A stretch of DNA of 64,000 bases from Mixophyes australis. Lineage: Eukaryota > Chordata > Amphibia > Anura > Limnodynastidae. The notes under the pieces are model-generated. The model was given only the letters and a program-made list of their open reading frames with translations, was not told where the DNA came from and ran no database searches. The translations under genes and the position numbers were made by a program. Position 1 is the stretch's first letter, and every line of letters begins with the position of its first letter. The DNA is taken from contig JAVHZZ010000017.1 in NCBI GenBank assembly GCA_036250195.1, forward strand, positions 2,170,001 to 2,234,000. The letters are read 5' to 3'. Positions 1-64,000 of the stretch are shown here, piece by piece.

Positions 1-870
1 CCCCTGATCAGGCTGTTGCAGAAGCAGCTGGAGAAAGTGAGGGAGGAGCTGGTAAACCATTGCGATTCCACCAAGCATGTAGCTCTTGTGGATGAAGCCC
101 TTCGTACGCTTTGCCAGGATCCGCGGTTGGTCACTATTTTAAAGGCAGAGGAATACATTCTGGCCACCGTTCTCGCTCCTCGGTTTAAAGCGTATGTTTT
201 GTCTCTGTTTCCGGCGGACACAAGTCTGCAGCGGTGCAAAGACCTGCTGGTCAGGAGATTGTCCTCTGAAGAGGACCGTGACATGCCAACAGCTCCACCC
301 TCATTTTCTTCCACATCTGTGGCTGCGAGGAAAAAGCTCAGTTTTCCTAAAAGAGCCGCTGGCGGGGATGCTGATAACATCTGGGCCGGGCTGAAGGACC
401 TGCCAACCATTGCAGACATGTCTACTGTTGCTGCATTGGATGCTGTCACAATAGAAAAAATGGTGGAGGATTATTTTGCTGACACCATCCAAATAGACAT
501 GTCAGACAGTCCATATTGTTACTGGAAGGAAAAAAAGGCAGTTTGGAAGCCCCTGTACAAACTGCCTCTATTTTACCTGAGTTGTCCCCCCTCCAGTCTG
601 TACTCGGAAAGAGTTTTTAGTGCAGCGGGGAACCTGGTCAGTGAGCGGCGAAGGAGGTTGCTTCCTCAGAACGTTGAAAAAATGATGTTCATAAAAATGA
701 ATTATCAATTCCTCAATCAAGTACAGCACTGCCCTCCAGATACTACAGAGGGACCTGTGGTTGTGGAGTCCAGCGGAGACGAATTGATAATGTGTGAGGA
801 GGAGGAAGTACACACTGTAGGGGGAGAGGAATCAGAGGTTGAGGATGAGGACGACATCTTGCCTCAGTAG
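1..870 (+). CDS. hAT-family transposase, C-terminal part (5' end outside window)
   Basis: The frame is open from base 1 to the stop at 870 (about 289 codons), so the N-terminus lies outside the window. The C-terminal third carries the hAT dimerisation region typical of ZBED/Ac-like transposases: a Pro-rich YLSCPPSS, then SERVFSAAGNLVSERR, then LLPQNVEKMMFIKMNYQFL. In this family that region mediates dimerisation and contributes to the RNase H-like transposase core. A Glu/Asp-rich acidic tail of about 40 residues precedes the stop. The BED finger and first catalytic Asp are not visible because they would lie upstream. No internal stop is seen, so the element is young or the gene is domesticated. 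A plausible 3' transposon end at 2216-2227 favours an ordinary transposon. Confidence 0.85.
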   Translation, partial: PLIRLLQKQLEKVREELVNHCDSTKHVALVDEALRTLCQDPRLVTILKAEEYILATVLAPRFKAYVLSLFPADTSLQRCKDLLVRRLSSEEDRDMPTAPPSFSSTSVAARKKLSFPKRAAGGDADNIWAGLKDLPTIADMSTVAALDAVTIEKMVEDYFADTIQIDMSDSPYCYWKEKKAVWKPLYKLPLFYLSCPPSSLYSERVFSAAGNLVSERRRRLLPQNVEKMMFIKMNYQFLNQVQHCPPDTTEGPVVVESSGDELIMCEEEEVHTVGGEESEVEDEDDILPQ

Positions 871-906
871 AGCCTGTTTATTTTGTACAGGGAGAGATGA
901 ATAGCT

Positions 907-1243
907 TTTTTGTTGTGGGGGCCCAAACAAACCAATCATTTCAGGCACAGTTGTTTGGTAGGCCCTGTCGCTGAAATGATTGGTTTGTTAAAGTGTGCAT
1001 GTCCTATACAAACAACATAAGGGTGGGTGGGAGGGCCCAAGGACAATTCCATCTTGCAACTCTTTTTATTCTTTGCCAGCTCTTTTTGTGGGGGTCCAAA
1101 CAAACCAATCATTTCAGGCACAGTTGTTTGGTAGGCCCTGTCACTGAAATGATTGGTTTGTTAAAGTGGGCATGTCCTATTTCAACAACATAAGGGTGGG
1201 TGGGAGGGCCCAAGGACAATTCCATCTTGCAACTCTTTTATTG
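907..1243. repeat. 173-bp tandem duplication with perfect hairpins
   Basis: A unit of 173 bp starting with GTGGGGGCCCAAAC occurs at 915 and again at 1088 with few changes. Each copy contains a 19-bp perfect inverted repeat: arm AACAAACCAATCATTTCAG at 926-944 pairs with 971-989, and the same arms recur at 1099-1117 and 1144-1162. It lies just after the transposase stop, in the presumed 3' untranslated part of the hAT element. Confidence 0.85.
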
Positions 1244-2227
1244 CCATTATGTGACCATTTAACAGTCGTTTGCCATGAGCACAAAGTAAAACAAAATTAA
1301 AACAAATTCAACAAATTAAACCAAAAGTAAAATGCCCTGTCATAATCAAAAACAAGAGGTATTGACGTGCTTGAACTACTGTAGTGTTTATAAGTTAGAA
1401 ACACTACACTTGAAAGCTTGAGCCTTTAATAGAAAAAGTCACTCTTCATTGCACGAATATTTGCAACAGCGGCAATTTTGGGGTTAACAAAGTCAACAAA
1501 TAACACTTCGACCCTGTCTGTCTTTCACATACTTGATGGGATCTCAATGATGAATGCTCTGTACCATGGTCGTCTAAATCAAGAGTTATTGACGTGCTAT
1601 AACTACTGTAGTTTTTATAAATTATAAACACTACACTTGAAAGTTGGAGCAGGTATTGTGGCCCCGGTACCGGGGCCACTCCACTATGCAGTCCAGATAG
1701 AGGCGTATCAGATATTAAACAACGTTGACTGTTGCTGCCAAATCATAAATTAATGAAAATGACCTGTCATCGTCAAAAACAAGAGGTATTGACACACTCG
1801 AACTACACCCTGTATATGCTGCAGAGGATGTAGGAGCAGGCAATTTGAAGGTGGAGGTATTGTGGCCCCGGTACCAAATTGTGTACCGGGACTACTGCAC
1901 TATGCAGTCCAGAAAGCTACCTCGGTGAAACGTTTTGGACTAAAAACAATATTGTGAGGTGTGAGGTGTTCAGAATAGACTGGGAATTAGTGGAAATGAT
2001 TGTTATTGAATGTTATTGAGGTTAATAATAGCGTAGGAGTGAAAATAAACCAAAACACTTGTTTTTAACACTTTTTTTTCAAAAAAAATCTGAATCCAAA
2101 ACCTTAAATCCGAACCAAAACCTTTCGTCAAGTGTTTTGCGAAACAAATCCGAACCCAAAACCTCAAGCAAATCTGAATCCAAAACACAAAACACGAGAC
2201 ACCAAAAGTGGCCAGTGCACATCCCTA
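1244..2227. mobile_element. hAT 3' non-coding region with internal repeats and likely terminus
   Basis: No gene is seen. A block containing TTGACGTGCTTGAACTACTG, a short stem-like TTATAA segment and ACACTACACTTGAAAG occurs near 1360 and 1582, with a shorter relative near 1786. A second block, GTATTGTGGCCCCGGTACC to ACTATGCAGTCCAGA, occurs near 1651 and 1856. The stretch ends in GTGCACATCCCT at 2216-2227, the reverse complement of a hAT-like AGGGATGTGCAC terminus. This is the probable right end of the element; the left end is outside the window. Confidence 0.55.
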
Positions 2228-2408
2228 CTTCAAAATCATTAACTCCAGTCTCATCATGAAAACCCCTTCATCATTAACCCCTCTATAACCATTAACTCCC
2301 TCATCCTGTTTAATTATAAATCCCCACATCATCAGTTAATTTCATTCATATTTAGTTACCCCCTCACTACCTCCCTCAGTCTCATCAAAAGACTGTAATG
2401 TGTGCCTA

Positions 2409-2703
2409 GAGTGTCTGTCCCTGTATGTTTGCGCCTGGAGTGTCTGTCCCTGTATGTTTGCGCCCGGAGTGTCTGTCCCTGTATGTTTGCGCCCGGGGTG
2501 TCTGTCCCTGTATGTTTGCGCCCGGAGTGTCTGTCCCTGTATGTTTGCGCTCGGAGTGTCTGTCCCTGTGTGTATGTATCCCATTGTCTGTACCAGTGTA
2601 TGTGTGCCCTCATTGTCTGTCCCTGTATATGTATGCCCGGTGTGTCTGTCCCTGTATGTGTGTGCCCGGTGTGTCTGTCCCTGTATGTGTGCACAGTGTC
2701 TAG
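2409..2703. repeat. 29-bp minisatellite, about 10 units
   Basis: Units of the form GTGTCTGTCCCTGTATGTTT followed by GCGCCCGGA start at 2411, 2440, 2469 and so on. The period is exactly 29 bp at first, and the units degrade after about 2565. Long open frames over it (2400-2954 plus, 2899-2342 minus) come from the repeat and are not genes. Confidence 0.9.
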
Positions 2704-3393
2704 CCGTATTTGTGTGCCCAGTGTGTGCTGATCTAGTGTGTGTACCTGTAGTTTCTGATAAATTTCTTGCCATAGGATGTCCAGGAAGATCACAGCGTGG
2801 CCTCAGTGCATATGAAGTGGTCCCACCGCAGTATGTGTGGGGGAGGGGAGGCCATAATAGAGGACGTAGGATGGTGTGCATTGTAGCAATAGGCTGCACA
2901 GCCCCTACTTTGAAAATGAGGCAACGGGGAGGGATTAAGGCAGAGCTTTATTAAAGAATAATGCCGGAGGCCACGGACTGGCCCAAAGAGTTACCAAATA
3001 TAAATAAACAATTGTTATCTTATTCAAATCTGCTGCACTTACCTTACCTACTAGCTTCCATAAGTCGGCCATTCTTAGTCGCCTGTCTATTACTAACCGC
3101 CACTTTAAACTCATTTTGCTGGTTGCACTAATTTGTTCAAAGCAGAAGATGGATCCGTGGGGGCCGGCTGTAGATAGAGGACTCTGATAGGTGGGCTCAC
3201 TGTCTGAAGCTGCAGGAGAGGTAAATGCTATATGCAGTCCACTTTCCTGTATATAGGAAACGGTTACATATAGGGCGTGGGTCATATTTATAAAATAGAA
3301 CATTATTGGTTGTTTTGCACAATTAACCAATAATAAAATTCCAAATAGGTGGATCATTTCACTTAACTTATTTTGATGTCTCTCAATACGCAG
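2704..3393 (+). other. Intron/upstream sequence of the left zinc-finger locus
   Basis: No exon is recognised. The part from about 3030 to 3393 is homologous, in inverted orientation, to 31389-31740, the intron before the matching exon of the minus-strand gene. Shared blocks include the stretch around TGCTATATGCAGTCCACTTTCC and the acceptor region. This shows the two loci arose by a duplication that included introns. Confidence 0.6.
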
Positions 3394-3558
3394 GATTACA
3401 CAGTGACACCCAAGAGCCGCCCCTGTGTTTCTGGAGTAATGAGCACAACCCAGATCCCCATCACGGTGCCTGAACCTCAGTCACTGATACGTGAAGAAAT
3501 CAATGGCCAGAAGATCCTGGAATTGACCAAACAAATCATTCAGCTGGTGACTGGAGAG
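3394..3558 (+). CDS. Zinc-finger gene, N-terminal module exon (55 codons)
   Basis: The acceptor is CAATACGCAG before GATTACACAG, and the donor is GGAGAG|GTGACT at 3559. The exon is phase 0 at both ends and encodes DYTVTPKSRP...QIPITVPEPQSLIRE...KILELTKQIIQLVTGE. This closely resembles the conserved N-terminal module of anuran multi-finger proteins (finger-associated boxes described in Xenopus), where ILxLTxxIIxLLTGEV precedes a KRAB-like box. The next exon starts V-P-I-K-C as expected, so the splice phase is right. The 5' exons of this locus were not found. Confidence 0.8.
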
Positions 3559-3637
3559 GTGACTGCTGGGAATGGGACATAATACAGTAACATTAGGGGA
3601 TGTGTCTGGATGATGACTGTGTCATTGTGTATGTCAG

Positions 3638-3693
3638 GTTCCTATAAAGTGTCGGAATGAGTTGGAGAATTTAGAAGGGCCCAAGGATCTGTA
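3638..3693 (+). pseudogene. Damaged KRAB-like exon
   Basis: The acceptor GTATGTCAG precedes GTTCCTATAAAGTGTCGG, encoding VPIKCRNELENLEGPKDLY. Compared with the intact KRAB-like exon of the minus-strand gene (31009-31132), about eight residues of the VTVYLSM segment are missing. The sequence runs straight into the 52-bp minisatellite where KDVMMENH should be. No splice donor remains, so this exon is probably dead. Confidence 0.7.
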
Positions 3694-6236
3694 CATATCA
3701 TTGTGTGCTCCCAGCCCAGTGATCCGACCAGTCTCCTCCTCACATCATATCATTGTGTGCTCCCAGCCCAGTGATCCGACCAGTCTCCTCCTCACATCAT
3801 ATCATTGTGTGCTCCCAGCCCACATATCTGACCAGTCTCCTCCTCACATCATATCATTGTGTGCTCCCAGCCCAGTGATCCGACCAGTCTCCTCCTCACA
3901 TCATATCATTGTGTGCTACCAGCCCAGAGATCTGACCAGTCTCCTCCTCACATCAAATCATTGTGTGCTGCCAGCCCACAGATCTGACCAGTCTCTTCCT
4001 CACATCATATCATTGTGTGCTTCTAGCCCAGAGATCTGACCAGTCTCCTCCTCACATCATATCTTTGTGTGCTCCCAGCCCACAGATCTGACCAGTCTCC
4101 TCCTCACATCATATCATTGTGTGCTACCAGCCCAGAGATCTAAACAGTCTCCCCCTCACATCATATCATTGTGTGCTACCAGCCCAGAGATCTATCTAGT
4201 CTCCTCCTCACATCATATCATTGTGTGCTCCCAGCCCACAGATCTGACCCTTCTCCTCCTCACATCATATCATTGTGTGCTCCTAGTCCAGAGATCAGAC
4301 CAGTCTCCTCCTCACATCATATCATTGTGTGCTCTCAGCCCAGAGATCTAACCAGTCTCCTCCTCACATCATATCATTGTGTGCTACCAGCCCACAGATC
4401 TGACCAGTCTCCTCCTCACATCATATCATTGTGTGCTACCAGCCCACAGATCTGACCAGTCTCCTCCTCACATCATATCATTGTCTGCTCCCAGCCCATA
4501 GATCTGACCAGTCTCCTCCTCACATCATATCATTGTGTGCTACCAGCCCAGAGATCTCACCAGTCTCCTCCTCACATCATATCATTGTGTGCTCCCAGCC
4601 CAGACATCTGACCCTTCTCCTCCTCACATCATATCATTGTGTGCTCCCAGCCCACAGATCTGACCAGTCTCCTCCTCACATCATATCATTGTGTGCTACC
4701 AGCCCACAGATCTGACCAGTCTCCTCCTCACATCATATCATTGTCTGCTCCCAGCCCACATATCTGACCAGTCTCCTCCTCACATCATATCATTGTGTGC
4801 TCCTAGCCCAGAGATCTGACCATTCTCCTCCTCACATCATATCATTGTGTGCTGCCAGCCCACAGATCTGACCAGTCTCTTCCTCACATCATATCATTGT
4901 GTGCTTCTAGCCCAGAGATCTGACCAGTCTCCTCCTCACATCATATCTTTGTGTGCTCCCAGCCCACAGATCTGACCAGTCTCCTCCTCACATCATATCA
5001 TTGTGTGCTACCAGCCCAGAGATCTAAACAGTCTCCCCCTCACATCATATCATTGTGTGCTACCAGCCCAGAGATCTATCTAGTCTCCTCCTCACATCAT
5101 ATCACTGTGTGCTCCCAGCCCAGAGATCTGACCCTTCTCCTCCTCACATCATATCATTGTGTGCTCCTAGTCCAGAGATCAGACCAGTCTCCTCCTCACA
5201 TCATATCATTGTGTGCTCTCAGCCCAGAGATCTAACCAGTCTCCTCCTCACATCATATCATTGTGTGCTACCAGCCCACAGATCTGACCAGTCTCCTCCT
5301 CACATCATATCATTGTGTGCTACCAGCCCACAAATCTGACCAGTCTCCTCCTCACATCATATCATTGTCTGCTCCCAGCCCATAGATCTGACCAGTCTCC
5401 TCCTCACATCATATCATTGTGTGCTACCAGCCCAGAGATCTCACCAGTCTCCTCCTCACATCATATCATTGTGTGCTCCCAGCCCAGACATCTGACCCTT
5501 CTCCTCCTCACATCATATCATTGTGTGCTCCCAGCCCACAGATCTGACCAGTCTCCTCCTCACATCATATCATTGTGTGCTCCCAGCCCACAGATCTGAC
5601 CAGTCTCCCCCTCACATCAAATCATTGTGTGCTACCAGCCCACAGATCAGACCAGTCTCCTCCTCACATCATATCATTGTCTGCTCCCAGCCCACAGATC
5701 TCACCAGTCTCCTCCTTACATCATATCATTGTGTGCTCCCAGCCCACAGATCTGACTAGTCTCCTCACATCATATCATTGTGTTCTCCCAGTCCAGAGAT
5801 CTGACCAGTCTCCTCCTCACATCATATCATTGTGTGCTCCTAGCCCAGAGATCTGACCATTCTCCTCCTCACATCATATCATTGTGTGCTGCCAGCCCAC
5901 AGATCTGACCAGTCTCTTCCTCACATCATATCATTGTGTGCTTCTAGCCCAGAGACCTGACCAGTCTCCTCCTCACATCATATCATTGTGTGCTACCAGC
6001 CCAAGGATCTAACCAGTCTCCCCCTCACATCATATCAGTGTGTGCTACCAGCCCAGAGATCTATCTAGTCTCCTCCTCACATCATATCATTGTGTGCTAC
6101 CAGCCCAGAGATCTAACCAGTCTCCTCCTCACATCATATCATTGTGTGCTACCAGCCCAGTGACTTGACCAGTCTCCTCCTCACATCATATAATTGTGTG
6201 CTACCAGCCCAGAGATCTGACCAGTCTCCTCCTCAC
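3685..6236. repeat. 52-bp minisatellite with an 884-bp higher-order repeat
   Basis: About 49 head-to-tail units of 52 bp contain CAGTCTCCTCCTCACATCAT and ATCATTGTGTGCTCCCAGCC. Variant units recur in the same order at a spacing of 884 bp, exactly 17 units; for example, the variant TTGTGTGCTGCC is at 3961 and 4845. A third start of the same series is at 5882, after 20 units with a 3-bp deletion near 5764. Because 52 is not divisible by 3, each forward frame reads through all three unit phases. Many overlapping 94-codon frames result and are artefacts. Confidence 0.95.
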
Positions 6237-7120
6237 ACTGTCTGGTTTATCTCATGGGACATCAGTCTGACTCCATGAAATTACACATGAATGTCCTGTA
6301 CACTTCCTGCTGTGACATTATCCATAACCATCTCCCTGTATTACCACATGTGACATTACCATGAATATTTGATCCGCAGTTGTATATTATCACTGTAATA
6401 CTAATGCAGAATATGAGATTATCTTTCTCCCTCTAAGATCACATACACTCCATCACAAACTTCTCTTCACACAATCTCCCCATTCTCACACACCCACCCA
6501 TCATTGCATAATAGTTTCTCTCCAATCTTTGTGCTTGGATGCTCTGTACAGTTGCTCTTTATTTTTCTGATCTGACTCTGTTCCGTGCTTTGTTCTTATA
6601 CTTTACTTTGTTCTATTGCCCATCTCTGCCCTACTCCATTGTCTTACTCTATTCTGATACTCTCCTGCTCTGTGCAAGGATGTGAGACCAAGAGTAGTGT
6701 AAACCCATAACCAGGACTCGCTGCTCATTTAACCTATCTGTACTCTACTTTTGAAGCTCCAGTGTTTGCGTGTGAGGGCAGAGTCTAGTTAGACAATGAG
6801 GCTTCCTGGCTAATGAGTCTTCCTGTTGTAGGAGGCTGGCTGGGCTATGGGTATGCTTAGGAGATGTTATTCTCCAATGTCCACATTTTGGCTGGAATTG
6901 TCCAAGTTGGATGTAATTTACGTGTCACTGTGGCTGGGTTTATGCAATGTGCTTGTAATGCAGTTTACTAATAGTGAAGAAGTGTTTGTAGTTTACAAAT
7001 TGAAATTAAACAGCTGGACATTTCAACTTACTTATAGTATGAAAATGTTGGGCATTATAATATGTCAATCAATGTGAAATACAAAGTCTTATTTTCATAC
7101 ATTTATTTTATTTCCAACAG
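6237..7120 (+). other. Intron before the left finger exon
   Basis: Nothing coding is seen. The connecting exons present in the minus-strand paralogue (DGSSNRNTPER and ETYVRGDQQCKEEEI types) were searched for and not found. The last 120 bp match the equivalent intron of the paralogue, including a shared ATGAAAATGTTGGGCATTAT-like stretch at 7040, and end in the acceptor TTTCCAACAG at 7111-7120. Confidence 0.6.
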
Positions 7121-7953
7121 ATGGATGCAAACACAGGAATTTCTCAGAGGAAAAATTTATTTTTACTACAGATTTTGAAATAGAAGATGATAACATCACA
7201 CATGGTTCCCCAGGAGGAAGCCCCACTACCCTAATTATACATCCAGATAAACCATCGGAACTCTCTAATCATGAGAAATGTTCTCCTGATAACATAGATA
7301 TTGTTACACATAGTACAGCTCATACAGATGATAAAATATTTCTATGTCCTGAGGGTGGGAAATGCTTTGTGTTTAAGTCATCTCTTCATAAACATCAGAT
7401 AAGTCACACAAGCGAGAAACTATTTCCATGTTCTGAATGTGGGAAATGTTTTACACGTAAATCAAATCTTGTTACACATCAGAGAACTCACACAGGTGAG
7501 AAACTATTTCCTTGCTCGGAGTGTGAAAAATGGTTTATAAAGAAACCAAACCTTATAAGACATCAGACAACTCACACAGGTGAGAAATCATTTACATGTT
7601 CTGAGTGTGGGAAATGTTTTGCACAGAAATCAAATCTTGTTTTACATCAGAGAACTCACACAGGTGAGAAACCATTTCCATGTTTTGAATGTGGGAAATG
7701 TTTTATACATAAATCATCTCTTGTTAAACATCAGAGAACTCACACAGGTGAGAAACTATTTCCTTGCTCGGAGTGTGAAAAATGGTTTATAAATAAACCA
7801 AACCTTATAAGACATCAGAGAACTCACACAGGTGAGAAACCGAATACATGTTCTGAGTGTGGGAAATGTTTTGCAGAGAAATCAAATCTTGTTAAACATC
7901 AGAGAAGTCACACAGGTGAGAAAATGTTGGAAATGTTTTACACAGAAATTTAA
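7121..7953 (+). pseudogene. C2H2 zinc-finger exon, last finger broken
   Basis: The exon starts after TTTCCAACAG in phase 1, giving (D)GCKHRNFSEEKF, then a linker with SELSNHEKCSPDNIDIVTHS. A first finger has lost its second cysteine (CPEGGKC). Six intact fingers follow, of the type C-x2-C-x12-H-x3-H joined by HTGEK linkers. Fingers with the unusual CSECEKWF core occur twice, which suggests an internal duplication of a three-finger block. About 17 bp are missing after the last HTGEK, near 7923. This shifts the frame and ends the protein at 7953, while the rest of the last finger (KCFTQKFKLVEHQKFH) continues in another frame to 8053. Such proteins normally bind DNA in the nucleus. With the KRAB exon damaged and the connecting exons missing, the locus is probably a pseudogene, although the finger block could still be expressed. 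Confidence 0.8.
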
Positions 7954-8084
7954 ACTTGTTGAACATCAAAAATTTCACACAAGACAAAAGCAATTGGAAA
8001 TGAAACAAGTTTTCCGCAATTCTCCAAATATTGTGAAATCATTTAACTGTTAATGTAAATTAAACAATTGATCCGTGTGTGTGT

Positions 8085-9312
8085 GTATATATAATACATA
8101 TATATAGTCCAGTCGTCCACAATATTAATATTGCTGACAAGTGAAGTGAATAACAGTTATTATCTCGTTATAATGGCACCTGTTAAGTGGTGGGATATAT
8201 TAGACAACAAGTCAACACTTAGTTTTTGAAGTTGATGTGTTGGAAGCAGGAAGAATGGGTATGCGTAAGGATCTGAGCGACTTTGACAAGAGTCAAATTG
8301 TGATGGCTAGATGACTGGGTCAGAGAATCTCCAAAACGACAGATCTTGTGGGGTGTTTGCGGTATGCAGTGGTTAGTACCTACCAAAAGTAGTCCAAGAA
8401 AGGACAACCGGTGAACCAACGACAGGGTCATGGGCACCCAAGCGCATGAGGAGCATAGGCTAGCCTGGCTGGTCCGATCCCATAGAAGAGTTACTATAGC
8501 ACAAATTTCTGAAAAAGGTAATGCTGGCTATGATAGCAAGGTGTCAGAACACACAGTGGATCGAAGGTTGCTGCCTATGGGGCTGTGTAGCCACAGAACG
8601 GTTAGAGAGCTCATGATGATCCACCACCAAAAAATCCTACAATGGGCAAGTGAGCGCTAGAACTGGACCATGGAGCAATAGAAGAGGGTGGCCTTGTCTG
8701 ATGAATCGCATTTTCTTTTACATCGTGGACGGCCAGGTGCGTGTGCATCGTTTAATATGGGGAAGAGAAGTCACCAGGATGTACAATGGGAAGAAGGCAA
8801 GCCGGTGGAGGCATTGTGATACTCTAGATTATAATCTACTGGGAAACATTGGGTCCTGGCATTCATGTGGGTGTTACTTTGACACATACCACCTACCTAA
8901 GCTTTGTTGCAGACCAAGTACACCCCTCCATGGCAGCGGTATTCCCTGAATGTAGTAACCTGTTTCAACAGGATAATGCACCCTGCCACTTTGCAAAAAG
9001 TGTTCAGGAATGGGTTGAGGGACATGACAAAGAGTTCAAGGTGTTGACTTGGCCTCCAAATTCCCTAGATCTCAGTCCATTCGAGCATCTGTGGAATATG
9101 CTGTAAGAATAAGTCCAAGCCTTGGAAGCCCCACCTTACAACTTACAGTACTTAAAGGATCTGCTAACGTCTTGGTGCCACATACCACAGGACACCTTCA
9201 CAGGTCTTGTGGAGTCCATGCCTCGCATGGTCAAAACAGTTTTGTTGGCACAAGGGGAGGGGGACCTACACAATATTAGGCAGGTGGTTTTAATGTTGTG
9301 GCTGTGTATATT
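8085..9312 (+). mobile_element. Tc1/mariner transposon, inactivated
   Basis: A Tc1-like transposase reading frame starts at ATG 8255 (MGMRKDLSDFDKSQIVMAR, the N-terminal paired-like helix-turn-helix). It is broken by several stops and frameshifts. Recognisable blocks are VVSTYQK, EHRLAWLVRSH, SDESHFLLH (first catalytic Asp), FQQDNAPCHFAK (second Asp) and WPPNSLDLSPFEHLWNML near the end. It finishes with GGPTQY just before GGCAGGTGGTTTTAATGTTG, the usual 3' inverted-repeat side. The left boundary is approximate because the terminal repeat there is degraded. The element lies directly downstream of the left zinc-finger exon. Confidence 0.9.
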
Positions 9313-10270
9313 GGTTATGTTGCCCTTATCTAATTTGCGAACGAGACAGGTGTGCATCACAATAAGCTAACTGGTGCCGTGCACGGAATTGTTATGGCTG
9401 CCACTTGTAAGAAATTGTTAAGCCACATATATGAGGTCTCTTAGATCCTCTGCCTCTGTTTCTGATATATTTTACAGGTAATGTGAGGCATTCCTAGGTG
9501 TTTACTTGGTGCAATCACGAACGATCTGCACTTAATTCTCAAGCCGCGCATGCGCACTGAAAAATATGAACTGTGCATGTGCAAAATGGCCACCAGCTAT
9601 AGTATAAGTAATAAATGCACATATAGGTGAATTTGTTCTCCTGATAAAGTCTCTAGTAGACGAAACGTGTTGAGGTCATTAGATGTGATATATTTCTCAA
9701 ACTTTCTCTGTATCCAATATTGGAATTGAACCACCAGTAATTCAATCTTTTGTTTTCTGACTCCACTGAGTGGTGATCAGGGGAGGGGTGGCAAATTTTA
9801 GCCCTGGGGGAAACCTCGATTCAACAGCCTATTAGGACCATTTTAAAGGGAAAAAAAGGCTAGTGGCTAAGTGATCCAGCCCAAGGTAGCCCATTTTGTG
9901 ACCGGCCCGGTGGGCAGGTGCCCCCCAGCCCAGCCTGCCCCTGGTGGTGACTAATGACAGTGAGTACTGGTATAATTACACCTTGATTACAGATAAGACT
10001 TTTATTTTTTTATTTTTTGTGAATGTGCAATTTTTATATTATTCAATAAATTTGTTTTTATGAAAAGATACTATATGGGATTTCTCATTCTTTATATCTA
10101 TGTATTGTGTGAACTAGACAAGCAGTATTGAGCCAACAGGAACCTGTACAGATAAGCAAAATAATTTATATTTATCTGATACACATAGTATATGTGGTTT
10201 GGTGTGAAATAATATAAATAATTATATATATATATATAATTATTATATATTATATACGTGCTTGGGCGCT
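9313..10270. other. Non-coding stretch with old repeat fragments
   Basis: No gene is seen. TAGTAGACGAAACGTGTTGA at about 9654 resembles the GAAACGCGTTG motif common in frog Penelope-like and related repeat tails. From 9790 to 9950 there is a GC-rich fragment (GGCCCGGTGGGCAGGTGCCC) that looks like a worn interspersed repeat. At 10215-10255 an AT-only palindromic microsatellite occurs. Confidence 0.4.
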
Positions 10271-10995
10271 CACAAGTATATGTAGGTTAAGAGACCAGTG
10301 GAAGTCTTCATAAAGCAACACTTCCCAGCTGGATAATATATAACACATAGTGTAGTATGTTAACACTTAAATATCCTCCACCCAGAAGAGCATTAAAGTC
10401 CAAAGACTAACGATTTTTCTTGTACAATAACTGGTGTTCAGTTCCTGGTGGTGCAGATGTCGCTGGAAACCAGTGAACCACGTGTAGGTGAATGGGGTAA
10501 CCCCCTTATATAATGTGCTTCCTTAAAAGCTTCTTGTATTATTGTGTTGTATTTTCTACATTGATCTTTATAGAGTCTTCTTTCAGTATATAGCTCCCAA
10601 TATGGAAATGTGAAAAAAGACCTAAAAATATCTACTGCATTATTCTTTATTACACCGATACCAGATATTTAAAAATACACTCACATTCCATATAGATAAA
10701 AACTGGTGCACAAATAGGTACCATCTACATAAATATAGGGTGGATGACCCTACCACAAAGCTCACACGAAGACTCGGAGGAAGGTAAAGCTGAAATTAGT
10801 CCCGGAATTCTCCTTCCAATCACCAACCAAGTGAACGTCCTGGTCAGCGAGGAATCACCACAGTGACCAACGCGTTTTGACTCCTCAGATTTGAGTCTTT
10901 CTCAATGTTACTAATTGTCTGACTTTTTAAAGTGTATAGCAGCCAATAAAGTGCCGCCGTGGAGACAAAGATCCTGTACGGAAGTCGTCGCTTAA
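10271..10995 (-). other. Probable Penelope-like 3' tail region
   Basis: Read on the minus strand, the segment at 10850-10920 contains CAAAACGCGTTGGTCACTG next to an AGACTCAAATCTGAGGAGTC palindrome. This style of sequence follows Penelope-like elements in frogs. It lies downstream, on the minus strand, of the GIY-YIG remnant at 12364-12693. Assignment is by position and style only. Confidence 0.3.
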
Positions 10996-10999
10996 CTCG

Positions 11000-11500
11000 C
11001 AATGAGGCTTGAAGGAAATTCAAAGTGAGGCTGCATTCTTTTAGATGGAGTCAAAAATGAGGTTTGGATTTAGAAACAGATTTAATGCATATAAATACCA
11101 AAACGAGGCTTGGACTTAATTAAAAGAAAACTAATACACGCAAACACATTCAGCTCCAAACCGAGGCTTGGACTTAGATGGAAACAGGGCTAAAACATAA
11201 AGACCTCAAGCACTAAAACGAGACGTGGGCTGGAATATGGCAGAGCTAATACTTACAGCTATGTTGAGCTCCAAAACGAGGCTTGAACTCAATATTAAAT
11301 AGATTTGTTTATGATACTATAAAAACTAAAATAAGGCATAAATCTAAATAAAACTTTTCTATAATAAATTAACTTCTGAAATGAAGTTTTGGCTTGAATT
11401 TAAACAGAACTATACATGATATGAATTTTGAGAGTTTTGATCCAAATATAAACATAGCTCTCTAAACATTCTTATTTATCCCAAAAACAAGACTTGAGAA
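11000..11500. repeat. Diverged tandem repeat, period about 55-60 bp
   Basis: The motif AAACGAGGCTTGGACTTA or a variant recurs near 11001, 11055, 11100, 11160, 11217, 11274, 11330, 11380 and 11484, separated by AT-rich spacers. The units are strongly diverged, so it is an old array. Confidence 0.65.
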
Positions 11501-12363
11501 GCTAATACAAAAATGATGTATCGGACATGTACAGGAATAAAACATACATTCATCAACACTATTTCCAGCGATATAATAGAGTCACAATATAAATATTTTT
11601 ACTTTGTCACAAGTCACCCTACCAGTTAAGTTACCAGAACCTGTCGTTGATGAGAGCTTCATCTTTAGCAACCTCCTTTCCTATAGAACCAGATGTGTTT
11701 GCCGGTGCTCGGTTGTCCCCAGGGCTTAATCTCGAGTAGTGGTAACTTAATTCAGGTAAGTGGGCACCAGAGGACTACGCAATGAGATGTTGAGCTGAGA
11801 TCTCTATGGCAACTGGGATGCAGGATGCACCAGGACCAAATTTAGCAGGTATATGGAGTTTGCAACAGGATGCAGTACCAACCTTCACCAGTATAACAGA
11901 TTGGCAGTGCAGAGTAGAGGATGGTATAATACCAGATGTGGACTGTGTAGAGTTGGAGCTAGAGAGCAACACAGTACAAGGGAAGGTGCTGGAGCAAGAT
12001 CGAGCTGTAAATCAGGACTGTGAAACACTGCTGACACAGATGAGTTTAATGGAGTGGATAGCAAAAATAAAATGCAATAAAACCCCAAAAATAAAAGTGC
12101 ATAAGTTGTGTAAAAAATGAGAACACAATGATATGTGAATTTCATAATTACCTATATGTAATGCCAAATGATGCCATTAGTAAATATCTATTATACATTC
12201 TAATCTATTAGTTTGCAAGTAATTACCTTTCTGTATAACAATTGCTTTCCATATCTAGCAATCAGCTTTGATAAATGAATCACAGTTTTTATTAGTGTAT
12301 TCATATGAATTATAAGAATGTCAAATGTTTATCGTGATTATATCATAACTGAGTTGCCCTGTA
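11501..12363. other. AT-rich non-coding stretch
   Basis: No supported gene. The 104-codon open frame at 11806-12120 has no recognisable domain and an opposing open frame, so it is treated as chance. Confidence 0.4.
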
Positions 12364-12693
12364 TCAGATAAGAGCTAAACAATCCATAAGGAGAATTCTC
12401 TTTGATTCCCTCTTGAGCTCCTGATGGAGATCTCCTCCTCTCAAACCCATCTTGATCTGTTCCATGACAAATGCCTGTAGTGATCTTGGATCACAGTCAT
12501 GGCACTTCATAAAGCTCCTTTCAACATATGTTAGTTGTTTTAAATTATCTCTGTCTCTCCTGACTCTCTTTATGTTGTTTACATGCTCCAAGATTCTATT
12601 TTTGAGTGACCTGCCTGTCATGCCACCATAGTTTAAGTTACAGGGACAAGTTAAGCAGTAAATAACATTCGGAGGGTTACAATTTATGAATCC
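12364..12693 (-). pseudogene. Penelope-like element, GIY-YIG endonuclease remnant
   Basis: The minus-strand frame encodes FINCNPPNVIYCLTCPCNL, then NYGGMTGRSLKNRILEHVNNI, and stops at 12364. A VIYxLTCPC...Y.G.T.R.L..R..EH pattern is the GIY-YIG endonuclease domain found at the C-terminus of Penelope-like retroelements. The frame is cut at 12694 by the gypsy LTR and resumes beyond it at 20966. Confidence 0.8.
12689..12693. repeat. Target-site duplication AATCC, left copy
   Basis: AATCC lies immediately before the LTR start TGTCACTC and is repeated at 20966-20970 immediately after the second LTR. A 5-bp duplication is usual for Ty3/gypsy integration. Confidence 0.9.
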
Positions 12694-13029
12694 TGTCACT
12701 CACCGGACTGTGAGTGCTTCTTCCCGGACATTTAGGAACCGTGGTCGTCCTCCATCCTGAGGGTCTGCGCATGCGCAGCCCTTTCCTATACTTCAGTGTA
12801 TGTCCCTTTAACTCAATTGGCAGATCAGGCAACACTCCCTATATTAAGCACCTGTGGTCAACACCACGTTGCCTGATCTTGGAGTCTCATTCCCCATGAG
12901 TCTCTGAAGGTGTTCCTGTATTCCTCGTGTATTCAGCGCTGCTGATTCCTGTGGTTTCCAAACCACTTCTATCTCTGTGGTTTCCAAACCACTTCTACTA
13001 CTGTGGTTCCCATACCACTTCTACCATCA

Positions 13030-13480
13030 ACTGTATCATCGTGACTGTTTGCTGATTCCTATCCGCTGCCTCCGTGCACTACAGTCTTCTAAACCACTTC
13101 AACGCTATTATATATCATTGTGACTGTTTGCTGATTCCTATCCGCTGCCTCCGTGCACTCCAGCCTTTACTTCACATCAACTCACCTGTTCATCATCAAG
13201 TCTGTGAGCTGATTCCTATCCGCTGCCTCCGTGCACTACAGTCTCCAGCTTGCAACTCGCCTGTGTTCATCATCGTGACTGTGAGCTGATTCCTATCCGC
13301 TGCCTCCGTGCACTACAGTCTCCAGCTTGCAACTCGCCTGTGTTCATCATCGTGACTGTTAGCTGATTCCTATCCGCTGCCTCCGTGCACTACAGTCTCC
13401 AGCTTGCAACTCGCCTGTGTTCATCATCGTGACTGTTAGCTGATTCCTATCCGCTGCCCCTGTGCACTGCAGTCTCATCT
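13030..13480. repeat. About 78-bp tandem repeat inside the LTR
   Basis: The phrase GCTGATTCCTATCCGCTGCC, then TCCGTGCACTACAGTCTCC, recurs about six times, with a regular 78-bp spacing in its second half. The same array is in the other LTR at 19294-19744. Confidence 0.85.
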
Positions 13481-14224
13481 CAGCTCTCCTGTGTTTCCTC
13501 GAGACTGCTGCTCTCATTGCCATCCGCTACTCTCCGTGATCAACAGCTCCTGGTCTACTCTGCTCTCCCGTGTTCCATCGCTACTGGCACCTATTGGTTG
13601 CTACTGGTTACCCCCGTGTGCCCGCAGAGTCCTGCTGCTGCTGTCAGCGCTATCGTCCATCTACTGCTGATCCGCTCTCCACGCCTTCACGTGTCCCGCT
13701 GGTCTCTACCCTCCTGTCAGCATTGGATTCGTATCTCATCAACTACTCCTCTGCTGGATCATCTCCATTCTCCTGGGCCCTCCATGAGTCCAGTTCCACG
13801 TGTTACTGATTCCTGTGGATTCGTGTCCCTGTTGGTCTACTTACCTGTGCGCTGCACCTACTAGACCGCTGCCTCATCCATCCAGGGACTTCTCATCCAG
13901 CCGGCCTCCTGCCGCTCAGGTATCGCTGCACTCCTATCTGACTGCCTGCTTCTGAACCACGGTATGCATACTTCTCATTGACTGTGCTGGTGTATTGCAT
14001 ATCTTGCTGGACTGTGTTGGTTCTCCTCTGGAGTCTGCTATCCGCTGAGTCTATTGCCATCATTGACTGTGTTATCTTGTGCTGGATTACTTCAAGAGAC
14101 TTTCTATATTTGCAGACCTGTTCAGTCATTTATATATATTGTGCATATTACTGTGGATCGTGTATAAGGTGCCCGTGTATATCCTGTGTTGCAGTCTCTC
14201 CCCGTGCACCTCCTCACATATATA

Positions 14225-14492
14225 TTCAGTGGTACAACTTGCTGATGACAGACCACTGATCCCTGTTTCCTGTATCACCTGTTCCAGTATCCTCTCACAT
14301 AGCAGTGGTACAACTTGCTACCGCAGACCACTGACTTCCCGGATACCTCCACTTGGATTCCATTCCTTCACTCAGACAGCGGTACAACTTGCTATCCGCA
14401 GACCGCTGACTCTCATCACCTCCTTGTTTCTGTTGGACATTCCTCCTCACTATAGCAGTGGTACAACTTGCTATCGCAGACCACTGACTACC
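14225..14492. repeat. Four hairpin-like AGTGGT...ACCACT motifs in the LTR
   Basis: The motif AGTGGTACAACTTGCT followed by GCAGACCACTGA occurs at about 14227, 14302, 14379 (compensated form AGCGGT...ACCGCT) and 14455. Each copy can fold by pairing its ends. The matching array in the 3' LTR is at 20491-20756. Confidence 0.85.
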
Positions 14493-14714
14493 TTCACGTG
14501 CCCTTGTCCATACAGTTCCTCGTGTATTATTACCTCCATATTACCAGTGCTGCTAGTCATAGACTTTCCTGAGCATCTCATCATCTACCATTTCCTGTTC
14601 CGTGATCACCCAGCTACCAGAGTACCCTATTACCATCTACATTGCTCTGGTAAGCCTACCACCTGGTGATCCCTGGGTAAAGACTCCTAGTGCCCGTGAC
14701 AGTAAGATCAGGCC

Positions 14715-15647
14715 ATGACAGACCCAGATACGGAACCTACCGCCAAAGAGATGCTGCAGCATCTGGTCAGCCGTGTGGAGCAACAGGATGCCCGCCAACA
14801 GCTGTTACTTCAGTGTTATCAGTCATTAACCTCCCAAGGAACATCTGGACAGACTGTGACAGCTACTACTGAGGCTCCTGTGCTTTCCTCCGTTTCCCCA
14901 GTGCCATCCCAGGTGTCTACAGCTTCCACGCTTCACCTGCCTACTCCGTCAAAGTACGATGGAGACCCCAAAACTTGTAGGGGTTTCCTTAACCAATGTT
15001 CAGTCTATTTTGAGCTCCAACCTCAAAATTTTTCTACCCATCGTTCCAGAGTGGCCTATCTTATCTCTTTGTTTTCAGGACAAGCCCTGGCTTGGGCCTC
15101 CCCTCTGTGGGAAAGAAACGATCCAATATTACAAGATAGTGCCAAATTCATTTCCACATTCCGAAGTGTGTTCGATGAACCAGGTCGTGTGACCTCCGCT
15201 GCTTCCAGCATCCTCCGTCTGCGACAAGGATCTCATACAGTAGGCCAGTACGTCATTCAATTAAGGATCTTAGCCTCTGAACTTCAGTGGAACACTGAAG
15301 CCCTAGTTGCCGCCTTCTGGCAGGGGCTTTCCGATAAAATTAAAGATGCACTGACTACTCAAGAGCTTCCTTCGTCACTTGAAGATTTGATCTCTCTATG
15401 CCATCGTGTTGATATGAGATTTCGTGAAAGAGAGGCTGAGAAAACAACTTCAGCTAAAGCACCTCTTCGTTCTAACCCTCAATTTCGTCCAGTTTCACCC
15501 TCTGTGATTCCCATGGAGATAGGACGTTCCAAATTATCTTCAGAGGAGAGGAAACGAAGAGTAAAGAATAGACTCTGTATCTATTGTGCTGATTCCACTC
15601 ATATTCTCAGCTCGTGCCCTAAGAGATCGGGAAATGCCAGGCCCTAA
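14715..15647 (+). CDS. gag: Gypsy chromovirus Gag
   Basis: 310 codons from ATG 14715, 13 bases after the 5' LTR. The N-terminal part is Gln-rich (LVSRVEQQDARQQ). The central part has the retrotransposon capsid pattern (KYDGDPKTCRGFLNQC, then QALAWASPLWE and VGQYVIQLRILASELQW). The C-terminus has one CCHC zinc knuckle, CIYCADSTHILSSC, for nucleic-acid binding. Gag forms the particle that packages element RNA. Pol lies in the -1 frame, and that frame is already open before the Gag stop, so a -1 frameshift is expected. No internal stop is seen. Confidence 0.95.
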   Translation: MTDPDTEPTAKEMLQHLVSRVEQQDARQQLLLQCYQSLTSQGTSGQTVTATTEAPVLSSVSPVPSQVSTASTLHLPTPSKYDGDPKTCRGFLNQCSVYFELQPQNFSTHRSRVAYLISLFSGQALAWASPLWERNDPILQDSAKFISTFRSVFDEPGRVTSAASSILRLRQGSHTVGQYVIQLRILASELQWNTEALVAAFWQGLSDKIKDALTTQELPSSLEDLISLCHRVDMRFREREAEKTTSAKAPLRSNPQFRPVSPSVIPMEIGRSKLSSEERKRRVKNRLCIYCADSTHILSSCPKRSGNARP

Positions 15648-15661
15648 CTAGTTCTGGAGAG

Positions 15662-18600
15662 GTGAAGTTAGGGTCCCTGGAGTCCTCTCCATCTTCCATG
15701 AAATCTAAAGTCTGCGCCTGTGATGTTACGATTTCCTGTGCTACCAAAACCTTTGAGTCACAGGCATTGATTGATTCCGGAGCAGCAGGAAATTTTATTT
15801 CCAAATCATTAGTAAATCAATGGTCTCTACCAGTGATTACCTTAAAAACACCCATTACTGTGACGGCTATAGATGGATCACGTCTCATCAACGGTCTCAT
15901 CACCCAGAGTACGTCTCCAGTAACCCTTCAGATTGGTGCCCTGCATCATGAAGAAATATCGTTTTTAATCCTTCCTGTTACGACAAGTCCGATTGTCTTA
16001 GGCCTTCCATGGCTTCAGTGTCACTCTCCCCAGATTGACTGGCGCACCCCTCAAGTCACGTCTTGGGGGTTTGAATGTCACCATCGTTGCCTTTCCCAAG
16101 TCATTCCTCTCAAAGTACAGCAATCTTCCATCTCATCTACCTCACCGGGACTCCCTCCTCAATATGCTTCATTTACTGATGTTTTTGATAAAGCTCAGTC
16201 TGAACGTCTTCCTCCTCATCGTTCTTGGGATTGTCCGATCGACCTTCTTCCTGGCAAGACTCCTCCCAGGGGCCGGGTCTATCCACTCTCGTTACCTGAA
16301 ACTCAAGCTACATCTGAATATATACGGGAGAACCTCCAGCGTGGGTTTATTCGACCTTCCACCTCTCCCGCTGGAGCTGGGTTCTTCTTCGTCAAAAAGA
16401 AGGATGGATCATTACGCCCTTGCATAGATTTTCGTGGACTCAATGCCATTACTATCAAGAATCGGTATCCCATTCCGCTGATCACTGAGCTATTCAATCG
16501 CATCAAGGGAGCCCGTATCTTTACTAAGTTGGATCTTCGTGGTGCCTACAATTTAATCAGAATCCGTTCCGGTGACGAATGGAAGACAGCGTTTAACACC
16601 AGAGACGGGCATTACGAATATCTGGTAATGCCTTTCGGGCTATGTAATGCCCCCGCTGTTTTTCAAGGCTTCATCAATGAGATCTTTCGGGACTTATTAT
16701 ATGTATGTGTCGTCGTCTACCTGGACGACATATTGATCTTTTCACAGGACCTGCCTTCTCACCACCAACATGTGGCAGAAGTCCTCTCCAGACTACGGAA
16801 AAATTCATTGTTCTGTAAATTAGAAAAATGTTCATTCGAATTACCCCAGATTCCATTCTTGGGGTATATAGTTTCCGGAGTTGGCCTGAAGATGGATCCA
16901 GACAAGGTGAATGCTGTACTACATTGGCCCCAGCCAACTACTCTTCGTGCTATCCAGCGTTTTTTATGTTTTGCCAATTACTATAGACGCTTCATTCAAG
17001 ACTTTTCTTCCATTGCATCTCCTATTGTGGCCCTGACTCGGAAAGGGGCTAATCCTAAGCAATGGTCACCTGAGGCTCTTCAAGCCTTTCAAACACTAAA
17101 AGAGTCCTTCTCTTCGGCTCCAATCCTTCGACAGCCTGATGTGACACTCCCCTTCTTTCTAGAAGTAGATGCCTCTAATGTGGGCTTAGGAGCTATTCTC
17201 TCCCAACGCTCGGAACAGCAAAAATTCCATCCTTGTGCCTTCTATTCTCGGGGTCTCCTGCCCGCAGAGAAGAATTATACTATCGGGGACAAGGAGCTAC
17301 TGGCTATCAAAGCCGCATTAGAGGAATGGAGATACTTATTGGAGGGAGCTCGCCATCCGGTGACGATCTTCACGGATCATAAGAACTTGTCATATCTCCA
17401 GTCTGCCCAATGCTTGAACCCTCGTCAAGCAAGATGGTCTCTTTTCTTTTCCCGTTTTGAATTAATAATAACCTTCAAACCAGCTGCCAAGAACAAAAAA
17501 GCTGACGCTTTATCTAGAGCCTTTGTGACGTCCTCTGATATAGAAGAGGTTTCCAACCATACCATTCTAGACCCCAAATGTATCTCACTGGCTGCTTCAT
17601 CCACCAAAACGCTACCATTTGGGAAGACCCTCGTGCCTCCTACTCTAAGGAGGAAAATCCTTTCGTGGTTCCATGCCTCCCGTTTTTCTGGACACGCCGG
17701 TGAACACAAGACCTTTGAGATTCTCTCTCGAAGTTACTGGTGGCCTTCAATGAGGAGAGACGTCAAAGAGTTCATTGCTTCTTGTGAGCTATGTTCCCAG
17801 TTCAAATCCTCCCGCAGAACTCCAGCAGGGTTGCTGCGACCACTACCCATTCCGTCCAAACCATGGACCCATATTAGTATGGATTTCGTTACTGACTTAC
17901 CACCTAGTAAGAATCATAACACTATTTGGGTGGTGGTGGACAGATTTTCGAAGATGGCTCATTTCATCCCTCTGTCTGGTTTGCCTTCCTCGTCTATCCT
18001 GGCTGAACATTTCATTAAAGAGATCTTCCGTATCCATGGATGTCCGTCTGAGATTGTGTCAGATAGAGGAGTACAATTCGTTTCCAGATTCTGGCGAGCC
18101 CTTTGTAAAACCTTGGGCATACGATTAGCACTCTCATCTTCTTACCATCCGCAATCTAACGGACAAACTGAACGTGTCAATCAAGATCTTGAGACTTTTA
18201 TAAGAATGTTTTCATCAGCCAATCAAGACAACTGGGTAGAGTTGCTTCCTTGGGCTGAATTCGCCCATAACAACATGTACCATGAGTCATCATCCAAAAC
18301 TCCATTTTTTGTGGTCTACGGTCACCATCCGTCTTTTCCGGAATTTCCTGCCCTCCCGCCCACCCAAGTTCCTGCGGTGGAAACTGTTTGTCAGACCTTT
18401 AAAAATATCTGGTCTCAGGTCAAAACCTGTTTAAAGAAGACATCTATCAAATATAAATCTTTCGCAGATAAGAAGAGGCGGGCTATTCCACCACTAAAAA
18501 TTGGAGATCGTGTCTGGTTATCTACCAAAAATATTCGTTTAAAGGTTCCATCTATGAAATTCGCCCCTCGTTTTATTGGTCCATATAGGATCATTCAAGT

Positions 18601-19024
18601 AATCAATCCAGTATGTGTGAAACTTCTTCTTCCTAAGAATCTTCGGATTTCTAATGCCTTCCATGTATCCTTGCTCAAACCTCTTATTATCAACCGTTTC
18701 TCAACTCCTCCCTCAGCTCCGCAGCCAGTTCAAGTTCATCAGGAGGAGGATTTCGAGATTACTGAGGTACTAGACGCAAAAATTTCGCGAGGAGTCCTCC
18801 ATTTCCTCGTTCATTGGAAGGGCTTTGGTCCTGAGGAGCGCTCTTGGATCAAAGCTGAAGATCTTAATGCTCCTGCCCTTTTGAAGAAGTTTTATTCCAA
18901 AAATCCGGACAAGCCCGGTTCCAGGCGTTCTGTGCCCACCTTTAAAAGGGGGGGTACTGTCACTCACCGGACTGTGAGTGCTTCTTCCCGGACATTTAGG
19001 AACCGTGGTCGTCCTCCATCCTGA
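15662..19024 (+). CDS. pol: Gypsy chromovirus Pol polyprotein, intact
   Basis: About 1120 codons with all domains in order. Aspartic protease: LIDSGAAGNFIS near residue 38. Reverse transcriptase: LRPCIDFRGLN and intact VYLDDILIFS. RNase H: FFLEVDASNVGLGAIL. Integrase: H/C zinc region, then MDFVTDLP, EIVSDRGVQF and SNGQTERVNQDLE supplying the D,D,E residues. A C-terminal chromodomain has FLVHWKGFGPEERSWI. Chromodomains in this lineage (Sushi-ichi/Hsr1-like chromoviruses) can target integration to chromatin marks. The frame runs 67 bp into the 3' LTR. Base 15662 is a GTG, not a likely start, since the frame is open upstream and expression by frameshift from gag is expected. With near-identical LTRs this copy may be, or recently was, mobile. 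Confidence 0.95.
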   Translation: MKLGSLESSPSSMKSKVCACDVTISCATKTFESQALIDSGAAGNFISKSLVNQWSLPVITLKTPITVTAIDGSRLINGLITQSTSPVTLQIGALHHEEISFLILPVTTSPIVLGLPWLQCHSPQIDWRTPQVTSWGFECHHRCLSQVIPLKVQQSSISSTSPGLPPQYASFTDVFDKAQSERLPPHRSWDCPIDLLPGKTPPRGRVYPLSLPETQATSEYIRENLQRGFIRPSTSPAGAGFFFVKKKDGSLRPCIDFRGLNAITIKNRYPIPLITELFNRIKGARIFTKLDLRGAYNLIRIRSGDEWKTAFNTRDGHYEYLVMPFGLCNAPAVFQGFINEIFRDLLYVCVVVYLDDILIFSQDLPSHHQHVAEVLSRLRKNSLFCKLEKCSFELPQIPFLGYIVSGVGLKMDPDKVNAVLHWPQPTTLRAIQRFLCFANYYRRFIQDFSSIASPIVALTRKGANPKQWSPEALQAFQTLKESFSSAPILRQPDVTLPFFLEVDASNVGLGAILSQRSEQQKFHPCAFYSRGLLPAEKNYTIGDKELLAIKAALEEWRYLLEGARHPVTIFTDHKNLSYLQSAQCLNPRQARWSLFFSRFELIITFKPAAKNKKADALSRAFVTSSDIEEVSNHTILDPKCISLAASSTKTLPFGKTLVPPTLRRKILSWFHASRFSGHAGEHKTFEILSRSYWWPSMRRDVKEFIASCELCSQFKSSRRTPAGLLRPLPIPSKPWTHISMDFVTDLPPSKNHNTIWVVVDRFSKMAHFIPLSGLPSSSILAEHFIKEIFRIHGCPSEIVSDRGVQFVSRFWRALCKTLGIRLALSSSYHPQSNGQTERVNQDLETFIRMFSSANQDNWVELLPWAEFAHNNMYHESSSKTPFFVVYGHHPSFPEFPALPPTQVPAVETVCQTFKNIWSQVKTCLKKTSIKYKSFADKKRRAIPPLKIGDRVWLSTKNIRLKVPSMKFAPRFIGPYRIIQVINPVCVKLLLPKNLRISNAFHVSLLKPLIINRFSTPPSAPQPVQVHQEEDFEITEVLDAKISRGVLHFLVHWKGFGPEERSWIKAEDLNAPALLKKFYSKNPDKPGSRRSVPTFKRGGTVTHRTVSASSRTFRNRGRPPS
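18941..18957 (+). other. Polypurine tract before 3' LTR
   Basis: TTTAAAAGGGGGGGTAC abuts the 3' LTR start at 18958, as expected for the plus-strand priming site of an LTR element. A tRNA primer site after the 5' LTR (14702 onward) could not be assigned. Confidence 0.75.
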
Positions 19025-20965
19025 GGGTCTGCGCATGCGCAGCCCTTTCCTATACTTCAGTGTATGTCCCTTTAACTCAATTGGCAGATCAGGCAACACT
19101 CCCTATATTAAGCACCTGTGGTCAACACCACGTTGCCTGATCTTGGAGTCTCATTCCCCATGAGTCTCTGAAGGTGTTCCTGTATTCCTCGTGTATTCAG
19201 CGCTGCTGATTCCTGTGGTTTCCAAACCACTTCTATCTCTGTGGTTTCCAAACCACTTCTACTACTGTGGTTCCCATACCACTTCTACCATCAACTGTAT
19301 CATCGTGACTGTTTGCTGATTCCTATCCGCTGCCTCCGTGCACTACAGTCTTCTAAACCACTTCAACGCTATTATATATCATTGTGACTGTTTGCTGATT
19401 CCTATCCGCTGCCTCCGTGCACTCCAGCCTTTACTTCACATCCACTCACCTGTTCATCATCAAGTCTGTGAGCTGATTCCTATCCGCTGCCTCCGTGCAC
19501 TACAGTCTCCAGCTTGCAACTCGCCTGTGTTCATCATCGTGACTGTGAGCTGATTCCTATCCGCTGCCTCCGTGCACTACAGTCTCCAGCTTGCAACTCG
19601 CCTGTGTTCATCATCGTGACTGTTAGCTGATTCCTATCCGCTGCCTCCGTGCACTACAGTCTCCAGCTTGCAACTCGCCTGTGTTCATCATCGTGACTGT
19701 TAGCTGATTCCTATCCGCTGCCCCTGTGCACTGCAGTCTCATCTCAGCTCTCCTGTGTTTCCTCGAGACTGCTGCTCTCATTGCCATCCGCTACTCTCCG
19801 TGATCAACAGCTCCTGGTCTACTCTGCTCTCCCGTGTTCCATCGCTACTGGCACCTATTGGTTGCTACTGGTTACCCCCGTGTGCCCGCAGAGTCCTGCT
19901 GCTGCTGTCAGCGCTATCGTCCATCTACTGCTGATCCGCTCTCCACGCCTTCACGTGTCCCGCTGGTCTCTACCCTCCTGTCAGCATTGGATTCGTATCT
20001 CATCAACTACTCCTCTGCTGGATCATCTCCATTCTCCTGGGCCCTCCATGAGTCCAGTTCCACGTGTTACTGATTCCTGTGGATTCGTGTCCCTGTTGGT
20101 CTACTTACCTGTGCGCTGCACCTACTAGACCGCTGCCTCATCCATCCAGGGACTTCTCATCCAGCCGGCCTCCTGCCGCTCAGGTATCGCTGCACTCCTA
20201 TCTGACTGCCTGCTTCTGAACCACGGTATGCATACTTCTCATTGACTGTGCTGGTGTATTGCATATCTTGCTGGACTGTGTTGGTTCTCCTCTGGAGTCT
20301 GCTATCTGCTGAGTCTATTGCCATCATTGACTGTGTTATCTTGTGCTGGATTACTTCAAGAGACTTTCTATATTTGCAGACCTGTTCAGTCATTTATATA
20401 TATTGTGCATATTACTGTGGATCGTGTATAAGGTGCCCGTGTATATCCTGTGTTGCAGTCTCTCCCCGTGCACCTCCTCACATATATATTCAGTGGTACA
20501 ACTTGCTGATGACAGACCACTGATCCCTGTTTCCTGTATCACCTGTTCCAGTATCCTCTCACATAGCAGTGGTACAACTTGCTACCGCAGACCACTGACT
20601 TCCCGGATACCTCCACTTGGATTCCATTCCTTCACTCAGACAGCGGTACAACTTGCTATCCGCAGACCGCTGACTCTCATCACCTCCTTGTTTCTGTTGG
20701 ACATTCCTCCTCACTATAGCAGTGGTACAACTTGCTATCGCAGACCACTGACTACCTTCACGTGCCCTTGTCCATACAGTTCCTCGTGTATTATTACCTC
20801 CATATTACCAGTGCTGCTAGTCATAGACTTTCCTGAGCATCTCATCATCTACCATTTCCTGTTCCGTGATCACCCAGCTACCAGAGTACCCTATTACCAT
20901 CTACATTGCTCTGGTAAGCCTACCACCTGGTGATCCCTGGGTAAAGACTCCTAGTGCCCGTGACA
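18958..20965 (+). mobile_element. Gypsy element, 3' LTR (2008 bp)
   Basis: Copy of 12694-14701 with the same ends and length. It is followed by AATCC at 20966-20970, the right target-site duplication, and then by the continuation of the interrupted Penelope-like element. Confidence 0.95.
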
Positions 20966-21180
20966 AATCCTTTGATTTAACTCTCGAGAACCGATCTTTA
21001 TACTCCTTTGTTTGTATCATAAATTGGCATGCCCGGCATACGCCATATTTGAAAAAACCCATTGGTCGATTAGAAATTCTCTTTTCAAATGGTGAGAAGA
21101 TATTGGCTATTTGCTGTTCACTGATCTTTCTGCTTTTCTTACAAGCTTAGATTTCAGTTCATATGATCTTTGAGCATAGA
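20966..21180 (-). pseudogene. Penelope-like element, upstream part of the split remnant
   Basis: Minus-strand translation gives FFKYGVCRACQFMIQTKEY followed by DRFSRVKSKD, then, after a one-base frame change, joins the GFINCNPPN of 12364-12693 once one AATCC copy is ignored. The CxxC-containing segment before the GIY-YIG motif is typical of Penelope-like elements. The reading frame is decayed. Confidence 0.65.
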
Positions 21181-21246
21181 TGTTATCATCAGAACAATTC
21201 CATTCTAATTAATTCTCCCTTGGGTATCGCTTGAATTACTGCTGGA

Positions 21247-21416
21247 AAAATGGGATTTTTACTCACCGTAAAATCCGTTTCTCTGACTCCATTGGGGGAC
21301 ACTGCGAGACAATGGGTATAGTAGTGTGCTCAGGAGTTCTTGTCACTTTAACTGTTAAATCTTTGGACTCCTCCCCTGCTATGCCCCTCCTCTCCAGAGA
21401 GATCCTCAGTTTTGAC
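21247..21416. repeat. DIRS left inverted terminal repeat
   Basis: The outer 45 bp (AAAATGGGATTTTTACTCAC...) are unique to this end. The following ~130 bp (CATTGGGGGACACTGCGAGA through GAGAGATCCTCAGTTTT) are inverted at 25545-25668 with a few mismatches. Confidence 0.85.
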
Positions 21417-21525
21417 TAACAAAGAGTGAACTTAAGGAGGTAACATAACCTAGACAGGTCTTAATAATAAAGAACCATAATCAAAATTTCCACACACAGA
21501 ACTATATACAGAGCAAGGGAGGGTG

Positions 21526-21624
21526 CGCAGTGTCCCCCAATGGAGTCAGAGAAACGGATTTTACGGTGAGTAAAAATCCCATTTTCTCTTCCCTGCCATT
21601 GGGGGACACTGCGAGACATTGGGG
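21526..21624. repeat. DIRS internal complementary region
   Basis: It joins the reverse complement of the left outer end (CGGTGAGTAAAAATCCCATT) directly to the reverse complement of the right outer end (CTCTTCCCTGCCATTGGGGG), with a shared AAA/TTT at the joint. In DIRS elements this segment templates completion and circularisation of the terminal sequences. Confidence 0.9.
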
Positions 21625-21640
21625 ATATACCAAAGCTTCC

Positions 21641-22261
21641 TCAAGGGTGGGAATGCTCTGGACCAGCTGCACGCATAATCCTGCGACCAAAGCTTGCATC
21701 AGCCGATGCAAAACCCTGAAGTCTATAAAATCTTGTGAATGTGTGGACAGAAGACCAAGTCGCTACTCTACACAACTGTTCTGCCGACGCGCCGTGCCTA
21801 GCCGCCCAGGAGGCACCCACTGCCCTAGTAGAATGTGCCCTTAAAGTCTGCGGAACGGCTAGAGAAGCTAAAACATAAGCCTCACGAATCGTGGACGTAA
21901 TCCACCGAGCAATTGACTGCTTTGAAGCAGGCCAGCCTCTTTTATTGGCGTCATATAAAACCAAAAGATCTCTGGTCTTTCTAACCTGCGCTGTACGATC
22001 TACATAAATTTGTAGAGATCGCACCACATCCAAGTACTGCATAGACCCTTCTGAAGAGTCCCTCTTTGCCTTAAAAGCCGGGACAACAATTTCCTGATTT
22101 AGGTGGAATCTAGAAACCACTTTAGGAACAAAAGACGGCTTGGTCCGAAGGACTGCCCTGTCTGCGTGAAAAATAAGAAAAGGAGGGTCACAGCGAAGTG
22201 CCCCAAGCTCAGACACTCTTCGTGCTGAAGCTATGGCCAACAAAAACACTGTCTTCCACAT
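21641..22261 (-). CDS. DIRS tyrosine recombinase
   Basis: 206-codon frame. Visible catalytic pattern: first Arg in ASARRVSELGALRC, H-x-x-R in LRAHSTRAVGASWA, and a late Tyr in TWSSVHTFTRFYRL. These define the phage-integrase-like fold that inserts the circular DNA copy. The 5' part of the domain lies in the preceding overlapping frame. The end lies next to the internal complementary region, as in other DIRS elements. Confidence 0.9.
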   Translation of the reverse strand: MWKTVFLLAIASARRVSELGALRCDPPFLIFHADRAVLRTKPSFVPKVVSRFHLNQEIVVPAFKAKRDSSEGSMQYLDVVRSLQIYVDRTAQVRKTRDLLVLYDANKRGWPASKQSIARWITSTIREAYVLASLAVPQTLRAHSTRAVGASWAARHGASAEQLCRVATWSSVHTFTRFYRLQGFASADASFGRRIMRAAGPEHSHP

Positions 22262-23155
22262 AAGATACCGTAAGTCAATAGACTGTAAAGGCTCAAACGG
22301 ATCGTCCCCAGGAGCTTAATGCAACTGAGAACAGAGATACTCCTCTTCCTCAGCAAGACTCTGGTCTTTGACTGCAAAGCTAAGACTTTTTCTGCTGGGA
22401 GATAAACTCTCAGAGACTGAGTATCAAAAAGCAGACCCAAGAATCGCATCTGCTGAGTTGGCACCAGCGATGACTTGGGTAAATTCAACACCCAACCGTG
22501 ACTCTGAAGAAACTGCATAACAGTCTGAATCTGTTGGGATAAAAGGACCGCAGACGGTGCCTTCAACAGAAGGTCGTCTAGGTAAGGCGCAATAGACCGG
22601 CCATGACTGCCATGATCTTGGTAAAGACTCTGGGAGCGGTAGCCAGGCCGAAGGGGAGTGCCCTGAACTGAAAGTGCGCCTTTCCTACTGCGAACCGAGG
22701 GAGACTCTGGTGTCCTTCCCAGATCGGTAAATGTAGGTAAGCAACCTTGATGTCTAATGATGCCAAAAACTCCCCTTTTTCTATCCCTGCTATCACAGAG
22801 CGAAGGGATTCCATGCGAAATCTTTGAATCTTCAGCTGCTTGTTCAGAGACCGAAGATTCAGGATGGGCCGGAAGGATGCGTCTGGTTTTGGCACCAGGA
22901 AGAGGTTTGAGTAAAAACCTCGCCCCCGTTCTAGAGGAGGGACCTGAACTATTACTTGAGCAGAAAGGAGCTTTTGTATGGCTTCCTAAAGTGCTACACG
23001 TCTGCGGGGGCAAGAGGGGAGAGGAGTGGGCTAGATCTATGACGTAGCCCCGGGACACAACACCTTGAACCCAGAGATCCGTCGTGGATTTCCACCACCG
23101 ATCCCTGAATTGAAGAAGACGTGCCCCCACCTGATGCTTCCCCTGAAGAACTATG
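22231..23155 (-). pseudogene. DIRS reverse transcriptase / RNase H, frameshifted
   Basis: Two frames carry the domain. Flanking parts are in one frame; the central part, with FRPILNLRSLNKQL, FLASLDIKVAYLHLP and FRALPFGLATAPRVFTKIM, is in another (22895-22578). The catalytic box PYLDDLLL is back in the first frame, followed by GWVLNLPKSSLVPTQQMRFL. At least two frameshifts are needed to read it, so it is inactive. Confidence 0.85.
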
Positions 23156-24614
23156 TCACGCGGAGGGCTTGTCTGCTGGACAAGCAGAACCTCTCCTTGC
23201 TGTACCTCTAGCTCCTCTGCCTCTAATGGCCGATGATCTAGACGCTGAGGAATACCCTCTATTAAAGGCACCTCCTCGGGAAAAGCTCCGAAAGGAACGA
23301 AATCTACCCTGACGGGGCCTGTTTGAAACCGTGGGTAGAGCAGTACTCTTACCTCCCGTGGTCTCCTGAATAACCCTTTCGAGCTCTGCCCGGAATAGAG
23401 TTCGTCCATCAAAGGGTAAATTCTCTAAAGCTTTCTTAGAGTCTGCGTCCACCGACCACGTCCGTAACCATAGACGACGAGCTGCTACAGTAAGAGCCGA
23501 GCCCTTGGCATTTACCGAAACTGCATCCATGGCAGCGTTCCCTACGTACTCCGAAGTTTCTAGTACATGTTCTGCTAGATCTACTAGCTCTGTACGCGGA
23601 GTGTTATCTCTAAGGCCCTTAATCAAAGCCTCCATCCATAACTGTACAGCCTTGTTGGCCCATGCTATAGCCATATTAGGCCTAAACAAACTTCCCACAG
23701 CGGTATAAGCTGAGCGAAGAGCCAGATCACACTTCTTATCAGTGTAATCCTTAAGGGTTATCCGCTCTTGGACCAGGATAGCTGAAGATGAAGCTAACCG
23801 GGCTACCGGTGTGTCCACCCTAGGCAAAGTCTCCTATTTTACTGTGTCCTCAGGAGGCAGAGGATAAAGAGACTTACTTTCCCGGCATCATAAACTGCTT
23901 ATTTGGCTTGTGCCAAGCTTCAGAAATAATCTCCAACATTTCTGGAGAATACGGGAAAATTGCTAACTGTGCCTTAGGTCTTTTAAATAAGGATATATCC
24001 TTAGGCGCTACGGGCTCCGGATCAGTTAACCCTAAGGCATGTCTGATTCCCTAAATAAGACTGTCCACGCTCGTGGAGCCAGAGTCAGAATCATAGATAG
24101 CCTCCCCTTCTGGGTCGATATCTACCTCACCTTCTTCGGCTGAGGAGCGATCAGAAAGCTGATCTATTTCCAGATCTGCATCAGTAATGGCTCTCTTACC
24201 CCTCTGGGAAATAGATACTAGCCTATCTTCTCCGTGGTTAGACCCTGCCTGTGATGTGGCATTCTCGTCAGACTGGCTGCCTGCAAGTGTAAGTGGGGTA
24301 GTGTTGTCACGTACCTCTATTGCCCGCAGCATCACAGCCGTCATTTTCTCCATAGCCGAAGAAAAAGACCTAATCCAGGGCGGTTCCACCATTGCAGAGG
24401 ATCCCTCCTGGGCTGGGTTGTTTCGCCTCTGAGCGTCCGCAGTACAAGCTGCGCAAAGGGCGTTTCGGTCTGTGTGGCCAACAGAAAGTTTTGTGTTACA
24501 TTTTGAACAGGCATAATATACTGCAGCAGGCACAGAAGTACCCTTGCCTTTAGCTGTCCCCTTCTCCGCCATTGTTCTGCTTCTTAAAATAATTATTAAA
24601 AGAAATACAGACAA
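23156..24614 (-). pseudogene. DIRS gag-like region, broken
   Basis: The N-terminal frame 24614-24051 has a double CxxC motif (YACSKCNTKL...ALCAACTADA) and an acidic segment. After a stop at 24051 the coding sense continues (PYSPEMLEIISEAWHKPNKQ), and another frame, 23827-23156, holds ITLKDYTDKKCDLALRSAY and an Arg/Gly/Ser-rich tail (RFRSFRSFSRGGAFNRGY). This tail resembles nucleic-acid-binding C-termini of DIRS gag proteins. Confidence 0.75.
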
Positions 24615-25544
24615 TTTAAGACGACAAAATAGGAGAGTCCTGTGCTAGGAAGTCTCTGAAAGAGCACCACTCCAAATAATACAAAAGACCAATATAGTAC
24701 ATGGGTCCCTGTCTGTGAAAATTCCTTTTACATGAAATAACTCACAAGACCATATAACCACATATATACACTCCCCAAATGCTCCTCTAATCATACAAGC
24801 CTGTAGCGATTAGGGTATATAAGGATATCACCGGAGGAGAGGCAGAGCAGAGGAATCTACAGACAGAGCTGCACGCTTTCAGCAGTGACCTTCTCTTCAC
24901 CCCCGTCGTTCACCGCGCGGGAAGACCAGATCCAGGAAGCTGCAATAACACTCCTCCCCTTCCTGGCTCTGCCTCTGTAAAACAAAACTCACTGGCCCCA
25001 TCCTCCAATGGCCGCCTAGGAGAGTCTAATGGCGCGCTATTCAGATTTTATGCCCAGCTCAGCGCGCTCCTAACTGCAGCCGACTCACCTCTCCCGAGTG
25101 TGAGCGCTGATTCTGTCCCCCAATATGCTCGTTCTGTCTAGGGAGAGCGGGGACCTGTCGGCAAGAGGATCGCGGCAGGGGGGGGGGGAGAGGCTGATAC
25201 AGCTTCACTCCCCTGCCGCTGCTAGACACATACAAGTTGCACTAAAACACCGTTCTGTGTCCCTTCTGAATATTTTCACCTTCCACTTAGACCAATAAAC
25301 CTAACTAATGGCCCCTTAGAATAAATGCAGGCAGAGGTGCTGGTAGAAATGAGCGCTAGGCTTCATTTACCTGCGCTGGGATCCAGAGTGAGCAGAGCTG
25401 AGTCCTACTCACTCTGCTGGGTCTTGCCTGGGATCCCGCGCTGCACCTGAATAGAATAAAAAATAAAAACATGTAATCCTACTGCTAGACAAAGTATAGG
25501 CAGGAGCCTATACTCCAGTGACCAAACTCTAAGTCACTTAAAAA

Positions 25545-25680
25545 AACTAAGGATCTCTCTGGAGAGGAGGTGCATAGCAGGGGAGGAGTCCAAAGATTTA
25601 ACAGTTAAAGTGATAAGAACTCCTGAGCCCACTACTATACCCAATGTCTCGCAGTGTCCCCCAATGGCAGGGAAGAGAAA
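25545..25680. repeat. DIRS right inverted terminal repeat
   Basis: Inverted copy of 21285-21416, ending in GGCAGGGAAGAGAAA. The last bases are those found at the joint of the internal complementary region. Confidence 0.85.
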
Positions 25681-26469
25681 TTAGAATTTATAGAATGTAA
25701 GAAGCTGTCTCTGGTATGTGTACTGTCAGTGGCTTCACTAGGCAGGCACAAGATGGCTGATTATCTTCTGCTTAGTTATTTTCTGTATAGAGGAAGTGAA
25801 TCTGCATGATACAGGGGGTTGGGTAGTGTTATGTGGCTGCGGGGGCTCACTGTACCATTATTAACCCTGGCACATCACTCATTAAAAATTTTCACTTGTG
25901 CAGTGCCAGAGGCTGGGAGACACTGTGACAAATGGAGCCCATCACTGACCAGGCTTGTAGAACAATCCCTGCACTAGTCTGACTTACTATAACGGGATCA
26001 CTTTGAACAAGTCTTATTGCAAAGGTGAAATGAAAAGAGTCTATACTACTGAACTTTTATATTTCAGATCCCCATAAGATGGAGCAAAGTTTTGCACCCC
26101 TGTAGACACATCTTGACCCACTTAGCCATGGGCATACCATATAAATGAGAGCTTTTGTACAAAAATGACATCACAATATTGCATTTAGACCGTGGGACAC
26201 ATTTTTCAAGCTTCATAATCAATCCCCAATGGCAAAGTATTACAGATTACAGGATTATTATATGAACTCACACCTTCAATTAGAGAGTATGAACAAACAT
26301 ACTGTAACAGTGTCTCAGATCCCACATTATATCTCCAACCCATTGCCAGAATTATATATTACTCAGTACCCAATATATCAAGGTAATCTTGTTTTAACTG
26401 TGTACAGCGTGGACCATATCTGGTAGATAAAATAGTTCCACACATGAGTGATCACATTTTGTGTATAAA
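25681..26469. other. Non-coding 3' flank of the minus-strand zinc-finger gene
   Basis: No gene seen. It probably includes the 3' untranslated region of the finger exon ending at 26470; a clear polyadenylation signal could not be fixed. Confidence 0.4.
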
Positions 26470-27149
26470 CTATGTAAATATATTATGCTTAGTTGAATTT
26501 ACATTAATAAAATCAACTGTTTTTACAATATTAATTGATTTCTGTGTAAAACATTTCCCACATTCAGAACATGGAAACGGTTTCTCACCTGTGTGAGTTC
26601 TCTGATGTCTAATAAGTTTTGATTTCTGTACAAAACATTTCTCACACTCAGAACATGGAAATTGTGTCTCATCTGTGTGAGATCTCCGATGTTCAACAAG
26701 ATTTGATTTATATACAAAACATTTCCCACACTCAGAACATTGGAATGGTTTCTCACCTGTGTGAGTTCTCTGATGTTCGACAAGCTTTGATTTATATGCA
26801 AAACATTTCCCACACTCAGAACATGTAAAAGGGTTCTCAGCTATGTGACTTTTCTGATGTTTATGAAGAGATAATTTAACTGTACAGCTTTTCCCACCCT
26901 CAGAACATCGAAATAATGTATCATCTGTATGAGCTGTACTATGTGTAACAATATCTATGTTATCAGGATTACATTCCTCATGATTAGAGAGTTCAGATGA
27001 TTTATCTGCACTGTAAAGTATTGGATATATATTTAGGGTAATTGGGTTCTCTCCTGTAGAATCTTGAGTAATGTTGTTATCTTCCATTTCAAAATCTGTA
27101 GATAAAATCAGTTGCTCCCCCAAGATATTCTTGCGTTTACATCCATATG
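26470..27149 (-). CDS. C2H2 zinc-finger exon, minus-strand gene
   Basis: The acceptor (minus strand TTTTACTTTCAG) is at 27151-27150, and the exon continues in phase 1 from 27390-27501, giving GT-A-YGCKRKNILGEQ. A linker carrying SELSNHEECNPDNIDIVTHS matches the left locus. Then come a degenerate first finger (CSEGGKS), three complete C2H2 fingers, including PFTCSECGKCFAYKSKLVEH and QFPCSECEKCFVQKSKLIRH, and a final finger cut after CGKCFTQKS. The tail INIVKTVDF replaces the histidine half, and the related tail NIVKSFNC is seen at the left locus. The hydrophobic MKILGIVIC run upstream of 27149 in the same frame is intron. Likely a small nuclear DNA-binding protein, or a locus in decay. Confidence 0.8.
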
Positions 27150-27389
27150 CTGAAAGTAAAATAAATGTAAGGAAGGACATTGAGCTGCAGATTACAATAC
27201 CCAAAATTTTCAAACTATGAGCGGGTTGTTCAGCTGTTTAATTTCAATTTGCAATTGACGAACACTTCATTACAATTATAAAAGCGCATTATCAAGCACA
27301 TTGCTTAGATGCAGTCATAATTGGAATTCTTGTAATGACTCAATAAACAAAATATATGACTCTTTACTGTAATACATTTTATTACTCAC

Positions 27390-27501
27390 CTGTGCCGATA
27401 TCTGTAGGGATTTCCTCCTCCTTACACTGCTGATCACCCCTCACATACGTCTCTTCCTCTCCCTCTATAATTTTTATTTTAATATCAGTCAGGATGTCAT
27501 C
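27390..27501 (-). CDS. Zinc-finger gene linker exon (second ETYVRGDQQ copy)
   Basis: Encodes DDILTDIKIKIIEGEEETYV, then RGDQQCKEEEIPTDIGT. The acceptor (GGCTATTTAG) and donor (ACAG|GTGAGT) fit, and the length is 112 bp (phase 0 in, phase 1 out), joining the finger exon correctly. This acidic IKxExxEGEEETYVRGDQQCKEEE module is standard in anuran zinc-finger proteins. Confidence 0.85.
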
Positions 27502-27529
27502 CTAAATAGCCCGCAAAAGAATGATAATT

Positions 27530-28079
27530 TTTTAGTCAAGTTTTTTTATTGGTATTTCAAAACAGAACATAAAGAAAATAATTATTTTTGAATAAACGTG
27601 ATAGATATAAATCACCGGGTGTGACACATTACATCAAAGATTAGTAAATTTCCAATACTTATGCAGGTATACAAAAACATACAGAATAATATCAAGACTG
27701 ACAATAATACAGTATATATCAGATGGCATGGGTCCCCATGGACTCATGGGCACCCCTGATCATCATCATCATCTATTTCTTTATATAACGCCACTAATTC
27801 CACAGCGCTGCACAGAGAACTCACTCACATCAGTCCCTGCCCCATTGGAGCTTACAATCTAAAATTCCCTAACATACACACACAGACCAAGAGAGACTAA
27901 GGGCAATTTAATAGCAGCCAATTAACCTACCAGTATGTTTATGGAGTGTGGGAGGAAACCAGAGCACCCGGCGGAAACCCACGCAAACACGGGGAGAACA
28001 TGCAAACTCCACACAGATAAGGTCATGGTTGGGAATCAAACTCATGACCCCAGTGCTGTGAGGCAGAAGTGCTAACTGT
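27530..28079. repeat. Frog interspersed repeat in intron
   Basis: From about 27750 the sequence (ATCATCATCATCATCTATTT, ACGCCACTAATTCCACAGCG, GGGAGGAAACCAGAGCACCC, GGGGAGAACATGCAAACTCC, CAGTGCTGTGAGGCAG) is a repeat abundant in anuran genomes. Its exact family was not assigned. A partially related copy, sharing only the GGCGCTATATAAATAAATGA end, is at about 48800-48965. Confidence 0.7.
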
Positions 28080-28664
28080 TAGGAACCCCTCCAGCCAGTA
28101 CAGCAAAACCCGGAGTCTGCTCCGAAAGTCCGGTGTTCACTGTTGGGACAGACTTGGCTGCAGACAGAGGGTTGTGAGATGTCCACTGGCTGGGGAGAAC
28201 CCAGGAATAGAGTTACAGAGGCCGTAGAGTAGGAAGTGCAGGAGCGAGTCCAGTGAGACACCGAGTGGATGGTGTCAAGACTGATATATCACTCATTGCC
28301 ACTGGAATAAATAAGGAACAGTTGATAGAGAAGTCCCCTGATCCACAATGGTTTCTGTACCGGTACTTGTCCGGAAAGGAACGGAACTTACAGTGATAGG
28401 TAAAGATGATGAAACTGAACGTAGGCAGTAGCCAAGGGTAACTACAACCCACAGTACCGGTGAGAGTCTAGAGATTTTAGGGAAATAGTTCTTAGGCGAT
28501 TGCCGGGGGTAACTGCAACCCTCAGTACCGGTGAGAGTACGGAGATTTAGGGGTACAGTTCTTAGGCAGTTGCCAAAGGCAAGAGGGGGCTGGACTGTTT
28601 CTGCATTATCCACAAAGAACTCTTCCCACAAGGCAACCAGATCAGGTCCCTTGCCCATTAAAGG
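28080..28664. repeat. Possible LTR fragment with a 69-bp duplication
   Basis: Begins TGTTAGGAACCCCTCC. The segment CAGTACCGGTGAGAGT...AGTTCTTAGGC occurs twice, 69 bp apart (about 28452 and 28521). It sits between an interspersed repeat and an L1 fragment, and no coding function is seen. Confidence 0.35.
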
Positions 28665-29470
28665 TAACTAAAAGGGTTCAGGTTCCAGAAAGATTGACCC
28701 CCTGGTAATGGCAAAGTCTACAGACAATATAAGAGGGGAATGGTCGCAGAGTTGTATCAGTCTTTCTAATGTAAGATTTTGGCTATGAAGGCACAGGGAG
28801 GTGCCCCGGGTGGAGCCGCCTAAGAAGGGATGCGATGAGCTTGCTCCACTGCGAACTGAGCCGTAAAGAAATCCTTCCCAAAAGCTTGAATTAACCATTT
28901 CTCCAAGAAACATTCAGTACCAGGCCCCTCCACTTATTCAGGTAACCCCACAAAACGAGTATTATTGCATCAGAGACTCCCCTCACTATAAGAAAGCGTC
29001 TGCTTACATGCCAACATCTGAGCTTCCAAATTATCAATTTGACCCTTCATAGGTGCTGTAGCATCTTCTAGAGTCTCCACTTCAGCCACTCACTATTGGA
29101 TTTGTTGCATATCATGTCTGAAAAGGGAAAGGTCAGCCAGCTGTAGAAGCTGCTGCAATGTGACCTCAGGGTAAGTAGGTGAGGTTGGTGCATTAGGAAC
29201 AGTGGTAGTTTGGGAGGGCACACAGAATGGAGTTTCAAACCGGTCAAGCCATCCGGCCAGAGCAGCATGATCATATAACGAGGAAAATACATCCCAATAT
29301 AGAGGAATGGGTATAATAATAGTATTGTATTTCATGGATAAACACTTGTATGAAAGTCTTACCATGAAAGTACCCAAGGCAGGATCATAGAACAGAGTCA
29401 AGATAGTATAGACACCACTTCTAAAAGGCAAACTGGATAATCCAGATATGGGAATAAGGTTCAATAAATA
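28665..29470 (-). pseudogene. L1 (Tx1-like) ORF1 fragment
   Basis: Minus-strand translation, with several stops, shows a heptad-like stretch (GQIDNLEAQMLACKQTLSYS), then CNNTRFVGLPE, then ECFLEKWLIQAFGKDFFTAQ and AVEQAHRIPS...APPGAPPCAFIAKILH. This is the coiled coil, RRM and C-terminal region of L1 ORF1 RNA-binding proteins. Confidence 0.8.
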
Positions 29471-30230
29471 AGCTTATGCCTGTCCCACAGGAGTAATATA
29501 TATTAGATGTCAAGTGCCAGGATGTTATCACAGCACAAACAGGCAAGATAGCATAAGTCAAATTACAGCCACTGTGTGAGGTACCTGCATGCACTCAGAG
29601 CCTGAGGCCCAGCTGTTGGGGATCCAATCTGTATCTCAGGATGGAAGGCTGACTTGGAGCAACAGAACTGTGCAGCATGAGGACAAATCGCCGCTCTCTA
29701 TGGTGGAAAATAGGGCACTACCAAGATGTCAGCCCAGATTACAGGACAGGAACATAAAATGTCCGTCCCCAGCTCCCAGGGCAGAGGGGTATAGTCTACA
29801 GCATTGTCATGTACTCAAGTCGCACACAGTAAAGGGAAGAGCCTGAGCAAGTGTCGGCACCCGACGACCTGACAGTGATGGGTAAGTATGGTGATCTGTC
29901 TCACCACAGCAGGGGTCCCTGGGGTGTCCGCACCAACAGTCAGCGTCAGCAGCACGGAGAGGCAGAAGCGCTGTCCACCAAGGAGTCAGGCTGCAGCGGG
30001 TCCGCTCAGATAGCAGCCTCCGCACACCAGGCTGGGGTCTCGAAGAGCAGCGCGGCAGCCGCGGATCAGGAGAAGTACCCCAGAGGATGCCAAGAGGGGT
30101 AAGTAAGCTCCAGGACTAGACAGAGTCCAAATAAACCAGCAAACTCAAAATGGAGGATAAATGCAGGAATTTTAGGATGGAGAACGTAGCAAGCATACTT
30201 GTACTCCATGTATGTCCAGGACACGACCCC
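29471..30230 (-). mobile_element. L1 5' region, CpG-rich
   Basis: Immediately upstream (minus strand) of the ORF1 fragment. GC- and CpG-rich between 29850 and 30100, like an L1 internal promoter, with a possible ORF1 start region. Plus-strand open frames here are shadows. Confidence 0.5.
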
Positions 30231-30384
30231 TTTAAGAATATTATATTAAATAATATCTGATTTAATAATGTGAGATGAAACAGAAGAATATGAGAGTATA
30301 AGATCCACGCTGTTTTTTTACAGATAATATAATAAAATCACTTTGGCATTTAGGTATTTGGCAAAACCCTAAAATGTCATCTAC

Positions 30385-30449
30385 CTGAAACTCCTGTGAA
30401 TAAAGAGGACGGAGATATCTCTCTGGGGTATTTCTGTTACTGGATCCAT
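30385..30449 (-). CDS. Zinc-finger gene exon, second DGSSNRNTPER copy
   Basis: Encodes (D)GSSNRNTPERYLRPLYSQEF; 65 bp, phase 1 in and phase 0 out. Acceptor TTTCCTACAG, donor TTTCAG|GTAGAT. The module matches the conserved NTPERCPRPLYSQ box found after the KRAB-like box in frog finger genes. Confidence 0.8.
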
Positions 30450-30534
30450 CTGTAGGAAACACACAGTGACTGATTACATTGTTTATACAAGGAGAATATG
30501 TGACTCTTGTCTGTAATAAGTGTTTATTACTCAC

Positions 30535-30634
30535 CTATGCTGATTTCCTCCTCCTTACACTGCTGATCACCCCTCACATACGTCTCTTTCCTTCCCTCTA
30601 TAAATTCTAATTTAATAACAGTCATGACGTCATC
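30535..30634 (-). CDS. Zinc-finger gene linker exon (first ETYVRGDQQ copy)
   Basis: Encodes DDVMTVIKLEFIEGRKETYV, then RGDQQCKEEEISI; 100 bp, phase 0 in and phase 1 out. Acceptor GGCTGTTTAG, donor CATAG|GTGAGT. Clearly a duplicate of the exon at 27390-27501. Confidence 0.85.
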
Positions 30635-30802
30635 CTAAACAGCCCACAAAACAATACAAATATATTTAATAATAACTGATTTAATAATTTGTGATGAGAC
30701 AGAGGAATGTCAGTGTATATGATCCACACAAGTATTTTTTTTACAGATCATATATTGGGAAATTCACTTTGGTATTTGGCGAGACCCTAAAATGTCACCT
30801 AC

Positions 30803-30891
30803 CTGTGGAATACTGTGATTTTCCTGTGTACAATCCTGTGAATAAAGAGAACACGGACATCTCTCTGTGGTATTTGTGTTACTGGATCCAT
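30803..30891 (-). CDS. Zinc-finger gene exon, first DGSSNTNTTER copy
   Basis: Encodes (D)GSSNTNTTERCPCSLYSQDC, then TQENHSIPQ; 89 bp, phase 1 in and phase 0 out. Acceptor TTTCCTACAG, donor CCACAG|GTAGGT. Together with 30535-30634 it forms an exon pair that is repeated as 30385-30449 plus 27390-27501. Confidence 0.85.
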
Positions 30892-31008
30892 CTGTAGGAA
30901 ACATACACTGAGTGAATACATTGTTTATATGTGATTCTCAGATGATGTGTATCTAGGTGGCCTTCAAAACTGTTCTCTCCCTTACAATAAATGAAAATCT
31001 CCTCTTAC

Positions 31009-31132
31009 CCAGCGATTTGAGAATCCAGTGATTCTCCATCATTACGTCTTTGAAAAGACTCTTCTGCAATCTTAAATACGTCCACTCCTGCATGGATAAA
31101 TAGACAGTGACATCCCAACACTTTATAGGAAC
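31009..31132 (-). CDS. KRAB-like box exon
   Basis: Encodes [20 protein letters not shown], then [20 protein letters not shown], then L. Acceptor GTGTATTAG, donor CTGG|GTAAGA, phase 0 in and phase 1 out. The pattern [10 protein letters not shown]...L..LYKDVMMEN is the KRAB-like A box of frog zinc-finger proteins. In mammalian KRAB proteins this box recruits TRIM28; whether the frog version does so is not certain. Confidence 0.88.
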
Positions 31133-31211
31133 CTAATACACCCAATGATACAGTCATCACGCAGACACATCCCCTGGTGTTACTGTATTATGTCACATTC
31201 CCAGCAGTCAC

Positions 31212-31388
31212 CTCTCCAGTCACCAGCGGAATGATCTTGTTGATCAGTTCCAGGATCTTCTAGTCATTGTTTCCCTCATATATCAGTGAGTGAGGTGGAG
31301 GAACCGTGATGGGACTCTGGGTCCTGCTCAATACTCCTGACACACTTGAGGGTGGCCCACCAAATCTCTTTATTACTACGGTGTAATC
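31212..31388 (-). pseudogene. N-terminal module exon with in-frame stop
   Basis: 59 codons between acceptor TTCACAG and donor GGAGAG|GTGACT. The exon encodes DYTVVIKRFGGPPSSVSGVL, then SRTQSPITVPPPHSLIYEG, then NND, a TAG stop at 31262-31260, then KILELINKIIPLVTGE. The usual residue at the stop is Gln (CAG), so a single C-to-T change explains it. Translation could still start in the next exon at the Met of YLSMQEW, which would remove half the KRAB-like box. Otherwise the locus is a pseudogene. Confidence 0.8.
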
Positions 31389-31990
31389 CTGTGAATTGAA
31401 TTGGATAAAAAGATAAACGAAGCTCCATGTATTTGGAATTTTTAGGACTTAACTACAATACAATAATAGTATATTTTACAAATACAACCAATATCCTATA
31501 TGTAACTGTTTCATATATACAGGAAAGTAGAGTGTATATAGCATTTACATCTACTGCAGCTCAGTGGGCTCACCTATCACCCAAACCTTCAGTGGGTTCA
31601 CCTTTAAAGACAAGTTTAAAGTGGGTTCTTGTAGTAGACAGTGGACTCAGAATGGCCAACCTACGGAAGATAATAGGAGAAGTAAGTGCTAGATACATTC
31701 TACTAGACAGTCCATATAGGAAACACTTACAGGTAGGACAGGGGTTGGATTTGTAAAACTAGCCCTTCTTGTCCATTTTGCACATTTAAAAAGTCCAGGA
31801 AAGTGGAAACATTCTATAATCGTAAAACTTACAACTAAAAATACAGCAAAACCTGTAACTCATTTTAATCAGATTTGGTATTTCAGCAGTTTGAACAGTG
31901 TAGTAAATCGTACAACTCCAGTGAGTAAAACATAACCTAGCACAGACCCGTTGGGGTTGCACTAATTTAAAAATCAAAATCCATTCCTAA
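31389..31990 (-). other. Upstream intron, homologous to 3030-3393
   Basis: No exon seen. Inverted homology to the left locus extends from the acceptor to about 31740. The plus-strand open frame 31427-31756 is a shadow of this intron. Confidence 0.55.
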
Positions 31991-33765
31991 TTTTGATAAA
32001 GCATTCACTACGCTAATATTGAAACTGAGGAAAAGACCCACAATCCATGGCCTCCTATGGCCCTATCACACTACTTAATTTGGATATTAAGCTGCAGGCT
32101 AAAATCATGGCCACTCGTTTACAGTCTATTTTCCCATCACTCAGTGATTAAAATATGTATAAGCCATCGCGGCGGTGGCCTCCTCGTCCTTACAATATCC
32201 TTCCAAGAATATACTACTTAGCCTGGACGCCAATAAGGCGTTTGATGCAGTATCCTGGCCCTATATGTATGAGGTACACAAACGTGGGGCATTCAGAGAG
32301 GATTTCACTGCTCTGATAGGGCCTGAGTCATTAAGGAAGGTATCTCTGTTATTTGTGTGTATCATACGCATTTCCCTTCTGCGCATGCCCAGAACGAGGA
32401 CACTCGGCCGTCAACGAAAGCAAGTCCGCTGCGTATGCCAACGCAAATGACAGTTAGGACGGTCTACGGTTCTTTTGAGATTTCATATTCCACATACGTA
32501 TTGTACGCATCCTGCAGTGTCTGGTCTAGTACAGCAGAGTGACCTTACGCCCATAGTCAACACCACACGTATCTTGAGATCCGCTCCTTGCCGACTCCAG
32601 GAGTACGCAGAGATGATTTACGTGCCGTTGAGAACAACTGCACGATGCGCTCTGTATGCTGCCTTAATGACTCAGGCCCATAAGCTTTTTCTATTCTTGC
32701 CCAACCACCTCTCTACTAATCAATGGCCTGATTGGAGAGGCGGCACCCATGACGAGGGGTACACATTAGGGCTGCCCCATGTCACCCTTACTCTTCAACC
32801 TAGTACTTGATCCTATGCTTGAGACCTACATACTGTATTTCGGAGCGTCCGTGTTGTATTTATCAAGCTGTCCGTTTGATAAATCCCTGGCATTATACCT
32901 GATCCTTGCTTTACCTGACGCTGCTTGGCTAGAAACATAGCAATTAAATTGGCGTAAAGCACTATCCCATATCTAGGTATAGAACTTTCTAAGAACCTTG
33001 GTCTCTTCTATCAACATCATATCTCGAAAGTTGTTGGGAACCTAGTAACGAGGTTGAGGGCTGGGGTCATCTTTGTCTTTACTTAGTGGGTAGAGCAAAT
33101 TTACTTAAGATGAAATCCTCCCCTAGACTTGTAGAGTATTTCAAAACTTCATTTGGGGGGGAAAAAAATCAAGAATTGGGCTATTGAAACTTTAACAACC
33201 CAGGACTAATGCTGAATTTCATTTGGCCAATATAGAACTCTATAATCAGGCTGCTCAACTTCAGTACCGGAGGGATTTGATACAAGGGTCTGACACCTAT
33301 GCGGATACCTCACCAGAACAAAATTTCCTCCCTGGCCTAAAATTGACTGCTTTCCTACATCTACATGACCACAACGTATCAGCGACAGTTCTTGACAACC
33401 ACCATTTTATGTCCACTAGAAAATTGTGGCACATCATACATACATTGAAACTAAAACCTTACTTATCTATCCATCTTCCTCTATTTGGGAACCCTAGTTT
33501 TTAGAATGGAGAGGCTGTCTAGCTATTCACTATCTAGAATGACGCAGGGGTTAGAACGGTGGGGCAGTTCCTTACTCAATCTAAGAAACCCTTGACTTTC
33601 CAACAAACAGGGAACCTGCACGACGTGATTAGACCGTGCAACCTAGACTTTTACAGACTCACATTATGCAAGTGTAGTGACCAGACCATTTTCTCAACAG
33701 GATTGGGACCCACCCGCTCTACTATGATACATTGAAAACGGGATTGGGACAATGGATGGGACGCT
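31991..33765 (+). pseudogene. L1 (Tx1-like) ORF2 reverse transcriptase fragment
   Basis: Decayed plus-strand frames give MASYGPITLLNLDIKLQAKI, LLSLDANKAFDAVSWPYMYE, then, after an inserted MITE, INGLIGEAAPMTRGT, and further on ANIELYNQAAQLQYRRDLI. These are successive blocks of the L1 endonuclease/RT protein (RT fingers and palm, then the C-terminal region). Frames change repeatedly; inactive. Confidence 0.8.
32319..32679. mobile_element. MITE inserted in the L1 RT
   Basis: Ends are GGGCCTGAGTCATTAAGG and its reverse complement (18 bp perfect), flanked by ATA on both sides, a 3-bp duplication as in PIF/Harbinger-type elements. The L1 reading sense resumes after it. Confidence 0.85.
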
Positions 33766-33950
33766 TTGTACCTACTAATTTTTTACTTCTTTACAGGTCA
33801 CAGTGTGTGTGATGGGACCTGTTTTATTCCTTGTTATATATCACTATATAGATTATTATCCTTTCTACAATATTCACCCATTATAAACAGTGCGTGTGCT
33901 GGGAACTGTCTTATTACTCTTTATATATCGCTATATAGATTATTATCCTT

Positions 33951-33954
<4 letters not shown>

Positions 33955-34000
<46 letters not shown>

Positions 34001-34001
34001 C
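33955..34001. repeat. (ATA)n microsatellite
   Basis: About 15 ATA/AAT trinucleotides. The flanks on both sides share CCCATTATAAACAGTGTGTGT- and CTATATAGATTATTATCC-like segments, an older short tandem duplication (33790-34110). Confidence 0.9.
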
Positions 34002-34213
34002 ACCCATTATAAACAGTGTGTGTGCTGGGAGCTGTCACATCCCTCTGCATATATAGTAATTACAACATCCCTCTCCTCTATATAATAATAATCTCCCATT
34101 ATAAACAGCATTTTATATGAGCTGTAATGTCTCCCTATACAGACTCCTCTGTATAATAATCCTTCATATCTCTGCTCTCAGCATAATAATAATATATTGT
34201 TAGAAGATATTAC

Positions 34214-34380
34214 CTCAGCCTTCTACAGGTTCTGGATGTTGTTGTTATATATGAATGAGTTAAAGCTGCTCTCCAGGTTGTAAAATGGCTCCTGCAAGAG
34301 TATGTGACCACGCCCCCTCTGGAACGTCACTGGTACATAACTGTATCAGCTGTATTGTGTCTGGGAGACTAAGGGAAAAT
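34214..34380 (-). other. Likely 5' untranslated exon of the minus-strand zinc-finger gene
   Basis: On the minus strand a purine-rich segment ends ACCTGTAGAAGGCTGAG|GTAATA, a good donor at 34213. It has no useful ATG and contains GAGGGGGCGTGGTC (GC box-like) in its 5' part. Position and style fit the first, untranslated exon of frog finger genes, but the splice to 31388 is inferred. Confidence 0.45.
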
Positions 34381-34560
34381 GGCCGCCGCTGTTCTGCATT
34401 AAGGACAATGCAGTAATAGAGTATTTTACTCTAGTGATAACATTGCTGCTAGTCAGCTATATGCTACGTTCATTACTAGGTGGTAGAGGCTAAATCCCTT
34501 TCAGATAATTCTGTGACATCACGAGGTCATGTGACTGCTGTAGTCACATGGTACACAGTG
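34215..34560. promoter_or_regulatory. Possible bidirectional promoter
   Basis: Lies between oppositely directed exon-like ends: minus donor at 34213 and plus donor at 34609. Contains CCACGCCCCCTCTGG (GC box type), GAACGTCAC, TGACATCACGAGGTCATGTG (CRE- and E-box-like) and AAAATGGCCGCCGC (YY1-like). The CG content is higher than in the AT-rich surroundings. Confidence 0.45.
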
Positions 34561-34608
34561 CAGGAGCTGCTGCTGGATAACTTCCTGTTCCTGTGTAGTG
34601 GAGGAAAG
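34500..34608 (+). other. Exon-like segment with strong donor, plus strand
   Basis: CTTCCTGTTCCTGTGTAGTG then GAGGAAAG|GTAAGAAG gives a near-consensus donor, with no ATG in a good context. It could be a 5' untranslated exon of a plus-strand transcript; the partner exon is unknown and the mini-exon gene at 43942 is one candidate. Confidence 0.35.
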
Positions 34609-34633
34609 GTAAGAAGTAGTGATGTGATGGGGA

Positions 34634-35090
34634 GGGGACATGTGTGACTAAAGGTGATGGGCAGAGAGGGGACTTGTGTGACTAAAGGTGCTGGGCAGAG
34701 AGGGGACATGTGTGACTAAAGGTGCTGGGCAGAGAGGGGACATGTGTGACTAAAGGTGCTGGGCAGAGGGGACATGTGTGACTAAAGGTGCTGGGCAGAG
34801 AGGGGGCATGTGTGACTAAAGGTGCTGGGCAGAGAGGGGACATGTGTGACTAAAGGTGCTGGGCAGAGAGGGGACATGTGTGACTAAAGGTGCTGGGCAA
34901 AGAGGGGACATGTGTGACTAAAGGTGCTGGGCAGAGAGGGGACATGTGTGACTAAAGGTGCTGGGCAGAGAGGGGACATGTGTGACTAAAGGTGCTGGGC
35001 AGAGAGGGGGCATGTGTGACTAAAGGTGCTGGGCAGAGAGGGGGACATGTGTGACTAAAGCATGTGGGCAGAGGGGGCATGTGAAGGAGA
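34634..35090. repeat. 34-bp minisatellite, about 13 units
   Basis: Unit GTGTGACTAAAGGTGCTGGG + CAGAGAGGGGACAT. Some units lose 4 bp or change GGACAT to GGGCAT. The array starts within 30 bp of the exon-like donor at 34609, so it would lie at the start of an intron. Confidence 0.95.
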
Positions 35091-37100
35091 AGTCTCTTCC
35101 CCACACGGCCCCTCCTCAAACAACAATAACCTGACAACAGTTGCTAACTTTTCTCTGATATTCCCCATGACACGTATTACATGATCTTTTCCCTGACAGG
35201 CCTCCTGCCCACAATCGTGTCTCACTGCTGCCCACCAGCTTTTACCTCACAGGCCCCGCTGCCTCAATCCTGACACCTCTCTTACTTCAAAATGAAAGAG
35301 GCGCCTTTTATTTGAAAGAGGAGTAGATCCTTACCAGTGAATGAGATAATAATACAGAGATCATTGTTGCCATAGATGTTAGGGTTTTCTTTTTTTAACT
35401 GTATCTAGTCAGAGTTTAGTTAGATGATATTATCATTACAGGCCATTAATATAATTGCTTTTGTCACAAACTGTACATAAGACACCTCAATTATCTCACA
35501 AAAATAACAATACATCCAGATTTCTATGCACTGTTTTTAGGTGGCATACTTCACCCTTCTCACTTATCCATAACTTTAAGTTTTGGTATACTTCAGGCAT
35601 TAATTGGGGATACCAGGAACCACTGTAGTATATTGTAGGGAACAGGCGAAAGGGCCATTTAAGACATCCTAGAAGTTCACCGACACTCCTCCTGCTCTAT
35701 ACTCTTCTCTCCTGTTAGGCCTTCAGTTTAGATTAAGTGCCCCCCCCCCCCCCTTCACAATGCTGGGTTCCTCTGCGGGACCTAGGTATAGACGCTACAG
35801 ATGTTCCCAGGTAGTGATTGCAGGAATGGCCGTCACTGCTTCACAGTGCTCTGTAGTGCACAGTGCTGGAAGATAGGTTTAGCAAGTTGGAATGGCTACT
35901 TGTTAGTGTTGGGGCAGCTTCATGTTTCCTTAAGGGGCCTGGGTCATGTGGGGGTTACTGGGTATATATAAGCCCCCACTGGGCACTGGATGTGTGGACG
36001 GTGAGTCCTTTTGTACAGCTACAAATGCATTTTTTCTTGTACTACAAAGCAATTTTTGTTACATACCATCCAGACTGCTGCAACCTCCATCTTGCTGTAA
36101 TGATATCTTGGTCCCCTACAGTCCATTCAAATAGTCGCTGCAGGAATAACCTCCCTACTCTCCATCATTAATTACTGTTCTGGTACTGAAATCATCTTGT
36201 TTTCCATTTTAATTATCTTTTCATTGCAAAAGTATTTAGAGCTGGCCAATCCATTTCCACCTGTTATATCTATTATCACAATCTGTACGTACCCACCCTC
36301 TGTTCACGTTGGCGCTTTATTTTTCCTAGGTTACCTCTGCTCTCAGGACTGCGACCCTTCTTGAATGCTGCCCCTGGAAATCTTCACAGAATGTCTGTCT
36401 GTCATGTATGGTCTCTAACTGCAGGACCCTGCTGAAAGCTCATCTGTTTACCGGACAGTTCACATAGTGCTTGTGACTTACTTCTCCCAGAGCTGCGCTC
36501 CAGAGGGTAAAAGGACACGTTCTGGTGCGGACTGTTATGTGTTTTCTTCTTTAAAGTATCCGTTCATCAAGCGATATTAACGAAGGAGTACACAAGAAAC
36601 ATAATAAAAACAGTTTAATTATTTTATTTCTACTCCTGAACTTCATGTTATTATCCCACCTGATGAATTTAACGCGAAGAGTGATAGTTGTGTTGTCACT
36701 TGTTATGATGAGGACCAGCAAGTGGAATATATAACCTGATATTGTAAATGGACGTTATCAGACATTTGTGTGCGCTGTTACATACTACAGACAGCTGAGC
36801 TTTGTAATATATATTTGAATATTTTGTAACCAATACATAATGTGATGTAAACAACCTACTGAAAGCAGATTTTTTTTTTTTTGTATATTTGAGAGTGAAG
36901 GGTTGTTATAAAGAAGTTATTTCTTACACCATTAATATTACAGCATCTTTATTATTTTGCCTGCTATACTTTCTCCAAAACATCTCAATCTTTAGTATAT
37001 CAAGTCTGTATTTTACCTGTAATTTCTATGCCAACCAAGGTTCCCCCCCAGCAGTGGAGGACCCAGGAGGGGGCGAGTGATCCAGGGGCTGGCGGGACCA
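35091..37100. other. Non-coding stretch
   Basis: No gene supported. It contains a poly-C run at 35741-35754 and a worn fragment of an anuran repeat at about 36060-36530 (GACTGCTGCAACCTCCATCT, CATCTGTTTACC). Confidence 0.4.
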
Positions 37101-37107
37101 CCACACT

Positions 37108-37335
37108 CATTGGGGTATATTTACTAAACTGTGGCTTTGAAAAGGTGGAGATGTTTGAAAGTAACACGGCCTGTGCACTATTACTGTTACTACGGTAATA
37201 GTGCGCATTATTACCGCTAGTGCGGTAAGTTTTAACGCTGTTTGTTTTGCTCAGGGAGCAGCGAGCAGACGTCCGGGTTCAAATTACTGTTATCAACGGT
37301 GATAGTGCAGAAGCCGATTGAATTCCCCCCTAGGA
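37108..37335. mobile_element. Composite MITE fragment
   Basis: The left end GGGGTATATTTACTAAACTG is a common frog MITE end. The rest (GTGCACTATTACTGTTACTA, CGGTAATAGTGCGCATTATT, CCGATTGAATTCCCCC) matches the MITE at 50053-50282 and looks like one element inserted in another. Confidence 0.55.
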
Positions 37336-37572
37336 TGATCTTGTTGTTAGATGTGTACACATTCATATGAATTGTTAACGAGTAACCACAAGAGAAATTA
37401 GCTCTTAAAAGTTTGTCCTCGTATGTACATTTTATCAAAATAAAAAATAAATGGCTAAACTAATGTTATTATTTTGTTAGGGTGACTTGGAACCAAATTC
37501 AAGACACGCTGCCCACATTATACTATCATGTTACTTTGTACTGATACTACCTCAGTGATATAAGACAGTAGT

Positions 37573-37780
37573 AGACTTACAAGATTTCAATCTTGAATCA
37601 ATATAAGCCAATATGTATACATGGATATCCTCCTGGAATCTTGTCCTCTTACTGGATCTCCTTTATGATAGGTGCTCAAAAGACAAGTGACAACTGACCT
37701 GACAAAGCACCAAAGAAGCATAAAAGCAATGTATAATACAAATATTGGCTTATATTGATTCAAGGTTGAAATCTTGTAAG
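37573..37780. mobile_element. Palindromic MITE with ~40-bp inverted ends
   Basis: ACTTACAAGATTTCAATCTT and GAATCAATATAAGCCAATAT at the left are mirrored at 37739-37780 with one or two mismatches. The ~125-bp centre has no coding potential. Confidence 0.85.
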
Positions 37781-38689
37781 TGTATATCCGATAGGGGATT
37801 GAGAACACCCATCACGTGGTGTTTTTGTCGTAATTATCAACCCCCACTGGATCCTTGGGATATTTAGTGGTTTTCTGTGTAACCACATATTATATGTTAC
37901 GCTATGATATGATTTTTTCTTTTCACTTTTTTTTATGTGACCATAATCGTGGTGAATGCCAGAAATCTGAAAGTTACTTTGATCACTGCAAACTTCTGGA
38001 ATTTGTGGAAGACATACATCAAGATGGAAAGAATATATATATATTATTTCACAGTTGACTCTTTAAAACTGTTATTTTAGCACATTGTGTGTGTGTGTGT
38101 GTGTGAGAACAGAGGGTGCTTTCAGTTGGCCTGCGCAAATATACCAATCTTTTTATTGTATTATAATCAACAATTGTCTGAGACGCAAGAGGAACCAAGT
38201 ATGACAGCCAGCATCCTGCTGCACAGCGGATCACTAAAGCCACGACAGCTATGTTATCACTGGATGTGAGTCCAATTTCCCCATCAATGCATCAGGTTTT
38301 AACCAATTAGTTTAGATCATGTGTCCACGTTACCAAATTCCATCACAATCCCATTTCTTCTTAACAGCAATTGCTGTATTGTGAGGTTAAACAAAAAGCC
38401 ATTCAGTCCCTAGAAAATGCCATTGTACCGACTGTCCACTTAGCTACAGATATGTGACAAGCGGTACTGGTCAAACAAAAGACTATATAACCGTGACAGC
38501 CCACTGGGTTGGTGTATCGCCTTCAAGTGCAGCAGCAGCAGCATCATCATCATCATCATCATTCCTCCAGCATAATACACAGTGTCAGGTCATTCACCGC
38601 ACCCTGCCATATAGCTGCTCACTAGGACAGATGTGATGCTGCCCCTCACACACAATTACCTTCACAGACAAACATTTAGATTGTAAAAG

Positions 38690-38725
<36 letters not shown>

Positions 38726-39264
38726 TTTGTTTGTGGGGGGAGGGGGGGTGCTGCTCACAATTAAACAGTTCCCTATTTTTCCCCACTAAATATTTCAGAT
38801 GTCACTGTTACTGCCCCTGGCACTACTGTCATCAGATTTAAACATCTTTGATTTTAAAAGCAAGAAAGAATAGTTTTTGTTAACGCTTAAATAGTTTAAT
38901 AATATACCCACCTGCTATCACTTCTAAATGGCAGCTGAGAACAGGAAGGACGGCTATACATTGAAAATATCGATCCAATACTCACGAGATCTGACATTTT
39001 ACATGAAATGACATTTTGCCTCATTTTCAGATCGGAATTTGGAGCAAGACGCCGAGTCATGTCTCAATTCGACTCTGTACCCTAAAATTCCTGTCTATCT
39101 AATTCTATCTCCGTACCGCTCATCTCTAGTGAAACATAAAAAAACAAAATGTGGGGGAAAAGTAAAAATTCTTCTTGTTTCACACACAACAATGGGAAAT
39201 ACCCCACTAAGTAGTCTTATGCCAATATATAGATAGTTTTTTATAACATAACCATTCAGGTCAT
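37781..39264. other. Non-coding stretch with microsatellites
   Basis: (GT)n at 38085-38105, (ATC)n at 38541-38563 and (TA)n at 38693-38721. No gene supported; short open frames here lack any recognisable domain. Confidence 0.5.
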
Positions 39265-39371
39265 GGCTTCACCTCCCCATGATTCACACAGTTCATCCAT
39301 GTTACACATATGTACATAACTAAGACATAGGGCTGTCATACATATGGCCATTTACAGGTACACGGCTCTCA

Positions 39372-39505
39372 ACCAATGGCTGATCAGGGATTACTGGGCA
39401 CTGAGCTACCTGGGTTGGTGATGTCACAGAATTCTCTTCAATCTGATTGGTTGGAAACAGCTGTTTACACTTGAATCTCAAACAGAGCGTCAGTTATCTC
39501 CACAG
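39372..39505 (+). promoter_or_regulatory. Promoter-like cluster and exon-like donor, copy 1
   Basis: Order: CCAAT (39373), CCTGGGTTGGTGATG (39409-39423) overlapping TGATGTCA, a 19-bp gap, then CTGATTGG (39443-39450), followed 55 bp later by CTCCACAG|GTAATG (donor at 39506). The arrangement resembles the X1/X2-Y module of MHC-type promoters, but it is only a motif match. No TATA box precedes it. Confidence 0.4.
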
Positions 39506-40242
39506 GTAATGTAACAAGACTGGGACGGGGATTATATTATAAATGGGATATATTCAGGGGGTGAGAATAATTTACAGTCTGTGTATTCCTGGTTTACCCA
39601 TCTCTAAGCCCTGTGTTAATGGCTTTAACCTGGTAACAATATTTACAGTACAGTATAAGTATAAAAACTTGGACCTGATTTTAAACCCAAATACATGTAA
39701 AAATCCAATTAAAAAGTAATGTGGAAAATAGATATTTGAGTAATGTCAAATACTTTACTGAAACAACATATCTTCATGTAGCTACTTCTGCCATTGATTT
39801 AATTACCTATGACAGTAATTAACAAGCTTAGTGGGAAACAGTCACTATCATATTTTTACAAGAACTATATTTAATGCTGCAGTTTACATTAGAACGTTAC
39901 ACATGAGAACATTTGATTTTGGCACACTGGGTAAGCACTTGCTAAGGTGATTATTTTAGTCTGGTGTAAGGTCCTAATGCAGGTTACCCATAGACTGGTC
40001 ATTAGGATACCTCCTACCTGCCATCAGAAATGTTAATAGGTACAGAATTCAAGATAACTGGGGGAGATTACTTTGTGGTTTGCTTATGAGTAGTGACTAA
40101 CGAGATTGTGTCTGACCTAACAGATTGGCAGATTCACAAGTAATTCCCCATGATTCACATAGTTCATCCATGTTACACATATGTACATAACTAAGACATA
40201 GGGCTGTCATACATATGGCCATTTACAGTTACACAGCTCTCA

Positions 40243-40376
40243 ACCAATGGCTGATCAGGGATTACTGGGCACTGAGCTACCTGGGTTGGTGATGTCACAT
40301 AATTCTCTTCAATCTGATTGGTTGGAAACAGCTGTTTACAGTTGAATCTCAAACAGAGCGTCAGTCATCTCCACAG
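40243..40376 (+). promoter_or_regulatory. Promoter-like cluster and exon-like donor, copy 2
   Basis: Same motifs as copy 1: CCAAT at 40244, TGATGTCA at 40290, CTGATTGG at 40314, donor CACAG|GTAATG at 40377. All elements and spacings are conserved. Confidence 0.4.
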
Positions 40377-41114
40377 GTAATGTAACAAGACTGGGACGGG
40401 GATTATATTATAAATGGGATATATTCAGGGGGTGAGAATAATTTACAGTCTGTGTATTCCTGGTATACCCATCTCTAAGCCCTGTGTTAATGGCTTTAGC
40501 CTGGTAACAATATTTACAGTACAGTATAAGTATGAAAAGAATGTGGACCTGATTTTAAACCCAAATACATGTAAAAATCCAATTAAAAAGTAATGTGGAA
40601 AATAGATATTTGAGTAATGTCAAATACTTTACATGAAGCATATCTTCATGTAGCTACTTCTGCCATTGATTTAATTTCCTATGACAGTAATTAACAAGCT
40701 TAGTGGGAAACAGTCACTATAATATTTTTACAAGAACTAAATTTAATGCTGCAGTTTACATTAGAACGTTACACATGAGAACATTTGATTTTGGCACACT
40801 GGGTAAGCACTTGCCAAGGTGATTATTTTAGTCTGGTGTAAGGTCCTAATGCAGGTTACCCATAGACTGGTCATTAGGATACCTCCTACCTGCCATCAGA
40901 GACGTTAAGAGGTACAGAATTCAAGATAACTGGGGGAGACTACTTTGTGGTTTGCCTATGAGTAGTGACTAACGAGATTGTGTCTGACCTAACAGATTGG
41001 CAGATTCACAAGTAATTCCCCATGATTCACACAGTTCATCCATGTTACACATATGTACATAACTAAGACATAGGGCTGTCATACATATGGCCATTTACAG
41101 TTACACAGCTCTCA

Positions 41115-41248
41115 ACCAATGGCTGATCAGGGATTACTGGGCACTGAGCTACCTGGGTTGGTGATGTCACAGAATTCTCTTCAATCTGATTGGTTGGAAA
41201 CAGCTGTTTACAGTTGAATCTCAAACAGAGCGTCAGTCATCTCCACAG
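41115..41248 (+). promoter_or_regulatory. Promoter-like cluster and exon-like donor, copy 3
   Basis: Same motifs, with CTGATTGG at 41186 and donor CACAG|GTAATG at 41249. This is the copy nearest the mini-exon gene, 2.7 kb upstream of its first recognised exon. Confidence 0.4.
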
Positions 41249-41436
41249 GTAATGTAACAAGACTGGGACGGGGATTATATTATAAATGGGATATATTCAG
41301 GGGGTGAGAATAATTTACAGTCTGTGTATTCCTGGTTTACCCATCTCTAAGCCCTGTGTTAATGGCTTTAGCCTGGTAACAATATTTACAGTACAGTATA
41401 AGTATGAAAACTTGGACCTGATTTTAAACCCAAATA

Positions 41437-42150
41437 TCTCTAAGAATTTGAAGGTGAACACAAAAGGGAACATTTTCCAAAATGGTTTTACAGAAAATGT
41501 GTATTATTATTATTATAATTATTATTATTATTATTATTATTTATTTTTAAGGCCAAATGTGCTTTACAGATTAGTGAGTAAAACATGTCATACATAAAAC
41601 AGCTACATACAATATAGATAAAATAAATGCTAATATAAAAACCAAGGGTAGGGAGAACCCTTCTCCTGAGAGAGCTACAATCTAATTATAGCAATAAAAG
41701 TGCAGCAAATAATGTATAAGCCAAAAATGCCCCATAGCTAATAAAAAAATGCCCCAGTTAGTGCCTTGTGCATTTCCTACACCAGGTCTGACGTTCTATG
41801 GGCCCTAGTGATAGTCTCCAGCCCTTTATTCAGGTAAGCCCACTTGTGGGGTCACAGGGGGAGCAGCAGAGTAACCTGTATATAATAAAAGAGTGAATCT
41901 ACAGGACTGTAATGGTGCCCATGTGCATTAGCCCCAATGTGAACTAAACTAATCCAGAACTAACAAAATGATTTTAGTCCATCTTGAGCCCCCCGTGATA
42001 GAGAACCAAAGATGGATGGAGAGAAAGGGGGTGAGTGGAAAGTAACAGAGATTAGAAAGGATGAGAAAGTAATGGGGTGAGGGGAGAAGGATGAGCGAGG
42101 GGAGACAAGACAAGGTTGGAGGTAAAGTGTAGAATACATTTAAACACAGT
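41437..42150. other. Non-coding stretch
   Basis: Contains a (TTA)n run at about 41501-41550 followed by a worn repeat-like segment (GGCCAAATGTGCTTTACAGA). No gene supported. Confidence 0.5.
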
Positions 42151-42453
42151 GGGCCTGATTCATTAAGGAGAACAAAGCAAAAAGGACTATATTTGATCCA
42201 AGACAAAACCAGGTTAAAATGTAAGGGGTGCAAATGAGTTTATTATTTTGCATATAAGTTAAATACTGGCTGTTTTTCCATGTAGCAAACAAATACTTGA
42301 TAGCTTTATTTTTACACTGAATTTTAAAGTTGACCTAGGACATGCCCTAGCCCTAAATTTACCCCCCCCCCCCCCTCTCCAATGCAACATGGTTTTGCCA
42401 AGGTGCAAAGTTACTCATTTATTTTGCTTTTCTTTCCTTAATGAATTAGACCC
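42151..42453. mobile_element. MITE (GGGCCTGATTCATTAAGGA family)
   Basis: Left end GGGCCTGATTCATTAAGGA and right end TCCTTAATGAATTAGACCC are inverted copies with two mismatches; AGT flanks both sides as a 3-bp duplication. The interior (GACTATATTTGATCC, ACTGGCTGTTTTTCCATGTA, ACTTGATAGCTTTATTTTTA) is shared with 44505-44816. Confidence 0.88.
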
Positions 42454-43941
42454 AGTACCTTTGGGACACATTTTTTGAGACCTGCTTTTAGTAACTTTTT
42501 TTATTAAATAATGAAGAGCTCTGAAAGTAACCATGTTTTGAATAATTTTCCTAACAACAGATTGATCGCTAAGTCTGACAAGAGACACAACAATGAGTGA
42601 AGACAAGCCTGTCATCCGCAGTTCTTCCAGATGTAAGAAAAATATAAATGTGTTCGTTAGGGCGGGGAACCCAGTGGTAATATCAAACAAGAATTTAATA
42701 CGGACATTTAGGGCACCCAGTGGTACACCCAGCACCCCCCATCCCCCATCTTTCATGTAAGTCCGATGTAACTTGTTGAGTCCTGAAGCCGCTGTCAGCA
42801 TGTTCTGTTACAGACAGATAGCGCTCACCTTCCGGTCCTGCCCTGGTCTCTGGCTGTAGGAGAGCAAACTGCCAGTAAGGGGTAAGAGAAGAACTGCTCC
42901 GGGCCCTGACAGCAGAGTTTGCAGGGTAGTTTGTTTTCTATGATTGTCAGCAAATTATGGCTCCATTTGTGTGTTTATTAACAGATTATGGCCCCGTTTT
43001 CTATGACTGATGCTATAATCCGGTGACAATTTTTTAACGTTATCACTAAATATTATATGGGAGCTGCTTTACATATATAAAATAGCAGATTTCCTCCAAC
43101 TGGATATGGGCTTTTTCTGGTAAGATATATTTTGGTTCCTCCCTATATCATGTTTGCGCCAATGCCTCTCAGTATGTGTTTTTTCCTTGTTTATGGTATA
43201 GTTTCACCACAATTGATAAGCAGTATGGTAGTTACCTCCCAAATGTCCCAATTTCAGCAGAAGAGTCCCGAATTTAGGGCTCTGTCCACTATCCTGCCCG
43301 GGGACATATTTGTCCAGCTTGTGGGAATGTTGGGATAAGGGCGATAGCTAATGACCACGCCCTCACTGTGCCTTGACCACGCCCCATCAAGATGTGGTCA
43401 TGTTTGTCTACTTTGTATGTCCCTGTATTTTGTATACTCTGTTTTTCCCAATACCTGTTCTGCCGATCACTGTGTTATATTACATATCAACTACGATAGT
43501 AATAATAATTAATGGGACTCATGTACTAGCCAAGGTCCACGGTTATGCCGCGGTAGCTAGCTTTTCCATGTAGATCAGTTATGGACTCTCTATCGGCATA
43601 GGCCACATTCTAATCGGAAAATTTCACAGAAGCGATGTTCAAATTGAAAGTCCCTTATCCCACCTGAGTGTCAGACGGTGCAGACTGGATCTACACACAA
43701 GAGGGAGCTATTGCACACAAAGGAACGCACATAAGAGACAACTGGGGAGGAACTAAGGGTGAAAGGCACAAAACAGGGATAATGAACAAACACATGGATG
43801 AAGATCAGACACATAAGGAACATGTTTAACAGATTTTATATTGCTAATACCATGGGGTAAATTAATGATAATTTATAGTAAAACAAAGTCACCCATCATT
43901 GAGAATATATTAGCTGATAATGAATATTCTTGTCTCCCCAG
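42454..43941. other. Region upstream of the mini-exon gene
   Basis: No coding exon recognised. At 42800-42886 a CG-containing segment ends CTGCCAGTAAGGG|GTAAGAG, a possible untranslated first exon. Small open frames at 43132-43338 and 43373-43573 have no recognisable features. Confidence 0.35.
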
Positions 43942-44033
43942 TGCCAGAAGCTGTAATGGAGACCCTCGTTGGAGATCCCAATGACACCTCCCGGAGGAAT
44001 AAGGAAAACATCGCTGGACATTCCATCGCTGAG
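43942..44033 (+). CDS. Mini-exon gene, exon 1 (first recognised)
   Basis: Acceptor TTGTCTCCCCAG; donor GCTGAG|GTAAAA. The first possible ATG, at 43956, has G at -3 and +4. It encodes METLVGDPNDTSRRNKENIA, then GHSIAE. The exon has an upstream acceptor, so at least one untranslated exon must precede it. Confidence 0.65.
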
Positions 44034-47000
44034 GTAAAATGTCTTGTCTACTATATTATATATGGAAGATCGTTGTTCAATTCTAAATTGAGGCACAGGT
44101 TAAGCTTCAACACATGTGACAATGCGCTTATGTTGTAATATTGTTACATTTTAGTTATATTATAAGTAATATTCAGTCTTTATTCCATGCCTCCCAACTT
44201 TTGCAATCCCCGAATCAAAACAAAACACAGTTTGCAGCAGTGCGTCCATAAATGGAGGTGTGGTCACATCACAATGGGTGCGTGGCCACACCCTCATGGG
44301 CACCCTTTACCCTCCTCCCCTAACAACGCCAAAGATTTTAGTCTCTTCTATGTATAAAGATGTACATGTAATATTATGGGCCAGATTCATGTTCAGACTT
44401 ATCTTGCGTGAAATAGACCTGCGCTTGCTCCAAAACGGACTTTACTCCAATTAACGCAATTGCATGTAATTCATGTCCAAAGCAAATGACACTTACGACT
44501 GCCTACAACACATAAGGGAACAATGGTGGCAAGGTTTTTCTCCTGGACAAAACCATGTTACAATGCAAGGGGTGAAAATAGGGTTATTATTTAGCACATA
44601 AGATAAATACTGGCTGTTTTTCATGTAACACACAAATACTTGATAGCTTTAATTTTACACTGAAATTTAAAGTTGATCTAGGACATGCCCAACCCCAACT
44701 ATAAATCTACCATGACATTTTAAATTTGCCTCCCACTCCAAGGCAACATGGTTTTGCCAAGATGCAATGTTACTCCTTTTTTTTACTTATTTTCTTTTCC
44801 TTAACGAATCAGGCCCATTGTATGTACAATATGCATTAAGGAGATCTTGATTTATGTATTTAATGTAAAAAAAATATAAATATGATTATACTGTTTAGAG
44901 TTGTTCATCATTTTTTTTCTAGGCTTTATTTAAATACCTTATATTGCACATACGCTTGTGTGTATACTGCGCTGTGCTCTGTTAATGTACAACATGTAAC
45001 GTTTAGGCAGATTGCACTTACACCCAGATTCAAACTGAAACACATCTTGATGTCCGCTTGGATTTGAATATGGGTTCCGTGATCTTTTCTTAAGAGCAAG
45101 TTAGGTGCAAGTTGCGTTCGGACTTGAATCAGGCCCTATATGAGCCTCCTCTTCAAGGTTCTCATGTTTCCCTAATATGATCCTCACCAGGTAGTGGTCC
45201 AGGTACCAGTTATTCCCACTAATGGTTCTTTAACATCCATCTTGCAAAGAGCCTGTGGTATGAATCAGCAGTCATTTTTATACCAGTATCATGTAAATTT
45301 CATCACTTAAATTCAAAGTTGAAATGTATTAATAGTCTCTAGTAACCTCTGTCCATGTTATTCCAATTCACTGGCTTTCCTTTGTATTGAGAGTCATTCA
45401 TTTGTTTCCCTCCTACAGTATGTTTGTAATGACATTTACTTTTTATTTTCCCGGTTGTCTTAGGAGAGTGTATCAAGCCCGAAGTCACCACCACAGGGAT
45501 TTTATGTGGGCTCCAGCTCGGAGGTATTTTCTACATATATAACTTTCTAAAGATATAAGTCTTTCCATCAGTGGACTCTTCATTTTATATTTACTTATTT
45601 TACACCAATGGTATATGGTTGAGGTTGAAGCCATAGGTCCTGGTGGTGATGTGATGGTGGGTGGTCTACAGCAACATCAAACTGTGTGGTGTGGTAAGAC
45701 AAAAAATGAAATCCAGTCCCCTGGATGAGTGTAATTAAAATGATTGCCCCCTTGTTGTTCATAATTAATCCCTAAATGATATTAATTATTATTAGTGCCC
45801 CCTTGATGATTATAAATTATAATAGTGCCCCCTTAATGATATAATTATTTTAGGGTTTCTCTCTTTTTTCGTCTCTCTTGTGTCCAGCACCTGTTCACGC
45901 AGTGTGTGCAGGGAGGCCCCTGGACGTGACGTAATAACGCTGTCATACTTAGGGGAGCCGGGGGCCCCTGCATACAGTCACATCTGGGACTAGGTGCTGC
46001 TGGCAATTAAGATGGCAATTTTTAAAGGAGAACCCCGGCGTGATCTGTGTATCTGCTAAAATGTAACATTCTCAACTTGTATAAGTTAATGGTAGATGCA
46101 ACTCATTTAGGAAATAGGACAGACTGTATAGGCGAGCATCACATATCTGGGGTTAACCATATTTACTTTTTATGTTCCCGGTTGTCTTAGGAGAGTGTAT
46201 CAAGACCGCAGTCACCACCGCGGGTATTTTATATGGGCTCCAGCTCGGAGGTATTTTCTACATATATAACTTTCTAAAGATATGTCTTCCCATCAGCGGA
46301 CTCTTCATTTTATATTTATTTATTTTACACCAATGGTATATGTTTGAGGTTGAAGCCATGTGTTGAGAGACTTTCATTTTTAAAACCCATATACTTCCTC
46401 CTACAATATGTTTGTAATGACAATTACTTTTACTGCCCCCGGTTGTCTTAGGAAGATGTACCAAGCGCCGGATCAGCACCTCCAGGAGTACATTTGGATT
46501 CCAGCTTGCGAGTAAGTATTGTCTAGGTATACAGCTTTCTAAACATATAAATCTTCCCATCAGCGGACTCTTCACAGATTGAATATGGTTGAGGTTGATG
46601 GGGCATGTTAGCGGTGGGTGGTCTACACCAACAGCGAGCTGGGTGGAGGGCTGGAGCAAAGATGAAATCCAGTACTTCTAAGGTACCAGATGCAAACATC
46701 CGATCTCTATTATCTGTCTGCTAATATGGGTCATTTCTATATCTGACCTTGAGAAAACTATCCTGTTCAGTCGTCACAATGACCGAAATATACTGTCTCC
46801 CGTTTTCTTTCTTGTCCTGGATTCATAGAACTCCCTTCCACTTACTTGTATAAGTATGAATGGAAGAGGTGTAACATAATCTACAAGAGTAGATCAGTTA
46901 GATCTGAATATTCCCACCGGTCTGTGAGGTCATTTTGGTGAATGATGTTTGAGAACAGAGATGTCTCATGTTTATAATGACATTTACTTTTTCTGCATCC

Positions 47001-47994
47001 TGTTTTCTTAGTGTCATGCACCAACACCGGATACAGATTTAGAAAAATATCTTCTGAATTACACCTTTAAGGTATGTTCTAGATATACAACTTTTTAAAA
47101 GACTCTCCATATTATATTTATTTAACACAGATGGAATATGGTTGAGGTCATGGGCCTTGCTGGTTGGTGATGGTGGGTGGTCTACAGCAATGTGTACATA
47201 TCAGATATCTATTATGCTCCTGTTAATATGAATAATTTCTATATCTGCACCTGATAAAACTATGCTGCCCAGTCATCACAATGTATAAAATATTCTGTCT
47301 TCTTCTTACTCACCCACTTGTATGAGTATGAATGGATGAGGTGTAAAGTAATCTCCTTCAGTAGATCATTTCGACCTGAATAGATCTGACAGTTCATAAG
47401 GCCACTATGGGGAAAGATGTTTGAGAACAGAGATCTCACATCTATAATAGAGTTCTCTGGAATCAAATTGAATAAGAAAAGGTTCCGTACAGAGAGTGCT
47501 TGTTATGTGGCCATGGTGCACTGCTGGATGACTGACAGTGATGCCTCAATCCCTGACCATGGTGATAGTATGGTGATGGTGATAGTATGATGTTTAAGGG
47601 CAAGTTACTCCACCCAGTGCAGAAACACAGGGCCAGGCCAGTGCCTCCTATAGAGAAGCACATGGCAGCAATCTGCACCCAGGAACTTCTAAGATAAGAG
47701 AATTATACAGGTCACTCTTTCTTGCTTTAAAGACATAAGAAGTTGGGCAGTCAGGTGACATTTTTCGGACTTTGAGGTCATTACTCATAAGATCTGGTTG
47801 ACCTGCTGTCATCATATTGTGAATGTAGCAAAGGAGGCAGAGCTAGATTAAGGATTTGGGGGGCCCAGGGTACTTAAGAGAGGGGGGCCCTATGGTCTAA
47901 CGTTAACAGCACAGTGCCATCATTCAGGGAGAGAGTTACTAAGTCACATAGTTCTAAACCTACTACAATAATACACTATTAAATGTCATGTATG

Positions 47995-48043
<49 letters not shown>

Positions 48044-50772
48044 TGTAGTAATGTAGTAATCTATGTATGAAATGTAAAATTTACGTAAATTCAAATTTGC
48101 AATATCATCCTAGACCCTAGTAACTCCTATTCTTGTTATAACAATTCACTGGATTTTCTCTGTATTCATTTTTAAAACCCATATTCTCTCTCTGTAATAA
48201 CATTTACTTTTTCTGCTCCTTGTTGTCCTATTAGTGCGCACCAAGACTGGAGTCACCGCCCCCAGGATTTTATCTGGATCACAGCTCGGAGGTATTTACT
48301 AAGATACAACTTTCTAAAAATATAAGTCTTCCCATCAGTGACCACTTCACATTATATTAATTTTACACAGATGGAACATAATTGAAGTTGAGGCCATTGG
48401 GCCTTGGTGGTGGTGGTGGGAGGTCTAAAGCAACAGCAAGCTGGGTGGAGGGGTGGAGGGGTGGCGCAGAAAAATGGAATCCAGTTCAGATACCAGGTAC
48501 AGCAGAGGATATGTGGAAAAATCAGATTTCTATTATGCTTCTGCTTATATGAGTAATTTTTATATCTGGGCTTGCAAAACATTTAGATTTCTGTTGAGAA
48601 CATGACAAAATATCCTACCCCACACTTGCTGCCTAGGTGTGATCTTTGGCTCAAAACTATCCTTTATTCCCCACATCCCATCTCTATCTCTCTGACCCCC
48701 TGACCAACATTGCTGTGTGACTGGATCATATAGCCCACTGAGCACTTTTTACAGTTGCAATCTGACCAATATACAATATATAGCACTTAACCTCATGTAT
48801 CAAACTTACATTGTCCCATAGGTTGTAAGCTTGTGAGCAGGGTCCTCTTACTTCTCTGTCTGTCTGTATTACCCAGTACTGTTTTATTACTGTGTTTGTA
48901 TCCATTTGTAAAGCACTATGGAATATGCTGGCGCTATATAAATAAATGATGATGATGATAGTACCAGAGGTAGCAAAAGTCAACACAAAGCCCAGGAGTA
49001 GAGCTGGACATCGGGAAATCTTCTACCTCCTGATAAAATTGATCTCTTTAGGATCGAGTGTTTGATTCCTGAGGGTTTCCCATTTCATGCAACGTTTGTA
49101 AATATCTGCTAAATTACACTATCAGTTACTCTGATATCCTACTATTAGTCTGGGGATGGTCTTCTCATTTGTTTGGTTCACGTGAAGTGCTATCCTGTTT
49201 TACGAGTACTAGGAATGTATCTTTGGCTGTAGCTCCTAAAATTTCAGTCCATTATTGGTATTTGGCTTCCGCATGTAGATTAATATAACAGACGCAACAC
49301 AAATATAATCTGCCTTGTTTGTTAAACCATGCGCATGTCCTTTTGGCTTTGTCTACCTGTTTCTTTTATTAAGCTGACATTCTGCTATCTATATGTCCTC
49401 TTTTTAATTTCTGTCCAATGCCGTCTACTTCTACTACTGGGAATGTCTTGTTATGATTGGTTACTGCAAGTTACAGCTCATCTGTGATATCTCCATCAGC
49501 TTAAAAAAACAAAACAACTTAATGCACATGCAGCCCCAGGAGTGAATTGCGTAAAACTAATGGTTGCTTCATGGTTAGGATATTGTACCTGTGTACATGG
49601 TTTACCCCATTGTGTAGTCATTCTTTTCATATGCATACATTTTATCAACAGTCAGAATTCTCAGCATCTGATGAAGTGAAGACAACTGAAGATGCTGGAT
49701 GTGAAGTTCCCATCAATGAGGTATGGTGGCTTTTTGACTTCATATTTAGATGGATTCTATTATCCTCTGCAAAAGGTCTGCTTGGCGGAAACAGATAGAT
49801 CAGGGGGCGGCTTTGCTAAGTGCAGATAAGGCGCACAACTGTGTCTAGTTTTGCACTGTTATTTTAATGAGTTAGTTTGGGAGGAGAAGCTGCTTTTAGG
49901 GAAGCAACTGAATATTTTGATGTTTGTATATGAGCCTTAGAGCTTCTGTAGTTCATCACATGACTTTATTAGAACACATAATGGTGAAGGAAGCTGGTAA
50001 AATTCATTATGTCCGCACAATTTGTGCTCTTTAATTAAGTTACATTCAGAGGAGGGAATTCAATTGACAGCATTACTCGTGAGAATAACGCGTTCCTTGC
50101 ACTATTAATGTTACTACGGTAATAGTGCACATTATTACCGTTAGTACGGTAATCTCAACATTGATTTTCGCCTGCAGCTCTGAAAGCCTTGAGTAGAGAG
50201 CCGCGTTAAAATTATCGTACTAACGATAATAGGGCGTGGGCTGCGTTATTGTCACGAGTAACGCTGCCAATTAAATTCCCCCATAGAACATCCAGGCCTG
50301 CGATAATAAATAATCCTTGTTACATTTACTAAGATCAGTATCAGTTTTCTTAGCAGGCTTGGACTCAAACTTTTTTCCCCTACAGAATACACATGAGAAA
50401 CAGACAGCAACAGAACGTCTTCATGCTCTATGCAGCTTGGTCTCAGACTGTACACCATCTCCACCAGAAAGACCGCATGCCTCAATTGACAACATCCCTT
50501 CTTCCGTTCCCGTGGTCATCACTACATCACCGCAGGTGGACACAAGAGAGATCACCATCGAGAATGATGCACAAGCAGATTTTTCATTCTTCTGTTTGTG
50601 CTCATGGTGCTGCCTTCCAGCAGACCAGCAGCAGCGGAGGCAACAGCAAACATCTGGCCCCCGGAGATCTCGTCTTCAGTCCCTGTGGAGGTGGATTCGT
50701 AAAAGATGTGGAAGGGTGGTTTCTGCGAGCAACATCAGTGGAAACCAAGACAATGGCAGCGCTGGGAACTGA
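43956..50772 (+). CDS. Unrecognised mini-exon gene, at least 8 exons, ~276 aa
   Basis: Exons: 43942-44033, 45464-45523, 46191-46250, 46452-46511, 47012-47071, 48235-48291, 49652-49720, 50386-50772. All have AG acceptors and GT donors, and all internal junctions are phase 0, so the joined frame has no stop from ATG 43956 (context GTAATGG) to TGA 50772. Exons 2-6 are 60, 60, 60, 60 and 57 bp and encode related units, e.g. ESVSSPKSPPQGFYVGSSSE. Flanking intron sequence is copied with them. Exon 1 has an NKEN box-like tetrapeptide (SRRNKENIAG). Exon 8 gives a Ser/Pro/Thr-rich segment, a Cys cluster (FCLCSWCC, a possible acylation site) and a basic tail (LWRWIRKRCGR). No domain was recognised; no signal peptide is evident. 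The protein is probably largely disordered, perhaps membrane-associated by lipid. Function unknown. The start, and whether more 5' exons exist, are inferred. Confidence 0.7.
44378..45137. mobile_element. Nested MITEs in intron 1
   Basis: Outer ends GGGCCAGATTCATGTTCAGA (44378) and GTTCGGACTTGAATCAGGCCC-like sequence (to 45137) are roughly inverted. Inside, about 44505-44816 is a relative of the MITE at 42151-42453, ending TCCTTAACGAATCAGGCCC. Confidence 0.6.
45464..45523 (+). CDS. Mini-exon 2 (60 bp)
   Basis: Acceptor CCGGTTGTCTTAG, donor CTCGGAG|GTATTT. Encodes ESVSSPKSPPQGFYVGSSSE. Confidence 0.7.
45524..46190 (+). repeat. Duplicated intron modules around mini-exons
   Basis: The sequence after each mini-exon (ACATATATAACTTTCTAAAG, CTTCCCATCAG, ACACCAATGGTATATG, TTGAGGTTGAAGCCAT) and before it (TTTGTAATGACATTTACTTT) recurs around mini-exons 2 to 6, out to about 48560. 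So the duplicated unit was exon plus intron, not exon alone. Confidence 0.8.
46191..46250 (+). CDS. Mini-exon 3 (60 bp)
   Basis: Same acceptor and donor as mini-exon 2. Encodes ESVSRPQSPPRVFYMGSSSE. Nine nucleotide-level differences or so from mini-exon 2, several of them replacements. Confidence 0.7.
46452..46511 (+). CDS. Mini-exon 4 (60 bp)
   Basis: Acceptor CCGGTTGTCTTAG, donor TTGCGA|GTAAGT. Encodes EDVPSAGSAPPGVHLDSSLR. Confidence 0.68.
47012..47071 (+). CDS. Mini-exon 5 (60 bp), most diverged
   Basis: Acceptor CCTGTTTTCTTAG, donor TTTAAG|GTATGT. Encodes CHAPTPDTDLEKYLLNYTFK. The flanking intron still matches the others (GATATACAACTTT after the donor). Confidence 0.62.
47998..48040. 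repeat. (TA)n microsatellite
   Basis: About 20 TA dinucleotides in the intron between mini-exons 5 and 6. Confidence 0.95.
48235..48291 (+). CDS. Mini-exon 6 (57 bp)
   Basis: Acceptor TTGTTGTCCTATTAG, donor CTCGGAG|GTATTT. Encodes CAPRLESPPPGFYLDHSSE, one codon shorter than the other units. Confidence 0.68.
48795..48965 (+). repeat. Anuran interspersed repeat end
   Basis: TTGTAAGCTTGTGAGCAGGG, CTCTGTCTGTCTGTATTACC, then TGGCGCTATATAAATAAATG and (ATG)n. A very common sequence in frog genomes; shares its end with 27760-27800 in the other orientation. Confidence 0.75.
49652..49720 (+). CDS. Mini-exon gene, exon 7 (69 bp)
   Basis: Acceptor TTTTATCAACAG, donor AATGAG|GTATGG. Encodes SEFSASDEVKTTEDAGCEVP, then INE; acidic. 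Not obviously related to the repeated units. Confidence 0.62.
50053..50282. mobile_element. MITE with ~40-bp inverted ends
   Basis: GGGAATTCAATTGACAGC and ATTACTCGTGAGAATAACGC at the left are mirrored by GTTATTGTCACGAGTAAC and GCTGCCAATTAAATTCCC at the right. The interior has several TACGGTAATAGTG / TTATCGTACTAACG palindromes. Lies in the last intron of the mini-exon gene. Confidence 0.85.
50386..50772 (+). CDS. Mini-exon gene, last exon
   Basis: Acceptor TTTTTTCCCCTACAG. Phase 0 frame: NTHEKQTATERLHALCSLVS, a Pro/Ser/Thr-rich part with PSSVPVVITTSP, acidic ITIENDAQADF, then the Cys cluster and Gln/Arg-rich basic end; stop TGA at 50770. A second frame (50393 onward) is also open and could be spliced at CATACAGG|GTGAGC near 50800, but its phase does not join exon 7. 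No AATAAA was found close behind the stop. Confidence 0.6.
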   Translation, partial: NTHEKQTATERLHALCSLVSDCTPSPPERPHASIDNIPSSVPVVITTSPQVDTREITIENDAQADFSFFCLCSWCCLPADQQQRRQQQTSGPRRSRLQSLWRWIRKRCGRVVSASNISGNQDNGSAGN

Positions 50773-51509
50773 GACATACCATCATGCGGCATACAGGGTG
50801 AGCTCATGTCTTGCACTGAAGGGTTAAGTTGTTACATAGTCTGATTCTACACATACTAACCTAGGAAACACCTATATTGTACTGATGCACTATCCACAAT
50901 GTTCTACACATATATACACCAAGAAAATAATAATCAGATTCTGTTGGCTGAATCCCAAGGATTCAACTAAACACAAATCTTCCTAAACCTGCTAGGAATT
51001 ATCCACATTTTAATCCAAATTCAGGATTCTGTACATCAATATATTTTACATATAATACATTTTCCACATTTAGAAATATAGCTGTAACATAAGTCTTCTA
51101 GTTTTACTCTTTCCTTCACCATCAGCCATCTAAAGATACAATATATTTACATAAATTAGTGGTCTTAAGTATGGATTTAACCAAATCTACCAGAGATCTT
51201 TAATTCTTCATATAAAACCTGCACATACTACAAATGTATTAGAAACATGAAATTATCTGATAGAAGAGGACTAGTGACTGTATCCGTCAGTGCAAGACAT
51301 TTCCCCTGTTCATGAGCACGGAAAGATGGACACTGTTGCTGATTTAACACCAGATGTTTCATATAGATATATAGATATATAAATATATAGATCTAATTGT
51401 TTAATTTAGATATACAGATATAGATGTTTATGTAATATGCTTAAAATATTGGTAGTTACAAAAAAACAAAAAAAACAAAAAAAATATTATAAGAGTAAGA
51501 GAGGGCTGG
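50773..51509. other. Non-coding 3' flank
   Basis: AT-rich, with ATAGATATAT repeats at 51363-51395 and an A-rich run at 51462-51485. No gene seen. Confidence 0.5.
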
Positions 51510-51767
51510 GATTAGTAGTGATATAAACACTGAGGGTGCATGTAGATGAAAAGGTTAAGGTGACTGGCGGGTCAGGTTCAGGGCAGGATCATGCGTCCTC
51601 CCTGGCAGGTCATCGAGTGTCCCCTGCACGATTGCCTCAAATTTAGTTGACCCAGGTCAGCGAGCAGGTCCAGTCGCGGTCGGCTGACCGTAGTTTGTTT
51701 ACTTTAGCACTGTTGGTGGATGCGGGGACTGCGGCTCCTGGGCCGGGGAGCTCTCTATCTGTTTCTC
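51510..51767 (+). pseudogene. Old Ngaro element, 5' end and start of gag
   Basis: GTGATATAAACACTGAGGG at about 51517 is shared with the A repeats at 58151 and 60515. The last 60 bp are an open frame (TAAPGPGSSLSVS) that continues in frame at 57292 once one TTCTC copy is removed. The gypsy element is therefore inserted inside this gag. Confidence 0.7.
51763..51767. repeat. Target-site duplication TTCTC, left copy
   Basis: TTCTC directly before the LTR, repeated at 57292-57296 directly after the other LTR. Confidence 0.9.
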
Positions 51768-52410
51768 TGTCATGACTGATAGTGGGTACCTGCTGTTGTT
51801 GGCGCAACTCAGAGGAAGGCGCGGAGTCTAACGTGCCCCTGGTATTCACCAGGAACCCCCGCAAGGAAGTATGGACTCCGCTGCAGGGACACGCAGGTCG
51901 CGGTCCTTCCTAGAGTCCACAGCGAGATACAAGGAGGTGTCAGACAGGCCGGGTCAGCAACGTTCAGGTAGAAGAGGTACAAAGGGAAATCCAGAAGAAT
52001 GGTGAGGCAAGCCGGGTCGGTAACTTTCAGGGAGAACAGTACAAAGGCAGAATCCAAATAGGGGTGGTCAAACGGTCCGGGTCAAAAGGTCACAAGCAGC
52101 ACGAGGATAGTCAGGAACGAATACAGCAACTGGTATACACAAACGCTGGAGGCAGGAAGACCTGATACTCTGGCACTGGTGAGAGGGCAGGAAGAGGTTT
52201 AAATACTGTGGTAACCCAATCAGAATCAGCGCTGCAGCGCTGTCATACCTGCCGCCGGGAATCCTTCATAGCGTCCCGTTGCCTAGCAACGGGGCGCGTC
52301 ATCACACCCAGAGGTCGGACGGCAGGGGGATCCGGAAGTGATGCGTCTGGTTGCTATGCAACCAGACGCGCTGTCAGCAGGCAGGCGGCCGTACGGAACG
52401 GCGCCTGACA
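51768..52410 (-). mobile_element. Minus-strand gypsy, 3' LTR (643 bp)
   Basis: TGTCATGACTGATAG...GCGCCTGACA; 643 bp, the same as 56649-57291. Three differences were noticed by eye (near 51772, 52382 and 52393), so the insertion is recent but older than the element at 12694. Confidence 0.95.
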
Positions 52411-52436
52411 GTATACCCTCCTCTTCCTCCTCCTGT
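52411..52436 (-). other. Polypurine tract, minus-strand gypsy
   Basis: On the minus strand, GGAGGAGGAAGAGGAGGGTA then TAC abuts the 3' LTR. Confidence 0.75.
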
Positions 52437-55400
52437 TTGAAGGAACATTTTAAGAATTCTAGGAGCGTGAAGGTCCTGCTTGTCCACCCATGATCTCTCC
52501 TCTGGGCCAAATCCTTTCCAATGGACAAGAAATTGCTGTTTGCCACGAAGAATGCGAGAGGCCAAGATCCGATTGACTTCGAATTCAGTTCCAGAAGAGG
52601 TTTGTATTGGTGGGGGACGACAGGGAGGTCGATAGAATTTATTGAGTACCACTGGTCGTAGTAATGAGACATGAAAAGTATTATGACATCTCAGAGAAGG
52701 AGGAAGTTTCAATTTATAGCATACAGGATTAATTACTTGCATGATGGTGTACGGGCCAATAAATTGAGGAGCCATCTTCATAGAAGGAACTTTTAGTCTT
52801 AGGTCCCGGGTGGATAGCCATACTTGGTCTCCCACCTTTAAGAGAGGAGTGGCCCTCCGATGACGATCTGCAAAGATTTTGTGATGCTGAGTAGCCTTGA
52901 GTAAAGCCATCTTAGTCTTAGCCCAAATGAGAGAAAACTCCCGATAAAGAGTATCTACGGCTGGAACCGGTGAAGAGGACACTGGAAAAGGATCCGGAAA
53001 CACAGGATGACTTCCATATACAATAAAGAATGGGGAGAATCCGGTAGACTCATGAATGTGTTGGTTATGGGAGAACTCCGCCCAAGGAAGTAATTGAGAC
53101 CATTTATTCTGATTGTCAGAGGTAAAACAGCGAAGAAATGTCTCGAGGTCCTGATTGATTCGCTCCGTCTGTCCATTGGTTTGAGGATGATATCCCGAAG
53201 AGAATTTCAATTCTATGTTCAATTTCCTACAAAAGGTTCTCCAAAAACGGGATGTGAATTGGACTCCACGGTCCGAAATGATCTCCTTCGGGCAACCATG
53301 TAATCTGAATATCTCCTTGATAAAGATATCTGCCAGACGACTGGCCGTGGGCAGTCCAGTTAGAGGAATAAAATGTGCCATCTTCGAAAATCGATCAATA
53401 ACCACCCAGATAGTGGTAAACCCTGCACTGTGGGGTAGGTCTGTGATAAAATCCATGGCCACACTTTCCCAAGGAGCATCGGGGATAGGGAGTGGACGAA
53501 GAAGGCCTGCCGGGACTCTTCTACAAGTCTTGTGTTGAGCACAAGTAGTGCAGGAAGCAATAAATTTACAAATATCGGCACGTACAGTAGGCCACCAGAA
53601 GCGACAGCAAAGCAACGATGTTGTCTTCTTTATTCCAGCATGGCCGGCAATGCGGGATGAATGAGACCACTGCAGGGTCTTGAGCCGGAGATGAGGTTCC
53701 ACGAATGACCGGCCTGGAGGAGGAGAGGACGTTTTGGTCCTAGTGAGGGCTACAATATTAGAAGGATCAATAATATGCTGAGGAACCAACGGTCTTAAAC
53801 GATCGGAATCGTCAAATGAGCGAGATAATGCATCGGCACGTCCGTTCTTGGCTCCAGGGCAGAATGTGAGCTTCATGTTAAATCGAGCAAAGAAGGATGC
53901 CCAGCGGGCTTGCCGAGGATTAAGGCAACGAGCCTCTTGAATGAACACTAGGTTCCGATGGTCGGTAAACACAGTAACAGGAAATATAGCCCCCTCCAAC
54001 AGATGTCGCCATTCCTCCAGAGCCGCCTTGATGGCCAGTAACTCCTTGTCCCCTATTCCATAATTACATTCACTTGGAAGAAATCGTCTGGAGAAAAACC
54101 CACACGGGTTGTGTGAGCCAGCAGGAGACTCTTGAAAAAGCACCGCCCCAATGCCTACAGAGGATGCATCTACCTCTAAGAAGAAAGGTCGTTCTTGATC
54201 TGGCTGGGACAGAACTGGAGCTGAAGAAAATGCTTTCTTTAAGGTTATGAAGGCAGACATGGCTTCCGAGGACCAAACCCTGGGGTTGGCAGTCTTCCTG
54301 GTTAAAGCTGTAATGGGAGCTATAATGGTGGAGAATCCCTGAATAAATTGGCGATAATAGTTTGCAAAGCCAATGAACCTTTGAATCGCTTTAAGGCCTT
54401 GTGGCTGAGGCCAGTCCAGAATAGCTGACACCTTGGTGGGATCCATACAAAGACCTTGACCCAACACAATGAAACCAAGAAAAGGTACCTGGCTAATCTC
54501 AAACACACATTTCTCCAGCTTGCAGTAGAGGTGATGTTTCCGGAGTCTACGTAAGACCTCCTTTACTTGTTCCCGATGAGTTTTCAGATCTTTAGAAAAT
54601 ATTAATATATTGTCTAAATACACTACCACAGAAGTGTATAACAGGTCATGAAAGATATCGTTAACAAAGGTTTGGAAGATGGCTGGGGCGTTGCAGAGGC
54701 CGAAGGGCATCACCAGGTACTCGAAATGTCCATCTCTGGTGTTAAAGGCCGTTTTCCATTCGTCCCTCTTCTTGATGCGAATCAAATTATAGGCCCCACG
54801 GAGATCTAATTTGGAAAAAATTTGAGATCCACTGAGTTTGTCAAAGAGGTCGGAGATGAGAAGTAGTGGATATCGATTTTTGACAGTGATGCGGTTGAGA
54901 GGACGATAATCAATACAAGGCCGAAGAGACCCATCCTTCTTCTTAACGAAAAAAAACCCTGCACCCGCTGGGGAAGTGGATTTGCGGATAAATCCCCGTT
55001 TCAGGTTTTCTGAAATATATTGAGACATGGCTGACGTCTCTGGACGAGATAAAGGGTAGGTCCGCCCTTTGGGGATGGGTTGGTCAGGAGATAAAACAAT
55101 AGCGCAATCCCAGGGACGATGAGGAGGCAAGATCTCCGCTTCCACCTTACTGAATACATCTTGGAATTCCATATAGGCCTCAGGAAGATGGGTTAGCTCG
55201 GAATGAGCCATTACTTGACATTTTGAAGGCAAGACTCTAGACAGACATTCAAAGCGACATCCTGAACCCCACGACATAACTTGAGCGTGGTCCCAATCCA
55301 TCTGAGGAGAATGCTTTCTCAGCCACGGTAGCCCCAAGATGAGGGGATTAATGGACCTCGGCAACACCAAAAGTTGGATCATCTCGCTATGAAGTACTCC

Positions 55401-55763
55401 TACCATCAACCGAACAGGAGAAGTCACGGAGGAGATGGAGCCGTGGGTGACACGACTACCGTCGACTGCCGTCAGAGATAACGGTTGAGGCAATGGGTTT
55501 AAAGGTATTTGGAGCTGCGAAGCTAGATCCGCCGAAATGAAGTTCCCGGAGAAGCCGGAGTCCACAAAGGCCGTGGTGGAAAAGGTACCCTTGGGGGTGC
55601 TCAGGATGACAGCCATCTGAAATTCTGGGGAATTTTCTTTAGAATAGGGAGCAACTGTGGATTCTCCTAAAACGGCCTCCCCGCCACCGTTTAGGAGGAA
55701 GAGTTTCCCGGTTTCTTGGGACAAACTCTTAGCAGGTGTCCCGGATCTCCACAATACAGACAC
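52437..55763 (-). CDS. pol: Gypsy chromovirus Pol, YLDN active-site mutant
   Basis: About 1110 codons, full domain order on the minus strand. Protease FVDSGFSGNFIS; reverse transcriptase LRPCIDYRPLN and VVVYLDNILIFS; RNase H FFLEVDASSVGIGAVL; integrase zinc region, then MDFITDLP, EIISDRGVQF, TNGQTERINQDLE; chromodomain FLVHWKGFGPEERSWV. The second Asp of the catalytic YLDD box is Asn (AAT for GAT near 54620), which should abolish polymerisation. The frame is otherwise open to 52374, entering the LTR. It is in the -1 frame relative to gag. Same lineage as the element at 12694-20965 but a different family with a short LTR. Start not fixed, as a frameshift product is expected. Confidence 0.95.
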
Positions 55764-56635
55764 AGGCGTTGTTTGAAGCGTCTCTCCCTCTCTTCAAGGG
55801 ATAATTTAGAGCGTCCTACTTGCATTGGTTCGTCCACTGGCAGGATGGGATTTTGGAACTGGGGTGCTAACCGTGGTATGAACCGTTTGCCAAGAGAGCG
55901 TTCCTGCGTGCGCTCTTGGTAGCGCAAATCCACCTTTATGCACATGGAGATGAGGGAATCTAACTCCGCCGGGAGTTCTCTGGAAATTAGCTCATCCTTA
56001 ATCCGGTCAACCAGACCTTGCCAAAAGGTTGCCACCAGTGCTTCGTTATTCCATTTTAACTCGGAAGCCAGGGTCCGAAATTGAACTGCGTATTGCCCCA
56101 CGGACAAGTCACCTTGGCGGAGGTTTAACAAGCTAGTAGCTGCAGAAGCAACTCTTCCGGGATCATCGAAGACTTTTCTGAAAGCTTCAATGAAGGAGTT
56201 GGAGCTATTAAGAAGTGGACCCCCTTGTTCCCATAAAGGTGAGGCCCAGGCAAGGGCTTGACCACTGAGGAGGGAGATGAGAAAGGCTACTTTGGTGCGT
56301 TCTGAAGAAAAGGCCCCTGGGTTGCACTCAAATTGAATGGCACATTGGTTCAGAAAGCCCCTGCACTTCTTGGGATCACCGTCAAACTTTTCGGGTGTCG
56401 GGATGCGTAAACCGGAGGCCGCTGTAGAGACCGTAACCACACTGGATGCTGTGGATGCAGAAGAGGTTATGGCTGGTGTAGCGGGTGAAGCATTCTGAAA
56501 TGTATCGAAGCGGGTAGCAATCCCTTGGACACATTGTAGGAGATGCGCTTGGGCTGCTTCTTGTTGCTCCACTCGTTGAGCCAAATGCAGGAGTAGGTCT
56601 CGAGCAGACGGTTCACCAGACCCCTCCGTTGTCAT
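55691..56635 (-). CDS. gag: Gypsy chromovirus Gag
   Basis: 314 codons from ATG 56635, 14 bases inside the 5' LTR (56649). Same plan as the Gag at 14715: RVEQQEAAQAHLLQCVQ, KFDGDPKKCRGFLNQC, QALAWASPLWEQ, VGQYAVQFRTLASELKW, and one CCHC knuckle CLYCGDPGHLLRVC. Overlaps pol by about 70 bp, as expected for -1 frameshifting. Confidence 0.95.
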   Translation of the reverse strand: MTTEGSGEPSARDLLLHLAQRVEQQEAAQAHLLQCVQGIATRFDTFQNASPATPAITSSASTASSVVTVSTAASGLRIPTPEKFDGDPKKCRGFLNQCAIQFECNPGAFSSERTKVAFLISLLSGQALAWASPLWEQGGPLLNSSNSFIEAFRKVFDDPGRVASAATSLLNLRQGDLSVGQYAVQFRTLASELKWNNEALVATFWQGLVDRIKDELISRELPAELDSLISMCIKVDLRYQERTQERSLGKRFIPRLAPQFQNPILPVDEPMQVGRSKLSLEERERRFKQRLCLYCGDPGHLLRVCPKKPGNSSS

Positions 56636-56648
56636 GGCCAGAGTATAC

Positions 56649-57291
56649 TGTCACGACTGATAGTGGGTACCTGCTGTTGTTGGCGCAACTCAGAGGAAGG
56701 CGCGGAGTCTAACGTGCCCCTGGTATTCACCAGGAACCCCCGCAAGGAAGTATGGACTCCGCTGCAGGGACACGCAGGTCGCGGTCCTTCCTAGAGTCCA
56801 CAGCGAGATACAAGGAGGTGTCAGACAGGCCGGGTCAGCAACGTTCAGGTAGAAGAGGTACAAAGGGAAATCCAGAAGAATGGTGAGGCAAGCCGGGTCG
56901 GTAACTTTCAGGGAGAACAGTACAAAGGCAGAATCCAAATAGGGGTGGTCAAACGGTCCGGGTCAAAAGGTCACAAGCAGCACGAGGATAGTCAGGAACG
57001 AATACAGCAACTGGTATACACAAACGCTGGAGGCAGGAAGACCTGATACTCTGGCACTGGTGAGAGGGCAGGAAGAGGTTTAAATACTGTGGTAACCCAA
57101 TCAGAATCAGCGCTGCAGCGCTGTCATACCTGCCGCCGGGAATCCTTCATAGCGTCCCGTTGCCTAGCAACGGGGCGCGTCATCACACCCAGAGGTCGGA
57201 CGGCAGGGGGATCCGGAAGTGATGCGTCTGGTTGCTATGCAACCAGACGCGCTGTCAGCAGACAGGCGGCCGTGCGGAACGGCGCCTGACA
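56649..57291 (-). mobile_element. Minus-strand gypsy, 5' LTR (643 bp)
   Basis: Copy of 51768-52410. On the minus strand this is the 5' LTR, next to gag. It contains a short perfect palindrome, TGGTTGCTATGCAACCA (57229-57245), and CGTTGCCTAGCAACG, both like RFX/X-box sites. Confidence 0.95.
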
Positions 57292-58150
57292 TTCTCCCTC
57301 TGCAGGTTCGGCTGGTTGTGTGACATCAGGTCAGAGGTCTGGGCGTGCTTCTTATGCGGAAGCCGCATCTACGGCCATGGTGGGCCCGTCATCACGTGTG
57401 GAAGGTGGTAGTCGTGGATCAGTTGGTGAGCATGCCAGTAGGGTGTCTGGTTCTAGCTCTGATTCCAGCTCTTCTACCTCTGGGAGTGAGGTTCCGGCCA
57501 GGTCTGGGAGGGCAGACACAAGATTGATGAAGTTCCTGGAGAGGAAGTTGTGTAGTACCTGCCATAGGGCGGGGTTGGAAGGTGTTGGTTCCAATGAAGG
57601 AAGCAGGATATTGAGGGACGATGTGGTGCGCTGTTCCAATACAGCCGTCAGGGGGATATTAGGGGCCGGGTGCGTGGTAAGATAGGCACAGGTTGTTTTG
57701 TGAATATGTTTGCCATCACTAATAAGGCTACAGATGATTTGGCAGCATCAAGGTCATGCTCTGGCGTGTTGACGAGGCATATCGAGAAAATGTCATACCT
57801 GGTTATTGAAATTGACACTGTTGCAGGGTGTTGTAAGCTTCCAATGGAGAAAGTTGAGGGGTGTGATTGATTCATTTCAGGGTAAGTGTAAGGTGCAGTA
57901 AAAACAGGTGCAGTCACTGCTTGGCCTGCTTTATTTTGCTTGTAGAGTGATACCCATGGGTAGGGTTTTTTGCCAGAAGTTAGAGAGTGCTACGGTTGGG
58001 ATTACAAAAGCAATGCATTTTGTGAGGATATCCAAGGAAATTAGAGATTATATGGCTATGTGGTGCATGTTCTTGGAAAATTTTAAATGAGTTTGAAGCT
58101 GCTTTGTTTCGGCTTGAGTGTTTAAAGGCTTTTTTCATGGCTTTCAGAAA
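57292..58150 (+). pseudogene. Old Ngaro element, gag and RT remnants
   Basis: Gag continues from 51767 as a Ser/Gly-rich frame (SGSSSDSSSSTSGSEVP, then MKFLERKLCSTCHRAG) to a stop near 57683. After degraded sequence, 57908-58087 encodes QSLLGLLYFACRVIPMGRVF then CQKLESATVGITKAMHFVRI, the connection region after the reverse transcriptase palm in DIRS/Ngaro elements. The catalytic palm itself is missing, so there is an internal deletion. Confidence 0.65.
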
Positions 58151-58366
58151 TACAACAGAGGGATTGAATGAGACCGAGGTGATATAAACACTGAGGGGGC
58201 AGGCAGAGGAAAAAGTACAGGCATACCAGGAGTTAACTTATCTGGGTTGTGGTAGAAATCTGAGTTATCCAATCAGTGGAGCCGGAAGGGGAGGGGTTTG
58301 CTTTCCTGAGGAGGCTTATAACATATAGGAAAAGGATGTGACTTCCTCTTGCCGGATAGATTTGTT
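58151..58366 (+). repeat. Ngaro split repeat A1
   Basis: TACAACAGAGGGATTGAATG ... GCCGGATAGATTTGTT; matches 60515-60730 with about four differences. Confidence 0.9.
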
Positions 58367-58653
58367 AAGTGAGTATGGGCTCTCTGCTGTCCTGGTTAGT
58401 ATTGCTACATAAACTGTTTTTTCACTGTGTTTTTTAACTGTGTTATACTGTTTTTGGTATTGCATTTATTGCTGTTATCGTGGTAATTTAAGTTGTATTT
58501 TCAGTGTTCTTTTCTTTTCACATTTTTTCCCAATCCATTCTCCTCCTTGTTTTCTCCACCTTATCTTTTTCCCTTAGTTCTTGTCCCTGCCTCCCCCGCT
58601 TTCCCCTCTCTCTTTTTCTTGTTTGTTTTTTGTTACCTTTTCCATCCCCCATT

Positions 58654-58851
58654 ATGCTCCGGGCCAAGAGAGTTAGGGTTCCACCCCACCGCCTCCCTGA
58701 GGCTTGTTCCCCCCCCTCGGCCCTTAGTAAGCAGCGAGCCCAGATCCGGGCCTCGCCGACGGGTGTTTCCTCTTCCCCCCTCTCGGGTAGTGGGGTGGGT
58801 GTCCCCGGCGGTTCCGCGGCGGCTAGAAAAGTTTCTGCGCATGCGCGATGA
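58654..58851 (+). pseudogene. Ngaro gag start, truncated
   Basis: Frame from ATG 58654: MLRAKRVRVPPHRLPEACSP, Ser/Gly/Pro-rich, stop at 58851. The following YR fragment is in another frame, so gag, reverse transcriptase and RNase H have been deleted between. Confidence 0.5.
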
Positions 58852-58934
58852 CGCGCACGCACGCGCATGTGCGTCAGTCCATCCCGATTCCGGCGGCCAT
58901 GTTAGATGCGGGCGCTCCAGGAGCGCCCGTGGAT

Positions 58935-59233
58935 GCCCCTGCAGCCCAGTAGAATTGACAAGGTTGTATAGGGATATGTCTCCTGCTCCCGGTGGTTATT
59001 GGCTTAGACATAGTAATGGTTTTCCCCTTACAAAGTTTCAATTTTCAGCGGTATTCAAAATATGCGTGGTTAAGCTTGGTTTGAGTGCAGCGGACTATGG
59101 AACGCATTCCTTTAGGATAGGGGCAGCTACGGTAGCGGCAGAAGAAGGTGTGTCTGAGCAGAGCATTATGGCTTTGGGTAGATGGAAGTCTAAGTGTTTT
59201 AAGCGGTATGTCAGGCCAGCTGTGGCGCTCTAG
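58935..59233 (+). pseudogene. Ngaro tyrosine recombinase, C-terminal part
   Basis: LTRLYRDMSPAPGGYWLRHS, then YGTHSFRIGAATVAAEEGV (H-x-x-R), then ALGRWKSKCFKRYVRP with the nucleophile Tyr. The N-terminal half with the first catalytic Arg is missing. Confidence 0.88.
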
Positions 59234-59520
59234 CCTTAGACAGGGCTATGTAATAAGGCTGACCTATGACGTTGCGTTGCTTACCTTGTTGAAAGGGAGC
59301 GCGGAGGGTTTTGCCATTTCTTTTCTCCGGGGGCCTGATTGGCGGTGGCACCCCGGGGTTTCCGGTTTTACCTCCGCATGGGTCACCCTGCGTTATGCGC
59401 GAATGTGGCATTTTTTTGTTTTCAGTATTATTTATGTTTTACGTTTTGCCATTTAATTTACTACTAATAAATTACTCCATGTTGCAGGTGTACGTCAGGA
59501 TGGGAGGAGTATTTGACTGG

Positions 59521-60063
59521 TAGGCCATTCATTTGTTTTTTGGGACGGTAAGAGCGGCCCTGCTCATGATGTGAGCAAATTTTCCAGGGCGGAGTCAATA
59601 AGATGGATAGGTGTTAGGGGTATGCGTTGGGCATCTCTGTTGAAGATACTAAAAGACACCGAGAGTAGGTTTGGGCGCCCTTTAGAACTTGTAATTCACC
59701 TTGGGGGGAATGACCTGGGTAAGTGGTCCAGTTTAGAGCTCATTGAACATATAAGATCTGATGTCGGGGCCATTAAGTTACATTGGCCAACAGTTCACCT
59801 TACATGGTCCGATATTATCCCTAGGCGCAATTGGAGAGGGGCGGATAAACCAGCACGGATTGAGAAAACGGATTGAGAAAGCTTGTGGGAAGGTAAATAG
59901 GGCGGTTCGGAAGATCTTTCAGGAAGTAGGTGGTGGCTACATTAGTTATCCGTCCATAAGGGCTGTGTTGACGCAGTACTATAGGCCCGATGGTGTACAT
60001 TTGTCTGATTTGGGTATGGCATACTTTATAGAGCAGATATTTGGTTTTCTTGTTTGGCTATGA
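59521..60063 (+). pseudogene. Ngaro SGNH-type hydrolase, one frameshift
   Basis: LVGHSFVFWDGKSGPAHD (block I GHS), LVIHLGGNDLGKWSS (GxND block), TWSDIIPRRNW, then, after a frame change near 59865, YRPDGVHLSDLGMAYFIEQI (DxxH block). This order fits the SGNH esterase-like domain found after the recombinase in vertebrate Ngaro elements. Its role in the element is not established. Confidence 0.8.
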
Positions 60064-60116
60064 GAGGTCGGTTGGTGGCGGGCTGCGGTTCCTGGTGGGA
60101 AACCTTAGCTGTAGCA

Positions 60117-60513
60117 GTAAGCAGCCCAATCAGCGGCCATTTTGTTACATTGAAGGCGTAGTAGGCACTCTCCTCTTAAAGGGATTGGGCAATTAGCAGA
60201 ATAGCCCTTCGGGGTTAAGGGGCTCCGCTTAGGCGGGCGGGCCTCAGCTAATATGCCAAATGGGGGAGTTTGGCATTTTACGCCTAGTCGAGTCCAAATT
60301 AGTTTGGACGGAATTTACAACTAGTAGGTGTGGCCTGGATGCTGATTGGTCTGTTTATGTTGGCCACCAATTTTTCCCCAGCAGGTTTCGCCTATAATAA
60401 ATTCCTGACCTTTCAAACGCCAATTCAAGTCTCTGTGTCGTTATTTTAGTTGTTAAGTTAACTCTGGTAAAGGTTAAAGATGGTATAGAAGTTTGTCCAC
60501 CATAAGCGGTTTA
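60117..60513 (+). repeat. Ngaro split repeat B1
   Basis: GTAAGCAGCCCAATCAGCGG ... CCATAAGCGGTTTA; matches 60789-61185. Ends one base before A2. Confidence 0.9.
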
Positions 60514-60514
60514 A

Positions 60515-60730
60515 TACAACAGAGGGATTGAATGAGACCGAGGTGATATAAACGCTGAAGGGGCAGGCAGAGGAAAAAGTACAGGCATACCAGGAGTTAA
60601 CTTATCTGGGTTGTGGTAGAAATCTGAGTTATCCAATCAGTGGAGCCGGAAGGGGAGGGGTTTGCTTTCCTGAGAAGGCTTATAACATATAGGAAAAGGA
60701 TGTGACTTCCTCTTGCCGGATAGATTTGTT
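60515..60730 (+). repeat. Ngaro split repeat A2
   Basis: Second copy of A1, lying between B1 and B2. Confidence 0.9.
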
Positions 60731-60788
60731 TCCCACCCACCCATCCCATATTGTGGTATTGATATTGGACTTGTGTTTACAAGTGGCG

Positions 60789-61185
60789 GTAAGCAGCCCA
60801 ATCAGCGGCCATTTTGTTACATTGAAGGCGTAGTAGGCACTCTCCTCTTAAAGGGATTGGGCAATTAGCAGAATAGCTCTTCGGGGTTAAGGGGCTCCGC
60901 TTAGGTGGGCGGGCCTCAGCTAATATGCCAAATGGGGGAGTTTGGCATTTTACGCCTAGTCGAATCCAAATTAGTTTGGACGGAATTTACAACTAGTAGG
61001 TGTGGCCTGGATGCTGATTGGTCTGTTTATGTTGGCCACCAATTTTTCCCCAGCAGGTTTCGCCTATAATAAATTCCTGACCTTTCAAACGCCAATTCAA
61101 GTCTCTGTGTCGTTATTTTAGTTGTTAAGTTAACTCTGGTAAAGGTTAAAGATGGTATAGAAGGTTGTCCACCATAAGCGGTTTA
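60789..61185 (+). repeat. Ngaro split repeat B2 and right end
   Basis: Second copy of B1; four or so substitutions. The older Ngaro copy resumes at 61186 (CAGGTGAGTTG). Confidence 0.9.
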
Positions 61186-62110
61186 CAGGTGAGTTGTTAG
61201 CTTCATCTAGATCGGCAATCGGTTCAGGGTTACTTCACAGAAATGTTGTGGTTAAGAATGATAACATAGCTTGTAAGATCCATAGATCGAAGACTGATCC
61301 TTTGGGTAGGGGGCGGTGGATTACCTAGCATCGTAATCAGGATATTGCAGTTTGCCCGCTTGAGTTTACAAGATTGTATAGAGATATGTCCCCTGCTCCT
61401 GGTGGTAATTGGCTTAGGCACCATGATAGGTACCCCCTTACGAAGGTCCAGTTTTCCGCGGTCTTTAAGAATTGTATTGCTAAACTTGGATTGGATACAG
61501 CAGACTATGGGACTCATTCTTTTAGAATAGGAGCGGCTACAGTAGCGGCGGAGGAGGGTGTGTCGGAACAGAGTATCGTGGCTTCGGGTAGGTGAAGGTC
61601 TAAGTGTTTCAAACAGTATGTTAGGCCAGCTGTTGCGCTTTAGGCTTAATAATGCAATGTGGTAAGGCTGACCCATGACATGCGTTGCTTGTCTTGTTAA
61701 AAGGAGGCGTGGAGGGATTTGCCATTTCTTTTCCCCGGGGGCCTGATTGGCTTGTGGCACTCCGGGGTTTCCGGTTTTACCTCCGCATGGGTCACCCTGC
61801 GTTGCACGCAAATATATAGTAGTGTCTTTCTCTAATACCATGTATTATGTCTTGAAATTTGTTTTATGTGCATTTTACTCCATGTTGCAGGTTCACGGCA
61901 GGATGGGAAGCATTTTTGGCTGGTCGGCCATTCATTTGTTTTTTGGGCCGGTAAGAGTGGTCCTGCTCATGATTTGAGCAAATTTCCCCGGGCAGATTCA
62001 GTTAGATGGTTAGGTTTTAGGGGTTTACGTTGGGCGACGCTATTAAAGATTCTAAGGGATAGCGAGATAAAGTTTGGGTGCCCTTCAGTGCTTATAATCA
62101 ACACTCTAGA
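61186..62110 (+). pseudogene. Old Ngaro element, recombinase and hydrolase part
   Basis: GELLASSRSAIGSGLLHRNV, then KIHRSKTDPLGRGRWIT, then the same recombinase end as the inner copy (YGTHSFRIGAATVAAEEGV, but a stop after SIVASGR). From 61890: WLVGHSFVFWAGKSGPAHDL, then SVRWLGFRGLRWATLLKILR. Sequence breaks off at about 62110, before the GGND block. The GEL...R region supplies the first catalytic Arg area that the inner copy lacks. Confidence 0.8.
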
Positions 62111-62640
62111 CACCCAACCACCATGGCATTACTAGTGTTCTGTATTTAATAAATAGGCCTCTTTACCCCAAATTAATAGCATTCTCAGCATTAACAGTTA
62201 AACAAACCCAACCCCCCCCACCCAACCAGTCCAAAACAATAAATTAGTACACATTTAATAATTAGGATATTTTACCCCAACCAGCCCGGCATTAAATTAA
62301 TATACTTAAATACTTAAATAAATACTTAAATTTAATAAATAAGCCTCCTACCCCCCAAACAGCCCCAACCTTAAATTAATAGCTCCCATGTTTAATAATT
62401 AGGCCTCCTCCCCCCTAAAAACCCCAACAGTATATTCTTAGTGTTTATGTTTAATAAATAAACTTCCTTCCTCCCAACCTTCCCCAACATTAGATTAATA
62501 ACATTCCGATTTGATTTTTAAATCAATTTCACCCCCACCAGCCCAAAAATTAAATTAATAGCATTTACATTTAATTAAAGGTCTATTTCACCCAACCAGC
62601 CTCAATATCAAGTTCATAACGTAATATTTTCCACCATATT
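62111..62640. repeat. Degenerate tandem repeat, period about 60-65 bp
   Basis: TTTAATAAATAGGCCTCCT, CCCCAACCAGCCC and TTAAATTAATAGCATT follow each other about eight times with much variation. AT-rich with C-rich blocks; no coding function. Confidence 0.75.
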
Positions 62641-62859
62641 TAATTGCAGATGTGCTGGAAACAACATACTCTGCATTGCTGGGGAATGGGGTATTTTCTG
62701 TGGTAAAGAGCTGGCTAAGTCCTGATGATCTAGCAGCTTCAACCTTTTCTTTTGGGCTGGAAAATGTTGTTGCAGCTCTTGTTGTCTAGTAGCTTGGGTC
62801 TTTTCCTCTAGACTGCCACTCCTGTAGCATGTAGTCTGACAGCTTGACTCTGGGTAATG

Positions 62860-63310
62860 GGGATGACAAAAACCTGTCCACATCCCATGACCAAGATCGT
62901 TTCCCAGGAGCACATCTCACATTTATTTGCCAGCTCCCCAATCGAGACGTACCCTCACCGTGGGCACTTCGAGTCTATCTGGAACTGTGACTTTGGCAGT
63001 CTAGCCTGGCAATGCTGCAGCAGGTTCAGCAAGGATGGGGGGCTCACCACAGTGATTGAGGTCCCTGAGACTCTCAGGCCTTCTCCCTGCAATGGTCCAA
63101 CTTGGGTGCTTCCACCTCTTTTTGGGTGTCTTTTTGGCCTCTTCACTGGGTCACTTTTCTCTGTGACATACGCCACTGGACTTTCTGGGGCAAGAACAAT
63201 CTTTTTAGGCCCACCTCCCTTAGTCGGGTATGCAAGTCAGCCTGTGGGACAGTCTGGCCTTAGGTGACCGGTTTTCCCACAGCCATAACACTTCCTATCC
63301 AGTCTAGTCT
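62860..63310 (-). pseudogene. Retroelement gag remnant with zinc knuckle
   Basis: On the minus strand DRKCYGCGKTGHLRPDCPTG is a canonical CCHC knuckle (63249-63300), followed after a stop by LAYPTKGGGPKKIVLAPESP and a Pro/Lys-rich linker (VKRPKRHPKRGG). Looks like the end of a gypsy-type gag. Protease and RT are not seen downstream. Confidence 0.65.
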
Positions 63311-63371
63311 GATGACTTCCAGGAACAGGGTGGAATTGCAGCTAGCTACAAGCACCTGGGTTAGTGGCTAC

Positions 63372-63900
63372 TGTTAGGATCTGCCTCATGATGCTGCTTT
63401 AGCTCCTGCCTCTGGGACTATATTTATTATTATATTGACCCTGCAGTACCTGTGAACCACCAGAGGTGCTGTTATTCTGCCTTCTCTTCTCACTATCAGG
63501 GACTACTAGCTGCACTATGTTAATCATTCGCACCTGATTGTCTCCTATATATGCCTGCCTCTCCCAGTTTCCTTTGCTGGTCATTAATGTTTCTGTGCCT
63601 GTAATGTTTATTTACCCTTGGACTAACTGCCTTGCTTTTTCTCTTTTCCTGTGGAAATCCTTGCTTAGCCAGTTTCTGCTTTTCTGTAAGCATTTAGCAT
63701 TCATCTCTATCTTGTCACTTGGAGGTAAACCTGATATTTGCCTTATACCTGGAAGTCTGTTTATTCACTGATCTGGCCTGTGTTTAACTTGCATCACATG
63801 GACTGTGTTTTCCACTACATTAAACAGTTTAATACTTTCAATATATTTCTGGCTCCGTGGCTTTAATTACAAGGACCTAGTTTGTGGAACAGGATTGTAA
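63372..63900 (+). mobile_element. Possible LTR
   Basis: Begins TGTTAGGATCTGCCTC, contains ATATATGCCTGCCTCTCCCA (promoter-like) and ATTAAACAGTTTAATACTTT (polyadenylation-like), and ends near GGAACAGGATTGTAAC. No second copy lies in the window, so a solo LTR or the start of an element running off the end cannot be told apart. Confidence 0.35.
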
Positions 63901-64000
63901 CTACTTGCTTGGCGGAGTGATCAACAGCAGAGAGATGTTCTTCAATTCATAAAATTCTTTGGTGTTGGCTGCTAGACTGGCGCTTCTGCCAGGGTGGCCA

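Follow-up and report, generated by a model that had tools for sequence, protein, structure and literature searches.

A candidate protein-coding gene of Mixophyes australis with a middle region of tandemly duplicated 20-codon exons

Five homologous mini-exons lie in tandem within positions 43942 to 50772 of a 64,000-nucleotide stretch of the Mixophyes australis genome (hereafter the window). We interpret this locus as a protein-coding amphibian gene in which one symmetric phase-0 exon, along with its flanking intron sequence, was repeatedly duplicated in tandem to form the middle part, and give this interpretation a probability of about 0.55. The frame-preserving tandem duplication of exon and intron appears well supported by the alignments. 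That the locus is an expressed gene is indicated indirectly by an open frame, by splice-site shifts that preserve the frame and by steps in GC content, which together favour a coding gene. Divergence of the unit exons has been approximately three times as fast as that of the introns next to them, and this is the new result of the present analysis.

The proposed gene consists of eight exons, as follows.

Exon A, 43942-44033, + strand: ATG at 43956 in the context GTAATGG; N-terminus METLVGDPNDTSRRNKENIAGHSIAE; donor GAG/GTAAAA.
Unit exon 1, 45464-45523, + strand: 60 nt, ESVSSPKSPPQGFYVGSSSE.
Unit exon 2, 46191-46250, + strand: 60 nt, ESVSRPQSPPRVFYMGSSSE; the youngest duplicate.
Unit exon 3, 46452-46511, + strand: 60 nt, EDVPSAGSAPPGVHLDSSLR; 4-nt insertion at the donor.
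Unit exon 4, 47012-47071, + strand: 60 nt, CHAPTPDTDLEKYLLNYTFK; highly divergent exon sequence with GC 0.35.
Unit exon 5, 48235-48291, + strand: 57 nt, CAPRLESPPPGFYLDHSSE; ancestral acceptor AG lost.
Exon B, 49652-49720, + strand: 69 nt, SEFSASDEVKTTEDAGCEVPINE; weak acceptor (78th percentile).
Last coding exon, 50386-50772, + strand: 128 codons and TGA; cysteine cluster FFCLCSWCC and basic tail RRSRLQSLWRWIRKRCGR.

A preliminary description of this DNA had proposed phase-0 mini-exons of 60, 60, 60, 60 and 57 bp, a joined frame of about 276 codons and a C-terminal end with a cysteine cluster followed by a basic tail. Each of these points was borne out. With its coordinates, AG precedes all eight exons and GT follows all seven that need a donor; exon lengths are, in order, 92, 60, 60, 60, 60, 57, 69 and 387 nt, and every one of the seven introns downstream of exon A has phase 0. 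Joined, the exons keep a frame of 276 codons open, from the ATG at 43956 to the TGA at 50770-50772, while the two alternative joined frames contain 4 and 13 stops. The cluster and the tail are both found in the last coding exon. The intron after exon A also contains a repeat (44546-44817) about 80% identical to a sequence upstream of the gene (42202-42454).

The assignment of the last exon was considered separately. The duplicated unit exons might be real and the last exon be read in another frame or belong elsewhere, as could be suggested by the absence of clear base periodicity in this exon, by a second open frame that overlaps it (144 codons, 50393-50827) and by a donor-like CAGG/GTGAGC, noticed by eye, that follows the proposed stop near position 50798. 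However, the proposed frame scores best of the six frames there, though within noise, the end of exon B is in phase 0 and the acceptor of the last exon ranks at the 98.8th percentile, and we regard this alternative as improbable.

The evidence for tandem duplication comes from comparison of the units and their flanks. A 130-nt block made up of the exon and both intron flanks occurs five times, starting at 45427, 46154, 46415, 46975 and 48195, and the later copies are 92, 62, 63 and 67% identical to that of unit 1. A unit profile, built from the same five copies that it recovers, finds these five in the 64-kb window with E-values from 6.9e-61 to 9e-38, the next match having E = 0.027. No relatedness to the unit was found for exon B. 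Units 1 and 2 with their flanks (45434-45634 versus 46161-46359) are 93.5% identical over 201 aligned columns, and unit 2 is thus taken as the youngest copy. Two further duplicated stretches extend well into the introns.

Copy common to units 1 and 5, 45291-45717 versus 48072-48485, + strand: the exon with about 170 nt of upstream and about 190 nt of downstream intron.
Intron block after unit 3, 46698-46969, + strand: copied after unit 4 (47200-47441), 70% identical over 273 aligned columns.

Identity between the long copies of units 1 and 5 (45291-45695 versus 48072-48454) is 72.6% over 405 columns. The trees of exons and of flanks agree, grouping units 1 and 2, and 4 and 5, with unit 3 joining the latter pair. 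Units 2 and 3 are separated by an intron of only 201 nt that looks like the 3' flank of one unit fused to the 5' flank of the following one, as expected at the junction of a tandem duplication. The locus thus has homologous adjacent exons with homologous flanking intron, unit lengths that are multiples of three and the same phase at both ends of each unit, all of which mark a tandem duplication of symmetric exons.

The recurrence of intron blocks along with the five-copy 130-nt block agrees with the earlier proposal that the introns were duplicated with the units. The companion proposal, that all five exons encode variants of one Ser/Pro-rich unit, holds in part: all five are homologous at the DNA level, but in unit 4 the Ser/Pro unit is not recognisable. 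This exon keeps almost none of the motif, having in common 1 of 20, 1 of 20, 2 of 20 and 3 of 19 residues with units 1, 2, 3 and 5, respectively, while its introns are clearly homologous to those of the other units.

Alignment of the units revealed that two splice sites have moved relative to those of the other copies. In unit 3 there is a 4-nt insertion, and the GT presumably in use lies 4 nt upstream of the ancestral donor, so that the exon still measures 60 nt. The ancestral acceptor of unit 5 now reads AT, and an AG 3 nt downstream would give the exon of 57 nt. The sites used by these two units are our inference from the alignment. Each displaced site leaves the unit length a multiple of three. 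When splice sites were scored with a frequency matrix, 14 of the 15 ranked at or above the 87.8th percentile of the AG or GT sites of the window, the acceptor of exon B being the exception. Among the GT sites of the window, the fairly weak donors of units 1, 2 and 5 (GAG/GTATTT) rank at the 87.8th percentile, and the donors of units 3 and 4 at the 97th and 99th, respectively. Since the units are symmetric and these three donors weak, some units may be skipped with the frame intact, and splicing could in this way vary the length of the protein. Optional inclusion would fit units 1, 2 and 5, with their weak donors, but not units 3 and 4.

We then compared the divergence of the unit exons with that of their introns. 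Averaged over all pairs of the five units, the difference is 0.395 in the exon (60 columns) versus 0.142 in the 3' intron flank (44 columns), with p printed as 0.0000 in 20,000 column shuffles; adding the 5' flank brings the intron value to 0.173. The difference persists without unit 4 (0.306 versus 0.129, p = 0.0019). In a tree with separate partitions, the relative speeds are 1.64 for the exon and 0.55 for the flank, and the log-likelihood is -496.9 versus -507.8 with equal branch lengths (gain 10.9, p = 3e-6).

Distal introns were compared in the same manner, using the pairs 1-2, 1-4, 1-5, 3-4 and 3-5 and the first block of 4-5; pairs 2-3 and 2-5 and the second block of 4-5 were left out, the intron downstream of one unit being there the intron upstream of the next. 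In these blocks, which were chosen by local alignment and are biased to low divergence, 42 of 222 sites differ between units 3 and 4 versus 33 of 60 in the exon (36 of 212 versus 28 of 53 when CpG sites are removed), and 33 of 184 differ between units 3 and 5 versus 23 of 57 in the exon (p = 0.0007); for units 1 and 5 the comparison is not significant (43 of 225 versus 16 of 57, p = 0.098). Local alignment gave no distal-intron block for pairs 1-3 and 2-4.

The excess of exon changes over flank changes, in the pairwise differences as in the partitioned tree, is what would be expected if the unit exons were under diversifying selection, with unit 4 the most affected, a possibility compatible with the favoured interpretation. 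Unit 4 itself shows 16 private changes in 54 exon columns versus 5 in 75 flank columns (p = 0.0006), and the four pairs that include it have dN of 0.91-1.30 versus dS of 0.24-0.54. In the other four units together, however, private changes are alike in exon and flank (13 in 54 and 16 in 75 columns, respectively, p = 0.44). These counts indicate that the exon excess is largely, though not only, due to unit 4. Taken alone, the young pair of units 1 and 2 shows no significant exon excess (p = 0.28). The codon omega of 1.47 does not differ significantly from 1 (log-likelihood -257.20 versus -257.65, p = 0.34), and dN/dS lies below 1 in five of the six pairs among units 1, 2, 3 and 5, values that are rough, coming from 17 or 18 codons. 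Among these same units dS is 0.56-0.82, save for 0.08 between units 1 and 2; as dS in the older pairs is likewise higher than flank divergence, protein selection does not account for all of the excess. A raised mutation rate in the exons, or constraint on the proximal introns, may lie behind the remaining part. On balance we consider diversifying selection unlikely.

GC content is 0.51-0.58 in six of the eight exons versus 0.32-0.40 in the seven introns (exon A, 0.52 versus 0.37 in the next intron), and is not raised in unit 4 (0.35) and exon B (0.42). None of 20,000 stretches of 384 nt taken from the + strand at 27301-43900 is open, while the last exon is. A 60-nt stretch of nearby DNA is free of stops by chance with a probability of 0.33-0.35. 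Neutral simulation along the exon tree, rooted on unit 1, left all five units stop-free in 3.8% of 3,000 runs, and stop-free with homologous splice sites in at least three units in 0.9%; with flank branch lengths, the corresponding values were 25% stop-free and 17% with splice sites kept too. We regard the simulation as moderate support for coding constraint, short of proof.

Codon usage gave no coding signal: with scoring trained on the ORFs of the window itself, which are mostly from transposons, the last exon scores -0.021 and the joined frame -0.008, near the background mean of -0.030 and far below the training ORF mean of 0.142. On the same scale, the five units score -0.080 in the proposed frame, less than in another forward frame (-0.018) and in one reverse frame (0.110), and one reverse frame of the joined sequence (0.018) exceeds the joined frame. 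A scan of 50701-52600, up to about 1.8 kb past the proposed stop, found neither AATAAA nor ATTAAA as a poly(A) signal.

The lack of a codon-usage and a poly(A) signal in these searches, the ease with which a 60-nt stretch stays open and an omega that does not differ from 1 would all fit a decaying, formerly coding gene, whose exon array is left over from its coding past and still open partly by chance, with unit exons free of constraint. Such exons should nevertheless diverge at the intron rate and not at about three times that of the proximal introns, unless the latter are constrained; the frame has moreover survived two splice-site displacements, and the neutral outcome with open units and retained splice sites is found in the 0.9% of runs given above. 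Decay of the gene is in our view somewhat doubtful, and a coding gene remains our preferred interpretation.

The rest of the window is rich in repeats and mobile elements. Direct repeats at 12949-14669 and 19213-20933, identical at 1,719 of 1,721 positions, flank or overlap ORFs of 310 and 1,120 aa and presumably belong, as LTRs, to a young retrotransposon of Ty3/gypsy type. ORFs of 1,129 and 314 aa on the - strand at 52374-56635, about 1.6 kb downstream of the proposed stop, are taken to be a second gypsy-type element, and multiple - strand ORFs at 21641-24614 seem to us to resemble a DIRS-type element. An ORF on the + strand at 58493-59233 has a weak match to Phage_integrase (E = 0.0051), below the Pfam cut-off. 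Pfam also identified C2H2 zinc-finger ORFs at 7369-7953 (+) and 26470-27213 (-); the multi-finger C2H2 type is common in frogs. Tandem repeats comprise a 49-copy array of a 52-bp unit (3694-6237), the start of which is overlapped by a 125-codon ORF, and a minisatellite of 13.4 copies of a 34-bp unit with 95% matches (34632-35083). Scans of the window with Rfam (gathering scores) and for tRNAs were empty.

Searches for relatives of the predicted protein gave no family. Pfam returned none up to E = 10 for the joined protein, the last exon or a longer ORF (50317-50769), with HMMER filters that drop most weak matches; NCBIfam returned nothing up to E = 10 for the last exon, and neither did PDB, searched by sequence, for the joined protein. 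In the viral contigs of IMG/VR, 10 stretches match a short pattern, none of them encoding a relative of the last exon. A single-sequence structure prediction for the last exon reached a mean pLDDT of 41.6, with none of 128 residues at or above 70 and no reliable fold. A simple scan of 34000-43941 on the + strand, for one required phase, found no signal-peptide-like exon with a donor, compared with four candidates on the reverse strand as a control.

Inspection by eye likewise shows no signal peptide at the start of the protein, which would therefore probably be intracellular. We take the SPK and SPPR motifs to be possible proline-directed kinase sites, and the acidic SSSEE clusters to arise where unit 1 joins unit 2 and unit 2 joins unit 3. 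Together with NKENI and the cysteine cluster with its basic tail, these features presumably point to a phosphorylated, perhaps membrane-associated, intracellular protein. Among known families, the I-mfa domain family and, exon A holding NKENI, cell-cycle regulators with a KEN box were considered but set aside, as none of our tests spoke for either. The duplicated region would form a disordered Ser/Pro linker with possible kinase sites and acidic joins, each unit duplication lengthening it by about 20 residues, and the C-terminal cysteine cluster beside the basic tail may sit at a membrane. Unit 4 may have been rewritten in a burst, either by diversifying selection or by change on a spare copy.

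Genes with tandemly duplicated symmetric exons form a known class. The locus resembles them in that exon and flanking intron were copied head to tail, in phase 0, with copies that could be kept or skipped in frame; it differs in that the copies are short (20 codons) and Ser/Pro-rich. Secretory calcium-binding phosphoproteins, caseins included, have short phase-0 exons and acidic serine clusters of the SSSEE type. The locus shares the short phase-0 exons and has such clusters across exon joins, but no signal peptide exon appeared in our scan, the cysteine cluster and basic C-terminus set it apart, and, should coding extend beyond exon A in the upstream direction, the intron there would have a phase other than 0. 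Snake venom phospholipases A2 are an example of genes whose exons evolve faster than their introns. Here, too, exons have diverged more than proximal introns between duplicates, but secretion is not indicated, omega does not significantly exceed 1 and the excess falls mostly on one unit. The anatomy of the locus is therefore unusual within a class of architecture already known, to which it adds the concentration of divergence in the exons of duplicated units.

A broader proposal, which we hold to be quite unlikely as a whole, is that this is an amphibian lineage-specific gene in which a symmetric mini-exon was duplicated repeatedly and spare copies were rewritten fast while their introns stayed recognisable, such duplication and later diversification confined to the exon yielding new 20-residue linkers, with length variants between individuals or splice forms. 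If the locus is expressed, it would show a protein region growing stepwise out of a single exon, in which a recent copy (unit 2) stands next to older ones (units 3 to 5) and one copy has already been transformed. The fates of duplicated exons, whether kept, skipped or rewritten, could then be compared within a single gene, with its own introns as the yardstick.
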